Source: Peptococcaceae bacterium
GTDB lineage: Bacteria; Bacillota; Desulfitobacteriia; Desulfitobacteriales; Syntrophobotulaceae
NCBI GenBank assembly: GCA_009782825.1
Contig: WRII01000007.1
Span: 1-64,000 of the forward strand
Length of the DNA: 64,000 nucleotides
Direction of reading: 5' to 3'
The position numbers were made by a program, and so were the translations under genes. Position 1 is the first letter of the stretch, and each line of letters begins with the position of its first letter. Below the pieces are notes generated by a model, which was given only the letters and a program-made list of their open reading frames with translations, searched no databases and was not told the origin of the DNA. This document shows, piece by piece, positions 1-64,000 of this stretch.

Positions 1-144
1 TATCTTGTTCCCAGAAAGAAGTTTATTACTATTGACAACGAAGAGACGCTCTTGCGCTTGCTGTCGTTATGTTCCCGGTCTGCAAATGAAGCTTATCAGA
101 AACTGAAGCGGACAACACAGCCTGCTCAGATTGTGTTGTTTTGA
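1..144 (+). CDS. C-terminal end of an unidentified protein (cut by window start)
   Basis: An open frame enters from the left edge and stops at TGA 142-144, giving 47 residues that begin YLVPRKKFITIDNEETLLRL. The short basic and polar tail could be the end of a transposase, but no catalytic motif lies inside the window, so the family is not established. The gene start lies outside the window. The next 80 bases hold no gene. Confidence 0.45.
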   Translation, partial: YLVPRKKFITIDNEETLLRLLSLCSRSANEAYQKLKRTTQPAQIVLF

Positions 145-227
145 TGTTTGTTGATTTGTTTGGGGGTTGCGGTAGGCCACTCAGTGAATGTCATTGAATG
201 TAGAAAATAATGTCAACTCCCGAATTC

Positions 228-257
228 TTGACACACTCTCCCTCCCTATGGTATATT
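228..257 (+). promoter_or_regulatory. Sigma-70-type promoter
   Basis: TTGACA at 228-233 and TATATT at 252-257 are separated by 18 bases. The site lies just upstream of a GGGGGA ribosome-binding site and the small ORF at 283. It is the best promoter match in the first 500 bases. Confidence 0.6.
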
Positions 258-282
258 AGATCTTAAGACAGGGGGAAAACTC

Positions 283-381
283 ATGTTTGTATTAGGGGTT
301 GCTTTTGTTTTGAATCTGCTGTTGCTAAGCCTCGTTTTATCATATAAAAACGTGGTGTGTTGTCGCATTTCAAAAACATAA
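283..381 (+). CDS. Small single-pass membrane peptide (32 aa)
   Basis: ATG at 283 follows GGGGGAAAAC (271-280) and a good promoter at 228-257. The peptide is 32 residues: a hydrophobic segment of about 20 residues (VLGVAFVLNLLLLSLVLS) followed by a short tail with two adjacent cysteines and basic residues. A terminator-like hairpin follows at 423-457, so the ORF appears to be a self-contained transcription unit. No family was recognised. It could be a small regulatory membrane protein or a type I toxin-like peptide, but no antisense RNA was identified, so function is open. Confidence 0.45.
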   Translation: MFVLGVAFVLNLLLLSLVLSYKNVVCCRISKT

Positions 382-422
382 AGCCGTTCACTCAGCAAGA
401 AGTTTTTGAATCAAGGTAAAAG

Positions 423-457
423 AAGGCCTGGGCGATGATGAATCGCACAGGTCTTTT
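423..457 (+). terminator. Rho-independent terminator candidate
   Basis: AAGGCCTGGGCGAT at 423-436 pairs, with one G:U and one mismatch, to ATCGCACAGGTCTTTT starting at 442. The loop is short and the 3' side ends in TTTT. It sits between the small peptide gene and the acyl-CoA synthetase. Confidence 0.5.
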
Positions 458-491
458 GATTATAATATACTAAAGCAACGGAGGGACTCAG

Positions 492-2132
492 ATGAACGCA
501 TTAAGAGACATCACCATCGGCGGCATGTTGGAGGAAACAGCGAACAAATTCCCGACCCACCAGGCGGTCAAGTACATTGAAATGGAGTTTAACAAAACCT
601 ACTACGATTTCAACCGCAAAGTTGACCGTATTGCCAAGGGGCTTATGGGTATGGGGCTGAACAAGGGCGACCATGTCGCCGTTTGGGCTACCAACTATCC
701 CCAATGGCTGGTACTCATGTTTGCCACAGCCAAGATTGGTGTCGTCCTTGTCACGGTCAACACAAACTATAAAGAATACGAATTGGAATTCTTACTTAAG
801 CATTCAGACAGCAAAGCGCTGTTTATATGTGACGGGCTCAAGGATATTGATTGCGAAAAAATCATCTATTCCATCTGTCCTGAACTCAGAACATGCGACA
901 AAGGCAAATTAGAGTCCCCAAAACTTCCCAACTTAAAAATGATCATCTCTTTTGACAATTATTATAGCGGCATGTACCACTGGAACGAGATTGAATCCTT
1001 TGGCGTCCTCGTTTCAGAAAAAGAATATGGGGACAGAAAAGCAAGCCTTGATCCGGATGATGCCATCAATATGCAGTACACATCAGGAACGACAGGGTTT
1101 CCCAAAGGGGTTATGCTGACCCACAAGAACATTGTCAATAATGGTCTGTCCATTGGCGATTGTATGAAATTTACAGAAAATGACCGTCTCTGCATCCCGG
1201 TTCCCTTTTTCCATTGCTTTGGGATGGTGCTGGCAATCATGGCCTGCGTTACTCACGGAACGACGATGCTGCCCCTGCTTTGGTACACCCCCATGAAAGT
1301 GATGCATGTCATTGAATACGAAAGATGCACAGCCGTTCATGGCGTGCCCACCATGTTTATCGGCGTCCTGGAACATCGTGATTTTGCTGAATATGACTAC
1401 TCAACCCTCCGCACGGGCATCATGGCGGGATCTCCCTGTCCCATTAAAGTGATGCAGGATGTTATAGATAAAATGAATATGCAAGATATCACCATAGTCT
1501 ATGGACAAACAGAGGCCTCGCCGGGATGTACACAAACAACAGTTGACGACAGCGTGGAGAAGCGTGTCAATACTGTTGGCAAAACATTGCCGTTCATAGA
1601 AAGCAAAATTGTCAATCCCGACACCGGCGAAGAAGTTGGCGTTGGCGAAAGCGGCGAGTTCTGTGTGCGTGGATATAACATCATGAAGGGCTATTACAAA
1701 CTGGAAGAGGCCACCAAGGAGGCTATTGACAGCGAAGGCTGGCTCCATACGGGCGACCTGGCCACAGTTGATCACGATGGGTATTATAAAATCACAGGAC
1801 GCATCAAAGATATGATTATTCGTGGAGGCGAAAATATTTTTCCAAAAGAGATTGAAGACTTTATCTACACTCATGAGGCGGTGGCGGATGTGGCCGTTGT
1901 TGCGATTCCGTCTAAAAAATATGGCGAGGAAGTCTGCGCGTATGTTATTTTGAAGCAAGACGCCACGGCGACGGAGGAGGAGATCAGAAGATATGTCAAT
2001 AAAAGGCTGGCTAAACATAAGGTGCCCCGCCGCGTCTTGTTTACAGACAAATTTCCTCTTACCGCAAGTGGCAAAGTGCAAAAATATATTCTGCGTGACA
2101 AGGCTGTGGAGGAGTTGAAGTTGGAGGGGTAA
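492..2132 (+). CDS. Acyl-CoA synthetase (AMP-forming), fatty-acid-CoA ligase type
   Basis: The 546-residue protein is a full-length member of the AMP-binding (ANL) family, which adenylates a carboxylic acid with ATP and transfers the acyl group to CoA. The phosphate-binding loop YTSGTTGFPKGV lies at about 196-207, the YGQTEASPG motif at about 337, HTGDLATVDHDGY at about 419, the hinge GRIKDMI near 436, and the catalytic lysine of TASGK at residue 528. The start ATG follows GGAGGG with normal spacing. The length and motif spacing fit medium- or long-chain fatty acyl-CoA ligases, but substrate chain length cannot be read from sequence. It is cytoplasmic, with no signal peptide. It appears monocistronic and ends in a G-rich stretch before ftsH. 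Confidence 0.88.
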   Translation: MNALRDITIGGMLEETANKFPTHQAVKYIEMEFNKTYYDFNRKVDRIAKGLMGMGLNKGDHVAVWATNYPQWLVLMFATAKIGVVLVTVNTNYKEYELEFLLKHSDSKALFICDGLKDIDCEKIIYSICPELRTCDKGKLESPKLPNLKMIISFDNYYSGMYHWNEIESFGVLVSEKEYGDRKASLDPDDAINMQYTSGTTGFPKGVMLTHKNIVNNGLSIGDCMKFTENDRLCIPVPFFHCFGMVLAIMACVTHGTTMLPLLWYTPMKVMHVIEYERCTAVHGVPTMFIGVLEHRDFAEYDYSTLRTGIMAGSPCPIKVMQDVIDKMNMQDITIVYGQTEASPGCTQTTVDDSVEKRVNTVGKTLPFIESKIVNPDTGEEVGVGESGEFCVRGYNIMKGYYKLEEATKEAIDSEGWLHTGDLATVDHDGYYKITGRIKDMIIRGGENIFPKEIEDFIYTHEAVADVAVVAIPSKKYGEEVCAYVILKQDATATEEEIRRYVNKRLAKHKVPRRVLFTDKFPLTASGKVQKYILRDKAVEELKLEG

Positions 2133-2169
2133 ATGGGGTAATGGAATGGAGTAAATGGGGGAAATGGGG
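2126..2169 (+). other. G-rich tract with four runs of G4 or longer
   Basis: Runs of GGGG occur at 2126-2129, 2135-2138, 2157-2161 and 2166-2169, covering the stop codon of the acyl-CoA synthetase gene and its immediate downstream region. The loops are 5, 18 and 4 bases, so a quadruplex is possible but the middle loop is long. The surrounding bases look like imperfect repeats of GTAAATGGGG. The rest of the gap to ftsH (2170-2313) shows no further feature. Confidence 0.35.
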
Positions 2170-2313
2170 TCATGGCATCACAGTTGAATATGCCGTCCAG
2201 ATGTGTCATAATTAATACTAAATCTGGTGAGAAAACATTTATAAGTATGCCATAAAGGGTGAATAATGATTATAGTGTGTTCTTTGCTGTGAAAGGGGGT
2301 CACTATTCGCAAA

Positions 2314-4464
2314 ATGGAGAGTAACGACTTTGATAAACCGAATCAACTGAATGACCTAAATAACCTGAATAAGCCCAAAAAACAAAAACCCTCAGAGCCG
2401 GGAACGCCGCCGAATCGCAACGCCATGATGAATGTTTTGATTATGGGGATCTGTATCACATTGGCAGCGTATTTTTTCAATAATTTTTTGAATTCTCAAT
2501 CCAAGGCCGAGATTACTTACAGCCAGTTTATGGAACTTGTAGAGCAGAATACTGTGGAATTCGTGGAGATTGGGGATACACAGCTGCTGATCCAGCTTAA
2601 GGCTGACGCGGAGATAAAGACTCTCAATTCAGTCCTGGGTTTCCAGGACAGTGCCACGCAAAAAAAGATCGAGGAAAAACGGATCTCTTACTATACAGGC
2701 ATTGTAGAAGATCTCCAATTAAGGCCATGGCTGCGTGAACACGATGTGGATTTTACCAAGGCCATTGCCGATACCAATCCACTCCTTTCCTTTCTGTTTA
2801 TGTGGGTTCTGTTGCCGTTACTCATCTTTTATTTCATCTATCGCAGCTTGATCAAGCGGATGGGGGGAGATAGCAGTGGCAGCGGCGGCGGGTTCGGCGG
2901 ATTTATGAATGTCGGAAAATCAAAAGCCAAAATGTATCACATGGAAAAGGCTACAGGCGTGATTTTTGCGGATGTGGCCGGGCAGGATGAGGCGAAGGAG
3001 AGCCTCAATGAAATGGTGGATTTTCTGAACAACCCGGAAAAATACAAGGATATTGGCGCCAAACAGCCCAAAGGAGCCCTGCTGGTGGGCCCGCCAGGGA
3101 CGGGCAAAACCCTTCTCGCTAAGGCTGTCTCCGGGGAAGCCGGAGTTCCCTTTTTCTCCTTGTCAGGATCCGAATTTGTAGAGATGTTTGTAGGCGTGGG
3201 GGCCAGCCGTGTCCGGGATTTATTCGAGCAGGCAAAGAAACACTCGCCATGCATTGTTTTTATTGACGAAATTGATGCGATTGGCAAGAGCCGGGATAAC
3301 CAGATGGGTGGCAACGATGAACGGGAACAGACATTGAATCAGCTATTGTCGGAAATGGATGGGTTTGACTCAACGAAGACAGTCGTCATTCTGGCAGCGA
3401 CCAACCGCCCGGAAATCCTGGACAAAGCCCTGCTCAGGCCCGGGCGCTTCGACAGAAGAATTGTTGTGGAGAAGCCGGATCTGATTGGCCGTGAAGCCAT
3501 TCTGGTCGTCCACGCGGCTAAGGTTAAAATGGATGACAGTGTGGATTTGCGGGAGATTGCGCTGATGACCAGCGGCGCGGCAGGGGCCGACCTGGCGAAT
3601 ATGATCAACGAGGCCGCTCTGCATGCGGTACGCATGGGCCGCGAGGCGGTGAGCCAGGCGGATCTGATGGAGGCTGTCGAAACCGTGATCGCGGGCAAAG
3701 AGAAGAAAGACCGGGTGCTCAACAGCAAAGAGAAACGTCTCGTGGCCTATCACGAAGTGGGCCACGCGTTAGCTGCTGCTTTGCAAAAGGAATCCATGCC
3801 GGTTCAGAAGATTACCATTGTGCCGCGGACTATGGGGTCTCTGGGTTACACCATGCAAACCCCTGAAGAAGAGACATACCTGATGACAAAAACCGCCATG
3901 GAGTCGCAAATCACGACCCTTCTGTCCGGGCGCGCGGCTGAGGAAGTGGAATTCAGTGAAATGACCACTGGGGCCGCCAATGATATAGAGCGGGCCACAA
4001 AGATGGCGCGCAGTATGGTGACGCAGTATGGCATGAGCGATACGTTCGGCATGATGGGTTTGGAGAGCGCTCAGAACCAGTATTTGGACGGGCGCAACGT
4101 ACTCACCTGCTCCGAATCCACAGGGGCCGCTATCGACAGAGAAGTACGCGAAATTCTCAAACAAAGCTATACCCGGGCCGTCGGGCTTCTGCAGGAAAAC
4201 AGGGAAGCCATGACACGGATTTCCGAATATTTGGTTGAAAAAGAGACCATTTCAGGGGCGCAATTTATGAGGCTGCTCAAAGGGGAAGAGATGTCGTCTG
4301 CCAACGAGGCTGCCTCAAAAGACCAGGGAAAAACATTGGGTGAGATCACAGGAGGGAACACGGAAGTTACGGAGGTTGCCGATCCAAGCGCCGTTGACCA
4401 AGGAATCGCCGAGACCGATAATGGGGTTTCGTACGGAGCCGGACTGGTAGGCCATCAGACCTGA
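2314..4464 (+). CDS. ftsH: ATP-dependent zinc metalloprotease FtsH
   Basis: This 716-residue membrane-anchored AAA+ protease degrades misfolded membrane proteins and short-lived regulators. Residues about 38-60 and 155-180 are hydrophobic segments flanking an extracytoplasmic domain. The AAA module has Walker [10 protein letters not shown] at 258-266, Walker [13 protein letters not shown] from 313, and a second region of homology ending LLRPGRFDR. The zinc site is HEVGH at 480-484 with the third ligand probably Asp557 in TTGAANDIE. The second motif residue differs from the common HEAGH, but the HExxH core is intact. The N terminus carries an Asn/Leu-rich low-complexity stretch and the C terminus an acidic tail, both longer than usual. 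AGGGGGT upstream is a somewhat distant ribosome-binding site. Confidence 0.95.
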
Positions 4465-4478
4465 AAAGGAGATTATGC

Positions 4479-6170
4479 GTGGAAACAAGAAGACCTCCGG
4501 TAGGACATGAAAACTTTGAAGAGATTCGCACAGAAGATTTTTATTATGTGGATAAAACATCATTCATTACAACATTGATGTGCAATCGAGGGAAAGCCAA
4601 TCTCTTTACACGTCCCCGCCGCTTTGGCAAAACCCTGAATATGAGCATGTTGCAAAGCTTTTTCGAGATCAACAGAAATAATCAAGACCTCTTTGCCGGG
4701 CTGGATATTGCCCAGGAACCGATCCTCTGTAAAGAACATATGAACAAGTACCCTGTGATCTTCCTGACCTTGAAAAGCGTGGAAGCCGAAGACTTTACGG
4801 GCGCTTTGGCAAGGATAGGAGTTCAAGTTGCCAACGAATGCAGGAGATTGTCTTTCTTGGCTCAGAGTCAACAAATCGGACCGGATGATCAGAGCGACTT
4901 CATGGCATTGAAGGCGCGAACCGCCACACCGCAGCAACTTAAGGATAGCTTAAAGACCCTCTCCCGTATACTCGAATCTCATTTTGGCCAAAAGGTGGTT
5001 CTGCTCATAGACGAATATGACGTTCCCCTGGATAAAGCCTTTCACAGAGGCTATTATGACAAAATGATTTCTTTCATGCGTATTTTCCTGGGCGAAGCTC
5101 TGAAAACCAACTCTTCGTTAAAGTTTGCGGTCATCACAGGGTGCTTGCGTATCTCCAGAGAGAGCATATTTACCGGGCTCAACAATCTCAAAGTATACAC
5201 GATTACAGATCCTCGTCATGATGAGCACTTTGGTTTTACAGATGAGGAAATCAAAAGGATTTTGGAGGACTACAACCTTTCCTCAGCGTATGAAGAATTG
5301 CGCCAGTGGTACAACGGGTACCGTTTTGGGAAGAAGGATGTGTATTGCCCTTGGGATATCATGAACCATGTGGACAGACTCTTGGCGGATCCCCAGGCTG
5401 AGCCAGAGTCTTACTGGAACAACACCAGCTCCAATGATATGGTCAGGCGGTTCATTGATAAAGCCGATAGCAACACCCGTTATGAGATCGAACAGCTTGT
5501 TGCCGGCGGGTATGTGGAAAAGGCCATCAAAACTAATCTAACCTATGCAGAGGTAGATGAAAGCCTTGACAACCTGTGGAGCGTATTGTTTCTTACAGGA
5601 TACTTAACACAACAGCCCACAGAAGAAAAGCTGTCCCGACACACCATGCGCTTGCGCATTCCCAATGAAGAGGTCAAAGAGATCTTTATTGAGAAAATTC
5701 AGAATTGGTTCGCGGAAAAGGTCAGAAACTCTTCCAGTCGCGAAGAGATGGAAGCCCTATACTGCGCCCTTCTGGAGGGAGATTGTAACATTATCGAAAA
5801 GATTCTGACCGCACAGTTGCGCACTACCATTAGCTATCATGATACCTATGAAGGCTATTATCACGGTTTTTTGGCGGGACTGCTAAAAGGCGGAGGTTTC
5901 TGGGGAGTAAGTTCCAATCGTGAAACTGGTGATGGGAGAAGCGATCTCCTGATTGTCACAGAAGATGGTGCAAAAGGGATCATCATTGAAGTCAAACGAG
6001 CAAATAGCTTGGAGGATATACCTATAAAATGCCAAGAGGCCCTGAGACAAGCCGAAACCAGAAACTATGCGGATGCCTTTTTGGAAAGAGGCCTTACCCG
6101 GGCTGGAGTATATGGGATCGCTTTCTGGAAAAAAAACTGCGGCGTTGCTAAGTGTGAGGAACGCAAGTGA
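4479..6170 (+). CDS. AAA-ATPase-like protein with C-terminal PD-(D/E)XK nuclease domain
   Basis: The 563-residue protein matches the AAA-ATPase-like/DUF1703 architecture common in anaerobes, often in many copies per genome. The N-terminal P-loop reads TRPRRFGKT (44-52), and the Walker B region is VVLLIDEYD with Asp178. The C-terminal nuclease-like motif has Asp489 in GDGRSDLLI and Glu504-Val-Lys506 in IIEVKR, the expected D...ExK arrangement. The start is GTG at 4479 after AAAGGAG, 14 bases past the ftsH stop. The family's function is not settled; links to mobile or defence-type loci are proposed for relatives, and that is only inference here. The broken AlbA_2 gene just downstream supports an accessory character. 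Confidence 0.8.
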   Translation: METRRPPVGHENFEEIRTEDFYYVDKTSFITTLMCNRGKANLFTRPRRFGKTLNMSMLQSFFEINRNNQDLFAGLDIAQEPILCKEHMNKYPVIFLTLKSVEAEDFTGALARIGVQVANECRRLSFLAQSQQIGPDDQSDFMALKARTATPQQLKDSLKTLSRILESHFGQKVVLLIDEYDVPLDKAFHRGYYDKMISFMRIFLGEALKTNSSLKFAVITGCLRISRESIFTGLNNLKVYTITDPRHDEHFGFTDEEIKRILEDYNLSSAYEELRQWYNGYRFGKKDVYCPWDIMNHVDRLLADPQAEPESYWNNTSSNDMVRRFIDKADSNTRYEIEQLVAGGYVEKAIKTNLTYAEVDESLDNLWSVLFLTGYLTQQPTEEKLSRHTMRLRIPNEEVKEIFIEKIQNWFAEKVRNSSSREEMEALYCALLEGDCNIIEKILTAQLRTTISYHDTYEGYYHGFLAGLLKGGGFWGVSSNRETGDGRSDLLIVTEDGAKGIIIEVKRANSLEDIPIKCQEALRQAETRNYADAFLERGLTRAGVYGIAFWKKNCGVAKCEERK

Positions 6171-6196
6171 TCATAGCTGCCTAGCTGCCTATTGCC

Positions 6197-6511
6197 GTGT
6201 ATCCCGGTAAGTTGTTAAACGCTCCCGAAGGTGAACATTTTGAGTTCAAGGAAGCGAAAACCCGCTTCGATTTCGGCGAAGCAACAAAATACTGCTGTGC
6301 ACTAGCCAACTGCGGCGGCGGGAAGCTCGTCTTTGGCATTACTGACAAACGACCTAAAGGGACCCCTCTAAAAGAGTTACATCAGGTTCTGCCAAGCCAT
6401 TCAAGAAGTCAAATCCAAGTTTTGCTTCGGGAATTACAAAACGAAACTTATCCATCTCTGCGCATCTTGATGCAACTAATGATTCTCCGATTGCCGAATA
6501 TAATGTATTGA
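6197..6511 (+). pseudogene. Broken AlbA_2 (Schlafen-type) putative DNA-binding protein
   Basis: From a GTG at 6197 the frame reads an AlbA_2-like N terminus (GEHFEFKEAKTRFDFGEATK, then ANCGGGKLVFGITDKRP). It jumps at about residue 57 to LHQVLPSHSRSQIQVLLREL, which resembles the C-terminal winged-helix part of full-length relatives that are several hundred residues long. The middle therefore appears deleted. After LLREL the frame degenerates, and another frame continues as ITKRNLSISAHLDATND. The 3' end runs into dispersed-repeat sequence. This is judged a deletion remnant, not a functional 104-residue protein. Confidence 0.65.
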
Positions 6512-6530
6512 CACTTCGCGTCTGTAAGGG
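6507..6530 (+). repeat. Partial copy of the dispersed repeat (3' hairpin part)
   Basis: TATTGACACTTCGCGTCTGTAAG-like sequence matches the 3' hairpin end of the full copy that follows 10 bases later. The stem GAC(A/G)C-TTC-GCGTC is recognisable with one mismatch. It suggests two insertions, or one partial duplication, of the element at this locus. Confidence 0.6.
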
Positions 6531-6538
6531 ACTATCAT

Positions 6539-6640
6539 CTAACGCGGGCTACGCCCGCAAGTGGTCAGTGATCAGTGGTTAGTGGTCAGTATTGGATTTT
6601 CTTGTTTTTTATTGACGCTTCGCGTCTGTAAGTTACTAAA
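6539..6640 (+). repeat. Full copy of a dispersed ~100-bp repeat
   Basis: In order the element has TAACGCGGGC with a GCGGGC/GCCCGC hairpin, four heptamers of the GTGGTCA type, an AT-rich core (ATTGGATTTTCTTG), a GACGC-TTC-GCGTC hairpin and a GTAAGTTACTAAA end. Parts of it recur at 6507, 38988, 44647 and, inverted, at 45679. No ORF within it encodes a transposase, so it resembles a MITE or REP-like element. The 3' end of the M48 protease gene lies inside this copy. Confidence 0.8.
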
Positions 6641-7984
6641 GCGGTTTGCCTGCGGATATAATTGGCCTTGGTTTGGTTGTGGATATGGCTGACCTTGGCT
6701 TGGCTGCGGATATGATTGGCCTTGGCCTGGCTGTGGATATGGGCGGCCTTGGTTTGGTTGTGGATATGGCTGACCTTGGCTTGGCTGCGGATATAATTGG
6801 CCTTGGTTTGGCTGCGGATATGGCTGACCTTGACCTGATTGTTGGGCGGGCTGCCTGGGGGGATATGAAGGAGCTTCTGCTGCAAAACCCAGCGCAACAT
6901 CTTCCAAATACCCGTTGGGCGGCTGTTGAGCCCAATGCTCCTTCATATTCTCAAGGTCTTCTTTACTAATATTGGGATTGAGCCTTTGGATGCGTTTCAA
7001 CATAGGCGGGTGCGTCGCAAAGATGCTTGACACACCCTTCCCAAACAGCATATGACCAAATTCTTGCGCTTTATCCTTATGATCCCTTAGTTTCGCCCCC
7101 GCCGGGACGCCGGAGATTTTCATCAAGGCCCCTGACAACCCTCTGGATTGCCGGGTAAATTGCACTGCCGACGCATCTGCCAGATACTCGCGCTGGCGGC
7201 TAATTCCCGCTTTGATGATCTTGCCAAATAAGACGCCAACATACCCAATGATCAACAAAACCAGGCCAAAGATCAGGGTGGGGATGCCATCTTTGCCTCT
7301 TCTGAGAGAGATACGCATAATCCATCCTGCAATAATACCCAATCCCATAATTCCAAAGATGATTCCGACAAAACGAAGGTTTATACGCATATCGCCATTG
7401 GCTATATGGCTGAATTCGTGGGCAATGACCGCCTGCAATTCTTCGCGGTTTAACTGATTCAATGCGCCTCTGGTAACGCCTATAACTGTGTTTTCGGGTT
7501 TATTCCCTGCCGCGAAGGCATTTATGCCAGGTTCATTTTCCAGGACATAAAGTTCCGGCATGGGGACACCTGAAGCGATGGCTATTTCTTCTACAACATT
7601 GCGATAGCGCCGCAATGTGAATTCCTGCACATCTTCCGGGACTTGCACGCCGCCTAACTGCCGCGCAATCTCTCCGCCTCCACCCCGCAGCGAGACAATA
7701 CGGTACAGTGACATCACTCCAACAACTAAAAGGACACTTAGTGTTGCCCATATGAGCGCCTTTGTAAAGTATCCCTTTATCAATAATGTTGGGATATCTT
7801 CCAAGGGCATGTTGTAAATAAATGCCAATGATACCATCACCAGAAGATTAACCGCAACAACTGTGAGAGCAACCCCAAAGATAAATAAAATGCTCAAGCG
7901 AAGCGTACCCCGGCGAGCCTTATTCTGATATTCAAAAAAATTCACTGCTGATACCTGCGGATTTCCGTATCCATTATCATTCAT
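6572..7984 (-). CDS. M48-family (HtpX-like) membrane zinc metalloprotease with QPYP-repeat tail
   Basis: The 470-residue protein has four hydrophobic segments (about 28-58, 75-95, 205-225 and 235-255) and the M48 zinc site HEFSH at 189-193 with the third ligand near Glu266 in REYLADASA. HtpX-type proteases cleave misfolded membrane proteins, with the active site facing the cytoplasm. Residues from about 375 onward are a low-complexity tail of roughly seven nonapeptides of the QPNQGQPYP type, not part of the usual family length of about 290-320. The last 22 residues or so (FSNLQTRSVNKKQENPI...) and the stop codon come from the dispersed repeat. It lies 78 bases after lemA, a common pairing, and probably shares its transcript. 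Confidence 0.85.
   Translation of the reverse strand: MNDNGYGNPQVSAVNFFEYQNKARRGTLRLSILFIFGVALTVVAVNLLVMVSLAFIYNMPLEDIPTLLIKGYFTKALIWATLSVLLVVGVMSLYRIVSLRGGGGEIARQLGGVQVPEDVQEFTLRRYRNVVEEIAIASGVPMPELYVLENEPGINAFAAGNKPENTVIGVTRGALNQLNREELQAVIAHEFSHIANGDMRINLRFVGIIFGIMGLGIIAGWIMRISLRRGKDGIPTLIFGLVLLIIGYVGVLFGKIIKAGISRQREYLADASAVQFTRQSRGLSGALMKISGVPAGAKLRDHKDKAQEFGHMLFGKGVSSIFATHPPMLKRIQRLNPNISKEDLENMKEHWAQQPPNGYLEDVALGFAAEAPSYPPRQPAQQSGQGQPYPQPNQGQLYPQPSQGQPYPQPNQGRPYPQPGQGQSYPQPSQGQPYPQPNQGQLYPQANRFSNLQTRSVNKKQENPILTTNH
6651..6839 (-). repeat. 27-bp in-frame tandem repeat in the M48 protease gene
   Basis: About seven tandem units of 27 bp encode nonapeptides of the form QPxQGQxYP on the minus strand. 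Units differ by a few substitutions. The array ends where the dispersed repeat begins. Confidence 0.85.
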
Positions 7985-8062
7985 TGCCGACCCCCCTCTG
8001 GAAATAGCAGGATTGCTGGATGGCCACCAACGCTCAATTTCATTCTTGGGTTGATTTTTGTC

Positions 8063-8671
8063 CTAGAACTGAACCTTAGGCGCTTCTTGAACCAAGTGCC
8101 GCTTCTCTACAGGAATCTCCAGCAAGGACGCCTGCTTAAACCCAAATATCCCAGCTGCAATCATGGTTGGAAAGGTTTCACGCTTCGTATTATATATCAT
8201 AGCGGAATCATTAAATCCCTGACGGGCAAAGGCGACTTTGTTTTCTGTGCTGGTGAGCTCCTCACTCAACTGCATCATATTCTGGCTGGCTTTGAGATCC
8301 GGGTAGCCCTCTGCTACGGCTAACAGGCGTCCCAATACACTGTTTAACTGTCCCTCGGATGTTGAGAGCTGTGCCATGACTTCCGGGTTGCCCGGTTGAG
8401 CTTTGGCTGCGTTTAACCCGGCCTGAGCCATTGAACGTGCGGCCACAACGGCTTCGAGAGTTTCCCGCTCGTGACTCATGTATTTTTTCACAGTTTCGAT
8501 AAGATTAGGAATTAAGTCAAAGCGCCGCTGCAACTGCACATCAATTTGGGCAAAGGCGTTTTGGTATCTGTTGCGGACGGCTACTAAACTGTTGTAACTT
8601 GCGATAAGCCAAAAAAAGACTCCTGCCAATAGGACGCCAATAACAATAACGATGATCAAGGATGTCGACAT
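8063..8671 (-). CDS. lemA: LemA family protein
   Basis: The 202-residue protein begins MSTSLIIVIVIGVLLAG, a single N-terminal transmembrane helix with a short outside tail. It continues with the conserved LemA core (NRYQNAFAQIDVQLQRRFDL, then YMSHERETLEAVVAAR). The helical cytoplasmic domain is intact. The ATG at 8671 was chosen over an upstream in-frame start because AAAGGTGGAG sits directly before it and the family begins here. LemA genes are often next to HtpX/M48 genes, as here; the molecular role is not well defined but is linked to membrane protein quality control. The gene starts 16 bases after hyaD ends. Confidence 0.88.
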   Translation of the reverse strand: MSTSLIIVIVIGVLLAGVFFWLIASYNSLVAVRNRYQNAFAQIDVQLQRRFDLIPNLIETVKKYMSHERETLEAVVAARSMAQAGLNAAKAQPGNPEVMAQLSTSEGQLNSVLGRLLAVAEGYPDLKASQNMMQLSEELTSTENKVAFARQGFNDSAMIYNTKRETFPTMIAAGIFGFKQASLLEIPVEKRHLVQEAPKVQF

Positions 8672-8687
8672 GTTCTCCACCTTTCCT

Positions 8688-9188
8688 TTACTTGGTTTTA
8701 TTTCTTGCTTTCTTTCTTTTGTTCTTATTCTGCCATGTTTCCAGGATTTCCTGAACACATATGACAGCTTGAGGAAGAGCCTGGCGCACAGGATCGCTGA
8801 GTTCTGTTCCCCAATCCAAAGTGCGAGGCTGGATGCCGACCACGGCAATATGAGCAGGGTAAGCGTTATTCAATTTGGCCAGATTGAGGATTTCGGCGAA
8901 ACTCACCTGGTGTACCGACATTTTGGAGGCAAAGAAATAGGGGACATCATCCCCGTGCCAAACCACCACATCTCCGGGAGGGCGCTTGGCCTCCACCGCG
9001 TCCAGAATAAGAAGCTTATGGGCGTCTTCAACGATACCGAGAAGAGGAAATCCCATGGTTCCTCCGTCAATAAGACCAATCTCAGGGGCGACTTTACCTT
9101 CTAAGGCCCGAAGGAGGTGGATTCCCACTCCTTCATCTTGCCTGACGAGATTGCCGATTCCTAAGATAGTTATAGGGTGTGAACTCAA
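8688..9188 (-). CDS. hyaD: [NiFe]-hydrogenase maturation endopeptidase
   Basis: The 166-residue protein belongs to the HyaD/HybD/HycI family, which removes the C-terminal peptide of the hydrogenase large subunit after nickel insertion. The predicted nickel-sensing residues are all present: Glu19 in RQDEGVG, Asp63 in ILDAVEA and His93 in SVHQVSF. It begins with TTG at 9188, preceded by GAAGGAA. It lies 32 bases downstream of the large-subunit gene, its probable substrate. The C-terminal KNKRKKARNKTK tail is unusually basic. The protein is cytoplasmic. Confidence 0.88.
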   Translation of the reverse strand: MSSHPITILGIGNLVRQDEGVGIHLLRALEGKVAPEIGLIDGGTMGFPLLGIVEDAHKLLILDAVEAKRPPGDVVVWHGDDVPYFFASKMSVHQVSFAEILNLAKLNNAYPAHIAVVGIQPRTLDWGTELSDPVRQALPQAVICVQEILETWQNKNKRKKARNKTK

Positions 9189-9220
9189 TAGAATTTCCTT
9201 CTCTCGTGGTTATTGAGCCT

Positions 9221-10951
9221 TCATTTAACCTTAACAGTCATAAGCTCCTTCCCGTCAGGATCGAGCAAGTGGGTAGCACAAGCAATGCAAGGATCATAGG
9301 AGTGAATCGTACGCAGCAATTCCACAGGTTCATCGGAAACTTCCATCGGCGTGTTCTGAACAGCAACCTCATAGGCGCCTTGCTGACCATCAGCGGTCCG
9401 GGGAGAGGAATTCCATGTGGTCGGAACGATGGCTTGATAGTTTTCAATCTTCTTATCTTTGATTTTGATCCAGTGACCGAGAGATCCCCGCGGGGCTTCA
9501 CAGAAGCCAACACCTTTGCATTCTTTATCCCACGACTCAGGATCCCATTTTGTTTTATTGAAGGTCGACGTATCACCGGTGTTGATGTTAGCAATCAAGT
9601 CATTGTAAAGCTTCTCCAGAAGATTGACGCGCTGCTTAGCCTCCAAAGCTCTGGCCAGAGTACGGCCCAGAGTGGAGTGCAGAGCGCTCAGAGGGAGGTT
9701 GAGCTGCTGGAGAGCGTCATCAACAGCTTCCTGAGTTTCCGCGTCGCCCTTGGCATATGCAATGACGCAGCGAGCCAGCGGCCCAACTTCCATGGCGTTG
9801 CCATTCCAACGGGGCGCCTTGGACCAGCTGTACCCTTTGGTGGGGTCAAGCTCATCATAAGGCGGCTTGGGCCCGTCGTAGTCGGGAGTGGTTTGACCAT
9901 CCCAAGGGTGAAGGCCGGTCTTGCTGGACTTGTCGCCACGATAATTGTACCAAGCATGGGTGATGAATTCTTGAATTTGCGATCCATCCTTGAGATTAAG
10001 GTCGCGAACATCCTCCATATTCCCATCTAACACGATGCCCCGAGGGACATAGAAACTGTCAGGATGATTGATATTCTCGGACGGGAAGTCGCCAAAGGAC
10101 ATATAGTTTGTGACGCCTTTGCCCCAGGTTTCGCCCTCATCCGCATAAACTTTGGCAATAGCCATGATATCAGGAAGATAGACTTTCTCCACGAACCTTT
10201 TGGCTTCGGCAATTTTAGCGGCTACCAGATTCAAGCGTTCCATATTGATGACATTGCTGTCATGAAGGTTGATAGAACAGGGAACGCCGCCGACTACATA
10301 GTTAGGATGAGGATTTTTGCCGCCAAAAACAGCGTGAATTTTAACAATTTCTTTTTGCCAGTCCAAGGCTTCAATATAATGGGCAACAGCCAGCAAATTC
10401 ACTGAGGGAGGAAGCTTATAAGCCGGATGCCCCCAATAGCCAGTAAAAACACCGAGACGGCCACTGTTGATAATGCCGCGAATTTTTTCTTGGATGCCCG
10501 CAAAATAACCGGCATCGTTTGGAGACCAATCAGAAATAGATTGAGCGATTGCACTGGCTTCCTTAGGATCGGCCGCATTAGAAGCGGCGCTTGCGACATC
10601 AATCCAATCAAGACCATGCAGATGATAAAAATGAACGGTATGGTCGTGGACATCTTGGGCGGCAGCCATAATATTCCGGATAATGTTTGCATTCTTGGGG
10701 ATGTCGATACCCAAAGCGTCCTCGACACTGCGAATAGAAGCCAGGGCATGGGTGTGGGTACAGACACCGCAGATCCTTTGGGCATAGGCCCAAGCGTCAC
10801 GAGGGTCACGCCCTTGTAAAATTATTTCCAGACCCCGAAATATTGTCCCGGAGCTCACGACATTTCGCAGGCGTTTGTCTTCGAGCTGGGCCTCCATCCG
10901 AAGATGTCCCTCAATCCGTGTTACCGGATCCACCACGATTCTTTGTGCCAT
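9221..10951 (-). CDS. hyaB: [NiFe] uptake hydrogenase large subunit
   Basis: The 576-residue protein carries the two cysteine pairs that bind the Ni-Fe site: RICGVC with Cys61 and Cys64, and DPCIACATH with Cys555, Cys558 and His561. Fifteen residues follow His561 (LLDPDGKELMTVKVK), the expected peptide removed by the HyaD-type protease encoded next. Length and motifs fit group 1 membrane-bound H2-uptake enzymes. It has no signal of its own and would be exported bound to the Tat-signal-bearing small subunit. The gene begins 63 bases after hyaA ends. No cytochrome b subunit gene is adjacent. Confidence 0.94.
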   Translation of the reverse strand: MAQRIVVDPVTRIEGHLRMEAQLEDKRLRNVVSSGTIFRGLEIILQGRDPRDAWAYAQRICGVCTHTHALASIRSVEDALGIDIPKNANIIRNIMAAAQDVHDHTVHFYHLHGLDWIDVASAASNAADPKEASAIAQSISDWSPNDAGYFAGIQEKIRGIINSGRLGVFTGYWGHPAYKLPPSVNLLAVAHYIEALDWQKEIVKIHAVFGGKNPHPNYVVGGVPCSINLHDSNVINMERLNLVAAKIAEAKRFVEKVYLPDIMAIAKVYADEGETWGKGVTNYMSFGDFPSENINHPDSFYVPRGIVLDGNMEDVRDLNLKDGSQIQEFITHAWYNYRGDKSSKTGLHPWDGQTTPDYDGPKPPYDELDPTKGYSWSKAPRWNGNAMEVGPLARCVIAYAKGDAETQEAVDDALQQLNLPLSALHSTLGRTLARALEAKQRVNLLEKLYNDLIANINTGDTSTFNKTKWDPESWDKECKGVGFCEAPRGSLGHWIKIKDKKIENYQAIVPTTWNSSPRTADGQQGAYEVAVQNTPMEVSDEPVELLRTIHSYDPCIACATHLLDPDGKELMTVKVK

Positions 10952-11014
10952 AGATTATCTATCCTTTCTTAAACTCCTTTAATCGATTATGATCAGCTTC
11001 TCTGCCCTATGAGT

Positions 11015-12181
11015 TTATTTGCATAACATATCGTCATCGCCGGGAGTCTTCGGTTCTGACTCATCAGAGTCTACCGTGCCGCCCTCTTCAGGAGATTCTG
11101 ATTTTTTCTTCTTGTAGGCGTTGAAAAGGGATGTCCCGACAAGGGTTCCAAGGGCGCCGCCCACAGCCAAGGAAACCCCGGTAGCAGCCACGACTTTATG
11201 CGGCGTGTAATCTTTCGGAGGAGCGATGTCGGGGGCTTCAAGTGTTGTGTAGAAGGGGCCCTGATCATAAAACTTGTCTTCCGAACAGCCGAGACAAGGA
11301 TGGCCGGATTTAATCGGATAGCTTGTCCCTTCATTCCAGCCGGTAATGGCGCACGCGTTCTTAGTTCGGGGTCCGCGGCAGCCCATGAGATATAAGCACC
11401 AGCCTTGTCTGGCCCCTTCGTCGTCAAAGTCGCGAACAAAGAGTCCCATATCGAAAAAGGCGCGGCGGTTGCAGGTTTCGTGAATGGTATGGGAATAAAA
11501 GGCCATCGGACGCCCTTCCGGCGTCAATTCGGGGAGCTTTCCAAAAGTCAGATATTGAACAATCGTCCCCGTAATGACTTCAGAGATGGGAGGACAGCCC
11601 GGAACCTTGATAACAGGCGTATCCTTCAAGTCCGGGTCGTTAGCGAGAATCTTGTGAACCGGCTGGGCGCTGGTGGGGTTAGGCGCAGAACCTTGAACAC
11701 AGCCGTCTGTGGCGCAGGTGCCGTAAGCGACAACGGCGATAGCTCCCGCGGCGGCTTCCTTGAGGAGGTCTTCGCAAGTTTTGCCCCCGATGGTGCAGTA
11801 AACACCGTCTGCAGCGGTGGGAACGCTTCCTTCAACGACCAGCAGGTAGCCTCCCTTATGGATGACTCTCTCTTTGGCGTTTTCAGCCAATGATCCGGCC
11901 CCTGCCTGAAGAACGTCCATGTACTCTAAAGTAATCAAGTCCAAAATCAACTCCGAGGCAAGAGGGTGACCTGAACGGATGAAAGACTCGCTGCAACATG
12001 TACATTCTTGCAAATTCAAATAGATCACAGAAACTGGAGGATTCGCTTCTAAGGCTTGCACAATCTTGGGAACTGCCGTGGCCCCTAATCCCAGCATGGC
12101 AGCTGTAGCTGTACAAAGCTTCAGAAAATCCCGGCGGGTTACCCCTCTTTTTACAGCCTGTTGGTAACAAGAATCCTGCAT
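11015..12181 (-). CDS. hyaA: [NiFe] uptake hydrogenase small subunit, Tat-exported
   Basis: The 388-residue subunit carries the electron-transferring Fe-S clusters. A twin-arginine signal, TRRDFLK (Arg16-Arg17), precedes a hydrophobic stretch. Proximal-cluster cysteines occur in QECTCCSES (Cys60, Cys63), and further cysteines follow in PGCPP, ETCNRRAFFD, GCRGP and GHPCLGCSED. Near residues 330-355 is a hydrophobic segment (VAATGVSLAVGGALGTLVG) that would anchor the complex on the outer membrane face, followed by a charged low-complexity tail. The ribosome-binding site GGGGAGG sits before ATG 12181. It is the first gene of the hyaA-hyaB-hyaD-lemA-M48 run. Confidence 0.94.
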   Translation of the reverse strand: MQDSCYQQAVKRGVTRRDFLKLCTATAAMLGLGATAVPKIVQALEANPPVSVIYLNLQECTCCSESFIRSGHPLASELILDLITLEYMDVLQAGAGSLAENAKERVIHKGGYLLVVEGSVPTAADGVYCTIGGKTCEDLLKEAAAGAIAVVAYGTCATDGCVQGSAPNPTSAQPVHKILANDPDLKDTPVIKVPGCPPISEVITGTIVQYLTFGKLPELTPEGRPMAFYSHTIHETCNRRAFFDMGLFVRDFDDEGARQGWCLYLMGCRGPRTKNACAITGWNEGTSYPIKSGHPCLGCSEDKFYDQGPFYTTLEAPDIAPPKDYTPHKVVAATGVSLAVGGALGTLVGTSLFNAYKKKKSESPEEGGTVDSDESEPKTPGDDDMLCK

Positions 12182-12621
12182 AAATAGTACCTCCCCATGT
12201 AAGCCGATAGAAATAACGGCCTTTTTTCTAACCTAATCCTGTTTCTAAGCTGTACGGTTTGAACACCTAAAAAACAAATAAAAATCCAACGAGACTTAAA
12301 GCATCCTTAAAGCATCCTATTGTTTTTGAGTATTAGTATTCTTCAATATACCTAATAAATCCTCTTCCTATTGAGAAAAACCCGATAAAACGTTTTTTAA
12401 TATAATAGATAAAAAATTTTGATGGATTCGCTCTCGAAAAAAGCCGAAAAAATATCATATGCAGTATCTATAATGAAGTAAAGGGGACGGATAGTGAGGT
12501 CAAGAGGGCTGATCATGACTTATAATGACTCATGAAAAATAAAAACTAAGGGTTTTTTCTTTCTATGTCGTATGATATAATACTTTATAATGTGAGATCG
12601 TGATGGTTTGGAGGGTGAATT
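12182..12621 (+). promoter_or_regulatory. Divergent intergenic region between hyaA (minus) and hemB (plus)
   Basis: This 440-base AT-rich gap separates divergent genes, so both promoters should lie here. Two overlapping -10-like TATAAT sequences occur at 12576-12581 and 12586-12591, 40-45 bases before hemB, without a clear -35. On the minus strand AT-rich sequence around 12395-12415 could hold a -10 for hyaA. No ORF with a convincing ribosome-binding site was found in the gap. Confidence 0.45.
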
Positions 12622-13677
12622 ATGGCACAGTTTCCGCAGGTCAGACCGCGGCGTCTGCGGCAAAACAAGGAAATCCGCAATCTTATCAGGGAGACGCGCA
12701 TTCATTTGGATCGTCTTGTATATCCTATGTTTGTTATTCCGGGGAAGGATCTGACGGAAGAAATTTCGGCAATGCCAGGAGTTTTCCGGTACTCGGTGGA
12801 TCGCCTTGTGGAAGAAGTATCCTACCTTGTTGAGCTGGGACTGAAGTCTCTGCTCCTATTCGGGTCTGCGCGCGAAAAAAGCTGGAATGGACATGAGGCT
12901 TGGGCTGAGGACAGTGTTGTTGCGGAGGCTGTTCGCGCCTTAAAAGAAAATTTTCCCAATATCTATCTTATAACTGATGTGTGCCTGTGTGCGTATACTG
13001 ACCATGGACACTGCGGCCTCACGGCTGAGGATGCAGATGCGCTTGGGAAGACAGGTGTTTCTCCTAAGCAGGCAGCTTCGGCTAAAGGCGCTGAAGGATA
13101 TCGGCTGCAGGGAGATACGATCCTCAATGATGAGACGCTGGATCTTTTGGCTAAAACCGCTGTGGCCCATGCCCGGGCCGGGGCGGATATGGTGGCGCCA
13201 TCTGACATGATGGACGGCCGTGTGGCGGCGATCCGCCAAGCCTTGGATGAACAGGGGTTTACTCATATCCCGGTGATGAGTTACGCTATAAAATATGCGT
13301 CGGCTTTCTATGGTCCTTTCAGAGAGGCGGCGGACTCCGCGCCCAGCTTTGGGGATCGCAGCAGTTATCAGATGGATCCCGCGAACCGCGAGGAGGCGTT
13401 GCGAGAAGCAGCCCTTGATATAGAAGAAGGCGCCGACATTCTCATGGTTAAACCGGCGCTGGCTTATTTGGATATTATTCGTGAAGTCAAGAACACATAT
13501 GGGTATCCTCTGGCGGCTTACAACGTCAGTGGCGAATATGCGATGGTGAAAGCGGCTGCGGCACGAGGGTGGATTGATGAGCGCCGTGTGGTTGAGGAGA
13601 GTATCACTTCTATGCTGAGAGCTGGGGCTGATATAGTCATAACGTATTTTGCCAAAGACCTGGCTCGGTATAAGTGA
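12622..13677 (+). CDS. hemB: Porphobilinogen synthase (delta-aminolevulinate dehydratase)
   Basis: The 351-residue enzyme condenses two 5-aminolevulinate molecules to porphobilinogen. The Schiff-base lysines are Lys224 in SYAIKYASAFYGPF and Lys277 in ILMVKPA. The cysteine-bearing loop CLCAYTDHGHCG suggests a zinc-dependent active site. The N-terminal arm RPRRLRQNKEIRNLIRET is typical. GGAGGGTGAATT precedes the ATG. It opens the haem gene block and is followed, after 82 bases, by the sensor-kinase-like gene. Confidence 0.95.
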   Translation: MAQFPQVRPRRLRQNKEIRNLIRETRIHLDRLVYPMFVIPGKDLTEEISAMPGVFRYSVDRLVEEVSYLVELGLKSLLLFGSAREKSWNGHEAWAEDSVVAEAVRALKENFPNIYLITDVCLCAYTDHGHCGLTAEDADALGKTGVSPKQAASAKGAEGYRLQGDTILNDETLDLLAKTAVAHARAGADMVAPSDMMDGRVAAIRQALDEQGFTHIPVMSYAIKYASAFYGPFREAADSAPSFGDRSSYQMDPANREEALREAALDIEEGADILMVKPALAYLDIIREVKNTYGYPLAAYNVSGEYAMVKAAAARGWIDERRVVEESITSMLRAGADIVITYFAKDLARYK

Positions 13678-13759
13678 GTTGCAAGGGCTGTCCCGGCAAT
13701 CGAACGTGTTGCTGAAGGATCCGGCTCTTTTAAAAGTACCTTGAGAAGGAGGAAGTGAC

Positions 13760-15430
13760 TTGGGAAAGCTGGGATTAAGATTTCGCTTGCTTGTCAGTGT
13801 TATGGTGATTGTCATTGTTATGGCGGCAGTGAATATTGTGATCAATTGGCTGCGTTACGAGGAACAGGCGGAAAACCAAATGAGGGAAAAGGCTAAAACG
13901 GTTACTGAGCAGCTTATTTCAACGCGCAAGTTTATGGCGGAGAAGCAGTTTGCGATCAATAATGATACCAACACAGGGAGTTTCCAATTTAAGCACTTGA
14001 ATCCGGCGGCTGTTGGCAAAGGACTCGGGGATATTTTCAAGGATAGAACAGGATATGTGCTTAAACAAACGAGACTCAAGCCGCGTGCCCCGGCAAACGC
14101 GCCGGATCAGTATGAAATTGATGAAATGGAAAAAATGATTGCTGAACCAACACTCGCGGAAACCTTCCACCGTGACACGTCGGACGGAGTACAGATGTTC
14201 CGTTACATGTATCCTCTTTATTACGAAACGTCATGCCTGGATTGCCATGGTGAACCGGCGGGATCGCTGGATATCTCGGGGTATCCTAAAGAAGGAAGCA
14301 AAGAAGGGGACTTTGCCGGCGCTATCAGTGTTATGTTTCCCACCCAAACTGTGGATGCTGATGTTCAGGGAAATCTTCTCACCCAAGGACTCATTTGGCT
14401 GATTATTATACTTGTTACTTTTCTCGTTATGTTTTTCATGATGGGCAGAATTGTTGTCAGACCTTTGCGGGCCCTGACCGCGAATGTGGACAAACTGGGC
14501 GGCAGGTCCTGGGAAGACAGCCGGATTGACGTTTCAAAGACCTTTGCTGAAATGCGCAGTTTAGGGGTGGCCTTTAATACCATGTCGGAAAACCTCAGAC
14601 GCTCTTATACCACTCTGGAGGATACTGTGGAAGAGCGCACGCATATGTTGCGGGAGGCCAATGAACAACTGAAGCAGAAAGGCACGGAACTGCAGCGCAT
14701 TAACTCGCTCCTCAGCGATTCTGACCGTAAAAAATCAGGGATGATAGCTGCCCTGAGCGGCGAATTACGTCAGCCCTTGAGCGCGATTATAGCCTTTACG
14801 CAAAACGTTATGGAAAATTCATATTCCCACCAGGATCAAATCCGATATCTTGATGATATTAGAGGAAATGCTCAGATGTTGGATGATCAGATCAGCGACC
14901 TGATGGCGATGTCGCAGATTGAGGCTGGACTTATGAGCCTTGATTATACAGAATTCAAGGTTGAAGATGTCTTCAAGGATCTCAGAAAAATAGTGAACCC
15001 AATCGTTGAGAGAAAGGGCCTGAAACTGAGCGTCGATATAGATTCCGCGACGTCTTCCCTGGTTGCTGATGAGAAAAAGGTTGTGCATATTTTGCGCAAC
15101 TTGCTCAGCAACGCGGTTAAGTATACTCCGGAAGGCGGGTGGATCCGTGTTAAGGTTGAGCCGGCATCCCGGGAAGACGGGCAAGATATGATCTTAATTC
15201 AAGTGAGTGACAGCGGCATTGGGATTAAGCCGGAAGACCTGTCCAGTCTTTTCACTCAGATGTGGCAGGGTGAGCAAGGAAGCCAAGGCGGCCAGGATAA
15301 TCACGGATTGGGTTTGGCAATTGTAAAAATCCTGATTGAACTCCATGGGGGAACAATCGATGTGAAGAGTATCTGGCAGAAGGGCACACTCTTCTCTATC
15401 AGGATCCCCGGCGGATTGGAACAATTTTGA
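13760..15430 (+). CDS. Haem-binding (DUF3365/Tll0287-type) sensor-kinase-like protein lacking the phospho-acceptor His
   Basis: The 556-residue protein has a first transmembrane helix (about 8-28) and an extracytoplasmic Tll0287/DUF3365-like domain with a c-type haem motif CLDCH (159-163). A second helix (about 212-235) is followed by a HAMP linker, a coiled coil and a histidine-kinase core. ATP-binding boxes look intact: N box with Asn447/Asn451, G1 DSGIGI from Asp484, and G2 GLGLAIVK from Gly516. The H box reads ALSGELRQPLSAI: Gly334 stands where the phosphorylated His should be. It starts with TTG at 13760 after AAGGAGGA. No response regulator is adjacent. Position among haem genes suggests a haem- or redox-sensing role, but this is inference; it may act as a non-phosphorylating sensor. 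Confidence 0.82.
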   Translation: MGKLGLRFRLLVSVMVIVIVMAAVNIVINWLRYEEQAENQMREKAKTVTEQLISTRKFMAEKQFAINNDTNTGSFQFKHLNPAAVGKGLGDIFKDRTGYVLKQTRLKPRAPANAPDQYEIDEMEKMIAEPTLAETFHRDTSDGVQMFRYMYPLYYETSCLDCHGEPAGSLDISGYPKEGSKEGDFAGAISVMFPTQTVDADVQGNLLTQGLIWLIIILVTFLVMFFMMGRIVVRPLRALTANVDKLGGRSWEDSRIDVSKTFAEMRSLGVAFNTMSENLRRSYTTLEDTVEERTHMLREANEQLKQKGTELQRINSLLSDSDRKKSGMIAALSGELRQPLSAIIAFTQNVMENSYSHQDQIRYLDDIRGNAQMLDDQISDLMAMSQIEAGLMSLDYTEFKVEDVFKDLRKIVNPIVERKGLKLSVDIDSATSSLVADEKKVVHILRNLLSNAVKYTPEGGWIRVKVEPASREDGQDMILIQVSDSGIGIKPEDLSSLFTQMWQGEQGSQGGQDNHGLGLAIVKILIELHGGTIDVKSIWQKGTLFSIRIPGGLEQF

Positions 15431-15514
15431 GTTTAACGGAATTTTGGGGGAAGGATAATAATTGTGGGTATCACTTGAAGGATCGGGTTGAACGCTATCA
15501 ACTGGGAGGATAAT

Positions 15515-16174
15515 ATGAACACTTACCCCGTTGCGCTTAAGCTCGCAGGTCGGCTTTGCCTCGTGGTTGGCGGGGGGAAAGTCGGCGAAAGGAAAGTCGC
15601 TTCGCTGCTTGCCAGTGGTGCTGCCGTGCGTCTGGTCAGCCCTGCGATTACAAAGCGGCTGATGGGATGGGCACGGCAAGGACCGATAGAGTGGAGGCAA
15701 AGGGCTTTTCAGGAAGAAGATTTAGAAAATGTGATGCTGGCGATTGCGGCTACGGATGACTATGAAGTTAACTGGGAAATTTCCCGGCTGTGCGATGAGC
15801 GTCACATCTTGGTCAATGTTGTGGATATTCCTGAGCTCTGCAGTTTCTATGTTCCGGCAATATTGCGGCGCGGTCTCTTGTCTATCATGGTATCTACAGC
15901 CGGCGCCAGCCCGGCTCTGGCCAGAAGGATTCGCGATATGCTGGGAGAGGTGTTTCCTCCCGTCTACTCTAAGTATTTGGAGCTGTTGGCCGGATGGCGG
16001 CGGCGGGCTTTTGCCGATATTCCGGATGCGGCCCGCCGGGAGGCTTTCTTGAAGCACATGGTCGATGATGTTACAATGCAGTTGATGCAAGATCAGAAAT
16101 ATGATCTCCTAAAGGAGCGATTGGAAGATGTTTATCGCGGTTATGGGAGTCAACCACCGCGGCGCCCCCGTTAA
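15515..16174 (+). CDS. Precorrin-2 dehydrogenase / sirohydrochlorin ferrochelatase
   Basis: The 219-residue protein matches the CysG N-terminal/Met8p family. It oxidises precorrin-2 with NAD+ to sirohydrochlorin and, in many members, inserts iron to make sirohaem. The NAD-binding loop GGGKVGERK lies at 19-27 and the conserved STAGASPALARRIRDML follows at about 130. The ATG at 15515 was preferred over TTG 15488 because GGGAGGA is placed directly before it. No separate CbiX/SirB ferrochelatase is present in the window, so the chelatase step is tentatively assigned here. The 3' end overlaps hemA by 47 bases. Confidence 0.88.
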   Translation: MNTYPVALKLAGRLCLVVGGGKVGERKVASLLASGAAVRLVSPAITKRLMGWARQGPIEWRQRAFQEEDLENVMLAIAATDDYEVNWEISRLCDERHILVNVVDIPELCSFYVPAILRRGLLSIMVSTAGASPALARRIRDMLGEVFPPVYSKYLELLAGWRRRAFADIPDAARREAFLKHMVDDVTMQLMQDQKYDLLKERLEDVYRGYGSQPPRRPR

Positions 16175-17537
16175 TATTCGGGAAAGAATGGCTTTTTCGG
16201 AAAGCCGTATTAAGGATGCGTTTGCTGAGCTTCTGGCGTATCCGGGAGTGTCGGGATGCTGCATTGTTTCCACGTGCAATAGAACGGAAATATATATTGC
16301 GGCAACACAGTGGGAAATGGGGCGCGAAGCTCTCTGGGCTTTTTGGGCGGATCACTCGGGGCTGGATGTGACTGAAATCAGCAGATATACTTTTTGCCAT
16401 ACGCTGGAGAAGGCGGTCAGTCATCTTTTTCGTGTGACGTCGGGGCTGGATTCGATGGTGTTGGGGGAAACGGAAATCTTGGGCCAGGTTAAGCGCGCGT
16501 ATAGGATGGCTCATGAAGCGGGAGCGACAAACGCGCCGCTCAATACCCTTTTCCAACAGGCGTTAAGCATAGGGAAGCGCGCCAGGGCGGAGACGGGAAT
16601 TGATCGCAATCCTGTTTCGATTCCTTATATTGCGGTTGAATTAATTAAACAGGAATTGGGATCGTTGACGGGCCGCTCGGTTCTTGTGATTGGCGCCGGG
16701 AAAATGAGCGAAATGGCTCTTGTGCATTTAAAGGCCAATGGGATTAGCGGGATTGTTGTGTCTAACCGCTCTTATGCCAGAGCTGTTGAGATGGCCCAGG
16801 CTTTGGGGGGGCAGGCTATTAAATTTGATGGGATTATGGATGCGCTGGCGGAAGCGGATATTGTGATTTCCGGAACGGCGGCGCAGCATAGTGTGTTGTC
16901 GGCGGAGACGGTGGCTCGGGCTATGCTCCGGAGGCCGGAGAGACCGCTGCTGTTGGTGGATATCGCTGTTCCTCGTGATATAGAGCCTGAGGTACGCCGG
17001 ATTTCGGGGGTGACGCTGTTTGATGTGGATGACCTGCAAAATGTGGTGGACAGATGTTGGCTGGAAAGGCAGCAGGCGGCCTGTATTGGGGAAAAAATTG
17101 TTGAGAAAGAGTGCGGGCTTTTTATGGAGAGGCTGGCCATGAGTACGGCGAACCCGACGATGAAGGCGCTGCAGGGCTTGGGTGAGGGAATTAAGGATCA
17201 GGAACTCAAAAGGGCGTTATCTAAGCTGGGCAATCTTTCGGACAAAGAAAGAACGGTGGTGGAGACGCTGGCCTCTTCTATTGCCCATAAAATTATACGG
17301 CAGCCTCTGTTGATGGTGAAGCAGATGGCGTTATCTGCTGACGGGCATTGTTACACACAGATGACGAGAAAGCTCTTTGGTTTGGAGGAGCTGACTGAGG
17401 ACTGCACGAGAACCACTATACACCGCCTTGAGAAAGGTATAGCAGGAGTCGCAAATGAAAAAGAGCTTTGTGATCGGGAGCCGGAAGAGTCCATTGGCTC
17501 TGTGGCAAACAAACTGGGTTATCGAGCGCTTGTGTGA
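16128..17537 (+). CDS. hemA: Glutamyl-tRNA reductase
   Basis: The 469-residue enzyme reduces glutamyl-tRNA to glutamate-1-semialdehyde with NADPH, the committed step of C5 tetrapyrrole synthesis. The N-terminal MFIAVMGVNHRGAPVNIRE and catalytic Cys50 in STCNRTE are diagnostic. The NADP fold (GRSVLVIGAGKMSE) and C-terminal helical domain follow. The start lies 47 bases inside the preceding gene, and the 3' end extends 83 bases into hemC, so translation of the three genes may be coupled. The C-terminal tail (about 35 residues after HRLEKG) is encoded mainly in the hemC overlap and is longer than usual. Confidence 0.94.
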   Translation: MFIAVMGVNHRGAPVNIRERMAFSESRIKDAFAELLAYPGVSGCCIVSTCNRTEIYIAATQWEMGREALWAFWADHSGLDVTEISRYTFCHTLEKAVSHLFRVTSGLDSMVLGETEILGQVKRAYRMAHEAGATNAPLNTLFQQALSIGKRARAETGIDRNPVSIPYIAVELIKQELGSLTGRSVLVIGAGKMSEMALVHLKANGISGIVVSNRSYARAVEMAQALGGQAIKFDGIMDALAEADIVISGTAAQHSVLSAETVARAMLRRPERPLLLVDIAVPRDIEPEVRRISGVTLFDVDDLQNVVDRCWLERQQAACIGEKIVEKECGLFMERLAMSTANPTMKALQGLGEGIKDQELKRALSKLGNLSDKERTVVETLASSIAHKIIRQPLLMVKQMALSADGHCYTQMTRKLFGLEELTEDCTRTTIHRLEKGIAGVANEKELCDREPEESIGSVANKLGYRALV

Positions 17538-18393
17538 AATCTATCCTCAGTATGAGTTCAAGATCCGTACGTTTGATACCCAGGGTGATCAGGTTTTAGA
17601 TGTGGCTTTGTCTAAAATAGGGGACAAAGGGCTTTTTACCAGGGAGCTGGAACAGGCTCTTCTGGAGGAAGAGATTGATTGTGCGGTACACAGCCTGAAG
17701 GATATGCCCAGCGTGATGCCGGAGGGTCTATATTTGGGTGCGATCGGCAAGCGGGAACACCCTGGAGATGTTCTGGTGAGCCGGGGGGTTGCTTTTCGTG
17801 ACTTGCCTCAGGGGGCCCGGATAGGAACGTCTGCTTTGCGCCGGTCGGCCCAGCTTTTATGTGCCCGGCCGGATCTGAAGGTTTTTCCTCTGAGGGGGAA
17901 TGTTCAGACGCGCTTGCGCAAGTTGGACCAGGAGGGGTATGATGGGATTGTTTTGGCGGCGGCGGGAGTGATCCGGCTGAATTTGCAGCATCATATTACG
18001 GAATTCCTGCCCACGGAGATGTGTTTGCCGGCGGTAGGACAAGGGGCGATTGCTGTCCAGTGCCGAGAGGCGGATACTTCTGTCCTGTGTGTTTTGGAAG
18101 GGATTGATGATGAACCTACACGGGTGGCCACGACAGCGGAACGGTCTTTGATGCAAGAGCTGGGCGGGGGGTGTCAGGTTCCCTTGGCGGCGTTGGCTGA
18201 GTGGCGAGAGGGGGTTCTCTCGATGGAGGCGCTGGTGGCGAGTCTTGAGGGAACACGTGTTTTGCGCGCGGGACGCACCCTTGCTCAGCAGTCGGGGTGT
18301 GATATTCGGGCGGCCCATGCATTGGGGGTTCGGGTGGCTCAGGATTTGCGCGGACAAGGGGCGGAAGAGATCTTGGCAGATCTGCGGCCGTGA
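17455..18393 (+). CDS. hemC: Hydroxymethylbilane synthase (porphobilinogen deaminase)
   Basis: The 312-residue enzyme polymerises four porphobilinogens into hydroxymethylbilane. It starts MKKSFVIGSRKSPLALWQ, has the active-site region HSLKDMPSVMPEGL with the catalytic Asp, the arginine-rich RIGTSALRRSAQLL segment, and cofactor-attachment Cys240 in GGGCQVPLAA. The ATG lies inside the end of hemA in a different frame. It is followed after 33 bases by cobA-hemD. Confidence 0.95.
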   Translation: MKKSFVIGSRKSPLALWQTNWVIERLCEIYPQYEFKIRTFDTQGDQVLDVALSKIGDKGLFTRELEQALLEEEIDCAVHSLKDMPSVMPEGLYLGAIGKREHPGDVLVSRGVAFRDLPQGARIGTSALRRSAQLLCARPDLKVFPLRGNVQTRLRKLDQEGYDGIVLAAAGVIRLNLQHHITEFLPTEMCLPAVGQGAIAVQCREADTSVLCVLEGIDDEPTRVATTAERSLMQELGGGCQVPLAALAEWREGVLSMEALVASLEGTRVLRAGRTLAQQSGCDIRAAHALGVRVAQDLRGQGAEEILADLRP

Positions 18394-18426
18394 AGGCCTT
18401 GAATTTGATGAGATTCAGGAGGGACT

Positions 18427-19956
18427 ATGAAAAAAGGAATGGTTTATTTTGTGGGGGCGGGGCCTGGCGATCCGGGCCTCATGACTGTTAAGGGGCTTTC
18501 GTGTATACAGAAGGCGGATGTGATTGTCTATGATCGTCTGGCGTCGTCCAAATTGCTGGCTCAGGCGCCTCGCCGGGCGGAGTTGATTTATGTGGGGAAG
18601 TCTCCGGAAAAACATGCTCTGGTGCAGGAGAAAATCAATCTTTTGCTGGTGGAGAAGGCTAAGGAAGGCAAGTGTGTGGTTCGCCTGAAGGGGGGGGATC
18701 CTTTCCTGTTTGGCCGGGGAGGCGAGGAAGCGGAATGTTTGTGTGAACATGCGATTCTCTTTGAGGTTGTGCCTGGGGTGACGTCGGCCCTGGCTGTTCC
18801 GGCTTATGCGGGGATTCCTGTGACTCATCGTAATTATACGTCGGCTGTCTGTATTGTGACGGGCAACGAGGATCCTATGAAGGAAGATTCTGATTTGGAT
18901 TGGAGCAAGATTGCGACATCAGCGGGAACGTTGGTTTTTCTTATGGGCATGGCCAACTTGGGGGCGATTTGTCAGCGCTTGATGGAGAATGGGCGGGCGC
19001 CGAAGATGCCGGTGGCGCTGATCCGCTGGGGCACACGTCCGGAACAACGGACGTTGATTGGAACTTTGGCGACTATAGAGACTTATGCCCGGGAGACTCA
19101 TTTTACGAATCCGGCTGTCATTGTGGTCGGAGATGTGGTTAATCTCAGGGAAAAACTGGCTTGGTTTGAAAGGAGGCCTCTTTTTGGCAAGAGGGTTCTG
19201 GTGACTCGCGCCCGGGAGCAGGCCAGCCAGATGTCTCAGGCGATTGAGTATTTGGGGGGCGAGGCTGTGGAGTTTCCGACTATCTGTGTGGCTCCGCCCT
19301 TGAAGGAAGATGTGGCTAAGCTTGATACGGCTCTGGCAGAGGTTTCGGGATATCAATGGATTGTTTTTACCAGTGTCAATGGCGTCGTGGCCTTTTTTGA
19401 CCGTCTGGCGGCTCTGGAGATGGATGTGCGTGACTTGAAGGGGCCGCGGCTGTGCGCTATTGGGCCCAAGACGGCGGATGAGCTGCGCGGAAAAGGGCTG
19501 CGAGTGGATTTTCTGCCTGAACTCTACCGGGCGGAGGCTATTGTGGAGGGGCTTAAGGGTGAGATTCAGGAGGGCGATCGGATCTTGCTGCCTCGTGCGG
19601 ATATTGCCCGCAAGGTTCTGCCGGAAACGCTGACGATGTTGGGGGCTCAGGTCAATGAGATTGCTGCCTACCGGACGGTGCAGGCTGATGACGAAGGGGC
19701 GGGAGAGCGCTTGTGTCAGGAATTGTGTGAGGGCAGGATTCATATTGTGACGTTCACCAGCTCGTCCACGGTGACGAATTTCCTCAACCTGGTGGGGGCT
19801 GAGTCTATTCCGTCCTGGCGCAGTCAGGTGAGGGTGGCCAGCATCGGGCCGATTACGTCGGAGACGGCGGCAAAGAGGGGGTTGACTGTTGATATTGAGG
19901 CGGAGGAGTATACAATAGAGGGTCTGGTTAAGTCGCTGTGCGAGAGTGTACAATAA
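18427..19956 (+). CDS. cobA-hemD: Fused uroporphyrinogen-III methyltransferase / uroporphyrinogen-III synthase
   Basis: The 509-residue fusion makes uroporphyrinogen III (HemD part) and methylates it at C2 and C7 to precorrin-2 (CobA/SUMT part). Residues 1-245 are a SAM-dependent methyltransferase (VGAGPGDPGLMTVKG, RLKGGDPFLFGRGGEE, VPGVTSALAVPAYAGIP). Residues about 250-509 are a HemD domain (GKRVLVTRAREQASQMS, VFTSVNGV, TFTSSSTVTNF). Such fusions are common in clostridia. It channels all tetrapyrrole flux here toward precorrin-2, consistent with the sirohaem-dependent haem route encoded around it. An ATG follows GGAGGGACT. Confidence 0.94.
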   Translation: MKKGMVYFVGAGPGDPGLMTVKGLSCIQKADVIVYDRLASSKLLAQAPRRAELIYVGKSPEKHALVQEKINLLLVEKAKEGKCVVRLKGGDPFLFGRGGEEAECLCEHAILFEVVPGVTSALAVPAYAGIPVTHRNYTSAVCIVTGNEDPMKEDSDLDWSKIATSAGTLVFLMGMANLGAICQRLMENGRAPKMPVALIRWGTRPEQRTLIGTLATIETYARETHFTNPAVIVVGDVVNLREKLAWFERRPLFGKRVLVTRAREQASQMSQAIEYLGGEAVEFPTICVAPPLKEDVAKLDTALAEVSGYQWIVFTSVNGVVAFFDRLAALEMDVRDLKGPRLCAIGPKTADELRGKGLRVDFLPELYRAEAIVEGLKGEIQEGDRILLPRADIARKVLPETLTMLGAQVNEIAAYRTVQADDEGAGERLCQELCEGRIHIVTFTSSSTVTNFLNLVGAESIPSWRSQVRVASIGPITSETAAKRGLTVDIEAEEYTIEGLVKSLCESVQ

Positions 19957-20002
19957 ATAAAAAAAAAGAAACGCAGGAAGAAGAATAGGAGGGGTTCGTT
20001 TT

Positions 20003-21175
20003 ATGATCAGCATAAGCAAATTGCTGTGCGATACGGAAAACTATGGGGATAACTTGCGGTATGCGCCGGGGAGTCATGGACAGCGCAATGGGGCTGTTTC
20101 CGGGCATGGTCCGGTGGTGGTGTGGAATTGCACACGCACGTGCAACCTTAAGTGTATCCATTGCTATTCGGCGTCGGATCACGAGAAGTATGATCAGATG
20201 AGTACGGATGAGGGGAAGAGATTTATTGATGATTTGGCGGACTTTAAGGTGCCGGTGATCCTCTTTTCCGGCGGAGAACCGTTGGTGCGTCCGGATTGTC
20301 TGGAGCTGATCGCGTATGCTCGCGAACGGGGACTGCGGACGACGCTGTCGACGAATGGAACGCTGATTACGGCGGAGAAGGCCCAGGTGCTGAAGGATCT
20401 GAATGTGGGGTATGTGGGGATTAGTTTGGATGGGCTGGGAGAGGTGAATGACCGTTTTCGCGGCCAGGAGGGGGCGTTTGACAAGGCGCTGCAGGGGATT
20501 CGCAATTGTTTGGCTGTGGATCAGAAGGTGGGCCTGAGGTTTACTATTAATAGGCATAATTATAAGTATTTGAATGATATTTTTGATTTGGTGGAGCAGG
20601 AGAATATTCCGCGGGTGTGTTTTTATCATCTGGTGTATTCGGGCAGGGGCAGCGCTATGATTGATGAGGATATCAGCAAGGAGGAGAGCCGTCAGGGTAT
20701 GGAGCTGATTATGGAGAGGACGCTGGATTTTCATCAGCGGGGAGTGACTAAAGAGATTCTGACGGTGGACAACCATGCGGATGCGATCTATGTTTACTTG
20801 AAGCTTAAGGAGAGGGAGCCGGAGCGGGCGGAATATGTCCGGGAGCTGCTGCTCAGAAATGGGGGAAACCGTTCGGGGATTGCGATTGGGCAGGTGGATT
20901 GGCTGGGCAATGTTCATCCGGATCAGTTTACGGGAGGGCATTGTTTAGGGAATGTCCGGGAAAGAAATTTTGGCGAAATTTGGTCGGACACGAGCCATCC
21001 TATTATGGCGGGAATGAAGGATCGCAAGCCTTTACTCAAGGGCCGCTGTGCGGCGTGTGCGCATTTGGCGATGTGCAACGGGAACTTCCGGACTCGGGCG
21101 GAGGCTGTGTATGGTGATTTTTGGGCGGAGGATCCGGCGTGTTATTTGACGGATGAGGAGATAGGAGGCAGCTGA
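20003..21175 (+). CDS. ahbC: Radical SAM protein AhbC/NirJ1 (12,18-didecarboxysirohaem deacetylase)
   Basis: The 390-residue radical SAM enzyme is predicted to remove two acetate side chains from didecarboxysirohaem to give Fe-coproporphyrin III. The [4Fe-4S]-SAM motif is Cys47-x3-Cys51-x2-Cys54 in TCNLKCIHC, with an additional Cys43. The FSGGEP motif follows. A C-terminal cysteine cluster (CAACAHLAMCNGNFR and a later Cys) is the SPASM/twitch-like auxiliary site. The N terminus MISISKLLCDTENYGDNLRY matches NirJ1-type proteins. The ahbD gene follows after 3 bases, supporting the assignment. Confidence 0.9.
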   Translation: MISISKLLCDTENYGDNLRYAPGSHGQRNGAVSGHGPVVVWNCTRTCNLKCIHCYSASDHEKYDQMSTDEGKRFIDDLADFKVPVILFSGGEPLVRPDCLELIAYARERGLRTTLSTNGTLITAEKAQVLKDLNVGYVGISLDGLGEVNDRFRGQEGAFDKALQGIRNCLAVDQKVGLRFTINRHNYKYLNDIFDLVEQENIPRVCFYHLVYSGRGSAMIDEDISKEESRQGMELIMERTLDFHQRGVTKEILTVDNHADAIYVYLKLKEREPERAEYVRELLLRNGGNRSGIAIGQVDWLGNVHPDQFTGGHCLGNVRERNFGEIWSDTSHPIMAGMKDRKPLLKGRCAACAHLAMCNGNFRTRAEAVYGDFWAEDPACYLTDEEIGGS

Positions 21176-21178
21176 TTA

Positions 21179-22171
21179 ATGATCATTTCTTGGAATACGA
21201 CGAATGCGTGTAATTTGTTTTGTGCCCACTGTTATCGGGACGCGGGGGCGAAACAGGATGAGGAGCTGAATACGGAGGAAGGCAAGCGTTTGCTGGATCA
21301 GATTGCTGAAGCGGGCTTCAAGATTATGATTTTTAGCGGCGGCGAGCCTTTTATGCGTTCTGATATTGTGGAGTTGGTGGCTCATGCCCGTTCGCGGGGG
21401 CTGCGGCCGGTTTTTGGCACGAATGGGACTTTGATAACTCCGGAGATTGCCAGGGATCTGAAGGCGGCTGGAACTATGGGTGTGGGGATCAGTCTCGACA
21501 GCTTGGATCTTGAAAAGCATGATCACTTGCGGGGTCAGGCTGGGAGCTGGGAAGGCGCTGTGCGGGGGATGAGGGCCTGCCGGGAAGCGGGGCTGGCATT
21601 TCAGATTCATACCACGGTTATGGAGTGGAATGACCCTGAGGTGGAGGCGATTACGGATTTTGCGGTGGCGCAGGGGGCGGTGGCTCATCATATTTTTTTC
21701 CTGGTTCCTACGGGCCGGGCGGTGGATATTGAGCAGGAGTCTCTGCGGGCGGAACAGTATGAAAATATTCTGGAGCGGATTATGCGGAAGCAGCAGACGG
21801 TGGATATTGAGTTGAAGCCGACTTGCGCGCCTCAGTTCATGCGCATTGCTAAACAGATGGGTATGGAGCTGCGTTATGAGCGGGGATGTCTGGCGGGAAC
21901 GTCTTATTGCATTATTGGGCCTAAGGGGGATGTGCAGCCTTGTGCGTATTTGAATATGTCTCTGGGCAATGTTAAGGAGAAGTCTTTCGTGGAGATTTGG
22001 CGGAACAGCCCGGTTTTTCAGGAGCTGCGTACCTTGGAGTATCAGGGGGGCTGCGGAACGTGTGAGTTTAAATACAAGTGCGGCGGCTGCCGGGCGCGGG
22101 CGTATTTCTATCATGGCAGCTATATGGCGGAAGAGCCGTGGTGTTTGTATCATGGACGGAGGGGATATTGA
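21179..22171 (+). CDS. ahbD: Radical SAM protein AhbD/NirJ2 (haem synthase)
   Basis: The 330-residue enzyme is predicted to oxidatively decarboxylate the two propionates of Fe-coproporphyrin III to vinyl groups, giving haem b. The radical SAM motif is Cys11-x3-Cys15-x2-Cys18 close to the N terminus. FSGGEP follows, and a C-terminal auxiliary Fe-S region reads CGTCEFKYKCGGCRARAYF. The short N terminus before the motif is typical of NirJ2/AhbD compared with AhbC. It is tightly coupled to ahbC (3-base spacing, TTAATG start). Confidence 0.9.
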   Translation: MIISWNTTNACNLFCAHCYRDAGAKQDEELNTEEGKRLLDQIAEAGFKIMIFSGGEPFMRSDIVELVAHARSRGLRPVFGTNGTLITPEIARDLKAAGTMGVGISLDSLDLEKHDHLRGQAGSWEGAVRGMRACREAGLAFQIHTTVMEWNDPEVEAITDFAVAQGAVAHHIFFLVPTGRAVDIEQESLRAEQYENILERIMRKQQTVDIELKPTCAPQFMRIAKQMGMELRYERGCLAGTSYCIIGPKGDVQPCAYLNMSLGNVKEKSFVEIWRNSPVFQELRTLEYQGGCGTCEFKYKCGGCRARAYFYHGSYMAEEPWCLYHGRRGY

Positions 22172-22379
22172 GATCCGGCTCGCCGCGCAGCAGCACGCTC
22201 AGTGGGGGGCCAGGAGAGTGAGCTGCTTCATGCTTTTTGTGATAGTTAATCCTGATTCTAATCAGAAGACATTTGTATGAAAGCATAAAAATCCGGTATC
22301 TGTCCGCGAATATTTGGGCCGGAAGAGAATTTTTCAAAGGGTTTTTTGGGAATGTTGAAGAATATACACTTATTGTGAT

Positions 22380-22407
22380 TGTTCTTGGCAGGGGGATATG
22401 TTATAAT
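22380..22407 (+). promoter_or_regulatory. Promoter candidate for the ccm-nrf operon
   Basis: TTGTTC at 22380-22385 and TATAAT at 22402-22407 are separated by 16 bases, about 50 bases before ccmA. The 285-base gap from ahbD to ccmA is otherwise without an ORF that has a ribosome-binding site. The -10 is a perfect consensus; the -35 is moderate. Confidence 0.5.
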
Positions 22408-22456
22408 CTTTGTGCGGTAACTGCGTTGATTTGTGCGATAATACCGAATAAGGGGC

Positions 22457-23107
22457 GTGATAGAGTCGGGTATGCTGAAGAAGCCTGTCATGAAGATCGA
22501 TGTCGAGAATGTCTCCAAGAAGTTCGGCTCGCGCTCTCTGTTTTCCGGTATTTCATGCCATCTCGGTGCTGGGGACTGCTTGATTATTACGGGGCGTAAT
22601 GGTTCGGGAAAGTCGACTTTGGTGAAGATTTTGGCCCGGCTTTTGCGTCCGACTTCCGGGACTGTTGCGTTTATGTATGAGGGGCAGGAGTGCTGCGACT
22701 GGGAAGACTGTCTTTCCCATATCGGCTTTGTTTCGCCGGAAATTATGTTCTATGATAATTTAACAGGCCGGGAGAATTTGGAGTTTATGGCGCGTGCGCG
22801 GGGGGTTCGCCTTCTGCCTGCCCAGTTCGAGGAGACGCTGGCCCGGGTGGGGCTGGATTCCCGGGGATCTCAGTTTGTTAAGACGTACTCAACGGGGATG
22901 AAGCAGCGCTTAAAGTTTGCGGCGATGCTGGCTTTGGAGCCAATCGTATGGTTTGTGGATGAGGGCCTGTCTAATCTGGACGCTGATGGCCGGGGTTTGG
23001 TTCTTGATTTGGTGAAGCAGTCCCTTGAGAAGGGATGTGTGCTGATTATGGCCACAAATGATGTGCTGGAGGCTGAGTATGCAACACAAACCATCGCGCT
23101 TTCCTAG
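22457..23107 (+). CDS. ccmA: Haem exporter ABC transporter ATP-binding protein CcmA
   Basis: The protein of up to 216 residues is the ATPase of the CcmAB(C) transporter, which releases holo-CcmE during cytochrome c maturation. Walker A is GRNGSGKST at about 46-54, the signature region reads YSTGMKQRLKFA, and Walker B ends IVWFVDEG. Start choice is uncertain: GTG 22457, ATG 22472 and ATG 22490 are all in frame, and none has an ideal ribosome-binding site. Its 3' end overlaps ccmB. It is the first gene of the cytochrome maturation-nitrite reductase block. Confidence 0.86.
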   Translation: MIESGMLKKPVMKIDVENVSKKFGSRSLFSGISCHLGAGDCLIITGRNGSGKSTLVKILARLLRPTSGTVAFMYEGQECCDWEDCLSHIGFVSPEIMFYDNLTGRENLEFMARARGVRLLPAQFEETLARVGLDSRGSQFVKTYSTGMKQRLKFAAMLALEPIVWFVDEGLSNLDADGRGLVLDLVKQSLEKGCVLIMATNDVLEAEYATQTIALS

Positions 23108-23777
23108 TTTTTTTATGAGTGTGGGAGCTGTGCTGCGTAAGGACGCGCTCAGTGAGCTGCGCAGCAAATACGCGTTTAGCACATTGGCGGTGTTTGCGTT
23201 GACCTGTCTGGCTGGGATCAGTATGAGTATAGGCGGTGGTGAGCTGACTCAGCTGAATCCGCAGGTGCAGTCGGTGCTTTTGTGGATTGTCTTGTTTTTC
23301 TCCGCTATGGCCGGATTGGGCCGGGTTTTTGTTCAGGAACAGGATGCGGGGACGCTGCTGACTTTGAAGGTTTCTGCGCCTCCTCAGGCGGTTTATTTTG
23401 GTAAAGTGATTTTTAATGTTTTTTTGCTGGTGAGCTTGAGTGTCCTGGTCTTAATTCTTTTTATAGTTTTTTTTGATGTTTCTGTGTCGGATTGGCTTTC
23501 CCTAATTGGTGTGCTTTGGCTGGGCAGTATAGGGTTGTCTATCATTGCGACAATGACGGCGGCGATGGCGGCCCAGGCCCAGGGACGGGCGTCTTTGTTT
23601 ACCATTATTACATTTCCGTTGATTTTACCGGAGTTCTTGAGTGCGATTGAAGGGACTCGCGCCGTTCTGGCAGGTGAAGCGGTTGAGCTTACGCAGTTTC
23701 TGTTTTTGGGAGGCTATGGGGTGGTGGCGCTGGTTGCGGGCTCTATTTTGTTTGATTATCTTTGGATAGAGGGATAG
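23079..23777 (+). CDS. ccmB: Haem exporter permease CcmB
   Basis: The 232-residue integral membrane protein has about six hydrophobic segments and CcmB landmarks: an early LRKDALSELRSKYAF, then GRVFVQEQDAGTLLTL. It partners CcmA. ATG 23079 was chosen over an in-frame ATG at 23058 because CTGGAGG lies immediately before it, inside the end of ccmA (29-base overlap). It ends 18 bases before ccmC. Confidence 0.88.
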   Translation: MQHKPSRFPSFFMSVGAVLRKDALSELRSKYAFSTLAVFALTCLAGISMSIGGGELTQLNPQVQSVLLWIVLFFSAMAGLGRVFVQEQDAGTLLTLKVSAPPQAVYFGKVIFNVFLLVSLSVLVLILFIVFFDVSVSDWLSLIGVLWLGSIGLSIIATMTAAMAAQAQGRASLFTIITFPLILPEFLSAIEGTRAVLAGEAVELTQFLFLGGYGVVALVAGSILFDYLWIEG

Positions 23778-23795
23778 AGAAAGGGGGCCAAAGAG

Positions 23796-24521
23796 ATGTT
23801 GGGGAGGCTGTCTAAGGGAGATAACTTATTTGGAATTATTACTGGTGTATGGCTTGTGGCCACGGCTGTGGCTGTTTTTGCCTTACCGCCTGTTGAACCT
23901 ATTGAGTATTTTGGGTATAGTGCACGTATTTTATTTTTCCATATTCCTATGGCCTGGATCGCTGTTGTGGCTTTTCTCATGGGGGCTTGGTGGGCGGTTC
24001 AATACCTGAGGAAGAGAGATTTGGCTCAGTTTCATCATGGTTCATTGTCCAATAAGGTGGGTTTGGTTTTTACCTTGCTGGCGACCGTCAGCGGAGCGGT
24101 GTATGGCAAATTGACCTGGGGAACTTTCTGGAATTGGGATGTCAGACAAACCACAATTTTTATTCTGCTGCTTATTTATGCCGCATATATTGTTTTGGGG
24201 TATTCGATTGAGGATGAGGAGAAGAGAGCGAGGATTTCCGCTGTTTATTCTCTGTTTGCTTTTGTTACGGTGCCTTTTCTGTTTTTTGTGATTCCACGGC
24301 TGGGAATTACCACGATACATCCTACATCATTTAACATGACTTTTAATATGGTTCTGGTTCTTGTTGCGGCTTTGCTGGGAATTACGGCTTTATTCATCTG
24401 GATTGTCCGCTGTGGCGCGGCTTATAGACGGAATAGGGTTGTCGAACCGACTGCGCAAGAGGAGCCGGCTTCTTTTGCGCAAACGAGTAAGGATTTACAG
24501 AATGGAGAGGATCAAACATGA
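23796..24521 (+). CDS. ccmC: Haem-handling protein CcmC
   Basis: The 241-residue membrane protein belongs to the haem-handling CcsA/CcmC family. It attaches haem to CcmE. The tryptophan-rich WWD motif reads WGTFWNWDVRQTT, flanked by conserved histidines in FFHIPMAW and in the later TIHPTSF. About six transmembrane helices are visible. AAAGGGGGCC precedes the ATG. It overlaps the ccmE start by 4 bases (ATGA). Confidence 0.92.
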   Translation: MLGRLSKGDNLFGIITGVWLVATAVAVFALPPVEPIEYFGYSARILFFHIPMAWIAVVAFLMGAWWAVQYLRKRDLAQFHHGSLSNKVGLVFTLLATVSGAVYGKLTWGTFWNWDVRQTTIFILLLIYAAYIVLGYSIEDEEKRARISAVYSLFAFVTVPFLFFVIPRLGITTIHPTSFNMTFNMVLVLVAALLGITALFIWIVRCGAAYRRNRVVEPTAQEEPASFAQTSKDLQNGEDQT

Positions 24522-24898
24522 CAAAGGGCCGGATGAAAAGACGTCATATGATATATCTGGGCATCGTTGTGGTTTTTATTGTCATTTCCGTTGTGGCTTT
24601 TGCCGGTTCAGTGACGCCCTATGTGACTTTTGATGAGGCTAAGGCTAGGAACACGTCGGTGCAGGTTCGCGGAGACTTGGTTGGCGAGGTTAAAAACTTA
24701 GAGGACGGGCAAGGGATTGCTTTTGATTTAAAGGATGATAACGGAACGGTGGTTCAGGTCGTGTATAAAGGAATCAAACAGGACAACATGGATCATGCTG
24801 ATGGGTTGGTGGTGCAGGGCAAAATTGACGGCGATGTTTTTTGCGCAAGTAAGATTCTCGTCAAATGTCCTTCAAAATATGAGAGCAAAGGAGGCTGA
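24518..24898 (+). CDS. ccmE: Haem chaperone CcmE, CxxxY variant
   Basis: The 126-residue protein has one N-terminal membrane anchor (MIYLGIVVVFIVISVVAF) and an outside OB-fold. CcmE carries haem covalently on the way to apocytochromes. In most bacteria the attachment motif is HxxxY; here the matching C-terminal position reads CPSKY (Cys117-Tyr121), the cysteine variant known from archaea and some sulfate reducers. The 5' end overlaps ccmC and ccmF follows after 8 bases. GGAGAGGATC is the ribosome-binding site. Confidence 0.9.
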   Translation: MTKGRMKRRHMIYLGIVVVFIVISVVAFAGSVTPYVTFDEAKARNTSVQVRGDLVGEVKNLEDGQGIAFDLKDDNGTVVQVVYKGIKQDNMDHADGLVVQGKIDGDVFCASKILVKCPSKYESKGG

Positions 24899-24906
24899 AA
24901 AGCTCA

Positions 24907-27900
24907 ATGATTGGGATGATGGCATTGTTTTGTGCGGGGGTATTTACGCTTATAGCGATTGTGCTCAATGCACTGGATCTCAAGGAGTTGCCTGTTGGGA
25001 ATGGGAGTAAATCAGGTCTCCCTTTGCAGGATGTAAAGCAGCGTACCCATATTTTTTATAATTTGTCTGTGGCGAGTCTTGTTGCGGCTTCGTTTTATTT
25101 ATGGTTTATTATTCTGAATGATCAGTTTGCCTATAAATATGTTTCCAATTACTCTGCTACGGATTTGTCAGTGATCTATAAGATTACCGCGTTCTGGGCA
25201 GGTGCGGAAGGATCGTTCTTGCTCTGGGTGCTTTTGCATGGGTTGATCGGGCTGTGGCTGTATCGGCGGAAGGATGTTTTGCCGGGAGTCAAGCTGGTGT
25301 ACAGCGCTGTGCAGATGTGCCTGCTGGTGGTTCTGACAATGAAAAGTCCTTTTATGCAAATTACGGGGCATGCGATGGACCTTACGGAAGGGGGGGGGCT
25401 CAATCCGCTCCTGCAAAATCCATGGATGGTTTCCCATCCGCCTCTTTTGTTTATGGGATATGCGGGGTTAGCGGTTCCTTTTGCCCTGGCTGTGGGGTCG
25501 CTGCGGGGCGGCGATTATAAGTCATGGATCAAGAAGGCGTTGCCTTTTTCGCTGTTTTCCTGGGCCTTTTTGGGCGTCGGGATCTTTCTTGGCGGGTATT
25601 GGGCCTATGAGACTTTGGGCTGGGGAGGGTATTGGGCTTGGGATCCGGTGGAAAATGCGTCTCTCATTCCATGGTTGGTGTGCGGTGGGTTGATCCACTT
25701 TTTGATCCTTTCTCTGAAAAGGCCTCCGAATGTCAAAGCGGCGGGTTTGGCGGCGGTATTCAGTTATGGGCTGGTGTTGTTGGGAACTTGGCTCACGCGC
25801 AGCGGCTTCTTTAAAGATTCTTCACAACACTCGTTTGCGGGCGAAGAGGCTAGGGTTATCATTATATTGGGTGTGATTGTTTTCTTGGTCGTGGCTGTCC
25901 CCTTGATCCTGTTTATAGTGAAATGGCCGAAGCTGCCGGTGGCGGAGGAGGAGGAGGAACCTCTCAAAACCAGGGGGTCTATGACCTGGTACGGAGCTAT
26001 TGCCTTGTGCGTTTTTGGAGGGGTCGTGCTGTTCGGCATCTTGGCTTCGATAGTGACGGGGATCGTCAAAGCCCCAACGGAAATCGATATGTCGTATTAT
26101 AATCCGACGGGACTGCTGGTGATGTTGGCTGTTCTGGCGCTCATGGTTCTGGCGACTTTTTTTGCCTGGGGGAAAAGCCCGAAAGGAACAGGCCAGAAAA
26201 AAGGGGCATCAAAGCAGGCGGGTGAAAATATAGGTGAAAATATAGAAGAAAAAGCTGAGGTCTTGGACCCGGTCAGGAAACCTGGCGGAATTAACGGATT
26301 CACACTCGGCGTGGTGGTGTTAAGCGCACTGCTGTTGATGGGGATTGGAGTGCTTATCGGCATTCGGCCTGACGCCGGTTTTATGAATATCTTGATGTTT
26401 GCGTTTATCCTCTTGGGATTGGCGGGAGCGGGCGCGGTCTGCGCCGCCAGTGTTCTTGCGTTCTTCAGGAAGGACGTGCGCAAGGGGATGAGCCGGGCCG
26501 CGTTATTTACCCATATCGGGTTGGCGGTTCTCACGGCGGGGATTCTGTTTTCATCCGCAGGAACACACAAGGATCTGCAGACACTTGAAGCTGGGGCGGA
26601 AAAGACGATTTTGGGCCGTCAAGTCACCTATATTGGTCTTGACGTAGGGGACTTCCGCCTTGACCGTGACGGGTATTTGATTGAACCGGGCACAGGGGAG
26701 GTCGTCCAGGGGTTTGCCAACAGCACTTTGCGGGGGACGGAGACAAAAGGGGTGAAACCAACTTGGAGCACGGATCCCGGCCCGGTCAACATGAGTCTTG
26801 GTATGCCGCATCCGGATCCTGCCTTGAAAGATTTCGTTCTTACCGGCTTTTCCGTCACTGGAAAAGGTGTGGTTATCGGAGTTTATAGGGACAGCGCTCA
26901 GTCTATTTCGGAACAGCTGTTCGTGGTGCCTTTGGAGGACTTTATCTTTAACAATGACGGCAACATGATTGAACCCTTCACAGGAGTGCTTGTCCCGGGG
27001 TTTGCCAACAGCTCTTTCCAGGGAACGGCTGCTGATGTCGTGGAGCCAGCCTGGAGTACGGATCCCGGTCCCATCACTCTTAGCCTGGGTATGCTGCATC
27101 CGGATCCTGCCAAGAGTGATTTTGCCCTTGCTGATTTCACTGTTGATGAGAAAGGTGTGGTTACCGGGATCTATGCGAACGGCCTCATGGAGATGATTAG
27201 GGAACAACTGTTTAGGGTGGCCATGAAGAATTACACCAATCCTGGTGGTTATGTCCAAAGATTTGTTGTAGACGGTGAAATTGTTGAAATCACAACAGGT
27301 ATGAGTGAAAAATTTGGAGATCTGCACAAGCCGGCTATTTTATGGTCGTTGGTGGAGGACTACTATATGGCTCCCGGCCATATAGAGAACCAAGAAAGTT
27401 CTGACCATGAGCTGGCCCAAGGAATTCCTGTGGAGATCAAGATTGATAAGGAGACGATCCGTGTCAGACTGAAAGAAATTAAAATGGAAAATCCGGATGC
27501 TGATGATGCTTCCGCGTATGCCTTGTTTGATGTTGTTTACAAGGAAGAGCTTCAGGAGGTTCGCCTGGAATGGATAAAAACCGACGCCGGATTCAACCCT
27601 GTGCCGGTAATTATGTTTGATAAATATGAGTTTAGGATGACGGAGATCAATAACGAACAATCGAAAGTTGTTCTGCGTGTCAAGAAGGAATATGAACTGC
27701 AGCAGGAAACGCCTATTACACTGGCAGTTGCGGACGAAAAACTTACAATAACGCTGAAGGAGTGCGGGGCGGGCAGCGAGGATTCTGCCGCTGCCAATAC
27801 GTCGTATTTCGCTGTGTTGGACGTGGCTCGGAACGGAGCAGTTCAGGAGAATGGAGAGATCCAAGAGAACGGAGAGATCCAAGAGAACGGAGAAGTCCAA

Positions 27901-28239
27901 GAGAACGGAGAGACCCAAGAGAACGGAGAAGTCCAAGAGGTTCGTATTGAGATGACGAGATCCGGTTCTAACGCGAATTGGGTTTCTGTCCCGGGGACGG
28001 TCTTTGATCAATATACTTTTGAGTTGACAGGAATCAGCGTGTCCCAGAATCGAATAGCGATAGCGATTCAAGATATGAATGAAGCTATCATTAATGATAG
28101 AGTGAACATGGAGGTTTCCACCAAGCCGCTCATGGTTCTTGTTTGGCTCGGCACGATCTTGATCAGTGCGGGTATAATCTGGGCGGCTCTCAAAAGATGG
28201 GGTCCTAGTCCTTTTCAGGATTTACGTAACAAAAAATAA
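24907..28239 (+). CDS. ccmF: Cytochrome c haem lyase subunit CcmF with large duplicated insertion
   Basis: The first ~560 residues are a recognisable CcmF: multiple membrane helices, HPPLLFMGYAG, and a WWD motif GWGGYWAWDPVENASL at about 233-256. CcmF ligates haem to apocytochromes. At 1110 residues it is far longer than the usual ~630-700. After residue ~579 come two tandem 96-residue modules (DF...DGYLIEPGTGEVVQGF and DF...DGNMIEPFTGVLVPGF), the second ending KNYTNPGG. Their pattern resembles flagellar hook/rod protein sequence. Then comes a beta-rich acidic region, a stretch of ENGEIQ hexapeptides (about 979-1012), and a final transmembrane helix (PLMVLVWLGTILISAGIIW). AAAGGAGG lies 13 bases before the ATG. 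Frame is continuous, so this is not a sequencing join visible from here. Confidence 0.9.
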   Translation: MIGMMALFCAGVFTLIAIVLNALDLKELPVGNGSKSGLPLQDVKQRTHIFYNLSVASLVAASFYLWFIILNDQFAYKYVSNYSATDLSVIYKITAFWAGAEGSFLLWVLLHGLIGLWLYRRKDVLPGVKLVYSAVQMCLLVVLTMKSPFMQITGHAMDLTEGGGLNPLLQNPWMVSHPPLLFMGYAGLAVPFALAVGSLRGGDYKSWIKKALPFSLFSWAFLGVGIFLGGYWAYETLGWGGYWAWDPVENASLIPWLVCGGLIHFLILSLKRPPNVKAAGLAAVFSYGLVLLGTWLTRSGFFKDSSQHSFAGEEARVIIILGVIVFLVVAVPLILFIVKWPKLPVAEEEEEPLKTRGSMTWYGAIALCVFGGVVLFGILASIVTGIVKAPTEIDMSYYNPTGLLVMLAVLALMVLATFFAWGKSPKGTGQKKGASKQAGENIGENIEEKAEVLDPVRKPGGINGFTLGVVVLSALLLMGIGVLIGIRPDAGFMNILMFAFILLGLAGAGAVCAASVLAFFRKDVRKGMSRAALFTHIGLAVLTAGILFSSAGTHKDLQTLEAGAEKTILGRQVTYIGLDVGDFRLDRDGYLIEPGTGEVVQGFANSTLRGTETKGVKPTWSTDPGPVNMSLGMPHPDPALKDFVLTGFSVTGKGVVIGVYRDSAQSISEQLFVVPLEDFIFNNDGNMIEPFTGVLVPGFANSSFQGTAADVVEPAWSTDPGPITLSLGMLHPDPAKSDFALADFTVDEKGVVTGIYANGLMEMIREQLFRVAMKNYTNPGGYVQRFVVDGEIVEITTGMSEKFGDLHKPAILWSLVEDYYMAPGHIENQESSDHELAQGIPVEIKIDKETIRVRLKEIKMENPDADDASAYALFDVVYKEELQEVRLEWIKTDAGFNPVPVIMFDKYEFRMTEINNEQSKVVLRVKKEYELQQETPITLAVADEKLTITLKECGAGSEDSAAANTSYFAVLDVARNGAVQENGEIQENGEIQENGEVQENGETQENGEVQEVRIEMTRSGSNANWVSVPGTVFDQYTFELTGISVSQNRIAIAIQDMNEAIINDRVNMEVSTKPLMVLVWLGTILISAGIIWAALKRWGPSPFQDLRNKK
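26650..27225 (+). repeat. 288-bp tandem duplication inside ccmF
   Basis: Two consecutive 288-bp units (26650-26937 and 26938-27225) encode 96-residue modules that align without gaps. Shared stretches include GFANS, WSTDPGP, SLGM.HPDPA, KGVV and EQLF. The codons have diverged, so the duplication is not very recent. Confidence 0.85.
27841..27940 (+). repeat. 18-bp in-frame tandem repeat in ccmF
   Basis: About five units of an 18-bp sequence encode the hexapeptide QENGEI or close variants (NGEV, NGET). It is nearly perfect at nucleotide level, implying recent expansion. Confidence 0.9.
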
Positions 28240-28257
28240 CAAAAAGGAGGCGATAAT

Positions 28258-28716
28258 GTGAAAGCCGGCAAGCAATCTTTCAAAATGGCAGCGATTGGGT
28301 TCGTTGTCGCGTTGGTTTTAGTGGGCGCTGGCGGGGCAGCTTACGCTTACATGGAATCACCCAGCTTTTGTGGCGGATGTCATGCCATGCAGGAACAATA
28401 TCATTCATGGAATGACTCCGCGCATCAAACTGTTGATTGCAGTGACTGCCATCTGCCCCACGATAACATTGCTAGCACTTTGTGGGCCAAGACTCAGACG
28501 GGTGTTGTAGATGTCTATCAGCAAGCGACGAGAGGGTATGATTTAGAAATCACAGTTACCGAGAAGGGCAAGGAATATTTACAGAAAAATTGTATACGTT
28601 GTCACGAGCCTGCGATCAAAGAAACCGGAATGGGCTTTGATAAGGATGGTGACGGCAGAGACTGTACGTCATGCCACCGGAACCTTGTTCATGGCGGCAA
28701 GACGATTTCACAATAG
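28258..28716 (+). CDS. nrfH: Cytochrome c nitrite reductase small subunit NrfH
   Basis: The 152-residue NapC/NirT-family quinol dehydrogenase passes electrons from menaquinol to NrfA. It has one N-terminal membrane anchor and four haem motifs: CGGCH (38-42), CSDCH (61-65), CIRCH (112-116) and CTSCH (136-140). The start is GTG 28258 after a strong AAAGGAGG; the apparent ATG two bases before is out of frame. It ends 14 bases before nrfA. Confidence 0.93.
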   Translation: MKAGKQSFKMAAIGFVVALVLVGAGGAAYAYMESPSFCGGCHAMQEQYHSWNDSAHQTVDCSDCHLPHDNIASTLWAKTQTGVVDVYQQATRGYDLEITVTEKGKEYLQKNCIRCHEPAIKETGMGFDKDGDGRDCTSCHRNLVHGGKTISQ

Positions 28717-28730
28717 GGGAGGGATCTGAT

Positions 28731-30125
28731 GTGAGTACTGCCCAAAAAGTATTGGTTGGTGTGGTGATCGTTGTATGTTTGGTCGTAGGCGGCGTCCTCG
28801 GCTTTTTACTTGGAGGAGGCAATGGCTACAAGGTCGTTGAAACTGACTCAAAAGGAGTGAGTGGCAACAAGTACGATCCTGCATCGTACAAAGACAAGTA
28901 TCCGCTGCAATATGCAAGCTATATGGAAGCGTCTAAGTATCCTGAGGGCCGGGATAAACCCGGGGATTTTGGCGGGGATAAACTTTTTGATCATGTGAAT
29001 GGAGGTAAACAGACCGAATTAGTAACACTCTTTGGTCCAAACCCGTTCAGTGTTTATTACGCAGATGACCGCGGTCATGTCTATGCTCTCGATGATCTTT
29101 TCGATTCAGGACGTACCAAGGGTCCGAATCCATACGATCCACCCAAAACATTCAGTCAAAGGGGCGCCTGCGTCACATGCAAAACTCCATACCTGGAGCA
29201 AATCTTTGACGACAACAAGTTTGGGAGTGATGATTGGGGTTTTGCCAAGGTACCTTTCGATGAAATGAGGGACAGCTATTTTGACGATCAGATGAAGGAG
29301 CATGGGTCAATCAACTGTGCCACCTGTCACGATCCGGAGACCCATGAGCTGAGGATCATTAATAAGGCTCTGAAGTTTGCCTTTGAAAAGGGGATTCCTG
29401 GATACAAGGATGGGGAGCCCATTGACTGGGAAAAGGCAACCAAGCAGGAAATGCGCACCTATGTTTGCGCGCAGTGTCATGTTGAATACTACTTTGAGCC
29501 TGACACTTTCAGAGTGGTTTTCCCATGGGATAATGGATTGGAGTTTGACAAACAATACGAGCACTATAAAACGGAGCCCAATGGCTTTAAGCAGGACTTT
29601 AAGAATGGGACTTCCGGAGCGGCCATCCTAAAAGCGCAGCATCCTGATTTTGAAGCCTGGACGACCGGCGTTCATGGCAAAGCCGGTGTGGCTTGTGCTG
29701 ATTGCCACATGCCTTATGTGACCAAAAACGGAGAGAAATATTCGACTCATGATGTGACCAGTCCCTTGCGGACCGTGGAAAATTCTTGTATGCAATGTCA
29801 CAATGATCAAACAAAAGAATGGCTGATCGATTCTGTGACGAGCATTCAGGCTAATTTCTGGGTCCAGCAGCACGAAGCCGAGTTGGCTGTGTCCAAAGCC
29901 CACCAGACCATTAAAGCTGCTAAGGATGCAGGGGCCTCTGACGAAGCTCTGGCCGAGGCACTTGAACTCGTTAGGGAAGCACAATGGTATTGGGATTTTG
30001 TAGCCGCTGAAAACGGTATGGGCTTCCACAATCCCGATCAAGGAATGAAAGCCACTGGTCAGTCCATTGTGAAAGCAAATGAAGCTATTCTCTCCGCTTA
30101 CAAAGCCGCCGGCAAGTCACTGTAG
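28731..30125 (+). CDS. nrfA: Ammonia-forming cytochrome c nitrite reductase NrfA
   Basis: The 464-residue pentahaem enzyme reduces nitrite to ammonia in six electrons outside the membrane. The active-site haem motif is the special CVTCK (Cys147-Lys151), and four CxxCH motifs follow (CATCH, CAQCH, CADCH, CMQCH). The start is GTG at 28731, preceded by AGGGGAGGG; an upstream in-frame ATG inside nrfH is rejected. An N-terminal hydrophobic segment (VLVGVVIVVCLVVGGVLGFLL) serves as signal or anchor. Conserved catalytic surroundings such as EKYSTHDVTSPL are present. It needs the CcmABCEF proteins and haem genes next to it. Confidence 0.95.
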   Translation: MSTAQKVLVGVVIVVCLVVGGVLGFLLGGGNGYKVVETDSKGVSGNKYDPASYKDKYPLQYASYMEASKYPEGRDKPGDFGGDKLFDHVNGGKQTELVTLFGPNPFSVYYADDRGHVYALDDLFDSGRTKGPNPYDPPKTFSQRGACVTCKTPYLEQIFDDNKFGSDDWGFAKVPFDEMRDSYFDDQMKEHGSINCATCHDPETHELRIINKALKFAFEKGIPGYKDGEPIDWEKATKQEMRTYVCAQCHVEYYFEPDTFRVVFPWDNGLEFDKQYEHYKTEPNGFKQDFKNGTSGAAILKAQHPDFEAWTTGVHGKAGVACADCHMPYVTKNGEKYSTHDVTSPLRTVENSCMQCHNDQTKEWLIDSVTSIQANFWVQQHEAELAVSKAHQTIKAAKDAGASDEALAEALELVREAQWYWDFVAAENGMGFHNPDQGMKATGQSIVKANEAILSAYKAAGKSL

Positions 30126-30153
30126 GCAAGCCGCTTTCAAGCCCCTTTAAAAA

Positions 30154-30191
30154 CACGCCTTGTGGAAAAAATCACTTCGAAACAAGGTGTG
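30154..30191 (+). repeat. Hairpin downstream of nrfA
   Basis: CACGCCTTGT (30154-30163) pairs with ACAAGGTGTG (30182-30191), ten pairs with one G:U. No T tract follows directly. It may stabilise the nrfA transcript end. Confidence 0.45.
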
Positions 30192-30259
30192 ACAGGAAAA
30201 TGTTGAGACAGAAAAGGACGGGACCTCTTTTTCGTCATCAGCACAACAGATATCAGTGG

Positions 30260-30285
30260 GGTGTGCGGCAAGTGTGCCGCACACC
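30260..30285 (+). terminator. Terminator-like perfect 11-bp hairpin between nrfA and ahbA
   Basis: GGTGTGCGGCA (30260-30270) and TGCCGCACACC (30275-30285) form a perfect 11-bp stem with a 4-base loop. The following TTATCTATG is only weakly T-rich, so it may act bidirectionally or as a transcript stabiliser. Confidence 0.55.
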
Positions 30286-30307
30286 TTATCTATGAATGAA
30301 TTCTAAA

Positions 30308-30336
30308 TTGCCAAAAGGGCATGGACATTGTAAACT
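30308..30336 (+). promoter_or_regulatory. Promoter candidate for ahbA-ahbB-hemL
   Basis: TTGCCA at 30308-30313 and TAAACT at 30331-30336 are separated by 17 bases, about 30 bases before the ahbA start region. Confidence 0.45.
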
Positions 30337-30364
30337 ATAGGGTGTAAAGGTATCTCAAAGGAAG

Positions 30365-30832
30365 GTGGATGCAGTATTGGATCAGATAGACAGGGACTTG
30401 CTGAATCAGATTCAGGAGGAGATTCCGGTGACGGAGCGGCCCTATGCTCAGATGGCGGAAAGCTTGGGAATTAGCGAAGAAGAAGTGATAGAGCGCCTGG
30501 CAGTCTTCAAGAACCAGGAAGTGATCCGTAGAATGGGGGGGGTTTTTGATTCCCGGCGCCTTGGCTATAAGGGAACGCTGTGTGCTATGAAGGTGCCCCG
30601 GGAGCGCATTGAAGAGGTGGCGGCGATTATCAATCAGTACACGGGAATTACACACAATTACTTGCGCCGCCATGACTACAATATGTGGTTTACTTTGTTA
30701 AGCAGGAGTCTGGAAAAGACGGAGAAGATTTTGGCGGAAATCCGCAGAAAGACGGGGATCGATGACTTGATGGATCTGCCTTCGCGCCGTTTCTTTAAGG
30801 TGAGAGTGAATTTTGATGTGAAGGCGACTTAG
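30365..30832 (+). CDS. ahbA: Sirohaem decarboxylase subunit AhbA (Lrp/AsnC-like)
   Basis: The protein of about 155 residues has an N-terminal winged-helix-like segment (RPYAQMAESLGISEEEVIER) and an AsnC-type C-terminal domain. It carries the active-site-like LRRHDYNMWFTL typical of AhbA/NirD-type proteins. With AhbB it decarboxylates sirohaem at C12 and C18 to didecarboxysirohaem. The start is GTG 30365 or possibly TTG 30377, both after AAAGGAAGG. Eight to 22 bases separate it from ahbB. It should be cytoplasmic and enzymatic, despite looking like a transcription factor. Confidence 0.88.
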   Translation: MDAVLDQIDRDLLNQIQEEIPVTERPYAQMAESLGISEEEVIERLAVFKNQEVIRRMGGVFDSRRLGYKGTLCAMKVPRERIEEVAAIINQYTGITHNYLRRHDYNMWFTLLSRSLEKTEKILAEIRRKTGIDDLMDLPSRRFFKVRVNFDVKAT

Positions 30833-30854
30833 ATGGGAGATGGGAGATAACCTG

Positions 30855-31334
30855 ATGGATTTTAACGAAGCGGATAAGAAACTCATTGTTGAACTGCAGG
30901 CGGGTCTGCCCCTTGTGTCCCGGCCTTTTGCCGAATTGGGAGAAAGAGTGGGTCTCAGCGAAGCTCAGGTTCTGGGGCGGGTGCGGGAATGGAAGGAGGC
31001 AGGTGTCCTCAGACGGCTGGGGGCAGCGCTGCGCCATAGAAAGGTGGGGTATTCGGGTAATGCCCTGCTGGTCTGGAAGATCCCAGAGGATCGTGTCGGC
31101 GAAGTGGGAAAAAAATTCGCGGCTTTGCCGGAAGTGAGTCATTGCTATGAACGGCAGGTGCTGCCTCAGTGGCCGTATAGTCTGTATACCATGGTGCATG
31201 GGGCAACGGAAGAGGCCTGTCTGGCTCTGGCAAAGAAGTTGGTTGACTTGGCGGGAGTGAGTGAGCATGACTATGATGTTCTTTATAGTTATGCGGAGTT
31301 GAAGAAGAGCAGTATGGAGTATTTTGCGGATTAA
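30855..31334 (+). CDS. ahbB: Sirohaem decarboxylase subunit AhbB (Lrp/AsnC-like)
   Basis: The protein of about 159 residues shares the AhbA architecture: a HTH-like segment (RPFAELGERVGLSEAQVLGR) then an AsnC-like domain with SHCYERQVLPQWPYSLYTM. ATG 30855 has GGGAG at proper spacing and is preferred to ATG 30840. It forms the sirohaem decarboxylase with AhbA and provides the substrate of the AhbC encoded at 20003. hemL follows after 53 bases. Confidence 0.88.
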   Translation: MDFNEADKKLIVELQAGLPLVSRPFAELGERVGLSEAQVLGRVREWKEAGVLRRLGAALRHRKVGYSGNALLVWKIPEDRVGEVGKKFAALPEVSHCYERQVLPQWPYSLYTMVHGATEEACLALAKKLVDLAGVSEHDYDVLYSYAELKKSSMEYFAD

Positions 31335-31387
31335 TGCTGTTGATTCCCGATTAATACCGATGAGCATAATACAAGGAGAGGACAGAA

Positions 31388-32761
31388 GTGCCCATGAAAA
31401 ACACGAGAAAGTCTGAAGACCTCTTTGCGCGGGCAGGCAGAGTGATACCGGGAGGGGTGAACAGCCCGGTTCGGGCTTTTGCTTCTGTAGGTCTCACGCC
31501 GCGTTTTATCGCACGGGGCGAAGGATGCAGGATTTGGGACGAAGATGGTAATGAATATATTGATTATGTGTGTTCGTGGGGGCCGCTTATTTTGGGACAC
31601 AGGCATCCGAGTGTCGAGGCGGCGGTGCGGGATGCGTTGGGCCGGGGATCTACTTTTGGCGCATCGACCCGGGGCGAGGTGGAACTGGCTGAGAAGATTG
31701 TCCAAGCTTTGCCGGGGGTGGACATGGTTCGCCTGGTCAATTCGGGGACGGAAGCGACCATGAGTGCGCTGCGTTTGGCCCGGGCTTTTACGGGGCGCAG
31801 TAAGATTGTCAAATTTGCCGGATGTTATCACGGTCATCACGATTCTTTGCTGATTAAAGCCGGATCAGGGGCGCTGACCTTTGGGGCGCCGTCGAGTCCG
31901 GGCGTGCCGATAGAGGTTGCCAGAAATACGCTGACAGCAGGTTATAATGACTTGGCCAGCTTGGAAGAAGTGTTGAGCGCCGAAGCGGGGTCAGATGCCG
32001 GCTTGGGATCCGGGCCAAAAGCCGGTCTGGGATCCGGGCCAAAAGCCGGATCAGATGTTGCCGCGGTCATTGTGGAGCCGGTGGCGGGAAATATGGGATT
32101 GGTACTGCCGGAACCTGGATTTCTGCAAGGGGTTCGCCGGGTATGTGACATGTATGGGGCTTTGCTGATTTTTGATGAGGTCATCACAGGGTTCCGTCTG
32201 GGCTATGGCGGCGCTCAAGCCTATTATGACGTCGTTCCGGATCTGACTTGCCTGGGCAAAACCATTGGCGGCGGGCTGCCGGTGGGGGCTTATGGCGGCA
32301 GACAGGATATTATGAGCATGATTTCTCCCAGCGGCCCTGTTTATCAGGCCGGAACTCTTTCGGGAAATCCTCTGGCTGTGGCGGCGGGGCTGGCCACTTT
32401 GGAGGAGGTGGCGCAGGAGGGTTTTTACGAAGACCTTGAGAAGAAGACCGGCGTTTTAGCTGAGGGATGGAGGCAGGCGGCTGAGAATGCGGGGGCGCCG
32501 ATCTGTCTGAACCAGATGGGATCCCTTATGACAAGCTTCTTTGTTCCGGAGGGGACATTGAGGGTCACGGATTTTGAGACAGCCGGCTCGGCGGATACAC
32601 AGCGATATGCGGAGTTTTTTAAATATATGCTGGAACAGGGTGTCTATTTGCCTCCGTCACAATTTGAGGCCTTGTTTGTGTCCGCGGCCCACGATGAAAA
32701 GAGCGTGCAGAGAACGATAGAGGCGGCGCAGCATGCGTTCTGGCGTTTGGGGCAGGACTAA
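31388..32761 (+). CDS. hemL: Glutamate-1-semialdehyde 2,1-aminomutase
   Basis: The 457-residue PLP enzyme converts glutamate-1-semialdehyde to 5-aminolevulinate, completing the C5 pathway begun by HemA. Landmarks are [36 protein letters not shown], the FDEVITGFR segment and PLP Lys291 in [16 protein letters not shown]. The start is GTG 31388 with AAGGAGAGG nine bases before; ATG 31394 is possible. Residues about 200-222 hold a non-conserved insertion, [20 protein letters not shown], produced by a 24-bp tandem duplication and located before [10 protein letters not shown]. The rest is normal. Confidence 0.94.
31997..32044 (+). repeat. 24-bp tandem duplication in hemL
   Basis: Two 24-bp units (31997-32020 and 32021-32044) differ at only a few bases and encode AGLGSGPK twice, in frame. 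Confidence 0.85.
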
Positions 32762-32955
32762 AACCGGAACCAAAGAGGAGACCCAAAGTTACAGCCCCTA
32801 AAAGGTATAATACAGAAGTTATGCCACAAATTATAGTCGGAATTTTTAAAAAAAGTAAGACTAAAGGGCTTTAATAATGTTTTAAAATGGAGTATAATGT
32901 AAAAAAGAGCATAGATATTCAATGTTGTATGTGGCAGCCTGTGAGGAGGAACCAG

Positions 32956-35900
32956 ATGAAAGACATTGTTCAAATACTGGGATTAACTTCGAATGGAGAT
33001 TCGGAGGTATTACTGCAGCAGCTAAAGAAGCGCAAGATGGAGGCCATGCGGAAGCTCTATCATGTTTCTAATGATGCTGAGAAATCGCAACAATTATACA
33101 ACCTCCTGGAAGATATAGAAATGGCCATATCCAATGTGCATGCCAGGGAACTGCCTAAGACGGATTCTACGGCGCTTGTTCCTCGTGGAAGGAGAGGTGA
33201 GAGGATAGAACATCCGCAAAAGAATCTGTCCCTGTCTAAAAAGGAGGGTTCTTTTGAGAAGAGTGATGGCGAGAAGCGAGTCAGTGATACAATGTCAGCT
33301 CTTACATCCTATATCCTGCAAGAATATGGAACCAGCGAGGTACAGAAGGAAGGGATATCCCATAAGAAAGAGGTGTCTGGCAAGAGCGAGGCATCTGGTA
33401 AGAGAGAGTCTGCTAAGAGGGAGTTTGGTAAGAGGGAGTCTGGTAAGAGGGAGTCTGGTAAGAGAGAAACTTATGGCAAGACAGAAGCGCACAGAAAAAA
33501 AGGAACATCTGGAGAGGCGCTAAGAAGTGCTTTTTCTAAAGATGACTTGGGTCGGGCACACCAGAATAAAACCCGTTTCGCAGAAGATGAGGCTAGGGGC
33601 TTTTTTTTAACAGAATCTGGGCATGAGGACAGGATTAGTGAAGAAAAGGGTCACAAGGAACCTGTCAGGCAGTTAAAGGCTTCGTCAAAAGCTTTCCCAA
33701 AAAAAGACCCCGTCAACCCGGACGAGATTGCCCGTGCGCGCCAAAAGCTTGAAAAAGCTTTGCGTTCACGTGACCAGGAGATGGATCTAAAAAAAGACCT
33801 CATCAATATTGACGAAGTTAATTTGCTCAGGAACAAAAAGCCGAGGGCGTCTGCGCAACTCAAGTCTTCTGTTCCGGCAAAGGCGTCTGCTCCGCCCAAA
33901 TCTTCTGTTAGAGCCAAAGATTCTGCTTCGCCCAAATCTTTTGCTCTAACAAAGGACGCTGTTCAGCCAAGCCCCTCTGCGCAGTCTGAGGCTGCTGCGA
34001 AAAAAAAGGTTTCCACACAAAAAAGGGCTTCCCTTCACCCCAAGGCGTCCGTTTGGCCCAAAACTTCTGAGAAAGAAAAAGCTTCTGTTCAGACTGGCGA
34101 GACTTTTGTTGAGACAAAAAAAGCCGCTCGGGAGGAGTCTCTGGTTCGGACGGAGTCTCCGATCCGAAAGGAGTCTCCGATCCGAGTGGAGTCTCCGGTT
34201 CGGACGGAGTCTCCGATCCGAAAGGAGTCTCCGATCCGAGTGGAGTCTCCGGTTCGAGAGGAGTCTCCGATCCGAAAGGAGCCTCCGATCCGAGTGGAGT
34301 CTCCGGTTCGAGAGGAGCCTCCGATTCGAGTGGAGCCTCCTGCCCGGCCCAAGCCTCAAGTGCGGCGAAGCGCTTCCCTTCAAAAAGAGCCTCCGATTCG
34401 AGTGGAGCCTCCTGCCCGGCCCAAGCCTCAAGTGCGGCGAAGCGCTTCTCTCCAGAAAGAACCTCCAATTCGAATGGAGCCTCCCACTCGGGCCAAGCCT
34501 TTTGTGCGGCGAAGCTCTTCCCTCCAAACAGAACCTTCGATTAAACAAGAGCCTGCTGTCCGGCCCAAGCCACCGGTTCAGGCAAGAGCTGACCTTTGGT
34601 CAGAACCGCCGAGCCGCTCAGAGTATTTTGCTCAGCCAGAGAGTTTTCCTATTCCACAAGAGAAGGGGGCTGACTCCGGTTTAATAAATGGGGCTATGGA
34701 GTTCGACGATTTCAGAGAGCCGACTCCGGTTTTGAACAATGGTTATAAATGGGATTCAGAGAGACAGGCTCATGAACAGCCTCAATGGAAAAGGATGGGC
34801 GGGGAGAACACGTGGGCTTCTGGGACGCACACCGCGGCCCCATTTTCCAGAGAGGCTGCTGGAGATGAGATTAAGGCCGACGCGGTTCTCCCGGTCGGCG
34901 CGGTTCTCCCGGTTGGCGCGGTTCCCCCGGTCGGCGCGGTTCTCCCGGTCGACGCGGTTCCCCCGGTCGGCGTGGTTCTCCCGGTCGGTGTGGTTCCCCC
35001 GGTCGGCGCGGTCCCCTCGGTCGACGCAGTCCCCTCGGTCGACATAGCTACCCTCGAAGAGACCCGCTTGGCGGAGGTGACTACGGGGATCATGCAGGCT
35101 GATCTACTTGCCAAGGTTAACGACCTGGAAACCCTCGTAGATTTTGGAAACATGTTTTGGCAAAGCCAGGACTATACACAGGCTTTGGACTATTATCGGC
35201 AGGCTGCCGAAAAAGGGTATCCTCCCGCGCAAAAGAAGATTGGCGACAGCTATTATTATGGCAGGGGCATTGAACAGGATTATAAAACGGCTTTGGGCTG
35301 GTATCTGAAAGCAGCGGAGCAAGGGTGGCCGGAGGCTCAGTGGATCCTTGGAGAGTGTTATTTTTGCGGAAATGGCGTAGAGGAAGATTATACGAAGGCC
35401 GTGAAGTGGTATCAGAGAGCGGCGGAACAAGGGGTGACTCAGGCCCAGTGCAATCTTGCTGACTGTTACTTCAATGGCAAAGGGGTTGCCCAAAATTATT
35501 ATGAAGCCATGCGATGGTATCGCAAAGGGGTGGAGCGGGGCCATCCTCAGGCCTATAAAGGACTTGGCGACGGCTATTATTCCGGATGTGGTACGGGTCA
35601 GGATTATGCTGCGGCTGCGCAATTTTATCAAAAAGCGGCAGAGCGCGGCAATATAGAGGCGCAAATCAATTTAAGCAGCTGTTATTATTATGGTGAGGGG
35701 GTTACGCAAGATTATACCAAGGCCTTGACATGGATGAAAAAAGCGGCTGAACGGGGCAGCTCAGTGGCTCAGGTCAATTTAGGGAGCTGCTACTCTCAAG
35801 GTATTGGTATACAAAGAAATCCTCAGGAAGCTGTCTCATGGTATCGCAAGGCGGCTGAGCAGGGGGATGCGCTGGCTCAGATGTATGTGGGCAGCTGTTA

Positions 35901-36138
35901 TTATTTTGGGGATGGCGCCCCCAGGGATTATGACCAAGCGGTATACTGGCTGCAGAAAGCAGCTGAGCAGGATAACCCAGATGCTCAGTTTAATTTAGGA
36001 ACCTGTTATTATCAAGGTCAGGGGGTTGCTCAAGACCAGCAAACAGCCCTGCTTTGGTATCAAAAGGCGGCTGGCCAGGGGCATGCTATGGCGAGGGAGA
36101 TGTCGGATAAGATTGAGAGGAGTCAATTTTCATGGTAG
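32956..36138 (+). CDS. Large Sel1-repeat protein with low-complexity middle
   Basis: The 1060-residue protein starts at ATG 32956 after GAGGAGG; a longer upstream frame lacks this site. The N-terminal ~55 residues are helical ([20 protein letters not shown]). A basic and proline-rich middle of some 680 residues is built of in-frame repeats: GKRES units, [12 protein letters not shown] hexapeptides, three copies of a 24-residue [15 protein letters not shown] unit, and VLPVGA hexapeptides. From about residue 740 come about nine Sel1-like TPR repeats ([20 protein letters not shown] and similar). Sel1 repeats scaffold protein complexes. No signal peptide or membrane helix was seen. The partner is unknown. 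It appears to be a single-gene unit with a -10-like TATAAT at 32893-32898. Confidence 0.82.
34136..34530 (+). repeat. In-frame minisatellites (18 bp and 72 bp) in the Sel1-protein gene
   Basis: The first part is about ten 18-bp units encoding [18 protein letters not shown] and similar. It passes into three 72-bp units encoding [18 protein letters not shown] followed by a Ser/Leu/Gln linker. Adjacent units are almost identical. Confidence 0.88.
34883..35045 (+). repeat. 18-bp VLPVGA-type repeat in the Sel1-protein gene
   Basis: Roughly nine 18-bp units of the GCGGTTCTCCCGGTCGGC type encode [12 protein letters not shown] and VPSVDA. They lie just before the Sel1 domain. Confidence 0.88.
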
Positions 36139-36181
36139 ACAAATAAGGGTCTGGCGCCAGCCCCTAAGGGACTGTAAGGTC

Positions 36182-38032
36182 TTATTGCCCTTCTTGGGCC
36201 CGTCTGAGGGCCTTTTCCCGGATATTCTGATCCATGAGCCACAGGGGATCGAAGGGGATGTCGCCCTGGGATGCGGAGAAATGCAGGTGAGGACCTGTGG
36301 AATAGCCGGTTGAGCCGATGAGGCCGATCATGTCGCCGGTTTGGATCATATCGCCTACTTTGACATGGCAGGCATTTAAATGGGAGTAGCTGGTGAAAAT
36401 ATTGGCGCCGTGGTCAATGATAACAGTGTTTCCGGATATGCGCAGGGGGAAGGACAGCACCACTTTGCCGGGCGCGGCTGCGGTAACGGGGGTGTCTTCG
36501 TCGTCGGCGATGTCCACAGCGTTGTGGGAGCTGCTAAAGACACCGTTGGTATAGCGGGCTTCCCCGTAATAGGTGGACAGGCGGCCTTGGTTCGGCATGG
36601 TGAAGGCGCCTTTCCAATAGGGATTGGGATGACTCTGGGCTTTGGCGGCGGTGGTTTTTTCTCTGTCAAAGCTGTAGTTTTCGGGGATGGCTAAGGAAAC
36701 CATCTCTGTGGAGGCGGCCATATCTTGACGGGTGAAGGTCTTTTTTTCTACGGTGAATGTGGTGGAGGCGATTTCGCTCCAGGCGGACTCCCGGGATCCT
36801 TGGGGAGAGGGAATATGGGTCTGCACGAGGATTTTAGCGGTGTAGCTGCCGGGCTGGACTGTATTGGCGATGGGGAAGTACACGGTGGCGAAGTCGGCGG
36901 TGGCGGAGTCGGCGGTGGCGGGGGTGGTGTCGGAAGCGGCAAGAGTGTCTGAACCTGAAAAAAAGAAAGGGATTTCTTCGTCCAGGAAGGGGATCTGAAG
37001 TTTGTAATCATAGGTTTGCGGGGAGCCGGTGTGGGTCAGGACGATACAGCCGAGGGCGCCCTGGGGGTAGGCGGTATGGGAGGTAAAGGGATGTACCCCC
37101 GAGGTTAGGCTCATGAGAAAGGTGCCTGTGACACTGCCGTGATAGCTGGGGTCTTTGGCGCCGTAGGTCAGAGTGTAAACAGCGATGTAGTGTCCGCTTT
37201 GTTCGGGCTGGATACTGGGGCGTCCGGCGAGGTCGAGGGTACCGGCGGCGGCGGATTCGAGATCGCCGACCTCCAGGGCGTAGTAGGCCAGGGAGGTGGT
37301 ATCGGCTGATTCAGGGGCGAGCAGGGTAAGCCGGCTTAAATCGTGGACTGTGACAATGTCGGGAGGGTGTGTGGCGTGGGTTCGCGAAAAGGACAGGTTT
37401 TTTTTCTGGGGGGCCAGTGTGCGCCGAAGGTCGATGCTTTGGCCGTAAAGGGGCACAGGCGCAGAGGCGGAATTAGAATGGGAGGCGGATCCGGAGTCGG
37501 AGGAAAGGGAGAGATGGGCGGCCAAAGGCCACACAGCGCTCATATATGTGCCTTGAAAAGCGTGTTGTTTGAGCAAGGCGCGCGTCGCTTTTTCTGTTAA
37601 GAGATACGTGTCGTCTTCATGAGGTGTATTGTCTGTGTTATCGGAAGGATTTATGATGTTGGCGGAGATATTGGATGCCCAAGCGCGCTGGCTGTCTGGA
37701 TCAATCCAAACACGGAAGAGAGAGGTGTTGCCGTTATTCATGGTTGTTTGTACAATGAAATAGGAGGGGGCTTCTGAAGGGGAGACTTCCTTTCGGCCTG
37801 ATGTCAAAGCGTGATAGATGCTCAGTCTGCCGGAGGCGTTTGTTACGGCACAGGATGTGCTGCTTAGAGGATGGCCGATGTGGTCTTGGTCTTGAGGGAT
37901 AAGTTCGGAGACAATGAGGGAGGAGGGGCTGGCGTTGAACCATTCCCAAACAAAGGCGTAGGTCAAGAAGGCTGTGATCCCAAGAACAAGGCAGGAACAA
38001 AGAATGATGAGTGACACAAGATGTTTTTTCAT
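36182..38032 (-). CDS. M23-family (LytM) cell-wall endopeptidase, membrane anchored
   Basis: The 616-residue protein has an N-terminal signal/anchor (SLIILCSCLVLGITAFLTYA), a long extracytoplasmic region poor in recognisable motifs, and a C-terminal LytM domain (about 480-600). Predicted zinc and catalytic residues are His503 and Asp507 in SSSHNAVDIA, and His582/His584 in GPHLHFS. It should cleave peptidoglycan cross-links or act in sporulation or division. The usual HxGxD is here HNAVD. The region around 365-390 has Ala/Thr/Asp-rich repeats. It is convergent with the Sel1 gene and divergent from the amidase at 38151. Confidence 0.85.
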   Translation of the reverse strand: MKKHLVSLIILCSCLVLGITAFLTYAFVWEWFNASPSSLIVSELIPQDQDHIGHPLSSTSCAVTNASGRLSIYHALTSGRKEVSPSEAPSYFIVQTTMNNGNTSLFRVWIDPDSQRAWASNISANIINPSDNTDNTPHEDDTYLLTEKATRALLKQHAFQGTYMSAVWPLAAHLSLSSDSGSASHSNSASAPVPLYGQSIDLRRTLAPQKKNLSFSRTHATHPPDIVTVHDLSRLTLLAPESADTTSLAYYALEVGDLESAAAGTLDLAGRPSIQPEQSGHYIAVYTLTYGAKDPSYHGSVTGTFLMSLTSGVHPFTSHTAYPQGALGCIVLTHTGSPQTYDYKLQIPFLDEEIPFFFSGSDTLAASDTTPATADSATADFATVYFPIANTVQPGSYTAKILVQTHIPSPQGSRESAWSEIASTTFTVEKKTFTRQDMAASTEMVSLAIPENYSFDREKTTAAKAQSHPNPYWKGAFTMPNQGRLSTYYGEARYTNGVFSSSHNAVDIADDEDTPVTAAAPGKVVLSFPLRISGNTVIIDHGANIFTSYSHLNACHVKVGDMIQTGDMIGLIGSTGYSTGPHLHFSASQGDIPFDPLWLMDQNIREKALRRAQEGQ

Positions 38033-38150
38033 GAAGTCTTCCTCTTAAAAGATTTTGTCGTGAATCAATTATGACAGATTCTCACGTGAGGAACAAGAGG
38101 AGAGTGCAGCGAAACAAGAGACTTTGCTTAAGAAATGAAGGTGTAAAGGT

Positions 38151-38990
38151 ATGGCTAAGATCTTTATTAACCCAGGGCATGGGCCGAGTTCTACAGGAGG
38201 AGCCTTTGATCCTGGCGCAGTGGGGCCAACGGGACTGAGGGAGGCTGATGTCAACCTGAAAATTGGCCAATTACTGAATAGTAAGATTGGTTCTTTATGC
38301 ACAACAAAACTTTATCAGGATGCCAATCTCACCATGATATGTAACGAATCGAATCGTTGGATGGCGGATTGGTTTGTGTCTATTCATGGCAATGCCGCGG
38401 CGGCTTCGTCGGCCCATGGCCTGGAAACATTCTGCTATTTGTTTGGCGGGCAAGGGCAAAGATTAGCCAACAGTGTTCAGACGCAGCTTGTCAAGCTCCT
38501 GGGACGCGCTGATAGAGGGGTCAAGGAAGGTAATTTCCAGGTTTTGCGCAATACAAACGCCCCGGCGATTCTGCCTGAAATCGGATTTATCTCGAATCCT
38601 CAGGAGGAGGCCCTGATGAGAGGGATAGAGTGGCAGGAGACCGCGGCGGAAGCGTTGGCCATTGGCATATCAGATTACATTGGCTTGGGGTATAAACCCT
38701 CTGCGACTGCTGTACCTGAACCGCCGCCGGTTCTACCACCGGATTTGGGAGAGGGAGCTATGGAAAATCTAGTGGTATGGTACGGCGAAGCGGATGCTTC
38801 AACAGCCAGGTATCTGATGACAAAGCTTGGGTGTCCGGGGATGCCTTTTTCTCAATGGAGCGCAAACACAACCCCGGCGAAAACAGTCTATAAAGTGGGG
38901 GGCGCTGCCGCCGCAGGAACTGTGTTGTTGGCGGGGAGCACCCAGTATGAAACGGCTCGGGTGGTATTGGATTGGATCGCCAAGAACTAA
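38151..38990 (+). CDS. N-acetylmuramoyl-L-alanine amidase (Amidase_3) with C-terminal cell-wall-binding-like domain
   Basis: The 279-residue protein has the amidase_3 zinc site: His10 (NPGHG), Glu31 (LREAD), His79 (SIHGNAA), and catalytic Glu143 (LPEIGFISN). It cuts the bond between muramic acid and L-alanine. Residues from about 205 (ENLVVWYGEADASTARYL, then VGGAAAAGT) resemble a clostridial cell-wall-binding repeat type 2 unit. No signal peptide is visible, as in several spore or phage-type amidases. The TAA stop at 38988 is also the first base group of a dispersed-repeat copy. Ribosome-binding: GGTGTAAAGG before ATG. Confidence 0.87.
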   Translation: MAKIFINPGHGPSSTGGAFDPGAVGPTGLREADVNLKIGQLLNSKIGSLCTTKLYQDANLTMICNESNRWMADWFVSIHGNAAAASSAHGLETFCYLFGGQGQRLANSVQTQLVKLLGRADRGVKEGNFQVLRNTNAPAILPEIGFISNPQEEALMRGIEWQETAAEALAIGISDYIGLGYKPSATAVPEPPPVLPPDLGEGAMENLVVWYGEADASTARYLMTKLGCPGMPFSQWSANTTPAKTVYKVGGAAAAGTVLLAGSTQYETARVVLDWIAKN

Positions 38991-39030
38991 CGCGGGCTAC
39001 GCCCGCAAGTGGTCAGTGATCAGTGGTTAG
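38988..39030 (+). repeat. Partial copy of the dispersed repeat at the amidase stop codon
   Basis: TAACGCGGGCTACGCCCGC and the first heptamers (GTGGTCA, GTGATCA, GTGGTTA) match the full copy at 6539. The copy starts exactly at the amidase stop codon and breaks off after the third heptamer. The following 200 bases to the next gene show nothing clear. Confidence 0.85.
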
Positions 39031-39234
39031 AGAGCTTCAGGATTAAAGAGTTGAGCCTTTTACCATAAGATCCTCAACAAGGATTACAAAGAGTGGATCA
39101 GCGCCAAATCCGCGATAATTGCTGATGCAAAAGAAGATACCAGGAGTCAGTGCAACGCAGACATTCACGATCTGCCTTCTTGTCATATTTTTATCCCTTC
39201 TGCACCAAGGTGTATCAAATGTCTTGGATAGGAA

Positions 39235-39579
39235 ATGATAGGAAGTATGCAAGAAGAGAAAAAAACTGTCATAAAAGAAAAAAAGCCGGCTGTCAGGCAA
39301 GAGAATAAACAGGAACGTCCTGTTCGGGAAAAAGCTGCGGCTATAGCCTACAATGATATGGGCGTGCCCCGGGTTGTGGCGAAAGGGGAGGGGGAACTGG
39401 CTAAGAAGATTCTTGAACACGCCGAAACAGAGGGCATCCCCATCCAAAAAAATGAGATTCTCGTGGATGCCCTTCTCAACGTGGAACTTTCTAAAGAAAT
39501 TCCGCCGGAGCTTTACGAAGCTGTGGCGGAAATATTGGCGTTCATTTACCGGCTTAATAGACTCAAAGGCAAAACCTGA
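39235..39579 (+). CDS. FlhB C-terminal-domain-like protein (orphan)
   Basis: The 114-residue protein matches the cytoplasmic tail of FlhB/type III export switch proteins: [20 protein letters not shown], then [20 protein letters not shown], then [15 protein letters not shown]. The membrane part and the autocleavage NPTH sequence are absent. A lysine/glutamate-rich N terminus precedes the domain. Stand-alone FlhB tails are known in several Firmicutes, where they can influence flagellar export, but no flagellar gene lies nearby here. The start is ATG 39235 or 39247. Confidence 0.78.
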
Positions 39580-39606
39580 TGCACTGCGAACAGAAAGGGA
39601 ATAAAG

Positions 39607-39927
39607 TCACATGGAAATGGGTTGTTGCTGCCGTTGGCGATCCATCTGTTTTTGCGCGAAAACTTCAGCAATAACACTATTGTCACCCAAGGAAATTCCT
39701 GATAGGCGCCATTCGCGGAAAATCCGCCAAAATTGTTTTTCAGTCAAAGACGCTGTATAAGGTTCGGCATCTTCATCAATGGGCCAAAAAACATCTACCC
39801 ATAATTGGCCATGATCATCCAGAACGAAGATGAAATGATGCAGTTCGGTGTTCGCATCGTCAAGGTTGCGCATGAGGATGCGGGAACGACCGTTAGGGAA
39901 ATTGGTTTTGAGATACGACAGATTCAC
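39607..39927 (-). CDS. Hypothetical protein (106 aa)
   Basis: The 106-residue protein was not assigned to a family. It starts with GTG at 39927 after GGGGGAG. The sequence is hydrophilic with a beta-like segment (HHFIFVLDDHGQLWVDVFWP) and an acidic stretch, and ends in a Gln-rich tail (DRQRQQQ). No membrane helix or signal peptide. It is convergent with the FlhB-like gene and divergent from the DinG-like helicase. A type III chaperone/YbjN-like fold is a weak possibility from the pattern only. Confidence 0.55.
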   Translation of the reverse strand: MNLSYLKTNFPNGRSRILMRNLDDANTELHHFIFVLDDHGQLWVDVFWPIDEDAEPYTASLTEKQFWRIFREWRLSGISLGDNSVIAEVFAQKQMDRQRQQQPISM

Positions 39928-40103
39928 GTTAAGCTTTCTCCCCCTTTCATGTTCATACAGTGAGTTCAGGAAAGGGTCATTGAAACTTTGTTCATTAAAA
40001 TAAGAATCTTCCTCTTTAAATTATACCATGAGTTGAGGTAAAATGAGTATGCGAAGCCTATTTTATTGATGGTAATTTTTGTTTTAAAGGGGTCAGAAAG
40101 ACG

Positions 40104-43100
40104 GTGTTTCCAGTTTTTATATCACTTTCCTATAGTGACTTAGAGGGCGGTTACGTGTTGGCTGCCAGGCGTTTTGAGGGTATAGACGTCGGTTCAGGGG
40201 ATCATAAGGATCCTCTAAGTACCAAAAATTTACGAAATTCCCAGAATCCCCAGAACCCCCAGAATCACCAGAATCCCAGGTATGGGGAATTTTTCTGGCG
40301 GGATGATTTTTCGGAGCACAAAAAAAAAGAAGTCGGTCAAAAATTCAGCGATTTTACTCGCGGTTTCACAGTGATTGGGCATGGGGTAGAGAATACTCTC
40401 AGGGAAAGGGTACATGCCCTTGTTGATTTCAGGCATAGTGAGGCTTTGGGTTATTCCGGTCAGAATGGCTATTCTGGTGAGGGTGCGGCGCCGGCAAGAC
40501 CCTTGGAAACAGGGATCTTGGATACGGCAGTTTTGGCCCGGGTCTTTTTCCCACGTATGAAACACTATTCCCTGGCGGCCCTTGGGACAGGTTTGGGTTT
40601 GGGGTCGGCGCCTGTGGAGACGCCGGCGGAAATCACGCAGGCCATAGGCCGTATTTTTATGTTGTGCTGGGAAAAGGCCCTCAGCTATGATGTGAGCTAT
40701 TTTCTGCGTGTGGAGGAAGTTGTCAGAACGACTATTTACTGCGGGCTGTTTGAAGAGATGAAAAAATCTGTGGCAGGGGGTCCGGGCCGAGGGGTTATGA
40801 CGGGCCTTTTTGCCCGTGAAGAGGGGGAAGAGGCCGGAGGAACCAACAGTGCCAACAGCGTCAAGGGTGTCAAGGGCGCCAATGACGTCACGGGAAGCAA
40901 TGATGTTAAGGCGTCTTGGCAAAAAAGGGGATCTCAGGTTCCCAAGGATTTTCAGTGGCCCGCTTCCTGTTTTGGCAAGAAGGGGCTTTTGGCGTCGGCT
41001 CTGCCGGGGTTTGAGAGCCGGCAGGCTCAGGTGGTGATGGCTCAACATATTGTTGATGCTTTTGACGCGGAGAGCCACATGGTGATTGAGGCGGAAACGG
41101 GAACAGGAAAATCTATGGCCTATCTGCTGCCGGCTCTCTGGTGGGCGAAACTGATGGAGGAAAAGGTTATTGTGGCCACTCACACCATTGTGCTGCAGGA
41201 GCAGCTGTTTACTAAGGATTTGCCTTTTTTGGCCGAGACGCTGCCTTTTTCCTTTCGGGCGGCGTTGCTGAAGGGGCGCAATCATTATATCTGCCCGCTG
41301 CTGTTTGAACAGAGTTTTCCTCAAAGGGAGGGATTTGTGGCGACGCGCGGGGCGGCTCATACGGCATCCGGAGGGACTGACGAGATGGTTTGGCCAATGC
41401 TGCTCAGCTGGCTGCGAGAGACAGAGACAGGGGATTTCAATGAGTTGCCCCGGCTGCCTCAATGGGGTGCGCTGTGGCAGAGGCTTAATGCGGAGACGGC
41501 TCTGTGTTCTCCGGCCCGGTGCCGGTACGCCCGCCGGTGCTTTATGCTTAAAGCGCGTCAGAAGGCTCAAGAGGCGGATGTGGTGGTGATTAACCATTCC
41601 TTGCTTTTTTCGGATATGAAGATGGGCATGCTGCCGGAATATCATTATTTGGTGGTGGATGAGGCCCACCATCTTTATGAGAGCGCTCTTGCCCATTTGG
41701 GGTTTGCGTTGAACCGTGAGAATGTGTCCCGTTTGACGGAGCGCTGGCGCAAGACGGGCCGGGGGTCGACTTACGCCATGTGGCTGGAGGTGGCCCGAAA
41801 AATGGGGGAGATGTGTTCGGAGTATGATTTTCAAAGTTTTACGGAACGTCTCCATGAGTGCCCGTCTCTGGCGGCGCGCATTGATGAGCAGGCGGCTCAG
41901 ACTTTTGATGTGTTGGCGCAGATCTTGGGAGATCGCGTCACGGCCCGGCTGACGCTGGAGAGGCTGCCTGATTCTGTCCGGGGGCTGTTTGCGGTGGAGA
42001 TGGAGAATCTGAGCGGTCGTCTGGAGGGCTTGGACGGGGCTTTGCATGGGATGTGGCTGAGTCTTGACGGGGCGCGTCAGCTGGAGGAATTCAAATATGA
42101 TATTGTGCGGGATAGGGCGCTCTTGGGGGAGTGGATTCGTGGTCTGCGTCAGGTGGCGGAACTGGAGGATGATCAGCGGATTACTTATGTGGAAAAATCC
42201 TCGGGGGAGAAAGTGTCGAGTCTGTGGCTGAAAAGCGCGCCGTTGGATATTGCCGCGCTGTTGGAGGATCAGCTGTTTAATGAGAAAAAATCTGTGATTC
42301 TTTGTTCGGCTACGTTGAGTGTGGCCGGGGATTTCCGTTATTTTATGGGCGAGATTGGATTGAAAAGGGATTGCGCGGGGACGTTGGCTTTGAGATCTCA
42401 GTTTGATTATCAGTCTCAGATGCTGTCCTGTATTGTTTCGGGGTTTGCTCCGGTGGGAGCTGGAGGGGAGCGACGGGATCTGCAGGAGGGAGGGAAGGCG
42501 GCGGGATCTGCAGGGGGCGTGAATCGGGAGGCTGTGAACTCAGAGGCGTATGTAAATGGCGCTATTGCGAGGATATCCCCTATAGAGGCGGAGGGGGGAC
42601 TGGCTCGTGAGGTGGCGTCTTTTGTGGCGGAAGCGGCTCGTCTTGTGGGGGGGCGTACGTTGGTTCTGTTTACATCTCATCGTCTTTTGCGTCTTGTGAA
42701 TCAAGCTCTTGAGGAGTTTGTGGGTGAGGACTCGGTTTTGGCTGAATCGTCTCCTCTGGAAATTCTGGCGCAGGGGATCCATGGCAGCCGTGATGCTTTG
42801 TTGGATGATTTTCGCGCTCATGCGGGGCGGGTGCTTTTGGGATCCAGCAGTTTTTGGGAGGGGATTGATTTGCCGGGGGAGGAGCTTTCCTGTTTGATCA
42901 TGGTGCGGCTGCCTTTCTGGCCGCCTAGTATGCCGGTGATTGAGGCCCGTTCGGAATTGCTGCGAAAAAAGGGGCGCAATCCTTTTTATGACTTGCAGCT
43001 GCCGGAGGCGGTGATTCGTTTCAAGCAGGGTTTTGGCCGCCTGCTGCGCACCCGTGAGGATAGGGGGGTGTTTATTCTGCTGGATGATCGTGTTGTGACA

Positions 43101-43202
43101 AAAAGATATGGCATGAGTTTCCTGGCGTCTTTGCCTAAACGCAACCATATGCGGGGGGATAGGGAGCAGGTCTTGGGGAAGGTGAGGGAGTTTTTTCACT
43201 GA
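40104..43202 (+). CDS. dinG: DinG-family ATP-dependent helicase with degenerate N-terminal exonuclease domain
   Basis: The 1032-residue protein is an XPD/DinG superfamily 2 helicase that unwinds DNA with an Fe-S cluster. Walker A is AETGTGKS (330-337), the DEAH box is at 519-522, cluster cysteines are Cys397, Cys468, Cys473 and Cys479, and motif VI reads QGFGRLLRTREDRG. The N terminus keeps the outline of a DnaQ-like exonuclease (VIGHGVENTLRE, DTAVLARVFFP, HYSLAAL), but the expected DxE start is replaced by ISLSYSDLEGG. Low-complexity insertions (QNPQNPQNHQNP; a Ser/Asn/Val-rich stretch near residue 255) occur. The start is GTG 40104 after AAAGGGGT. Confidence 0.88.
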   Translation: MFPVFISLSYSDLEGGYVLAARRFEGIDVGSGDHKDPLSTKNLRNSQNPQNPQNHQNPRYGEFFWRDDFSEHKKKEVGQKFSDFTRGFTVIGHGVENTLRERVHALVDFRHSEALGYSGQNGYSGEGAAPARPLETGILDTAVLARVFFPRMKHYSLAALGTGLGLGSAPVETPAEITQAIGRIFMLCWEKALSYDVSYFLRVEEVVRTTIYCGLFEEMKKSVAGGPGRGVMTGLFAREEGEEAGGTNSANSVKGVKGANDVTGSNDVKASWQKRGSQVPKDFQWPASCFGKKGLLASALPGFESRQAQVVMAQHIVDAFDAESHMVIEAETGTGKSMAYLLPALWWAKLMEEKVIVATHTIVLQEQLFTKDLPFLAETLPFSFRAALLKGRNHYICPLLFEQSFPQREGFVATRGAAHTASGGTDEMVWPMLLSWLRETETGDFNELPRLPQWGALWQRLNAETALCSPARCRYARRCFMLKARQKAQEADVVVINHSLLFSDMKMGMLPEYHYLVVDEAHHLYESALAHLGFALNRENVSRLTERWRKTGRGSTYAMWLEVARKMGEMCSEYDFQSFTERLHECPSLAARIDEQAAQTFDVLAQILGDRVTARLTLERLPDSVRGLFAVEMENLSGRLEGLDGALHGMWLSLDGARQLEEFKYDIVRDRALLGEWIRGLRQVAELEDDQRITYVEKSSGEKVSSLWLKSAPLDIAALLEDQLFNEKKSVILCSATLSVAGDFRYFMGEIGLKRDCAGTLALRSQFDYQSQMLSCIVSGFAPVGAGGERRDLQEGGKAAGSAGGVNREAVNSEAYVNGAIARISPIEAEGGLAREVASFVAEAARLVGGRTLVLFTSHRLLRLVNQALEEFVGEDSVLAESSPLEILAQGIHGSRDALLDDFRAHAGRVLLGSSSFWEGIDLPGEELSCLIMVRLPFWPPSMPVIEARSELLRKKGRNPFYDLQLPEAVIRFKQGFGRLLRTREDRGVFILLDDRVVTKRYGMSFLASLPKRNHMRGDREQVLGKVREFFH

Positions 43203-43253
43203 TAGGTGTTAAATGGAGGGAGCAAAACATCAACGAAAAAGGTATCCTAAGGC

Positions 43254-43375
43254 GGGGAAGTAGAGGGGGCGAACATTTAACGCGCTCCATGCTGAGAAAT
43301 TTCTGAGCGCCGCGCAGCTCAGAAATTTCCTCAGCAAAGTCGCCGCTTATAAATGTTCGCCCCCTCTACTTCCCC
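43254..43375. repeat. 122-bp nested palindrome upstream of the Rhs remnant
   Basis: Outer arms of 26 bp, GGGGAAGTAGAGGGGGCGAA plus CATTTA (43254-43279), match perfectly with 43350-43375 in inverse orientation. Inside, 43291-43308 (GCTGAGAAATTTCTGAGC) pairs with 43317-43335 with one bulged base. The whole could form a long cruciform or RNA hairpin. There is no adjacent T tract and no ORF inside. It may be a terminal or recombination structure linked to the Rhs locus. Confidence 0.85.
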
Positions 43376-43399
43376 TTTGTTCGAGACTTGACGAGTTCC

Positions 43400-43944
43400 A
43401 CCACCCAATCCACCACCTTCTGCCTACCTGCCCTACACCCAAAAACACACCTACGACCCCTTCGGCCAGCAGATTTAGCGCACTGTGTGAGCGTCGATTT
43501 AAGAGAAAACGCAAATGGGGGGCGTAGTTTTATAGCTACCACCTGGGCGGCTTTGTGCCGCTGGCGATGCAGGTACAGGCGCTGGAAGATGAGGGCGTTG
43601 GGAAAAAGCTGTACTACTACCAGAATGACCCAAACGGGATGCCCTTGCGCCTGTTAGATGAAAATGGGATAATAGCCTGGGAGGGGCATTATTCGGCCTT
43701 TGGGCTGGTTGATCGGGTGAGCGTGGAGGCGGTTGGACAGCCGCTTAGGCTTCAAGGGCAATACTTCGATCAAGAGTAGGGGTTGTGTTACAACCGGCAC
43801 CGGTATTATGATGCGGGGGTTGGGTGCTTTGTTAGTGCTGATCCGATTGGATTAGAAGGTGGCGAAAATCCGTATCAGTTTGCGGCTAATACCCTTGGGT
43901 GGATTGATCCGTGGGGGCTTTTGGGTAAAGGTGCCCACTTTTAA
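43400..43944 (+). pseudogene. Decayed Rhs/YD-repeat core fragment
   Basis: Pieces of an Rhs C-terminal core are readable in changing frames: YTQKHTYDPFGQQI then a stop; NANGGRSF; YSYHLGGFVPLAMQVQAL; YYYQNDPNGMPLRLLDE; GHYSAFGLVDRVSVE; an in-frame TAG at 43777-43779 after YFDQE; then CYNRHRYYDAGVGCFVSADP and GWIDPWGLLGKGAHF. At least two frameshifts and two stops are present. The toxin tip that normally follows the DPxGL-type core motif is cut after eight residues. Rhs proteins deliver polymorphic toxins; this copy cannot be functional as a whole. Confidence 0.85.
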
Positions 43945-44151
43945 CTCTTCGACAAGAATTGTTTTTCATACCAACAATACCGGATGGAATGTGTGTTACT
44001 GTGTTTTCGTCAATTCTGCGACGGAAAGAAGGTTATTCAATATCTTCTATTAGAGATGTTGTTGGAAAATGTATTGTTCAGTTTGCATGATTTCGAATAA
44101 AGCAAGAGTGGAAGTTTTATAGTTTTAACATTTAAAGAAAGAGGAGTACTT

Positions 44152-44649
44152 ATGAAGTTGTATATTAAGCAAAAAGCGTTTTCATGGCGGGACAAATTCA
44201 CCATTAAGGATGACAATGGGGCCGACCGCTGGTTTGCGCAAGGGGAATCTTTCTCCTCGGGGCGCAAGCTGCGCCTTTATGATGCGTTTGGGAATGAGGC
44301 CGCGTTTATACGGCAAAAGACAATGTCGTTTCAGCCGCGCTATTTCATTGAATTGGGTGGGGCAGTCTACACAGTCAAAAGCGAATTCACGTTTATGCAC
44401 ACAAGGATTAGTATTGAGGGTGTCCCATGGAAGATGAATGGAGATGCTTGGGCGCACAAGTTTGAATTATATGATGACATGGGTGCTATTATGCGCATTT
44501 CTAAGCGCGGGTTTATCTGGGGAGATTCTTATGAGCTGGATATTCTCAACCCGGATCATGAACTGCTTTGCTTGTGTATTGCTCTAACTGTGGAGTGCAT
44601 GCAAGCTGATGAATCGGAGGCGGCGATGATCACGAGCATGTTCTTTTAA
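44152..44649 (+). CDS. LURP-one-related (YxjI-like) protein
   Basis: The 165-residue protein matches the tubby-like LURP-one family: MKLYIKQKAFSWRDKFTIKD at the N terminus, then FIELGGAVYTVKSEFT and GDSYELDILN. The family has a beta-barrel fold around a buried helix, and the role is unknown. AAAGAGGAG precedes the ATG. It follows the decayed Rhs core, but there is no evidence that it is an immunity protein. The TAA stop at 44647 coincides with the start of a dispersed-repeat copy. Confidence 0.78.
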   Translation: MKLYIKQKAFSWRDKFTIKDDNGADRWFAQGESFSSGRKLRLYDAFGNEAAFIRQKTMSFQPRYFIELGGAVYTVKSEFTFMHTRISIEGVPWKMNGDAWAHKFELYDDMGAIMRISKRGFIWGDSYELDILNPDHELLCLCIALTVECMQADESEAAMITSMFF

Positions 44650-44706
44650 TGCGGGCTTTGCCCGCAAGTGGTCAGTGATCAGTGGTTAGTGGTCAGTATT
44701 GGATTT
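44647..44706 (+). repeat. Partial copy of the dispersed repeat at the LURP-one gene stop
   Basis: TAATGCGGGCTTTGCCCGC (hairpin 1, with compensated changes), all four heptamers and the ATTGGATTT core match the full copy; the 3' hairpin is missing. It begins at the stop codon of the preceding gene, as at 38988. Confidence 0.85.
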
Positions 44707-44746
44707 AGTTACAGCCCCTAACGTCTTAAAAAAACTGGAGGTATTT

Positions 44747-45265
44747 ATGGCAAACCCTGTTGTGACCCTGGAGATGGAGAATCGAGGTGTGATGCGTATT
44801 GAGCTTTATCCTGATGTGGCGCCGAATACGGTGCGGAACTTCGTGTCCCTCATCAAACAAGGATTTTATGATGGTCTTATTTTCCATCGGGTGATTCCGG
44901 GCTTTATGATTCAGGGGGGCTGCCCCGAGAAGAATGGAACGGGAAATCCCGGGTATGCTATCAAGGGTGAATTTGAACAAAATGGCTTTGCGAATGACCT
45001 TAAACACAAGCGCGGGGTTGTGTCCATGGCGCGGGGCCAGGCGCCGGATTCGGCAGGATCGCAGTTTTTTATCATGGTGGCGGATTCAAGCCATTTGGAT
45101 AGGGCATATGCGGCGTTTGGCCAGGTCATTGAAGGGATAGATGTGGCGGATGCAATTGTTGCGGCGCCGCGCAATCAGATGGATCGGCCTTTGGAGGAGC
45201 AGCGCATGGTTAAGATGACTGTGGAGACTTTTGGCGAGGAGCATGGTGAGCCGGAAAGGCTTTAG
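44747..45265 (+). CDS. ppiB: Cyclophilin-type peptidyl-prolyl cis-trans isomerase
   Basis: The 172-residue enzyme catalyses proline isomerisation. Typical cyclophilin motifs are DVAPNTVRNFVSL, FHRVIPGFMIQGG, SMARGQAPDSAGSQFFI and AFGQVIEG. ATG 44747 is preceded by GGAGG; an upstream in-frame extension starts in the dispersed repeat and is rejected. No signal peptide, so cytoplasmic. A strong terminator follows at 45380. Confidence 0.93.
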   Translation: MANPVVTLEMENRGVMRIELYPDVAPNTVRNFVSLIKQGFYDGLIFHRVIPGFMIQGGCPEKNGTGNPGYAIKGEFEQNGFANDLKHKRGVVSMARGQAPDSAGSQFFIMVADSSHLDRAYAAFGQVIEGIDVADAIVAAPRNQMDRPLEEQRMVKMTVETFGEEHGEPERL

Positions 45266-45379
45266 AACCTCGCCAAGACGCAGAGGAGGAAAAAGTGTAT
45301 GAAATTTTTTCGAGCATGTATAATTTAGAGGATAGAGGAAATACTAGGAAAGAACATCTCTTTTCTCCTCCTCTTTCTT

Positions 45380-45409
45380 CCCCCCAGATTCTTGGGGGTT
45401 TTTTTTTGT
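45380..45409 (+). terminator. Rho-independent terminator after ppiB
   Basis: CCCCCA pairs with TGGGGG around a short loop and is followed by a run of nine or more T. It is the clearest intrinsic terminator in the window. Confidence 0.85.
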
Positions 45410-45465
45410 GTGTTTTGAGGAAATGACTTTGTGCAACAGCCCCGTTCCGCTATAGGGCGCCAGCG

Positions 45466-45663
45466 TCATGGAGTGTTCTCTTCTTCTTCAAAAATCTCTG
45501 GTTTCTTGGCGCTCTTTTTCCTGCGTTTAACACATTCCGCGAGCAGGTATTCGATCTGGCCGTTGAGTGAGCGGAATTCGTCATCGGCCCAGGCCGAAAG
45601 GTCTTCCCAAAGCTTTTGAGAAATGCGCAGGGGTATTTGTTTCTTTTGACTGCTATCGTCCAA
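45466..45663 (-). CDS. Ribbon-helix-helix (Arc-like) protein
   Basis: The 65-residue protein begins with TTG at 45663 after AAAGGGGGA. The core KKQIPLRISQKLWEDLSAWADDEFRSLNGQIEYLLAE-type pattern (split here: KKQIPLRISQ, then LWEDLSAWADDEFRSLNGQ) is the Arc/MetJ fold: a DNA-binding strand followed by two helices. A basic and acidic tail follows. It lies downstream of the SPFH gene on the same strand, a pairing seen in other Firmicutes, and is separated from it by a dispersed-repeat copy. No toxin partner is visible. Confidence 0.75.
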   Translation of the reverse strand: MDDSSQKKQIPLRISQKLWEDLSAWADDEFRSLNGQIEYLLAECVKRRKKSAKKPEIFEEEENTP

Positions 45664-45678
45664 AACACATCCCCCTTT

Positions 45679-45762
45679 TTAGTAACTTACAGACGCGAAG
45701 CGTCAACAAAAAACAAGAAAATCCAATACTGACCACTAACCACTGACCACTGACCACTTGCG
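45679..45762 (-). repeat. Inverted copy of the dispersed repeat between the SPFH and RHH genes
   Basis: Read on the minus strand it has CGCAAG, four heptamers, the ATTGGATTTTCTTG core, the GACGC-TTC-GCGTC hairpin and GTAAGTTACTAA. The first hairpin is missing its distal arm. Confidence 0.85.
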
Positions 45763-45793
45763 GTACTGATGCAATCGGAGACCGCATCAGTAC
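45763..45793. repeat. Inverted repeat over the SPFH stop codon
   Basis: GTACTGATGC (45763-45772) and GCATCAGTAC (45784-45793) form a perfect 10-bp stem. The stop codon of the SPFH gene (45787-45789) lies in one arm, and the other arm abuts the dispersed repeat. A role as a minus-strand transcript terminator is possible. Confidence 0.7.
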
Positions 45794-46818
45794 AATGTAC
45801 CGCTGTTGACAACAGGCTGAGCATCGCGATTGCCGCAGAGCACAACTAACAGGTTGCTGACCATGGCGGCTTTGCGTTCATTGTCGAGGGCAACAACATT
45901 GTTCTGACTGAGCTGAGTGAGCGCCATTTCTACGATGCTCACAGCGCCTTCGACAATCATCTGCCGCGCGTCAATAATAGCGGAGGCCTGCTGCCGCTGT
46001 AGCATGGCGGCGGCGATTTCTGGCGCGTAGGCTAAATGTGTAATGCGTGCTTCATGGACCTCGATGCCAGCGATCTCCATTTTTGACTGGATTTCGTCTT
46101 TCAGTTTCAACGAGATTTCCTGACTGCTGGCACGCAGAGTCTTTTCATGATCATCCCCGAAGGTATCGTAGGGGTAGAGGCGTACAATATTGCGCAACGC
46201 TGAGTCGCATTGGATGGAGAGGTATTCCTTATAGTTGTCCACATTGAAAACGGCTTTTGTTGGATTCACGACCTTCCACACAACCACGACGCCGATGATA
46301 ATTGGGTTGCCAAGTTGGTCATTGATTTTTTGACGCTCGTTATGGAGCGTCGAAATTTTCAACGATACTTTTTTACCTATTGTTGGGCTTTGGGTGGTGT
46401 GTCCACTCCCGGCCCCTTCCTTAGCGGCGGCCTTAACGGCAGCAAGCTCAGCCGTAGATGTCGTAGAAATGCCTGTTGGATTGACAGCTATGACGAAGGG
46501 ATTGACAAAATAAAAGCCTTCGCGTTTCAATGTGCCGTAGTACCGTCCAAACAGCGTTAAAACCAGGGCTTCATTCGGCTTTATCACTTTAAGACCAAGA
46601 AAAGGGATCCATCCAATTAGAAATGCGTAGACTGCACCGACAACTATCAGGATAATACCTAATGGATCGGCTTCGCCTTTATTTTCACACAGGGTGATGC
46701 CGAAAATAAACGCGGCTATGGCGGCAAGAATGAGCAGTATGCTCACCACTAAGACGGCCATACCGCTTTTAGCCTTGAGGTCTTTTTCTTCATAGCGATT
46801 CTTCGTTTCCGTGTTCAT
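45787..46818 (-). CDS. SPFH/Band 7 domain membrane protein
   Basis: The 343-residue protein has two N-terminal hydrophobic segments (about 20-44 and 52-75), then an SPFH domain beginning [20 protein letters not shown] and a long helical region ([19 protein letters not shown]). SPFH proteins form membrane scaffolds related to flotillin and stomatin. An Ala-rich low-complexity insertion (about 125-140, [16 protein letters not shown]) sits inside the domain. GGAGACTTTT precedes the ATG. It is followed on the same strand by the RHH gene. Confidence 0.87.
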
Positions 46819-46945
46819 AAAAAGTCTCCTTTCAAAAGTTAAGATGTTTTTGGGGACTCAGGAATAGGAACCTCCTCTTTTTAATATTATTATGATATCA
46901 TAACAGTATCATGATGCGTTCTTTTTGTCAAACATTGAAATGGGA

Positions 46946-46974
46946 TTGCACAATACCCCCCCATATGGTATAGT
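46946..46974 (+). promoter_or_regulatory. Promoter for the rimP-nusA-infB operon
   Basis: TTGCAC (46946-46951) and TATAGT (46969-46974) are spaced by exactly 17 bases, 140 bases before rimP, in the 295-base divergent gap. It is the best match in the gap. Confidence 0.65.
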
Positions 46975-47047
46975 AATACCGATGACATTTGTTTGGAATT
47001 TTTATGAAGCATGTGTTTGGAGTGGGATAATTCCCACTCCTTCATTT

Positions 47048-47086
47048 CAGTTGATCTCTTTCAACACAGTTGAGATCCTTCAACTG
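47048..47086 (+). repeat. Tandem small hairpins in the rimP leader
   Basis: Two 19-base units start with CAGTTGA and end with TCAAC. The second is CAGTTGA-gatcct-TCAACTG, a perfect 7-bp stem; the first is a weaker version. They lie in the leader of the operon that encodes NusA, downstream of the predicted promoter. Confidence 0.5.
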
Positions 47087-47113
47087 TAAGGCGGAATTGG
47101 AGGAAAACGAACT

Positions 47114-47572
47114 ATGGACAAGGATTTGACCGGCAAAGTGGCCGCACTGGCTGAACCTGTTGTTCAGAACATGGGATTGGAACTATTCGATGTCGAATAT
47201 GTCAAGGAAGGGGATTACTGGTATCTGCGCATCTATATCGATAAAGAAAAGGGCGTTGACCTGGACGACTGCACACAGGTGAGCCTGGCTCTCAGCGATA
47301 TTTTGGATACCAAGAACCTCATTTCTCAGTCCTATCTTTTGGAGGTGTCGTCGCCGGGTCTGGAGCGGCCCCTCAGAGACAGGACGGATTTTCTCAAATA
47401 CCAGGGCAGCCTGGTCAGCATCGAGACCTTGGAAAAAATCGAAGGATTTATGAAATTCACAGGCTATTTGACGGAAGTGAATGATCAGGGGATGCTTCTG
47501 ACCTATGAGAATAATCAGATTTTCATTTCGTGGCCGGCTGTGGAAAAAGCGCATTTGGCCGTTGAGTTCTAA
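47114..47572 (+). CDS. rimP: Ribosome maturation factor RimP
   Basis: The 152-residue protein aids 30S subunit assembly. Family landmarks are GLELFDVEYVKEGDYWYLRI, IDKEKGVDLDDC and LLEVSSPGLERPL. It is the first gene of the conserved nusA-infB operon. TTGGAGGAAAACG precedes the ATG. Confidence 0.94.
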   Translation: MDKDLTGKVAALAEPVVQNMGLELFDVEYVKEGDYWYLRIYIDKEKGVDLDDCTQVSLALSDILDTKNLISQSYLLEVSSPGLERPLRDRTDFLKYQGSLVSIETLEKIEGFMKFTGYLTEVNDQGMLLTYENNQIFISWPAVEKAHLAVEF

Positions 47573-47638
47573 AGCTTACCAGGAATTTGTTTCATGTGCG
47601 TGAGATCTTGGATAAAGAGAAGGAGTGTGTTAAAAAGT

Positions 47639-48994
47639 ATGAATATGGAGTTCATCGAGGCCATTCATGAATTGGAAAAAGAAAGGGGGGTATCTGCTGA
47701 AATCCTGTTTGACGCCATTGAAGCGGCGCTTATCTCCGCATACAAGAAGAATTTTTCCACCTTACAAAACGTTAAGGTGACAATAGATCGTCAAACGGGA
47801 AAAATTAAAGTGTTTGCCTACAAAAATATTGTCGAAAAAGTCGAAGACGAGAAGCAGGAGATTTCTCTAAGCGACGCGCTCAAGATGAATCCCAACTATA
47901 CAGTGGAAGATATGGCGGAATTCGAAGTGACGCCGGGGGAATTTGGACGCATTGCGGCCCAGACGGCAAAACAAGTTGTGGTGCAGCGCATTCGTGAAGC
48001 CGAGCGGGGCATGATTTATGATGAGTTCATTAATCGCGAAGGGGATATTGTTACCGGGATTGTCCAACGCTATGAACAGCGTAATCTGATCATTGATCTG
48101 GGTAAAGTAGAAGCTGTTATTCCGGCCAATGAGCAGATTCCCGGAGAAGTGCACCAGCCTTTTGACCGGGTTAAGGCCTATGTGGTGGAAGTGAGGAACC
48201 ACAACAAGGGCCCGCAAATCCTCCTTTCCCGCACCCATCCCGGCTTGATTCGGCGCCTGTTCGAATTAGAAGTTCCCGAAATCCATGATGGGATTGTGGA
48301 AATCAAAGGTGTGGCCCGGGAAGCCGGCGCGCGATCCAAAATTGCTGTCTATTCCGGCAATCCCAATGTGGATCCTGTGGGGGCCTGTGTTGGCCAAAAA
48401 GGGAATCGGGTACAGGTGATTGTTAATGAATTGCGCGGTGAAAAGATGGATATCATTCCCTGGTCCCCGGATCCTGTAGATTTGATTTTTAATGCTCTCT
48501 CTCCAGCCAAGGTGCTGGGTGTTTATCCTAAAAACGAGCAGGGCGCCGCGGCCCTGGTGGTGGTTCCTGATTATCAGCTGTCTCTCGCCATTGGCCGCGA
48601 GGGCCAAAACGCGCGCTTGGCCGCAAAAATAACAGGATGGAAAATCGACATTAAAAGTGAGTCCCAGGCTAGAACTCAAAACCTCTATGAGGAAGAGTTT
48701 TCTTCTGATAATTATGAGGAAGGTTATGACGTCGATGGCTATGATGATGAGGGCTATGATGCCGGAGAGAGCTATGATGCTGAAGAGAGCTATGATGCTG
48801 AAGAGAGCTATGATGCTGAAGAGAGCTATGATGCTGAAGAGAGCTATGATGCCGGAGAGAGTTATGATGCCGAAGAGAGTTATGATGCCGAAGAGAGTTA
48901 TGATGCCGAAGAGAGTTATGATGCTGGAGAGAGTTATGATGCTGGAGAGAGTTATGATGCCGAAGAGGGCTATGATGCTGAAGAGGTCCATTAA
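47639..48994 (+). CDS. nusA: Transcription factor NusA with acidic repeat tail
   Basis: The 451-residue protein modulates pausing, termination and antitermination by binding RNA polymerase. The N-terminal domain (MEFIEAIHELEKERGVSAE), S1 domain (EGDIVTGIVQRYEQRNLI) and KH domains (GACVGQKGNRVQ; AIGREGQNARLAAKITGW) are complete. Beyond the usual end near residue 350 is a tail of about 80 residues consisting of about 13 SYDAEE/SYDAGE hexapeptides. The start ATG 47639 was chosen over the upstream GTG 47627 and ATG 47594; AAGGAG is 13 bases away, so the start is not certain. Confidence 0.93.
   Translation: MNMEFIEAIHELEKERGVSAEILFDAIEAALISAYKKNFSTLQNVKVTIDRQTGKIKVFAYKNIVEKVEDEKQEISLSDALKMNPNYTVEDMAEFEVTPGEFGRIAAQTAKQVVVQRIREAERGMIYDEFINREGDIVTGIVQRYEQRNLIIDLGKVEAVIPANEQIPGEVHQPFDRVKAYVVEVRNHNKGPQILLSRTHPGLIRRLFELEVPEIHDGIVEIKGVAREAGARSKIAVYSGNPNVDPVGACVGQKGNRVQVIVNELRGEKMDIIPWSPDPVDLIFNALSPAKVLGVYPKNEQGAAALVVVPDYQLSLAIGREGQNARLAAKITGWKIDIKSESQARTQNLYEEEFSSDNYEEGYDVDGYDDEGYDAGESYDAEESYDAEESYDAEESYDAEESYDAGESYDAEESYDAEESYDAEESYDAGESYDAGESYDAEEGYDAEEVH
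48752..48985 (+). repeat. 18-bp in-frame tandem repeat in nusA
   Basis: Thirteen 18-bp units of the AGCTATGATGCTGAAGAG type encode SYDAEE with SYDAGE variants. Several neighbouring units are identical, so copy number may vary between strains. Confidence 0.92.
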
Positions 48995-49015
48995 CACAAA
49001 TGAGGAGGGGGACAA

Positions 49016-49285
49016 TTGAGCCGACACATACCTTTGCGCATGTGCTTAGGATGCCGGGAAATGAAGCCAAAGAGTGACCTTGTGCGAGTCGTCAGGACAG
49101 AGGGAGGGGAAGTGGAATACGATCCCAGCTTGAAAAAGAACGGCCGGGGCGCCTATCTGTGCCGTGCTCACGAATGCTTAGCCAAGGCTGTAAAGAACAA
49201 GAGTTTTCACAGAGCTCTGGGATCAGAGCCAAATGCGGATGTGTTCGAGGCGTTGAACCATGAAGTGATGGATATGGAAGTTTAG
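49016..49285 (+). CDS. ylxR: YlxR/RnpM-family RNA-binding protein
   Basis: The 89-residue protein has the family signature PLRMCLGCREMKPKSDLVRV and GRGAYLCRAHECL. It is an RNA-binding protein found between nusA and infB in Firmicutes and reported to modulate RNase P. It starts with TTG at 49016 after GGAGGGGG. Confidence 0.88.
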   Translation: MSRHIPLRMCLGCREMKPKSDLVRVVRTEGGEVEYDPSLKKNGRGAYLCRAHECLAKAVKNKSFHRALGSEPNADVFEALNHEVMDMEV

Positions 49286-49312
49286 GCCCAGAGAAGTTTG
49301 GGGAAGAGAACT

Positions 49313-49651
49313 ATGGGAAGAAACACAGTTGGAAATATCAACTGCACAGCAAGAAAAGCAAAAATAAGAGACTTACTGGGATTGGCCCAAAAAGCAGGAA
49401 AATTGGCCTCAGGAAGTGCTCAAGTTGAAGCCCTGATTAAGAAAAAGCGAGGATACCTGCTCATTCTTGCCCAGGATGCGCCCGGGCTTATCAAAAAATT
49501 TGAGTTATGGGGGCAAGATATAGGGATTCCCGTTTTGATCTTCGCCAGCAAAGAAGAGTTGGGCAGAGCGACTGGGAGTATGCCCAAAGGGGTTATGCTT
49601 GTTTTGGATCCTAACCTTGCAAAAGGGATGATTACGGAAGTTAATGATTAG
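49313..49651 (+). CDS. ylxQ: L7Ae-family protein YlxQ
   Basis: The protein of about 112 residues is a ribosomal L7Ae/L30e-fold protein (IRDLLGLAQKAGKLASG; GYLLILAQDAPGLIKKF). Homologues bind kink-turn RNA. ATG 49313 is preferred over an in-frame TTG at 49298. It lies in its conserved place before infB. Confidence 0.86.
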   Translation: MGRNTVGNINCTARKAKIRDLLGLAQKAGKLASGSAQVEALIKKKRGYLLILAQDAPGLIKKFELWGQDIGIPVLIFASKEELGRATGSMPKGVMLVLDPNLAKGMITEVND

Positions 49652-49701
49652 GCGGTTGGTGTTTGCGGTAAGCAGTTAACAATTAAAATGGAGGTGGGAA
49701 T

Positions 49702-52700
49702 GTGACGGTTCGTGTACATGAGTTAGCTAAACAATTAGACATATCCAGCAAAGAATTGATTCAACGTTTGGAACATATCGGCGTTGCTGTGAAGAACAAC
49801 TTGAGCGCTGTCAGCGATGAAAACGCTCAAAAAATCAAAAAAGACTTTAAAAAACAGCCCGATTCAGCTGTGAAGGCGCCGGAGTCCAAACCCGGAAAGA
49901 AAGAGGAAACTCAGGACGAGGGACAACATCCGGAAAAGAAAGCTGGGAAGCAGGCAGAGCGTCCGCAACAACGTCAGGCGGGGCGGCCTGGTGCTGATCC
50001 TGGCCAGAGATCAGGGGATCGTTCTCAGGGTCATAGAGCTCAGGGAGAGAGAGTCCAAGGAGACCGTCCTCAGGGGTCACGGCCTCAGGGAGAGAGAGTC
50101 CAAGGAGACCGTCCTCAGGGGTCGCGGCCTCAGGGAGAGAGAGCCCAAGGAGACCGTCCTCAGGGGTCGCGGCCCCAGGGAGAGAGATTTCAAGGAGACC
50201 GTCCTCAGGGGTCGCGGCCCCAGGGAGAGAGATTTCAAGGAGACCGTCCTCAGGGGTCGCGGCCCCAGGGAGAGAGATTTCAAGGAGACCGTCCTCAGGG
50301 GTCGCGGCCTCAGGGAGAGAGATTTCAAGGAGACCGTCCTCAGGGGTCGCGGCCTCAGGGAGAGAGATTCCAAGGGGATCGCCCCCAGGGCCCGCGGGCG
50401 CAAGGGGATCGTCAGCAAGCCCAGAGACCTCAAGGGGGAGTAGGACAAAGGCGACAAGGTGACCGTTTGGGGGGTCAGGGGGAACGTTCAGGTTACCAGG
50501 GTCAAAGACCCTACAACGAGCGCTCTGGCGGCGAGCGTACCAGTGGCCAAGGGCAGAGGCCTTATGAGGGTCGTTCTCAAGGGGGAAACCGCCCTCAAGG
50601 TAACCGCCCAGGATTCCAGGGGGATCGTCCTGGGGATCGAAGTGGAGACCGCTCTGGCTACTACCAAGGACAGAGACAAGGACAAGGACAAGGGCAAGGA
50701 CAGAGGTCTTATGGGGATCGCCCACAAGGCGGAACCCGTTTTCAGGGAGGACGTCCCGGCAGTCAAGGACAGGGACAAGGACAGGGACAAAGGCATCCGC
50801 AAGGTCAAGGTCAGAGGTTTGACGATCGGTCATCCAGCCAAGGCGCCCGTTCTCGCCCCCAGCGTCCCGGCGAAGGGGCAGGCAGAGGGCCGCAGCCGGG
50901 GCGTGGACCGGATAAAAAAACGCCCACTATGCAGAAGATTAGAATTGATGGCAAGACGGCAGAATTATCTGTCACAGAGCAGCCCGCCAAGAGGCAGGTG
51001 CCCAACAAGAAAAAGGCCCAGGATTCACGCTCATTTGCCAAACCCAAGAAGACAGAACGGGACATCTCCGCTCTGACGCGCAGAGACCGTCACAAGGGTT
51101 CCAAGGATCAGAAAGCCCCGGTGTCCGCCACACCAAAGCATATCATCATCCCAGAAACGATTTCTGTGCAAGAATTTGCTTCTCGCATGAGCCGGAAAGC
51201 GGGAGAGGTGATCAAAACTCTCATGACTCTGGGCGTTTTAGCCACGATCAACCAGGAGATTGACAGCGACACAGCGGTGGTGGTAGGCAATGAAATGGGT
51301 GTGGCTGTTGAAGTGCGGGCGGAAAAACCCCTGACCATCATTGAAGATATTGCGGATGATCCGTCAGATCTGCGGCCGCGGCCCCCTGTTGTCACAGTTA
51401 TGGGGCATGTGGATCACGGAAAGACATCTTTATTGGACGCAATCCGGTCTACGAATGTCATGGCCTCCGAAGCAGGCGGCATTACGCAGCATATCGGCGC
51501 CTATCAGGTAGAGATCAAAGAGCAGAAGATTACCTTTTTAGATACACCCGGTCATGAAGCTTTCACAGCCATGCGGGCCCGGGGGGCCCAGGTCACAGAT
51601 GTGGCGGTTCTGGTGGTGGCTGCTGATGATGGCATTATGCCTCAGACCGTTGAAGCCATCAATCACGCCAAAGCCGCCAATGTTCCCATTGTTGTAGCCA
51701 TTAACAAAATTGATAAGGAAGGGGCTAACCCCGAACGGGTCAAACAGGAATTGACTGAACAAGGGCTTGTGGTGGAAGAATGGGGAGGCGAGACCATCGC
51801 TGTGGCTGTATCAGCCAAAGCGCGTCTCAACATTGAATCTCTGCTGGAAATGATTCTGTTAGTGGCCGAGATGAAAGAGCTCAAGGCCAATCCTTTCCGT
51901 AAGGCCAAGGGGACTGTGATCGAGGCCAAACTGGACAAAGGCAAAGGGCCGGTAGCCACAGTTCTTGTGGACAAGGGAACCCTTGCGGTGGGGGATGTCA
52001 TTATTGCCGGGCCGGTCGTCGGCAAGATACGGGCCATGGTAGATGATAAAAGCCGCCGTGTCAAAAAAGTTCCCCCGGGAACGCCGGTCGAAATTCAGGG
52101 TCTTTCAGAAGTTCCCGAGGCCGGCGAGATTTTTCATGTTGTTGAGGATGAAAGGCTGGCCCGCCAAGTGGCCTCAGCCCGAGTCAATGAGCGGAAAGCG
52201 GAAACCCTGAAGCAGAGGAGCCGCATCAATCTGGACGACTTATTTGATCGTATCAAAGAGGGGGAAGTCAAAGAGCTCAATATCATTATTAAAGGCGACG
52301 TTCAAGGATCTGTGGAAGCGATCCGGCAATCCTTGAGCAAACTCTCCACGTCGGAAGTGCGTGTCAATCCGATTCATGGAGGCGTGGGAGCTATCAGCGA
52401 AAACGATGTCATGCTGGCAGCGGCGTCCAATGCCATTATTCTGGGTTTCAATGTGCGGCCCGATACGAACACGAAAGAGATTGCCGAGCTGCAGGGGGTT
52501 GATATCCGTTTGTACAGGGTGATCTATGATGCCATCAATGATGTCAGAGCAGCAATGGAAGGGCTTCTTGAGCCGGAGTACAAGGAAGTCTCCGAAGGCC
52601 GCGCCGAAGTGCGCCAGGTATTCAAAGTGCCTAAGATTGGGGCTGTTGCCGGATCTTACGTGTCGGAAGGAAAAATAAACCGCTCCTCACAGGTGCGCCT

Positions 52701-52881
52701 GATTCGAGATGGTATTGTGGTTTTTGAAGGAGACATTGATTCGCTGAGGCGGTTCAAGGATGACGTCAAAACAGTTATGGAAGGCTATGAGTGTGGGATA
52801 GGGCTGAAAAATTATAACGATATTAAAGAGGGGGATATCATAGAGGCCTATACTCAGGAAGAGATACAGAGGGGGCTTTAA
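49702..52881 (+). CDS. infB: Translation initiation factor IF-2 with repeat-rich N-terminal region
   Basis: The 1059-residue GTPase delivers initiator tRNA to the 30S subunit. An N-terminal IF2N domain ([20 protein letters not shown]) is followed by about 350 residues of Gln/Gly/Arg-rich sequence, including eight 15-residue repeats of the type [15 protein letters not shown] (residues about 114-233) and a GQGQGQ stretch. A second IF2N copy precedes the G domain with GHVDHGKTS (568-576), DTPGHEAF and NKID. Domains II, III and C1/C2 are complete. The start is GTG 49702 after GGAGGTGGG. The linker is unusually long and positively charged. Confidence 0.95.
50041..50400 (+). repeat. 45-bp in-frame tandem repeat in infB
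   Basis: Eight exact 45-bp periods begin at 50041, 50086, 50131, 50176, 50221, 50266, 50311 and 50356. Each encodes QGER[11 protein letters not shown]. Units three to seven are nearly identical. Confidence 0.94.
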
Positions 52882-52905
52882 GAACATCAAGTGAGGGGGT
52901 TGGGT

Positions 52906-53268
52906 ATGCATAACGACCGTGGCCATCGCCGGGGTCACCGTTTGGCGGGATTGCTGAAAGAGGAGATCTCGCGGATTTTGCGGGAGGATCTTAAGGATCC
53001 GCGCTTGGGATTTGTGACGGTGACAGATGTTGAGGTCTCCGATGACCTGAAGAGTACAAAGGTTTTTGTCAGTGTCATGGGGAATGAGGAAGCGATTCAA
53101 GAAAATATGGAGCTTTTAGAGAGTGCGGCGCCTTTTATCCGTAGCCAAGTTGCCCACATTATCCAGTTGCGTCATGTTCCGGATATTGTTTTTAAATATG
53201 ATCCGTCCATCCAGCATGGAGCTCGTATTTCAAAGCTTTTGACAGATATGGGAAAAGGGGAAGGATGA
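52906..53268 (+). CDS. rbfA: Ribosome-binding factor A
   Basis: The 120-residue KH-like protein helps 16S rRNA 5' maturation and cold adaptation. Motifs are LAGLLKEEISRILREDLKDP and VSDDLKSTKVFVSVMG. ATG 52906 has AGGGGGT before it; a GTG at 52891 in frame is less likely. Its last bases overlap the nrnA start (ATGA). Confidence 0.92.
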   Translation: MHNDRGHRRGHRLAGLLKEEISRILREDLKDPRLGFVTVTDVEVSDDLKSTKVFVSVMGNEEAIQENMELLESAAPFIRSQVAHIIQLRHVPDIVFKYDPSIQHGARISKLLTDMGKGEG

Positions 53269-54254
53269 GTGCTGTGTTGAATGAGGTGGCGGCTGCGCTG
53301 CGCCGGAAGTCGTTGTTTGCGCTGCGGACACATGTTCAGCCCGATGGGGATGCGCTGGGGTCTTTATTGGCGCTGGGGGCGGCTTTGGAGCAGATGGGTA
53401 AATCTGTGGTCTATTGTGCGGAAAGTTCGGAGCGCTTAAGTTTTTTGCCTGGTTATGAGAAGGTGGGGCGAGTATCAGATAGTGGGTCTGTTGAGAGTGC
53501 GCCTGTTGAAGTTGTCATTTATCTGGATTGTGCGACTCAGGACAGGAGTCTGGAGGGAAAAGAAACCTCCACAAGGAACAAGGAACGGAACACAAGGGCT
53601 CTTGTGATCAATATTGATCATCATGTGTCTAACGAAGGGTTTGGTGATATTCAGTGGATTGATACGGGAGCTTCATCGGTGGGTGAGATGTTGTGGCTGC
53701 TTTTTCAAGAGTTGGGCATTGTCATTGATGAGACGATCGCGGCTAATCTGTACGTGTCTATTATCAACGATACGGGACAATTTGCTTTTTCGAATACGAC
53801 TCAGCGTACCCATGAAGTTGCTGGGGCCTTGATTAGTCATGAGATTGGGGTGTCTAATCTACATAAAAAAGTGTTTTATGAAAAGTCCCGGGAACAGACG
53901 AAGCTTTTGGGGCGGGCTTTGGCGAACCTGTCCTTTCTTGATGAGGGGGAGGTGGCTGTGATGTATCTGAGCCGCGATGATTTTGACGCTGTAGGAATTG
54001 ATGATGACTGTGAAGGATTCATTGCCCAAGCTATGAATATTCGTGGTGTGCAGACGGCTGTGTTTGTAAAAGAAAAAGATCCTCAGATGTGTAAGGTCAG
54101 CTTCCGGTCGCGGCGGATTGATGTCAACCGCGTGGCAGCTCAGTTTGGCGGCGGTGGGCATGTGCGCGCTTCGGGCTGTACGCTTAAAATGCCTTTGGCC
54201 CAGGCTCTGCCTTTATTGCGGGAAGTTTTGGAGAAGGCGGAGGGTGACGGGTGA
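53265..54254 (+). CDS. nrnA: DHH-family nanoRNase/bifunctional oligoribonuclease
   Basis: The 329-residue protein has the DHH motifs HVQPDGDALGS, the NIDHHVSN centre, a third Asp in SIINDTGQF, and the C-terminal DHHA1 GGGGHVRASGC. NrnA degrades nanoRNA and dephosphorylates pAp. It overlaps rbfA by 4 bases and truB by 4, indicating translational coupling. A 10-residue insertion (about 99-110, Arg/Asn/Thr-rich) is visible before the DHH motif. Confidence 0.9.
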   Translation: MSAVLNEVAAALRRKSLFALRTHVQPDGDALGSLLALGAALEQMGKSVVYCAESSERLSFLPGYEKVGRVSDSGSVESAPVEVVIYLDCATQDRSLEGKETSTRNKERNTRALVINIDHHVSNEGFGDIQWIDTGASSVGEMLWLLFQELGIVIDETIAANLYVSIINDTGQFAFSNTTQRTHEVAGALISHEIGVSNLHKKVFYEKSREQTKLLGRALANLSFLDEGEVAVMYLSRDDFDAVGIDDDCEGFIAQAMNIRGVQTAVFVKEKDPQMCKVSFRSRRIDVNRVAAQFGGGGHVRASGCTLKMPLAQALPLLREVLEKAEGDG

Positions 54255-55195
54255 ATGGAGTCATTAATGTGAACAAGGGGGCGGGGATGACCTCGGCGGA
54301 TGTTGTGTATCGTCTGCGCAAACTTCTTCGCATGAAAAAAATCGGCCATATGGGAACTCTCGATCCTGAGGCTCAGGGTGTGCTGCCGGTTGGGGTGGGG
54401 CAGGCGACGCGGCTGACGGAGTACTATAGCGTCCAGGGTAAGACCTATCGCGCGACACTGACTTTGGGGGTGGTGACGGATACCCAGGATGGAGCGGGGC
54501 GGGTGCTGGAGACGCGGCGGGCGAATGTGTCGAGGGAGGAGCTGGAAGGGGTGCTGCCTCGTTTCACAGGGGATCTGATGCAGGTTCCGCCTATGTATTC
54601 GGCTGTGCACCACAAGGGCCGCCGTTTATATGAGCTGGCGCGCTCTGGCGTGACGGTGGAGCGTGAGGCTCGTCCTGTTCAGGTTGAGGTGCTGCGCCTG
54701 TTGGAGTGGCAGGGGGGAGAACAGCCTCGGGCGAGTCTGGAGGTGGCCTGCTCGAAAGGAACATACATAAGGACGCTCTGCCATGATATTGGGGCGCACT
54801 TGGGCTGTGGGGGGCATATGTCTGAGCTGTGGCGCATTCGGGTGGGGTGCTGGAGGCTGGAAGAGGCTTGGACTCTTGAGGAGATTGCGCGGTGTGTTGA
54901 TGCTGGGGAGTATGGGTTTTTGCAGGAGATGGGTTATGGGCTGCCTTTGCCTAAGGTTGAGATTCCTGTGTCCCGCCGGCGGGCTTTTGCTCATGGGTTG
55001 GCTACGCAGTGTCCTGCTTTCCAGTATGACTATGACGGCAGGTGTGGTCATACGGCTGATAGGTGTTTGGACGGGGGCGGGAATCAGGGAACACACGTGC
55101 AAGTGTACTGTCAAGGGGCTTGGATGGGCATAGGAAGATGGCAGAGAGGGTGTTTGTATCCTGTCAAGGTTATGGTTTCGGCGGAGGGCATGTAA
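54251..55195 (+). CDS. truB: tRNA pseudouridine-55 synthase
   Basis: The 314-residue enzyme converts U55 of tRNA to pseudouridine. The catalytic Asp38 lies in GTLDPEAQGVLPV, and KTYRATLTLG and CSKGTYIRTLCHDIG follow. The GTG start overlaps the nrnA stop. ribF begins 15 bases later. Confidence 0.94.
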   Translation: MNGVINVNKGAGMTSADVVYRLRKLLRMKKIGHMGTLDPEAQGVLPVGVGQATRLTEYYSVQGKTYRATLTLGVVTDTQDGAGRVLETRRANVSREELEGVLPRFTGDLMQVPPMYSAVHHKGRRLYELARSGVTVEREARPVQVEVLRLLEWQGGEQPRASLEVACSKGTYIRTLCHDIGAHLGCGGHMSELWRIRVGCWRLEEAWTLEEIARCVDAGEYGFLQEMGYGLPLPKVEIPVSRRRAFAHGLATQCPAFQYDYDGRCGHTADRCLDGGGNQGTHVQVYCQGAWMGIGRWQRGCLYPVKVMVSAEGM

Positions 55196-55210
55196 GAGGA
55201 GGATGCTTCA

Positions 55211-56122
55211 TTGAGAAAAGAAGTTGTTATTGCGCTGGGGAATTTTGATGGGGTTCATATTGGTCACCAGGTTTTGATCCGACAGGGATTGGACTCTGCG
55301 CGGGCAATGGGAATGAATTTTCTGGCGCTGCTTTTTATGCCCCATCCGCAAAGGGTGCTTTATCCGGAGAGGGGATTTTGTTATTTGACGGACTTGGATG
55401 AAAAGAGAAGGATTTTGAGTGAAATGGGAACGGATGAGGTTCGGGTATATCCTTTTACGAGGGAATTTGCCGCGCTGTCGCCGGAGGAGTTTGTTGTGCA
55501 GGTTTTGGCGCCGCTGAGTCCGGCTCATGTGGTTGTGGGATATAACTATACTTTTGGGCGGCGGGCTCAGGGGGGCGCGCAGGAATTGATGCGGATGGGG
55601 CAGAACTGGGGGTTCTCTGTGGATGTTGTGCCCGAACAGCGTCTTGACGGCGTGCGGGTGTCTTCAAGCGATATCCGTCAGGCGTTGAGGCAGGGGCATG
55701 TGGAAGTTGCTGCCCGTATGCTGGGACGGCTTTACCGTTTGAGAGGGTGTGTGGAAAAGGGGTGTCAACGCGGGCGGGAGCTGGGGTTTCCCACGGCTAA
55801 TATGCGGGTCTCTGCGGAGGCTGTTGTGCCGAGGATGGGTGTCTATGCGGCGCGGGTGCGCCGGCAGGGGAAAATGTGGGGGGCTCTCGTCAACATTGGC
55901 TTTAATCCTACCTTTGCACAACAATTAGATACGCAGAAAGATCTGAGTATTGAGGTGCATCTCTTGGATTTTACCGGGGAGATTTATGGGGAATTTCTTG
56001 CTGTGGATTTTTTGGCCCGGATTCGTTCGGAAAAGAAATTTGAGTCTGGGGCGCAGTTGGCTGAGCAGATTCGATCTGATGTTGTGGCTGCGCGCGCTGT
56101 GCTTGGGTCGTATGAGGGGTAG
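55211..56122 (+). CDS. ribF: Bifunctional riboflavin kinase / FAD synthetase
   Basis: The 303-residue enzyme makes FMN and FAD. The N-terminal adenylyltransferase has ALGNFDGVHIGHQ and VGYNYTFGRRAQGG; the C-terminal kinase has GRELGFPTANMRV and NIGFNPTF. It starts with TTG 55211 after GGAGGATGC and ends the operon. Confidence 0.94.
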   Translation: MRKEVVIALGNFDGVHIGHQVLIRQGLDSARAMGMNFLALLFMPHPQRVLYPERGFCYLTDLDEKRRILSEMGTDEVRVYPFTREFAALSPEEFVVQVLAPLSPAHVVVGYNYTFGRRAQGGAQELMRMGQNWGFSVDVVPEQRLDGVRVSSSDIRQALRQGHVEVAARMLGRLYRLRGCVEKGCQRGRELGFPTANMRVSAEAVVPRMGVYAARVRRQGKMWGALVNIGFNPTFAQQLDTQKDLSIEVHLLDFTGEIYGEFLAVDFLARIRSEKKFESGAQLAEQIRSDVVAARAVLGSYEG

Positions 56123-56141
56123 GGACCTTAGGGACTATAAC

Positions 56142-56336
56142 TTACACGACATCTGTATCCCTGGGCATGATGATCGCGGCTACGAGATAGGCGATGAGAC
56201 CGCTCCCGCCCAGGCAGGCAAAAACGACCCATGCCACTCTTATAATTGTTGGATCTACATCAAAATAATGTGCAACTCCTCCGCATACACCATCGATCTT
56301 TTTGTCAGTTGTTGATTTTGTTAATCTTTTAGTCAT
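56142..56336 (-). CDS. PspC-domain membrane protein
   Basis: The 64-residue protein matches the PspC family (DKKIDGVCGGVAHYFDVDP, then TIIRVAWVVFACLGGSGLIA). It has one to two membrane segments and is related to phage-shock stress proteins. AAAGGAGT precedes the start on the minus strand. It is convergent with ribF. Confidence 0.85.
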   Translation of the reverse strand: MTKRLTKSTTDKKIDGVCGGVAHYFDVDPTIIRVAWVVFACLGGSGLIAYLVAAIIMPRDTDVV

Positions 56337-56429
56337 CGTGCATACTCCTTTCTGATTATATTTCTTTTAGGTGTGTGTGTTGTGTGTTCTGATATCTCTT
56401 ACACTTACTATTATAATATAATATGTTTG

Positions 56430-57000
56430 ATAATAAATCATATCTGCGTCTCGATTTCCGCGCACATATCATCCAGAACTTTGTTTACCCATTCTTTATC
56501 CTTACCGGAGCCGTACAACTAAATCCCATGCAAGAAATGCTTGGAGACAGCTATCGCCGGTTTTATGCACCCGCATTTGTTCGGAAACTTGTTTTAAGGT
56601 ATCTGCCAAGGAATCACTTGTTTTAATGCAAAGATAACATTCACAAAAGCCTACATAATTGCTGATGCCGTAATGCACGCCTGCTGGGATGAATTTTCGC
56701 ATATCCAATGTGGAAGGCAGTATGATTTTTTCGGTAGATGACTGATAATTGCACAAAGGGTATCTCTGTCTGCTTTTCTGATGAGATAGATCTTGAGTTG
56801 AGGTTCTTCGGAAAATTCAATACCAGAGGAAAAAAGGTGTCTGATTTGTTCTTCCGGATTATCATTGGCTTCAACTGACTGTACGATATCTTCGCCTGTA
56901 AAGCCCTTTTCGACCCAGCGCGGACGGTTTCGTGAAACGGTAAAGTCGTTTTCATGAAATCCAATGAAATACAGGACATGTTTCTGGGCAAGCTATATGA
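56430..57000 (-). pseudogene. Decayed minus-strand gene, possibly condensation-domain-like
   Basis: On the minus strand one frame reads HVLYFIGFHENDF, then GFTGEDIVQSVEANDNPEEQ and LKIYLIRKADRDTLCAIISH, and stops. A second frame continues with KFIPAGVHYGISNYVGFCEC and DSLADTLKQVSEQMRVHKTG and stops, and a third gives EWVNKVLDDMCAEIETQI. The pieces read as one protein broken by at least two frameshifts. The pattern IISHL near the middle weakly recalls the histidine motif of condensation/acyltransferase domains, but the motif is destroyed. The rest of the 840-base gap (57001-57179) shows a TTGACA at 57152 and no gene. Confidence 0.4.
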
Positions 57001-57179
57001 TCACATGGGAATAATTAACACATAAATACAATTATGGATGAAAAGGGGTCTTGGAGGACGAGGATAACATCTTGACAGAGCTTTCCTGAGCAGGGATATA
57101 TGAGATCATGTAGAATTTTGCATGTGAAACTCATTTTAGGGGCTATTTGGGTTGACATATATGGAAAGGATGTGAGCGC

Positions 57180-58859
57180 GTGAAAGGGAGAGACGAGATT
57201 ATAGGATTGCGCATTGTCAATATCCAGACAGCGATGGAGGTCGGGACGCTTAAGGATGTTGTGCTTGATCCTGTGAGCAAGGGGATCGCCTATTATGTGC
57301 TCAACGAACCTTCCGATTATTTGGGGGCGCGTCTGATTGACCAGAAATATGCTGTGGGGTTGGGGGATTTTGCGTTAACGGTGATGGGGGAGGATATCAT
57401 TGAAGGTGTGGCGCATTGTCCCTGGGCTATTGAGCTTTTAAAAGATGATGTTCAGGTTATTGGGACTTACGCTCTTTCGGATAAAGGGTTGCTGCTGGGT
57501 GTGGTCAAACAGATCTTTTTTGATGAAACCACAGGGAGTATTGTCAGGTGCCGCATCCAAAATGATGAGGGCAGGATCTTTGATATTGATGGGACGGACA
57601 TTGTAACCTTGGGCGGCAGCTTTACAATTTTGCTGGAGGATAGCGTGCTGATTGAGGTGGAATATATTGAGGGTCAAGGAAGCGGCAGTGCGGGCGAGGT
57701 CGGTGTTGGCAGCGGAGTGAGGGGGGGCGCCGAGCAAGATGGGGGGGGCGCCAATCAAGATGAGGGTGATTCTAACAAAGTGGGCCTTGACTCTGACCAA
57801 GAGGGTGTAGAGACTAACGAGGGTGATTCTGACAGGGCTGATTTGGGGTCTGGAAAAGTTGGGTCTGAGGAGAAGGAGGATGGGGGGCCCAAGGAGGGCT
57901 ATGGAGAAAGGGGCAGCGTGTGGCGGAAGGAATTTGTGGGGCAGGAAGCGTATCGGGCAGCACAGCACATGTCGTATGATGCGGCGCATAATGTGTTTCG
58001 TGATGTGGCGCATACAGATTCGATTCTCCAGGAAGATCCTGGGCGATATCAGGAAGGGACTATTGGCTCAGAATATGCGGGTTCTGGGCATGCCTTAGAG
58101 GTGTCGGCCCGGCCTTTGTCTGCTGCGGAAGCTGCGTTGGTCAAGGCTGCGGAGACCTTGCGCCGTAAAGCGGCGGCGGAGGCGGCGCAGGAGAGATCGA
58201 TAGGGCCTTTCCATGAAGCTGAAGTGATGAATAAAGATAACAAAATAAACAAGACTAATCACGTGAGTAAGGCGCACGTGAACCGGATGGATCCTGGCCT
58301 TAAATGTGAGATGCCTCCAGCCTCTGAAAAAGATACCAGAGATATCTGCGGGGCAGATTCCTTTAAGAGCTGGGGGACTGTGGCGAAGGCGAGAAAGACT
58401 GAAAGCGCAGCGGTGGATAAGCATCAACATAAGGATGTGGATGGGGTTGAGAATAGGGTTACGGCTACAGATGCGCATAAAGAGGGAGATCAAAAAACGG
58501 ACGAGGACGCAAAGGGGTGCGGAGGCGATGGCGAAAGATTGAGAAATGCTGATGTTGTCAGATTCCCAGATAACCAGGGAGGAAAGGCTTCTGAAAGCAG
58601 TGCCCTCAGTGCACCCAAAAACAGGGGGACTGCTGAGAAAAGTTTGGCAGCGGCTGAGATTATTTATCCGAGAGCATTCAATCATTTTGATAGAAGACAG
58701 ATGCAGTATTTATTGGGAAAAAGGCTTTCCCAAGCTGTTCGATTGGAAAACGGGGAGATGATGAGAGAGGGGGAATATATTACGGCGGAAATGTTGTCGC
58801 TGGTACGCACACGGGAGACTTTGATGGAACTGACAGTGCATATCAGAAGCCCGCATTAG
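57180..58859 (+). CDS. PRC-barrel domain protein with long low-complexity region
   Basis: The 559-residue protein begins with two PRC-barrel-like modules (IIGLRIVNIQTAMEVGTLKD; LLLGVVKQIFFDETTGSIVR). PRC barrels occur in RNA-processing and photosynthetic proteins, often as scaffolds. Residues about 165-500 are acidic, Gly/Asp/Glu-rich low complexity, and a short conserved-looking end (MQYLLGKRLSQAVRLENGEM) closes the protein. There is no signal peptide. The start is GTG 57180 after GGAAAGGATG. It precedes the DUF948 protein by 123 bases. Confidence 0.75.
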   Translation: MKGRDEIIGLRIVNIQTAMEVGTLKDVVLDPVSKGIAYYVLNEPSDYLGARLIDQKYAVGLGDFALTVMGEDIIEGVAHCPWAIELLKDDVQVIGTYALSDKGLLLGVVKQIFFDETTGSIVRCRIQNDEGRIFDIDGTDIVTLGGSFTILLEDSVLIEVEYIEGQGSGSAGEVGVGSGVRGGAEQDGGGANQDEGDSNKVGLDSDQEGVETNEGDSDRADLGSGKVGSEEKEDGGPKEGYGERGSVWRKEFVGQEAYRAAQHMSYDAAHNVFRDVAHTDSILQEDPGRYQEGTIGSEYAGSGHALEVSARPLSAAEAALVKAAETLRRKAAAEAAQERSIGPFHEAEVMNKDNKINKTNHVSKAHVNRMDPGLKCEMPPASEKDTRDICGADSFKSWGTVAKARKTESAAVDKHQHKDVDGVENRVTATDAHKEGDQKTDEDAKGCGGDGERLRNADVVRFPDNQGGKASESSALSAPKNRGTAEKSLAAAEIIYPRAFNHFDRRQMQYLLGKRLSQAVRLENGEMMREGEYITAEMLSLVRTRETLMELTVHIRSPH

Positions 58860-58982
58860 ATTTAATATGTGAGCATAATATGATATAGTTTACTATAAGT
58901 TATCGAGATTTGTCTCTGTTCGGCGTTTTATGCAGGAACGTCAGGTGGGACAATATCAACTCATAAACTTAGGAGGAGTATT

Positions 58983-59342
58983 ATGGTTATAGGTGTAACG
59001 GAAATCTGTGTTCTTATTCTTACTGTGCTTGCTATCCTGGTAGCGATTTATCTTGTGGGATTTCTGCGCTCGTTAAGCGCGACTTTGAAACGGACGCAAA
59101 CTGTGATGGACAATGTGGATCACACGCTGAAGATTATCAATGAAAAGCTCCCGCCGCTTGCTGAAGAGGCTTCTCAGGTTGTGGCCAATGTCAATGGGAT
59201 TACCAAGAAGGTCGATCATGGTGTCGGTGTGGGTATGAGTGTGCTGGAGAAGACGCCGATGACAGCTATTTATACTATTTTTGGGTTGGGGCGGACGGTA
59301 GCGAAGATGGTTGGATCGCGTAAAAAGAACAAGAAGAAGTGA
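58983..59342 (+). CDS. DUF948 membrane protein
   Basis: The 119-residue protein has an N-terminal membrane helix (ICVLILTVLAILVAIYLVGF) and a helical region (TQTVMDNVDHTLKIINEKLP) typical of DUF948 proteins. Function is unknown. AGGAGG before the ATG is strong. Its last 68 bases overlap the 3' end of the nth gene on the opposite strand. Confidence 0.85.
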   Translation: MVIGVTEICVLILTVLAILVAIYLVGFLRSLSATLKRTQTVMDNVDHTLKIINEKLPPLAEEASQVVANVNGITKKVDHGVGVGMSVLEKTPMTAIYTIFGLGRTVAKMVGSRKKNKKK

Positions 59343-60093
59343 GAGGACAGATCTGGCAGTGAGGCTTTTGCGCGGTACAGACGCGGCGGCCGTGCCAAAT
59401 GAGCCGGTGGTGGGCGTCTTTCCAACAGGTGTCGGGGAGAAGGGCCGTCAGGTCTTTTTCTACGGCCAGGGGGTCTTTGCTTTGGCTCAGGCCCAGACGA
59501 TTGGCCAGGCGCAGGACATGGGTGTCGACGGGAAGGGCGGGGATGTTGAAGCCTTCCATGCGGATGACGTTGGCTGTTTTGCGGCCAACGCCGGGGAGTG
59601 AGGTAAGGTCATTCAGTTCGCGGGGGACGCTGCCGTGGTAGTCGGTGACGAGAACGCGGGCCAAGGCGTAGAGGTTTTTGGCTTTGTTGCGGTAGAGGCC
59701 GAGGGAGCGGATGTGTTCTTCGAGTTTCTCCAGGGAGCAGCTGAGGAAGCCGTCCAGGGTCGGATAGGCTTGGAAGAGGGATTCGGTAACGATATTGACT
59801 TGGCGGTCGGTGGTCTGAGCGCTGAGAACAGTGGCGACAAGGAGCTGAAAAGTGTTGGAGTAACGGAGTTCGCAGTGGGCTTCGGGCCAGAGATCGCCTA
59901 AGAGGGTATAGATGGTGTATGCTTTGGCAACTTTGGCGGGGTCGGGGCGCGTTTCAGTGTCCTGCTTTTTCCGGGTGGCATGCGCTTTTTTGTGTGGTTT
60001 TTCATGAGGGGCAGGTATGGCTTTATCAGGGTGTTTAGGGGAGGCCGCCGGAGCGGCTTTTTTTGTGGGCTTTTCTGTGGGTGGGGTTGACAT
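59275..60093 (-). CDS. nth: Endonuclease III
   Basis: The 272-residue DNA glycosylase/AP lyase removes oxidised pyrimidines. The helix-hairpin-helix LPGVGRKTANVIR contains the catalytic Lys, and VDTHVLRLANRLGL the catalytic Asp. The Fe-S cluster motif is C-x6-C-x2-C-x5-C in CTAQKPHCQICPLTSSC. The N terminus has about 50 extra residues rich in Lys, Pro and Ala, so a later start is possible although none has a better site. It may be cotranscribed with the kinase-like gene upstream. Confidence 0.93.
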   Translation of the reverse strand: MSTPPTEKPTKKAAPAASPKHPDKAIPAPHEKPHKKAHATRKKQDTETRPDPAKVAKAYTIYTLLGDLWPEAHCELRYSNTFQLLVATVLSAQTTDRQVNIVTESLFQAYPTLDGFLSCSLEKLEEHIRSLGLYRNKAKNLYALARVLVTDYHGSVPRELNDLTSLPGVGRKTANVIRMEGFNIPALPVDTHVLRLANRLGLSQSKDPLAVEKDLTALLPDTCWKDAHHRLIWHGRRVCTAQKPHCQICPLTSSCSFYAIQPSSLPSAPTQK

Positions 60094-60135
60094 ACGTGTT
60101 TGTGCCTTTCTGGGTAAAGGGGTTGAGGTAAGGTT

Positions 60136-61533
60136 CTAATAATGGTAAACGCTTCCTCCAATGAATTCCCGCAGGATCGAGGTGTTGGGAACGGGATCAG
60201 GGGGCATGGGACGGAAAAAGGAAAGCAAATTGAGCAGATGTTGTGCCATGGCGTAGTAGGGGCTGTCGGGGGTGAGGGTTTTGAGCAGGGGTTCGGCGTA
60301 AGGGCGCAGGATGTTGAGTTCGAAGAGCAGGCTGGAGTTGAACATAATGTCGGCTTCTTCCTGATAGGGGAAGATATTCTCGTCTTCGCCGTGTCTGACG
60401 CTGGGCCATTGTTTGAGGGTGCGTTCGACGGGAAGGGATCTGAAATGATCGTCGCGGACGATGCGGCGCAGCAGGCGTGTCTCAGTGGTGGCGATGCGGT
60501 TGCTGGTGTCGATGTTCAAAAGGAAGAGGGCGCTGATATAGATTTTGAAAATGTCGTATTTGGAGGAGGGGAGGCGGAGCAGGTCGGGGTTGAGGGCATG
60601 GATGCCCTCGAGGATCAGGACATGGCTGGGATCCATGCGCATATAGTGGCCGAAGGGCTCACGCTGGCCGGAGGCAAAGTTGAATTTGGGCAGTTCGACT
60701 TCTTCGCCGGAGATGAGGCTGTTCAGGTTGTCGTTGAGCAGATCTAAGTCGATAGCGCCTAAGGAATCGAAGTCGTAGTGGCCGGTGGCGTCCAGGGGGG
60801 TTTTTTCCCGGTCGACGAAGTAGTCGTCGAGGGAGATGGACAGGGGTTTGAGGCCATTGACTCTGAGTTGGGTGGCGAGACGGCGTGTGAAGGTGGTTTT
60901 GCCGGCGGAGGAGGGGCCGGAAACGAGCACGACTTGGACGGTGCGGTGATGGTGAGTTATGGCGTCGGCAATAGCGGAGACTTTTTTTTCGTGAAGGGCT
61001 TCGGCCAAGGTGACGAGTTCGTCGAAGCGGCCTTTATCTATGTAGGTGTTGATGCTGTCAAGCTGGGTGATGTCCAAATGGCTGAGCCAATTTCGGGTTT
61101 CGGCGTAGGTGGCGGAAAGGTTGGCGGGAGGGATGAAGAGGATGTCTTGGTTGGAGGAGCTGGGCAGATAGAGGACGAAGCCTGTCCGGAAGGGGATGAG
61201 GCGAAAGTCTTTGATGCAGGAGGAGGAGGTCAGGGCGGGGTAGACGGATTGGAGGGTCGTGGAATCGAGCCGGTATAGGTAATAGCCGTTATCCTGGCCG
61301 AGGTAGTCTATAGGGGAGTCGTTGTAGACCCAGGTTTTGAGACGATCGAAGATCTGGGCGACTTCTCGCTTGGATATGGGTGAAGTGCCCAGCTCGCAAT
61401 AGAGGCCGTTGGGGATGGAATAGGGGATGTGCAGGGTTTCATCGGGGAAGAGGGTCTGGGTGACATAGAGGAGGCCCAGTTGAAGGGTCTGGCGCTGCTG
61501 GCGCCGGTGGGATTCGGGGCTGGGGGTTGTCAT
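60136..61533 (-). CDS. Uridine kinase-like nucleoside kinase
   Basis: The 465-residue protein contains a P-loop kinase domain of the uridine kinase/phosphoribulokinase family: SGPSSAGKTTFTRRL, then LSISLDDYFVDREKTPLD and HVLILEGIHALNPDLL. An N-terminal domain of about 200 residues precedes it, as in the long kinases next to endonuclease III or ribosomal genes of Firmicutes; some relatives are described as Udk-like with a threonyl-tRNA-synthetase-like TGS part. ATG 61533 (GAGGTGATC before it) is preferred to an in-frame ATG at 61665. Substrate is not proven. Confidence 0.85.
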   Translation of the reverse strand: MTTPSPESHRRQQRQTLQLGLLYVTQTLFPDETLHIPYSIPNGLYCELGTSPISKREVAQIFDRLKTWVYNDSPIDYLGQDNGYYLYRLDSTTLQSVYPALTSSSCIKDFRLIPFRTGFVLYLPSSSNQDILFIPPANLSATYAETRNWLSHLDITQLDSINTYIDKGRFDELVTLAEALHEKKVSAIADAITHHHRTVQVVLVSGPSSAGKTTFTRRLATQLRVNGLKPLSISLDDYFVDREKTPLDATGHYDFDSLGAIDLDLLNDNLNSLISGEEVELPKFNFASGQREPFGHYMRMDPSHVLILEGIHALNPDLLRLPSSKYDIFKIYISALFLLNIDTSNRIATTETRLLRRIVRDDHFRSLPVERTLKQWPSVRHGEDENIFPYQEEADIMFNSSLLFELNILRPYAEPLLKTLTPDSPYYAMAQHLLNLLSFFRPMPPDPVPNTSILREFIGGSVYHY

Positions 61534-61626
61534 GTGATCACCTCGAGAGTTTTGATTGGGATTACTACACCAATTACTATAGCAGGAGTGAGGAGGGATG
61601 ACAAATGAAGCTATTTCGCCTACTCC

Positions 61627-61667
61627 TTGACACGCTAAATATACTGTGATAGTATAGTGGTACACTA
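61627..61667 (+). promoter_or_regulatory. Promoter with overlapping operator palindromes for the GntR-ABC operon
   Basis: TTGACA lies at 61627-61632, with -10-like sequence around 61648-61658. Two perfect inverted repeats overlap it: ATACT-N5-AGTAT at 61641-61655 and TAGTG-N3-CACTA at 61655-61667. Such palindromes are expected for YtrA-type GntR repressors, so the encoded regulator may repress its own operon. Confidence 0.55.
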
Positions 61668-61697
61668 CAACAAAGGAACAATGAAGGAGGTGAGCAT

Positions 61698-62171
61698 ATG
61701 CTTCCCACGGAGAGCTGGCGAGTGGGATTTGACGAGAGATATCCCATATACCGGCAAATTATAGGGCATTTCTCCCGAGCTCTCATTAAAGGGGAGCTGG
61801 GTGCGGGGGATCGCATCCCCTCAATACGGGAGATGGCGATGGCCTTGAAGGTAAATACGAATACCATTCAGCGGGCTTATCAGGAGATGGAGCGGGAGGA
61901 ACTCATCGGTTCCCAGAGAGGGAAGGGGTATTTTGTCATGGATAATGAGCAGGCGGTGGCGCAGGTTAAGAAAAACATGGTGAATGAGACAATGTCGCGT
62001 TTTTTGGAAGAAATGCATGCTCTTGGGTTTGAGGATCCGGAGATTTTAGACGGGCTTCAGGCGGAAATGGCGGAAATGACGAAAATGGATATGGCAGAAG
62101 CGGAAATGGCGAACATGGAAAGGACCAAGGGGGGAGATCAGTATGGCGCTGTTGACAATCAGAGGGCTTGA
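61698..62171 (+). CDS. GntR-family (YtrA-type) transcriptional regulator
   Basis: The 157-residue protein has a winged helix with PIYRQIIGHFSRALIKGELG and IPSIREMAMALKVNTNTIQR. The small C-terminal region (about 40 residues, Met/Glu-rich) lacks the large ligand domain, as in the YtrA subfamily, whose members commonly control adjacent ABC transporters. AAGGAGGT precedes the ATG. It overlaps the ATPase gene by 29 bases. Confidence 0.87.
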   Translation: MLPTESWRVGFDERYPIYRQIIGHFSRALIKGELGAGDRIPSIREMAMALKVNTNTIQRAYQEMEREELIGSQRGKGYFVMDNEQAVAQVKKNMVNETMSRFLEEMHALGFEDPEILDGLQAEMAEMTKMDMAEAEMANMERTKGGDQYGAVDNQRA

Positions 62172-62853
62172 GAAGAGGTATCCCGGTGCAAAGGCTCTCA
62201 ACGGGGTGGATATGGAGATGGAGGCGGGAAGGATTTATGGGCTGCTGGGTCCCAACATGTCGGGGAAAACCACATTGTTGAAAACGATTGCCTGCCTTTT
62301 ACAGCCGGATGCGGGGGACATTGTTTATCCCCGGGAAGCCAGGCGGGGGGAGGAGTCGAAAAAAACGGTATCGCTGCTCCCGGATGCGGTGGCGTTTCCG
62401 ACGTGGATGACGGTGGGGGACGCGTTTCGGTATTATGAGGATATGTATGACGATTATTCCGCTGAAAGGGCGGACAGCATGGCGAAGATGCTGGAGGTGC
62501 CACCCGCGAAGCGTATCAATGGGTTGTCCAAAGGGATGCAGGAACGTGTGGCCTTGGGGCTGGCTTTTTCCCGGGAAACATCTATTTACCTTCTGGATGA
62601 GCCGTTGGGCGGCATAGACCCGGTGGGCAAGATGAAGGTTATGGAGTCTATTCTGGCTATGCCGCTGGAGCAATCGTCGATTTTGTTGTCTACACACTTG
62701 GTTAAGGATGTGGAGGCTGTGTTTGACAGTGTCCTGTTTCTATCGGCCGGAAGAATTGTTTTTTCCGGCGACTGCGAGGAGATTCGGGAGAGTCAGGGAA
62801 AAACGGTAGAGCAGGTCTATTTGGAGGTGTTCGCGAATGTTAAACCAGATTAA
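62143..62853 (+). CDS. ABC transporter ATP-binding protein (YtrB-like)
   Basis: The 236-residue ATPase has Walker A GPNMSGKTT (residues 36-44; Met in place of the usual Gly), signature LSKGMQERVALGLAFS and Walker B IYLLDEPLGGIDPVG. The short LSKGM signature is typical of drug- or antibiotic-type exporters in GntR-linked operons. GGGGGGAGATC precedes the ATG. It overlaps the permease gene by 17 bases. Substrate unknown. Confidence 0.88.
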   Translation: MALLTIRGLEKRYPGAKALNGVDMEMEAGRIYGLLGPNMSGKTTLLKTIACLLQPDAGDIVYPREARRGEESKKTVSLLPDAVAFPTWMTVGDAFRYYEDMYDDYSAERADSMAKMLEVPPAKRINGLSKGMQERVALGLAFSRETSIYLLDEPLGGIDPVGKMKVMESILAMPLEQSSILLSTHLVKDVEAVFDSVLFLSAGRIVFSGDCEEIRESQGKTVEQVYLEVFANVKPD

Positions 62854-63607
62854 ATACTCTGCCCGTCAGAACTTAGGGCTGCGGGTGTGGGCGTTTGGGA
62901 GTGTGCTTGTTCTAAACGTTGTGTTCATCGCGTTGGGGGCTTTAGGAATGTCCGGCTTGGCTGGCATGATCATGAGTGTGATGGGGGCGTCTTTGACTTC
63001 TCTGGCTCTGACCGGACTCTTGGTGGTTATCGTTATTGCTGATGTGCAGGCGTTTCGGAGTCTGTTTGCCGCTCCGGGCGCATATACTACGCTGCTGGTT
63101 CCGGCGCCTGGCTGGAAGATCTTGCTGGGAAAGATCATTCCTATGGCGGTTTTTGACTTGGCAGCCTTGGGAATAGGCGCCGCGGGCGTGGTTGTCCAAG
63201 GACTGTCTGTGGCCAACATGTCTTTGGAGTGGGGAGAGGAGATCGGGTCGCTGGAGTTCGGGTTTGGGGAATGGATGGCCTCTTTGTTGAGTGGCGCTGG
63301 GAATTATCTGCTGCTGATTATAAGCATCTTCTTTGTCTGCGCTTTGGTGAAAAGCGTGTTTTTCCGCGCCAGGGTCAAGGGACTTTTGGGGGTTGCGAGC
63401 TTCTTTGCTGTGTATTATGTGCTGAACCTTCTTGATATGCCCCTGATTGCCATGGCGCCCTATTCCCGGTTCGGGCCTTTCTTCTCCGTGGATATCGCGA
63501 TCGGATTTAATGTGGGCATGGTAAGTTATCTGCTGCTCATGCTTATAAAAATAGTCGTGCTGTTTCTGGCGACGGCGCATTTATTGGATAGGAGGATAAA
63601 TCTATGA
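62837..63607 (+). CDS. ABC transporter permease
   Basis: The 256-residue hydrophobic protein has about six membrane helices (VWAFGSVLVLNVVFIALGAL; ALTGLLVVIVIADVQAF; YLLLMLIKIVVLFL). It is the membrane partner of the ATPase just upstream. No family-specific motif was recognised. The lipoprotein gene starts 4 bases before its end. Confidence 0.82.
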   Translation: MLNQIKYSARQNLGLRVWAFGSVLVLNVVFIALGALGMSGLAGMIMSVMGASLTSLALTGLLVVIVIADVQAFRSLFAAPGAYTTLLVPAPGWKILLGKIIPMAVFDLAALGIGAAGVVVQGLSVANMSLEWGEEIGSLEFGFGEWMASLLSGAGNYLLLIISIFFVCALVKSVFFRARVKGLLGVASFFAVYYVLNLLDMPLIAMAPYSRFGPFFSVDIAIGFNVGMVSYLLLMLIKIVVLFLATAHLLDRRINL

Positions 63608-64000
63608 ACTATAAAGCTAAATGGATGTGTATTGTTTTGCTGGTGCTGATGGCAGGGTCCCTGTCCGGCTGTGTAAGTGTCAACCTGGGTTCCGGTGGGG
63701 AAGAAGCGGGACAAGGGGATATGCTCAAGCGTTCCTATGATGTGGGGAGCTTCAGCTCTGTGGAGATCAAAGATATGAACTTTAGGGGGGTCACTATAGG
63801 GAGCAACATAAGTTATCAAGAAGTTGGCTTTGAGCTTATTTATAAAAATGGCCGGGAACACAAAGTTGAAGTCGAGATGCAGGAAAACCTTTTTGAGTAC
63901 ATCCAAGTCAGTGTTCAAGAGGACCGGCTGATTTTGGAGAGCAGCAGAAATATTAGAGCCGGCGCGGGGAAAAGACCTAAGTTGTATATCACCACGCCGG
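63604..64000 (+). CDS. Putative lipoprotein, DUF2807/DUF4097-like (cut by window end)
   Basis: From ATG 63604 the frame reads a lipoprotein signal (WMCIVLLVLMAGSLSGC, with an LSGC lipobox) and continues open to the last base, at least 132 residues. The region SYDVGSFSSVEIKDMNFRG resembles the GIN/DUF2807 beta-solenoid family found beside GntR-ABC modules. It overlaps the permease stop by 4 bases. The 3' end lies outside the window. Confidence 0.65.
   Translation, partial: MNYKAKWMCIVLLVLMAGSLSGCVSVNLGSGGEEAGQGDMLKRSYDVGSFSSVEIKDMNFRGVTIGSNISYQEVGFELIYKNGREHKVEVEMQENLFEYIQVSVQEDRLILESSRNIRAGAGKRPKLYITTP

Follow-up and report, generated by a model that had tools for sequence, protein, structure and literature searches.

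A sensor kinase with a c-type haem motif, without the phospho-acceptor histidine or an adjacent response regulator, beside hemB in a Peptococcaceae bacterium

Gene and Domain Organization of the Locus

The window analyzed in this work is a stretch of 64,000 nt (positions 1 to 64,000, forward strand, of contig WRII01000007.1, assembly GCA_009782825.1) from a Peptococcaceae bacterium of the family Syntrophobotulaceae. Between hemB and sirC there is a 556-aa ORF whose TTG start codon closely follows an AGGAGG ribosome-binding site, which agrees with the initial annotation of a kinase gene embedded between hemB and the sirohaem genes. Pfam assigns to the protein an sCache_heme (Tll0287/DUF3365)-HAMP-HisKA-HATPase architecture with every domain above cut-off: Tll0287-like, residues 35-194 (PF11845, 106.6 bits versus a curated cut-off of 24.1); HAMP, residues 228-281; HisKA, residues 325-390 (40.2 bits versus 26.9); and HATPase_c, residues 437-550. 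An AlphaFold model built from three sequences (pLDDT 53) was used for the order of secondary-structure elements alone. The features of the locus, all on the plus strand, are as follows.

12622-13677, +, hemB (porphobilinogen synthase), directly upstream of the kinase in 3/3 genomes (NF006762, 486 bits; synteny)
13760-15430, +, pseudo-histidine-kinase, sCache_heme-HAMP-DHp-CA, 556 aa (ORF and Pfam)
13784-13849, +, first membrane helix, about residues 9-30 (hydrophobic stretch in the sequence; helix in the low-confidence model)
13862-14341, +, Tll0287-like/sCache_heme sensor domain, residues 35-194 (PF11845, 106.6 bits; match to structure 5B82, E 0.01)
14003-14005, +, Pro82, in a column with Cys in 16/54 relatives (likely the Cys haem ligand of Tll0287; alignment)
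14234-14248, +, CLDCH c-type haem attachment motif, residues 159-163 (sequence; CxxCH in 54/54 relatives)
14378-14446, +, second membrane helix, about residues 207-229 (hydrophobic stretch in the sequence)
14441-14602, +, HAMP domain, residues 228-281 (PF00672, 31.2 bits)
14612-14725, +, linker, residues 285-322, unusually conserved among the three His-less proteins (identity comparison)
14726-14935, +, DHp domain, residues 323-392 (PF00512)
14759-14761, +, GGC codon for Gly334, replacing the phospho-acceptor His (sequence, alignment)
14771-14773, +, Gln338, replacing the +4 Thr (phosphatase residue); Gln in 3/3 His-less proteins (alignment)
14936-15427, +, CA (HATPase_c) domain, conserved in the three His-less proteins (PF02518, 96.8 bits)
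15095-15121, 15209-15223 and 15305-15313, +, N, G1 and G2 boxes within the CA domain, conserved in the three His-less proteins
15515-22171, +, tetrapyrrole genes sirC, hemA, hemC, cobA-hemD, nirJ1 and nirJ2, downstream of the kinase
22457-28239, +, cytochrome c maturation genes ccmA, ccmB, ccmC and a ccmF-like gene
28258-28716, +, nrfH, with four CxxCH motifs
28671-30125, +, nrfA, start uncertain, with a CVTCK active-site motif (nrfH and nrfA together, 28258-30125)

Loss of the Phospho-Acceptor Histidine Is Shared Within the Genus

The H box of the window protein reads LSGELRQPL, with Gly334 (GGC) at the position of the phospho-acceptor His, exactly as first reported. We searched 544 genomes in nested groups and aligned 54 distinct full-length Bacillota sCache_heme kinases. 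His and the Thr at +4 are kept in 51 of them (HE[LMIVF][RKQ]TP), and the three exceptions all come from this genus: the window protein (SGELRQP) and those of the other two genomes of the genus examined, G001 (SGGLRQP) and G002 (SSGLRQP), to which the window protein is 57-58% identical. The acceptor column thus holds Gly, Gly, and Ser, and the +4 Thr is Gln in 3/3. The congeners (records WRHI01000011 and WRJI01000031, Peptococcaceae bacterium Nt197P3bin107/bin79) carry the sample code Nt197, which occurs in a survey of higher-termite gut genomes (PMC7024585).

The initial annotation had asked whether Gly is conserved in orthologues, and took a His kept in close relatives, or phosphorylation of another His, as evidence against its reading. 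Both congeners lack the acceptor His as well, and an alignment of the three proteins contains no alternative His common to their DHp domains. A local mutation or sequencing error was rejected, since the His loss agrees across three genomes; the loss is not local to the window. In the tree of kinases the three His-less proteins form a single clade (support 100/100) on a long stem and represent one evolutionary event, known from three draft genomes that are each 91-95% complete. A scan of named genomes returned only the two congeners as full-length relatives, and no viral copies of the kinase were found. No further His loss occurs in the alignment of 54 sCache_heme kinases, and every other H box that a motif search found in the window's genome (13 kinases) has its His, which argues that the loss is more than chance.

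The Cognate Response Regulator Appears to Be Lost

When the 1.5-kb flanks of the 54 kinases were analyzed, a response regulator gene was found alongside 50 of the 51 His-bearing kinases versus 0 of the 3 His-less ones. The four kinases without an adjacent regulator are the three His-less proteins and L056, which was confirmed as a His-bearing kinase and a true orphan; since L056 keeps its His, losing the regulator need not by itself entail losing the His. At 40 of the 41 His-bearing loci examined more widely, the automatic count placed a same-strand regulator ORF directly after the kinase, and at the remaining one (L146) the overlap between regulator and kinase ORFs is larger than that count permitted. 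As a separate observation, the orphan His-bearing kinase (L056/L203; 9138-10817, minus strand) shares its contig with a regulator-linked paralogue, and the two could possibly form a mixed-dimer pair.

No receiver domain is encoded anywhere on the 71-kb contig that carries the window. We also considered that the cognate regulator had been relocated within the genome: in the three genomes of the genus no regulator belonging to the clade of the adjacent regulators was found elsewhere, and the 24 regulators there that most resemble a cognate one all fall outside that clade (84/88). The cognate regulator appears to have been lost in the genus, with some room for a missed gene in drafts that are 91-95% complete.

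The Kinase Core Is Retained Under Selection

Between the two congeners the overall dN/dS is 0.067. It is lowest in linker plus DHp and in CA (0.025 each), higher in the sensor (0.10), and highest in TM2-HAMP (0.21); dS > 1, so that all values are approximate. Congener-congener identity is 91-95% in linker, DHp, and CA versus 80% in the sensor, and linker identity between the window protein and its congeners is 79%, compared with 45-74% in equally diverged His-bearing pairs. Near-invariant positions were defined from the 51 His-bearing relatives and scored as kept when present in the three His-less proteins, which retain 28/29 sensor, 7/7 linker, and 24/30 CA positions; the DHp domain has lost 5/18, including His334 and Thr338. 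A decaying pseudogene is rejected by the intact frames and the dN/dS values. Since sensor, linker, and CA positions are mostly kept while the DHp domain loses His and Thr, phosphotransfer has been selectively removed and the core retained, with no general decay.

The N, G1, and G2 boxes were originally described as intact. All three are there (RNLLSNAVKY, DSGIGI, and GLGL), but all three proteins depart from the family in the F box (F501 to M) and at the lid glycine (G514 to N/K). ATP binding by the CA domain is uncertain because of these two replacements.

Sensor Domain and Likely Signal

The CLDCH motif noted in the sensor half is present at residues 159-163, and C159-H163 aligned with the Tll0287 structure 5B82 (E 0.01); every one of the 54 relatives has CxxCH at this place. 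The column of the likely Cys haem ligand ('VCAPVG' in Tll0287, 'NCSTV' in relatives) contains Cys in 16/54 relatives and Pro in the three His-less proteins, Pro82 of the window protein being matched to the Tll0287 Cys ligand through a weak pairwise alignment. A 2026 preprint describes PF11845 as a Cache domain with covalent haem c, in which a HAMP-linked representative without the axial Cys binds NO tightly while a stand-alone, Cys-ligated type looks redox-like (PMC12889525). Pro at the likely ligand column matches the expectation for the NO-binding class of that work. NO is the signal that we would favour, with redox second; NO binding by the window protein is extrapolated from work on two proteins of a different phylum.

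hemB, Cytochrome c, and nrf Neighbourhood

The window has the gene order hemB-kinase-sirC-hemA-hemC-cobA/hemD-nirJ1-nirJ2-ccm-nrf, and the congeners have hemB-kinase-ccm-nrf-sirC-hemA-hemC-cobA/hemD-nirJ1-nirJ2. The cluster is rearranged, with the ccmABC-ccmF-nrfHA block before sirC-hemA in the congeners (L038-L041) and after nirJ2 in the window (12622-30125); nrfH and nrfA belong to the same cluster as the kinase at all three His-less loci. hemB is the only neighbour directly adjacent to the kinase in both gene orders, and in the two congeners the end of hemB and the start of the kinase gene overlap by 8 nt. Promoter and terminator scans around hemB-kinase gave no excess over shuffles, and the hairpin between the two genes in the window is not significant (z -1.3).

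Some further features of the region were observed. The cytochrome c maturation genes at 22457-28239 are of the Ccm type (ccmA, B, C, and ccmF-like). The ccmF-like protein (24907-28239) has 1110 aa in the window versus about 800-840 aa in the congeners; it carries a duplication (...GFANS...WSTDPGP...SLGM.HPDPA...) and a short run of QENGE repeats. A 1083-aa protein with many Sel1 repeats adjoins hemL (32887-36138).

Across Bacillota, regulator-linked sCache_heme kinases lie repeatedly near nrfH-nrfA (L123-L152, L042-L051). At 14 of the 41 His-bearing loci an nrfA homologue lies no more than about 8 kb away, the usual order being kinase-regulator-nrfH-nrfA on one strand. This linkage, of which we met no description in the literature searched, suggests an NO/nitrite-responsive two-component system for the ammonifying nitrite reductase. 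The proposal that the window protein is a haem feedback sensor is weakly supported, and not in the form in which it was put: the haem is a covalent cofactor, and published work on the family points to NO or redox. Given the ccmABC, ccmF-like, and nrfHA neighbours and the repeated nrfHA linkage of the family, a role in nitrite/NO metabolism or in cytochrome c supply accounts for the neighbourhood no less well than haem feedback does.

How the Protein May Signal

With no His, no Thr, and no regulator, the usual phosphotransfer chemistry is closed. The protein cannot itself carry out His-Asp transfer, which bears out the earlier view of a haem-c sensor pseudo-kinase that signals without classical phosphotransfer; signalling through another kinase, also suggested there, is plausible. 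We favour, with a probability of roughly 0.6, a functional orphan pseudo-histidine-kinase that has an NO- or redox-responsive c-haem and acts through protein contacts.

The protein would descend from a normal sCache_heme kinase whose gene adjoined that of an OmpR-type response regulator, a pair that many relatives have beside nrfHA. Before the species of the termite-gut genus diverged, the regulator gene would have been lost and the acceptor His and phosphatase Thr replaced, with the kinase gene staying coupled to hemB in the haem/cytochrome c/nitrite-reductase cluster. The outward-facing c-type haem may bind NO or shift its redox state, upon which the Cache-HAMP module would move the coiled linker and the DHp bundle. 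A further signalling protein, most probably another histidine kinase or a response regulator, would pick up this output through direct contact (compare DivL, RocA, and RetS), and the effect may be to adjust haem, cytochrome c, or Nrf supply. A second Tll0287-like protein was considered as dimer partner and rejected: each genome of the genus has one Tll0287-like protein. In our judgement, mixed-dimer control is the likeliest form of output, followed by trans-phosphorylation and then by direct contact with HemB.

His-less and ATPase-less mutants of HisKA kinases such as EnvZ and NtrB complement each other intermolecularly. With that precedent, the acceptor alone could have been lost here, with a CA domain that remains able to bind ATP and, within a mixed dimer, to phosphorylate a different kinase on its His; the N, G1, and G2 boxes kept in all three proteins and the strongly constrained CA domain (dN/dS 0.025) are in keeping with such a role. 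However, two residues close to the ATP lid, F501 and G514, differ in each of the three proteins, and the genome encodes no close kinase paralogue as partner for a mixed dimer (the best kinase-core matches are 25-38% identical), which leaves trans-phosphorylation an unlikely account.

We give still less credence to a relic whose kinase half has become vestigial and whose c-haem, used for NO scavenging or electron transfer, is the sole reason for its retention. The loss of phosphotransfer residues and regulator and the well-kept sensor (28/29 positions) would fit, but a relic predicts the opposite of the observed constraint, which is stronger in linker, DHp, and CA than in the sensor.

The kinase core might instead bind HemB or another early tetrapyrrole enzyme and set its activity or membrane location by the haem-c/NO state. 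The position of hemB as sole direct neighbour in both gene orders, the gene overlap in the congeners, and a 71-kb contig without a receiver domain to carry a transcriptional output are compatible with this proposal; simple co-expression, however, also predicts the adjacency, and we know of no precedent for a kinase core that binds HemB. A transmembrane c-haem NO/redox sensor whose pseudo-kinase core governs HemB or another enzyme of haem synthesis by contact, in place of the lost two-component phosphorelay, is improbable. Phosphotransfer through another residue is very improbable, as the acceptor column is Gly/Gly/Ser, the DHp domains share no conserved His, and there is no linked regulator, although the ATP-binding boxes are largely intact.

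Comparison With Known Systems

The favoured reading, a pseudo-kinase with contact-based output, has parallels in several systems. The window protein resembles other sCache_heme kinases (PF11845; PMC12889525) in its CxxCH sensor, its TM-HAMP-DHp-CA layout, and a likely axial-ligand column without Cys as in the NO-binding representative; unlike this clade, the 51 other relatives have His and Thr, and 50 of them an adjacent regulator. DivL of Caulobacter, which has neither kinase nor phosphatase activity, is a natural precedent for output by contact: it also keeps a HisKA/HATPase fold without acceptor His for protein contacts, but has Tyr550 at the acceptor position, PAS domains, and a cell-cycle role, whereas the window clade has Gly/Ser and a c-haem Cache sensor in an unrelated lineage (PMC4211667). 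RocA of group A Streptococcus is likewise a membrane pseudokinase and works through another kinase, CovS; in contrast to the window protein it has a dispensable His, a degenerate CA domain, and no haem sensor (PMC7028121).

The ChrS pseudokinase of Corynebacterium glutamicum shares with the window protein a catalytically dead kinase in a haem-linked pathway, and it boosts cross-phosphorylation in haem signalling (PMC9491836). It is, however, a laboratory-evolved CA-domain frameshift in a haem-responsive kinase whose regulator is still present (PMC9491836), whereas in the window clade the loss is natural and old, lies in the DHp domain, and is accompanied by the absence of the regulator. Kinase-kinase contact as output mode is also found in RetS/GacS of Pseudomonas, where RetS influences GacS in three ways, including inhibition of autophosphorylation; the mechanisms of RetS include phosphotransfer and phosphatase activity, so RetS is not acceptor-less (PMC5992135). 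Our literature search found no description of a degenerate orphan kinase of this kind.

To our knowledge, natural His-less kinases are few and their origin is rarely visible. Here the origin can be read: in the relatives, kinase and regulator occur together, often with nrfHA, whereas in a single genus the regulator and the phospho-His have disappeared from a kinase whose core is still under strong selection. With this clade one can ask, in a concrete case, what function is left to a kinase core once phosphotransfer is gone.

Follow-up and report, generated by a model that had tools for sequence, protein, structure and literature searches.

The locus analysed here raises the question of how a module resembling the flagellar hook protein came to reside within a cytochrome c haem lyase. 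The gene, of the ccmF/nrfE type, occupies positions 24907–28239 on the plus strand of the window, that is, the whole 64,000-nucleotide stretch of Peptococcaceae DNA under study, and the original prediction, read from the letters alone, held that its frame is intact and that CcmF sequence lies on both sides of a hook-protein-like module. To our knowledge, no chimaera with a flagellar-type module inside a cytochrome c haem lyase is known, nor do we know of any hook-type sequence in CcsBA of System II; a literature search, with most subscription papers outside its scope, found no relevant paper linking CcmF to the hook.

The frame is indeed open throughout and encodes 1110 aa, and the module is flanked by the two Pfam domains of CcmF, Cytochrom_C_asm (3.3e-30) and CcmF_C (3.8e-9), both over their cut-offs. 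The NCBIfam profile TIGR00353 assigns the protein 224 bits, below the cut-off of 569 bits, a score that no CcmF in our phylum sample reaches. The core of an AF2 model of the whole CcmF, built with 30 CcmF rows, is confident, and in a Foldseek search the model matches CcmF (6zmq, E 2e-17), with CcsBA (7s9y) as the second-best match. The WWD haem-handling motif WGGYWAWDPVEN (residues 239–250; 25621–25656, plus strand) is intact and almost wholly invariant in the 30 CcmFs, and 4 histidines on the same strand, H177 (25435–25437), H264 (25696–25698), H308 (25828–25830) and H536 (26512–26514), are invariant in that set; under the published ligand-histidine scheme (PMC10663686), we read them, in this order, as the probable P-His1, TM-His1, P-His2 and TM-His2. 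Judged from its sequence, the haem lyase is full-length and apparently functional. It shares with CcmF/NrfE (6zmq, TIGR00353) the TM core, the WWD motif, the two periplasmic and two membrane histidines, the beta-cap that lies between the final pair of TM helices, and the location of the gene beside ccmABCE and nrfHA, but differs in carrying 200 hook-type residues in the cap, a duplicated C-terminal part of its own cap and a QENGE repeat, and in its length of 1110 aa, compared with mostly 630–830 aa for the frames of the phylum sample, where a CcmF match was obtained in 75 of 399 genomes. An extracytoplasmic beta domain above a WWD/P-His haem site is also found in CcsBA (7s9y), although that protein belongs to a different complex.

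Within a run of ccmA-B-C-E-F-nrfH-nrfA, the gene is preceded by those for a ccmA-like ABC ATPase, ccmB, ccmC and ccmE (22457–24898, plus strand) and followed by nrfH and nrfA (28258–30125, plus strand), with a CVTCK haem site in NrfA. Haem-biosynthesis genes flank this run, namely, the radical SAM pair NirJ1 and NirJ2 upstream (20003–22171), and the siroheme decarboxylase AhbA/AhbB (30365–31334) and HemL downstream; haem making, haem attachment and nitrite reduction are therefore combined in one cluster. CcmH, a distinct pathway protein that does not enter into the definition of CcmF, was not found above cut-off in any of the 3 genomes of the genus, so that System I genes and a CXXCK-type NrfA (22457–30125 in the window) occur here in a genus without CcmH at that level. 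Being genus-wide, the lack of CcmH is no mark of the insert, and we dropped the idea that the insert stands in for this protein because the two congeners (G001 and G002), which lack the insert, lack CcmH as well.

The profile search against FlgE and FlgG proposed with the original prediction identifies FlgE as the specific relative of the module. An HMM built from 18 FlgE segments only, with the CcmF units left out, matches the 1110-aa CcmF with 167.8 bits (E 3.4e-51), and the isolated insert matches both the NCBIfam FlgE profile NF004241 (E 1.5e-7) and a solved FlgE structure, 6ndx (E 1.3e-5); a Pfam search with the isolated module gave no match. The similarity to FlgE nevertheless greatly exceeds chance and holds in both directions of comparison. 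When the insert was searched against its own genome, it found, apart from itself, a single place, positions 46608–47069 of contig C11, which encodes a 318-aa FlgE (324 bits against NF004241; 238 bits against the FlgEFG family, cut-off 70) that is also the nearest relative of the module. This flgE is adjoined by an FlgG-like gene and by one that we read as flgD-like.

The module consists of two tandem units. Unit 1 (residues 582–677, DFRLDRDGY...VVPLE; 26650–26937, plus strand) matches the FlgE HMM and is 54% identical to the organism's own FlgE over 94 columns, whereas unit 2 (residues 678–781, DFIFNNDGN...YTNPGG; 26938–27249, plus strand), which aligns with the FlgE of 6ndx, is 59% identical to it over 101 columns. 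The two are 54% identical to each other in protein and form a direct repeat of 247 nt at the DNA level (spacing 288 nt, 70% identity). The predicted pair of 96-residue units at 26650–27225 thus stands as to the number of units and the length of the first, which is 96 aa, but the second measures 104 aa and the module ends 24 nt further, at 27249. An antisense open frame of 258 aa (26551–27327, minus strand) lies over the insert; it shows no gene-like sign and is probably a by-product of codon composition.

Judging by sequence comparison, both units are homologues of FlgE domain D1: like the D1 of known FlgEs (9wwj, 6ndx, 1wlg) and of the organism's own 318-aa protein, they present the motifs DGxLxxPxTGxxVxGF, KGVVTGxY, EQLF and NPGG in this order, with 54–59% identity to the organism's own FlgE. 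Unlike FlgE, they lack D0, Dc, the first D1 hairpin (DGFFxVRLGSDIFYTRTG) and the C-terminal helix, and they sit in two copies in a membrane enzyme. Helices D0/Dc and the terminal motifs, which mark a whole flagellar hook protein, are absent from the protein, in which the insert extends from the counterpart of NFDFDRDGN to NPGG and the remainder is CcmF. Structure prediction was also proposed at the outset. An AF2 model of the insert alone, computed from an alignment that held FlgE rows, contains two repeated sets of beta-strands, and its sole probable PDB match in Foldseek is the FlgE D-I domain of 9wwj (probability 0.98), albeit with a weak E of 0.076; the mean pLDDT of the model is 69. Because the FlgE rows tilt the model towards FlgE, we take this result as backing for a D1 fold, not as proof. 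A mixed alignment of CcmF and FlgE was not used for folding because it divided FlgE between the two units.

Where, then, does the module sit in CcmF, and is it a regular part of the protein? In the AF2 model with 30 CcmF rows, pLDDT is below 50 for residues 582–656 and 662–780 and rises again at 781. The turn that holds the insert is bounded by two predicted strands, one before it (residues 571–580, RQVTYIGLDV; 26617–26646, plus strand), which aligns with all other CcmFs, and one after it (residues 782–788, YVQRFVV; 27250–27270, plus strand), which aligns with GYxQxFxV of the congeners. The insert lies in the beta-stranded periplasmic domain of CcmF. The orthologues of the two congeners (801 and 842 aa; about 55% identity in the core; ccmC just upstream), whose inspection had been suggested together with the prediction, align with this protein up to residues 578–579 and resume at about 767–777, without any sequence in between (2 of 2 without the insert). 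None of 22 further CcmF relatives from several phyla, compared in the mixed alignment, has an insert at the same turn, and among 138 CcmF-like frames from the loci compared, a few of them duplicates of one place, the FlgE-only HMM matches the frame of the window alone. A search for the module in 60 relatives recovered, elsewhere, only frames of 231–489 aa, which is FlgE-like size, and GTDB contigs scanned with just the module as query yielded no relative. The insert is seen in one genome only, and the species is represented by no other, independent genome among those found. The reading that would have undone the prediction, a normal CcmF periplasmic domain without a relation to the hook, is not what the insert-free orthologues and the HMM search reveal. 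That the module is an ancient part of CcmF merely resembling FlgE, through convergence or a shared fold, is refuted by the insert-free orthologues and has next to no probability, even though CcmF has a natural beta-cap in the same region (PMC10663686; 6zmq), given that the module is missing from both congeners and from all other CcmFs examined, is 54–59% identical to the organism's own FlgE, with which it shares derived residues, and is bordered on either side by native cap strands that are still present.

Only marginally more credible is an assembly chimaera, in which the insert would have been joined into ccmF by error. The assembly consists of 119 contigs, but the junctions are in frame at both ends, the units group with the FlgE of this genome and with no foreign one, and both G+C and third-position G+C fit ccmF. 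Moreover, the bases differ by 30% between the copies and by 31–37% from the only flgE, so that neither flgE nor any other assembled sequence, each at least 30% different, can have been their source.

The provenance of the module is indicated by several comparisons. Identity to the organism's own FlgE is 54% for unit 1 and 59% for unit 2, compared with 49–52% for the FlgEs of the two congeners. In the tree, the units are sisters (91/80), group with their own genome's FlgE (98/99), and fall with it inside the FlgE clade of the genus (99/99), whereas a topology that unites the 3 FlgEs and leaves the units outside is rejected by the AU test (p 0.024). At residues where this FlgE differs from those of both congeners, the units agree with it in 18 cases and with the congeners in 9. 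Taken together, these observations identify as the donor the flgE of the organism's own lineage, once this had separated from the congeners sampled. An origin of the hook-gene piece in some other, related species appears improbable, if less so than an assembly error: the units have long branches and those 9 residues in common with congeneric FlgE, but their nearest relative is the FlgE of this very genome, with which they group at 98/99, yet an unsampled sister species could share the same FlgE lineage.

Given that the units are closest to this FlgE and that the congeneric CcmFs are insert-free, we conclude that the piece of flgE entered ccmF after the congeners split off and was duplicated afterwards; the copying of this piece into ccmF is recent. 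The synonymous divergence, 0.78 between the units and 1.2–1.35 between the units and FlgE, fits this order of capture first and duplication later. We thus propose, with a probability of about 0.85, that a D1 segment of the organism's own flgE was inserted in frame in a turn of the beta-cap and tandemly duplicated, leaving a haem lyase that is full-length and apparently functional. Under this scenario, a segment comprising most of D1, from NFDFDRDGN to ANPGG, would have been copied in frame, would have landed where two beta-strands of the beta-cap, on the extracytoplasmic side, are joined by a turn, and would then have been duplicated in tandem. As a result, two hook-D1-like beta units, presumably folding much as they do in FlgE, would form loops outside the membrane, situated above the haem-attachment site without being part of it.

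The junctions offer a hint at the mechanism. The right junction, AATCCTGGTGGT (NPGG; 27238–27249, plus strand), contains the codons AAT-CCN-GGN (NPG), which are common to flgE (ANPGGL) and to the insert-free ccmF of one congener, G001 (DNPGY); this short match fits illegitimate recombination, which the shared codons may have aided. For the left junction, an origin from sequence common to CcmF (LGRQVTY) and FlgE (LGSDIFY) was rejected, the resemblance being not beyond chance (shuffle p 0.19).

The hook units are not the only additions to this protein. A stretch of the C-terminal periplasmic part of CcmF is duplicated as well (residues 881–926 and 1008–1055; 27547–28071, plus strand; blastp E 3e-8 between the halves), a duplication unrelated to the hook units; the corresponding stretch of the cap is single-copy in both congeners, which lack the extra length. 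Its two copies are separated by a tandem repeat, QENGE(I/V/T), of about 6 units of 18 nt (27831–27939, plus strand), which is also absent from the congeners. Elsewhere in the window, HemL contains an in-frame repeat of 24 nt in 2.2 copies (GLGSGPKA, 31997–32049) that separates the two segments matched by the HemL profile, and the profile match of the HemL orthologue of the other congener (G002) is broken at the same place. Several further genes, such as that for a Sel1-like protein (32887–36138), harbour in-frame coding tandem repeats with units of 15, 18, 45, 54 and 72 nt (33364–35056, 48741–48985 and 50039–50397). Because such repeats are numerous in the window, in-frame additions seem either to arise readily in this genome or to be tolerated by it.

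What the insert does in its new place is less certain than how it came to be there. The omega value is 0.41 between the units (bootstrap 0.22–0.72) and 0.27 and 0.22 between the units and the organism's own FlgE; the frame runs open for 600 nt, and 0 of 5,000 shuffles were free of stops. The omega of 0.41 and the open frame indicate that the insert has been retained as protein, at least for folding. The periplasmic beta-stranded structure of CcmF is located directly above the active-site haem, and capping or substrate binding has been suggested for it, with its role left open (PMC10663686). Accordingly, the module might have been recruited as a new working part or binding surface of the beta-cap, using the surface of hook D1 to dock, for instance, an apocytochrome (such as the neighbouring NrfH/NrfA), CcmE or another copy of CcmF, and the omega below 1 between the units, their duplication and long retention, and the very position of the site would suit such recruitment. 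However, the need to fold would in itself produce purifying selection, the one obvious gap, the missing CcmH, is common to congeners without the insert, the units have diverged fast from FlgE (41–46% changed), and conservation of the surface is unreadable from a single genome, so that we regard recruitment as possible but rather unlikely. The role that we somewhat favour, in part because this genome is apparently so permissive of in-frame additions, is that of a self-folding decoration, tolerated by the enzyme, which makes the beta-cap larger and leaves the chemistry unchanged, as opposed to a selected new function.

In either case, the gene is a clear and recent case of a new domain architecture built by copying into a membrane enzyme part of an organism's own gene for an unrelated machine. 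Rarely can donor gene, insert-free orthologues and junctions all be inspected together, as they can here. For the CcmF family, the protein represents a natural test of how far the beta-cap tolerates insertion and, hence, of the part played by the cap in haem attachment, a point left open in PMC10663686.
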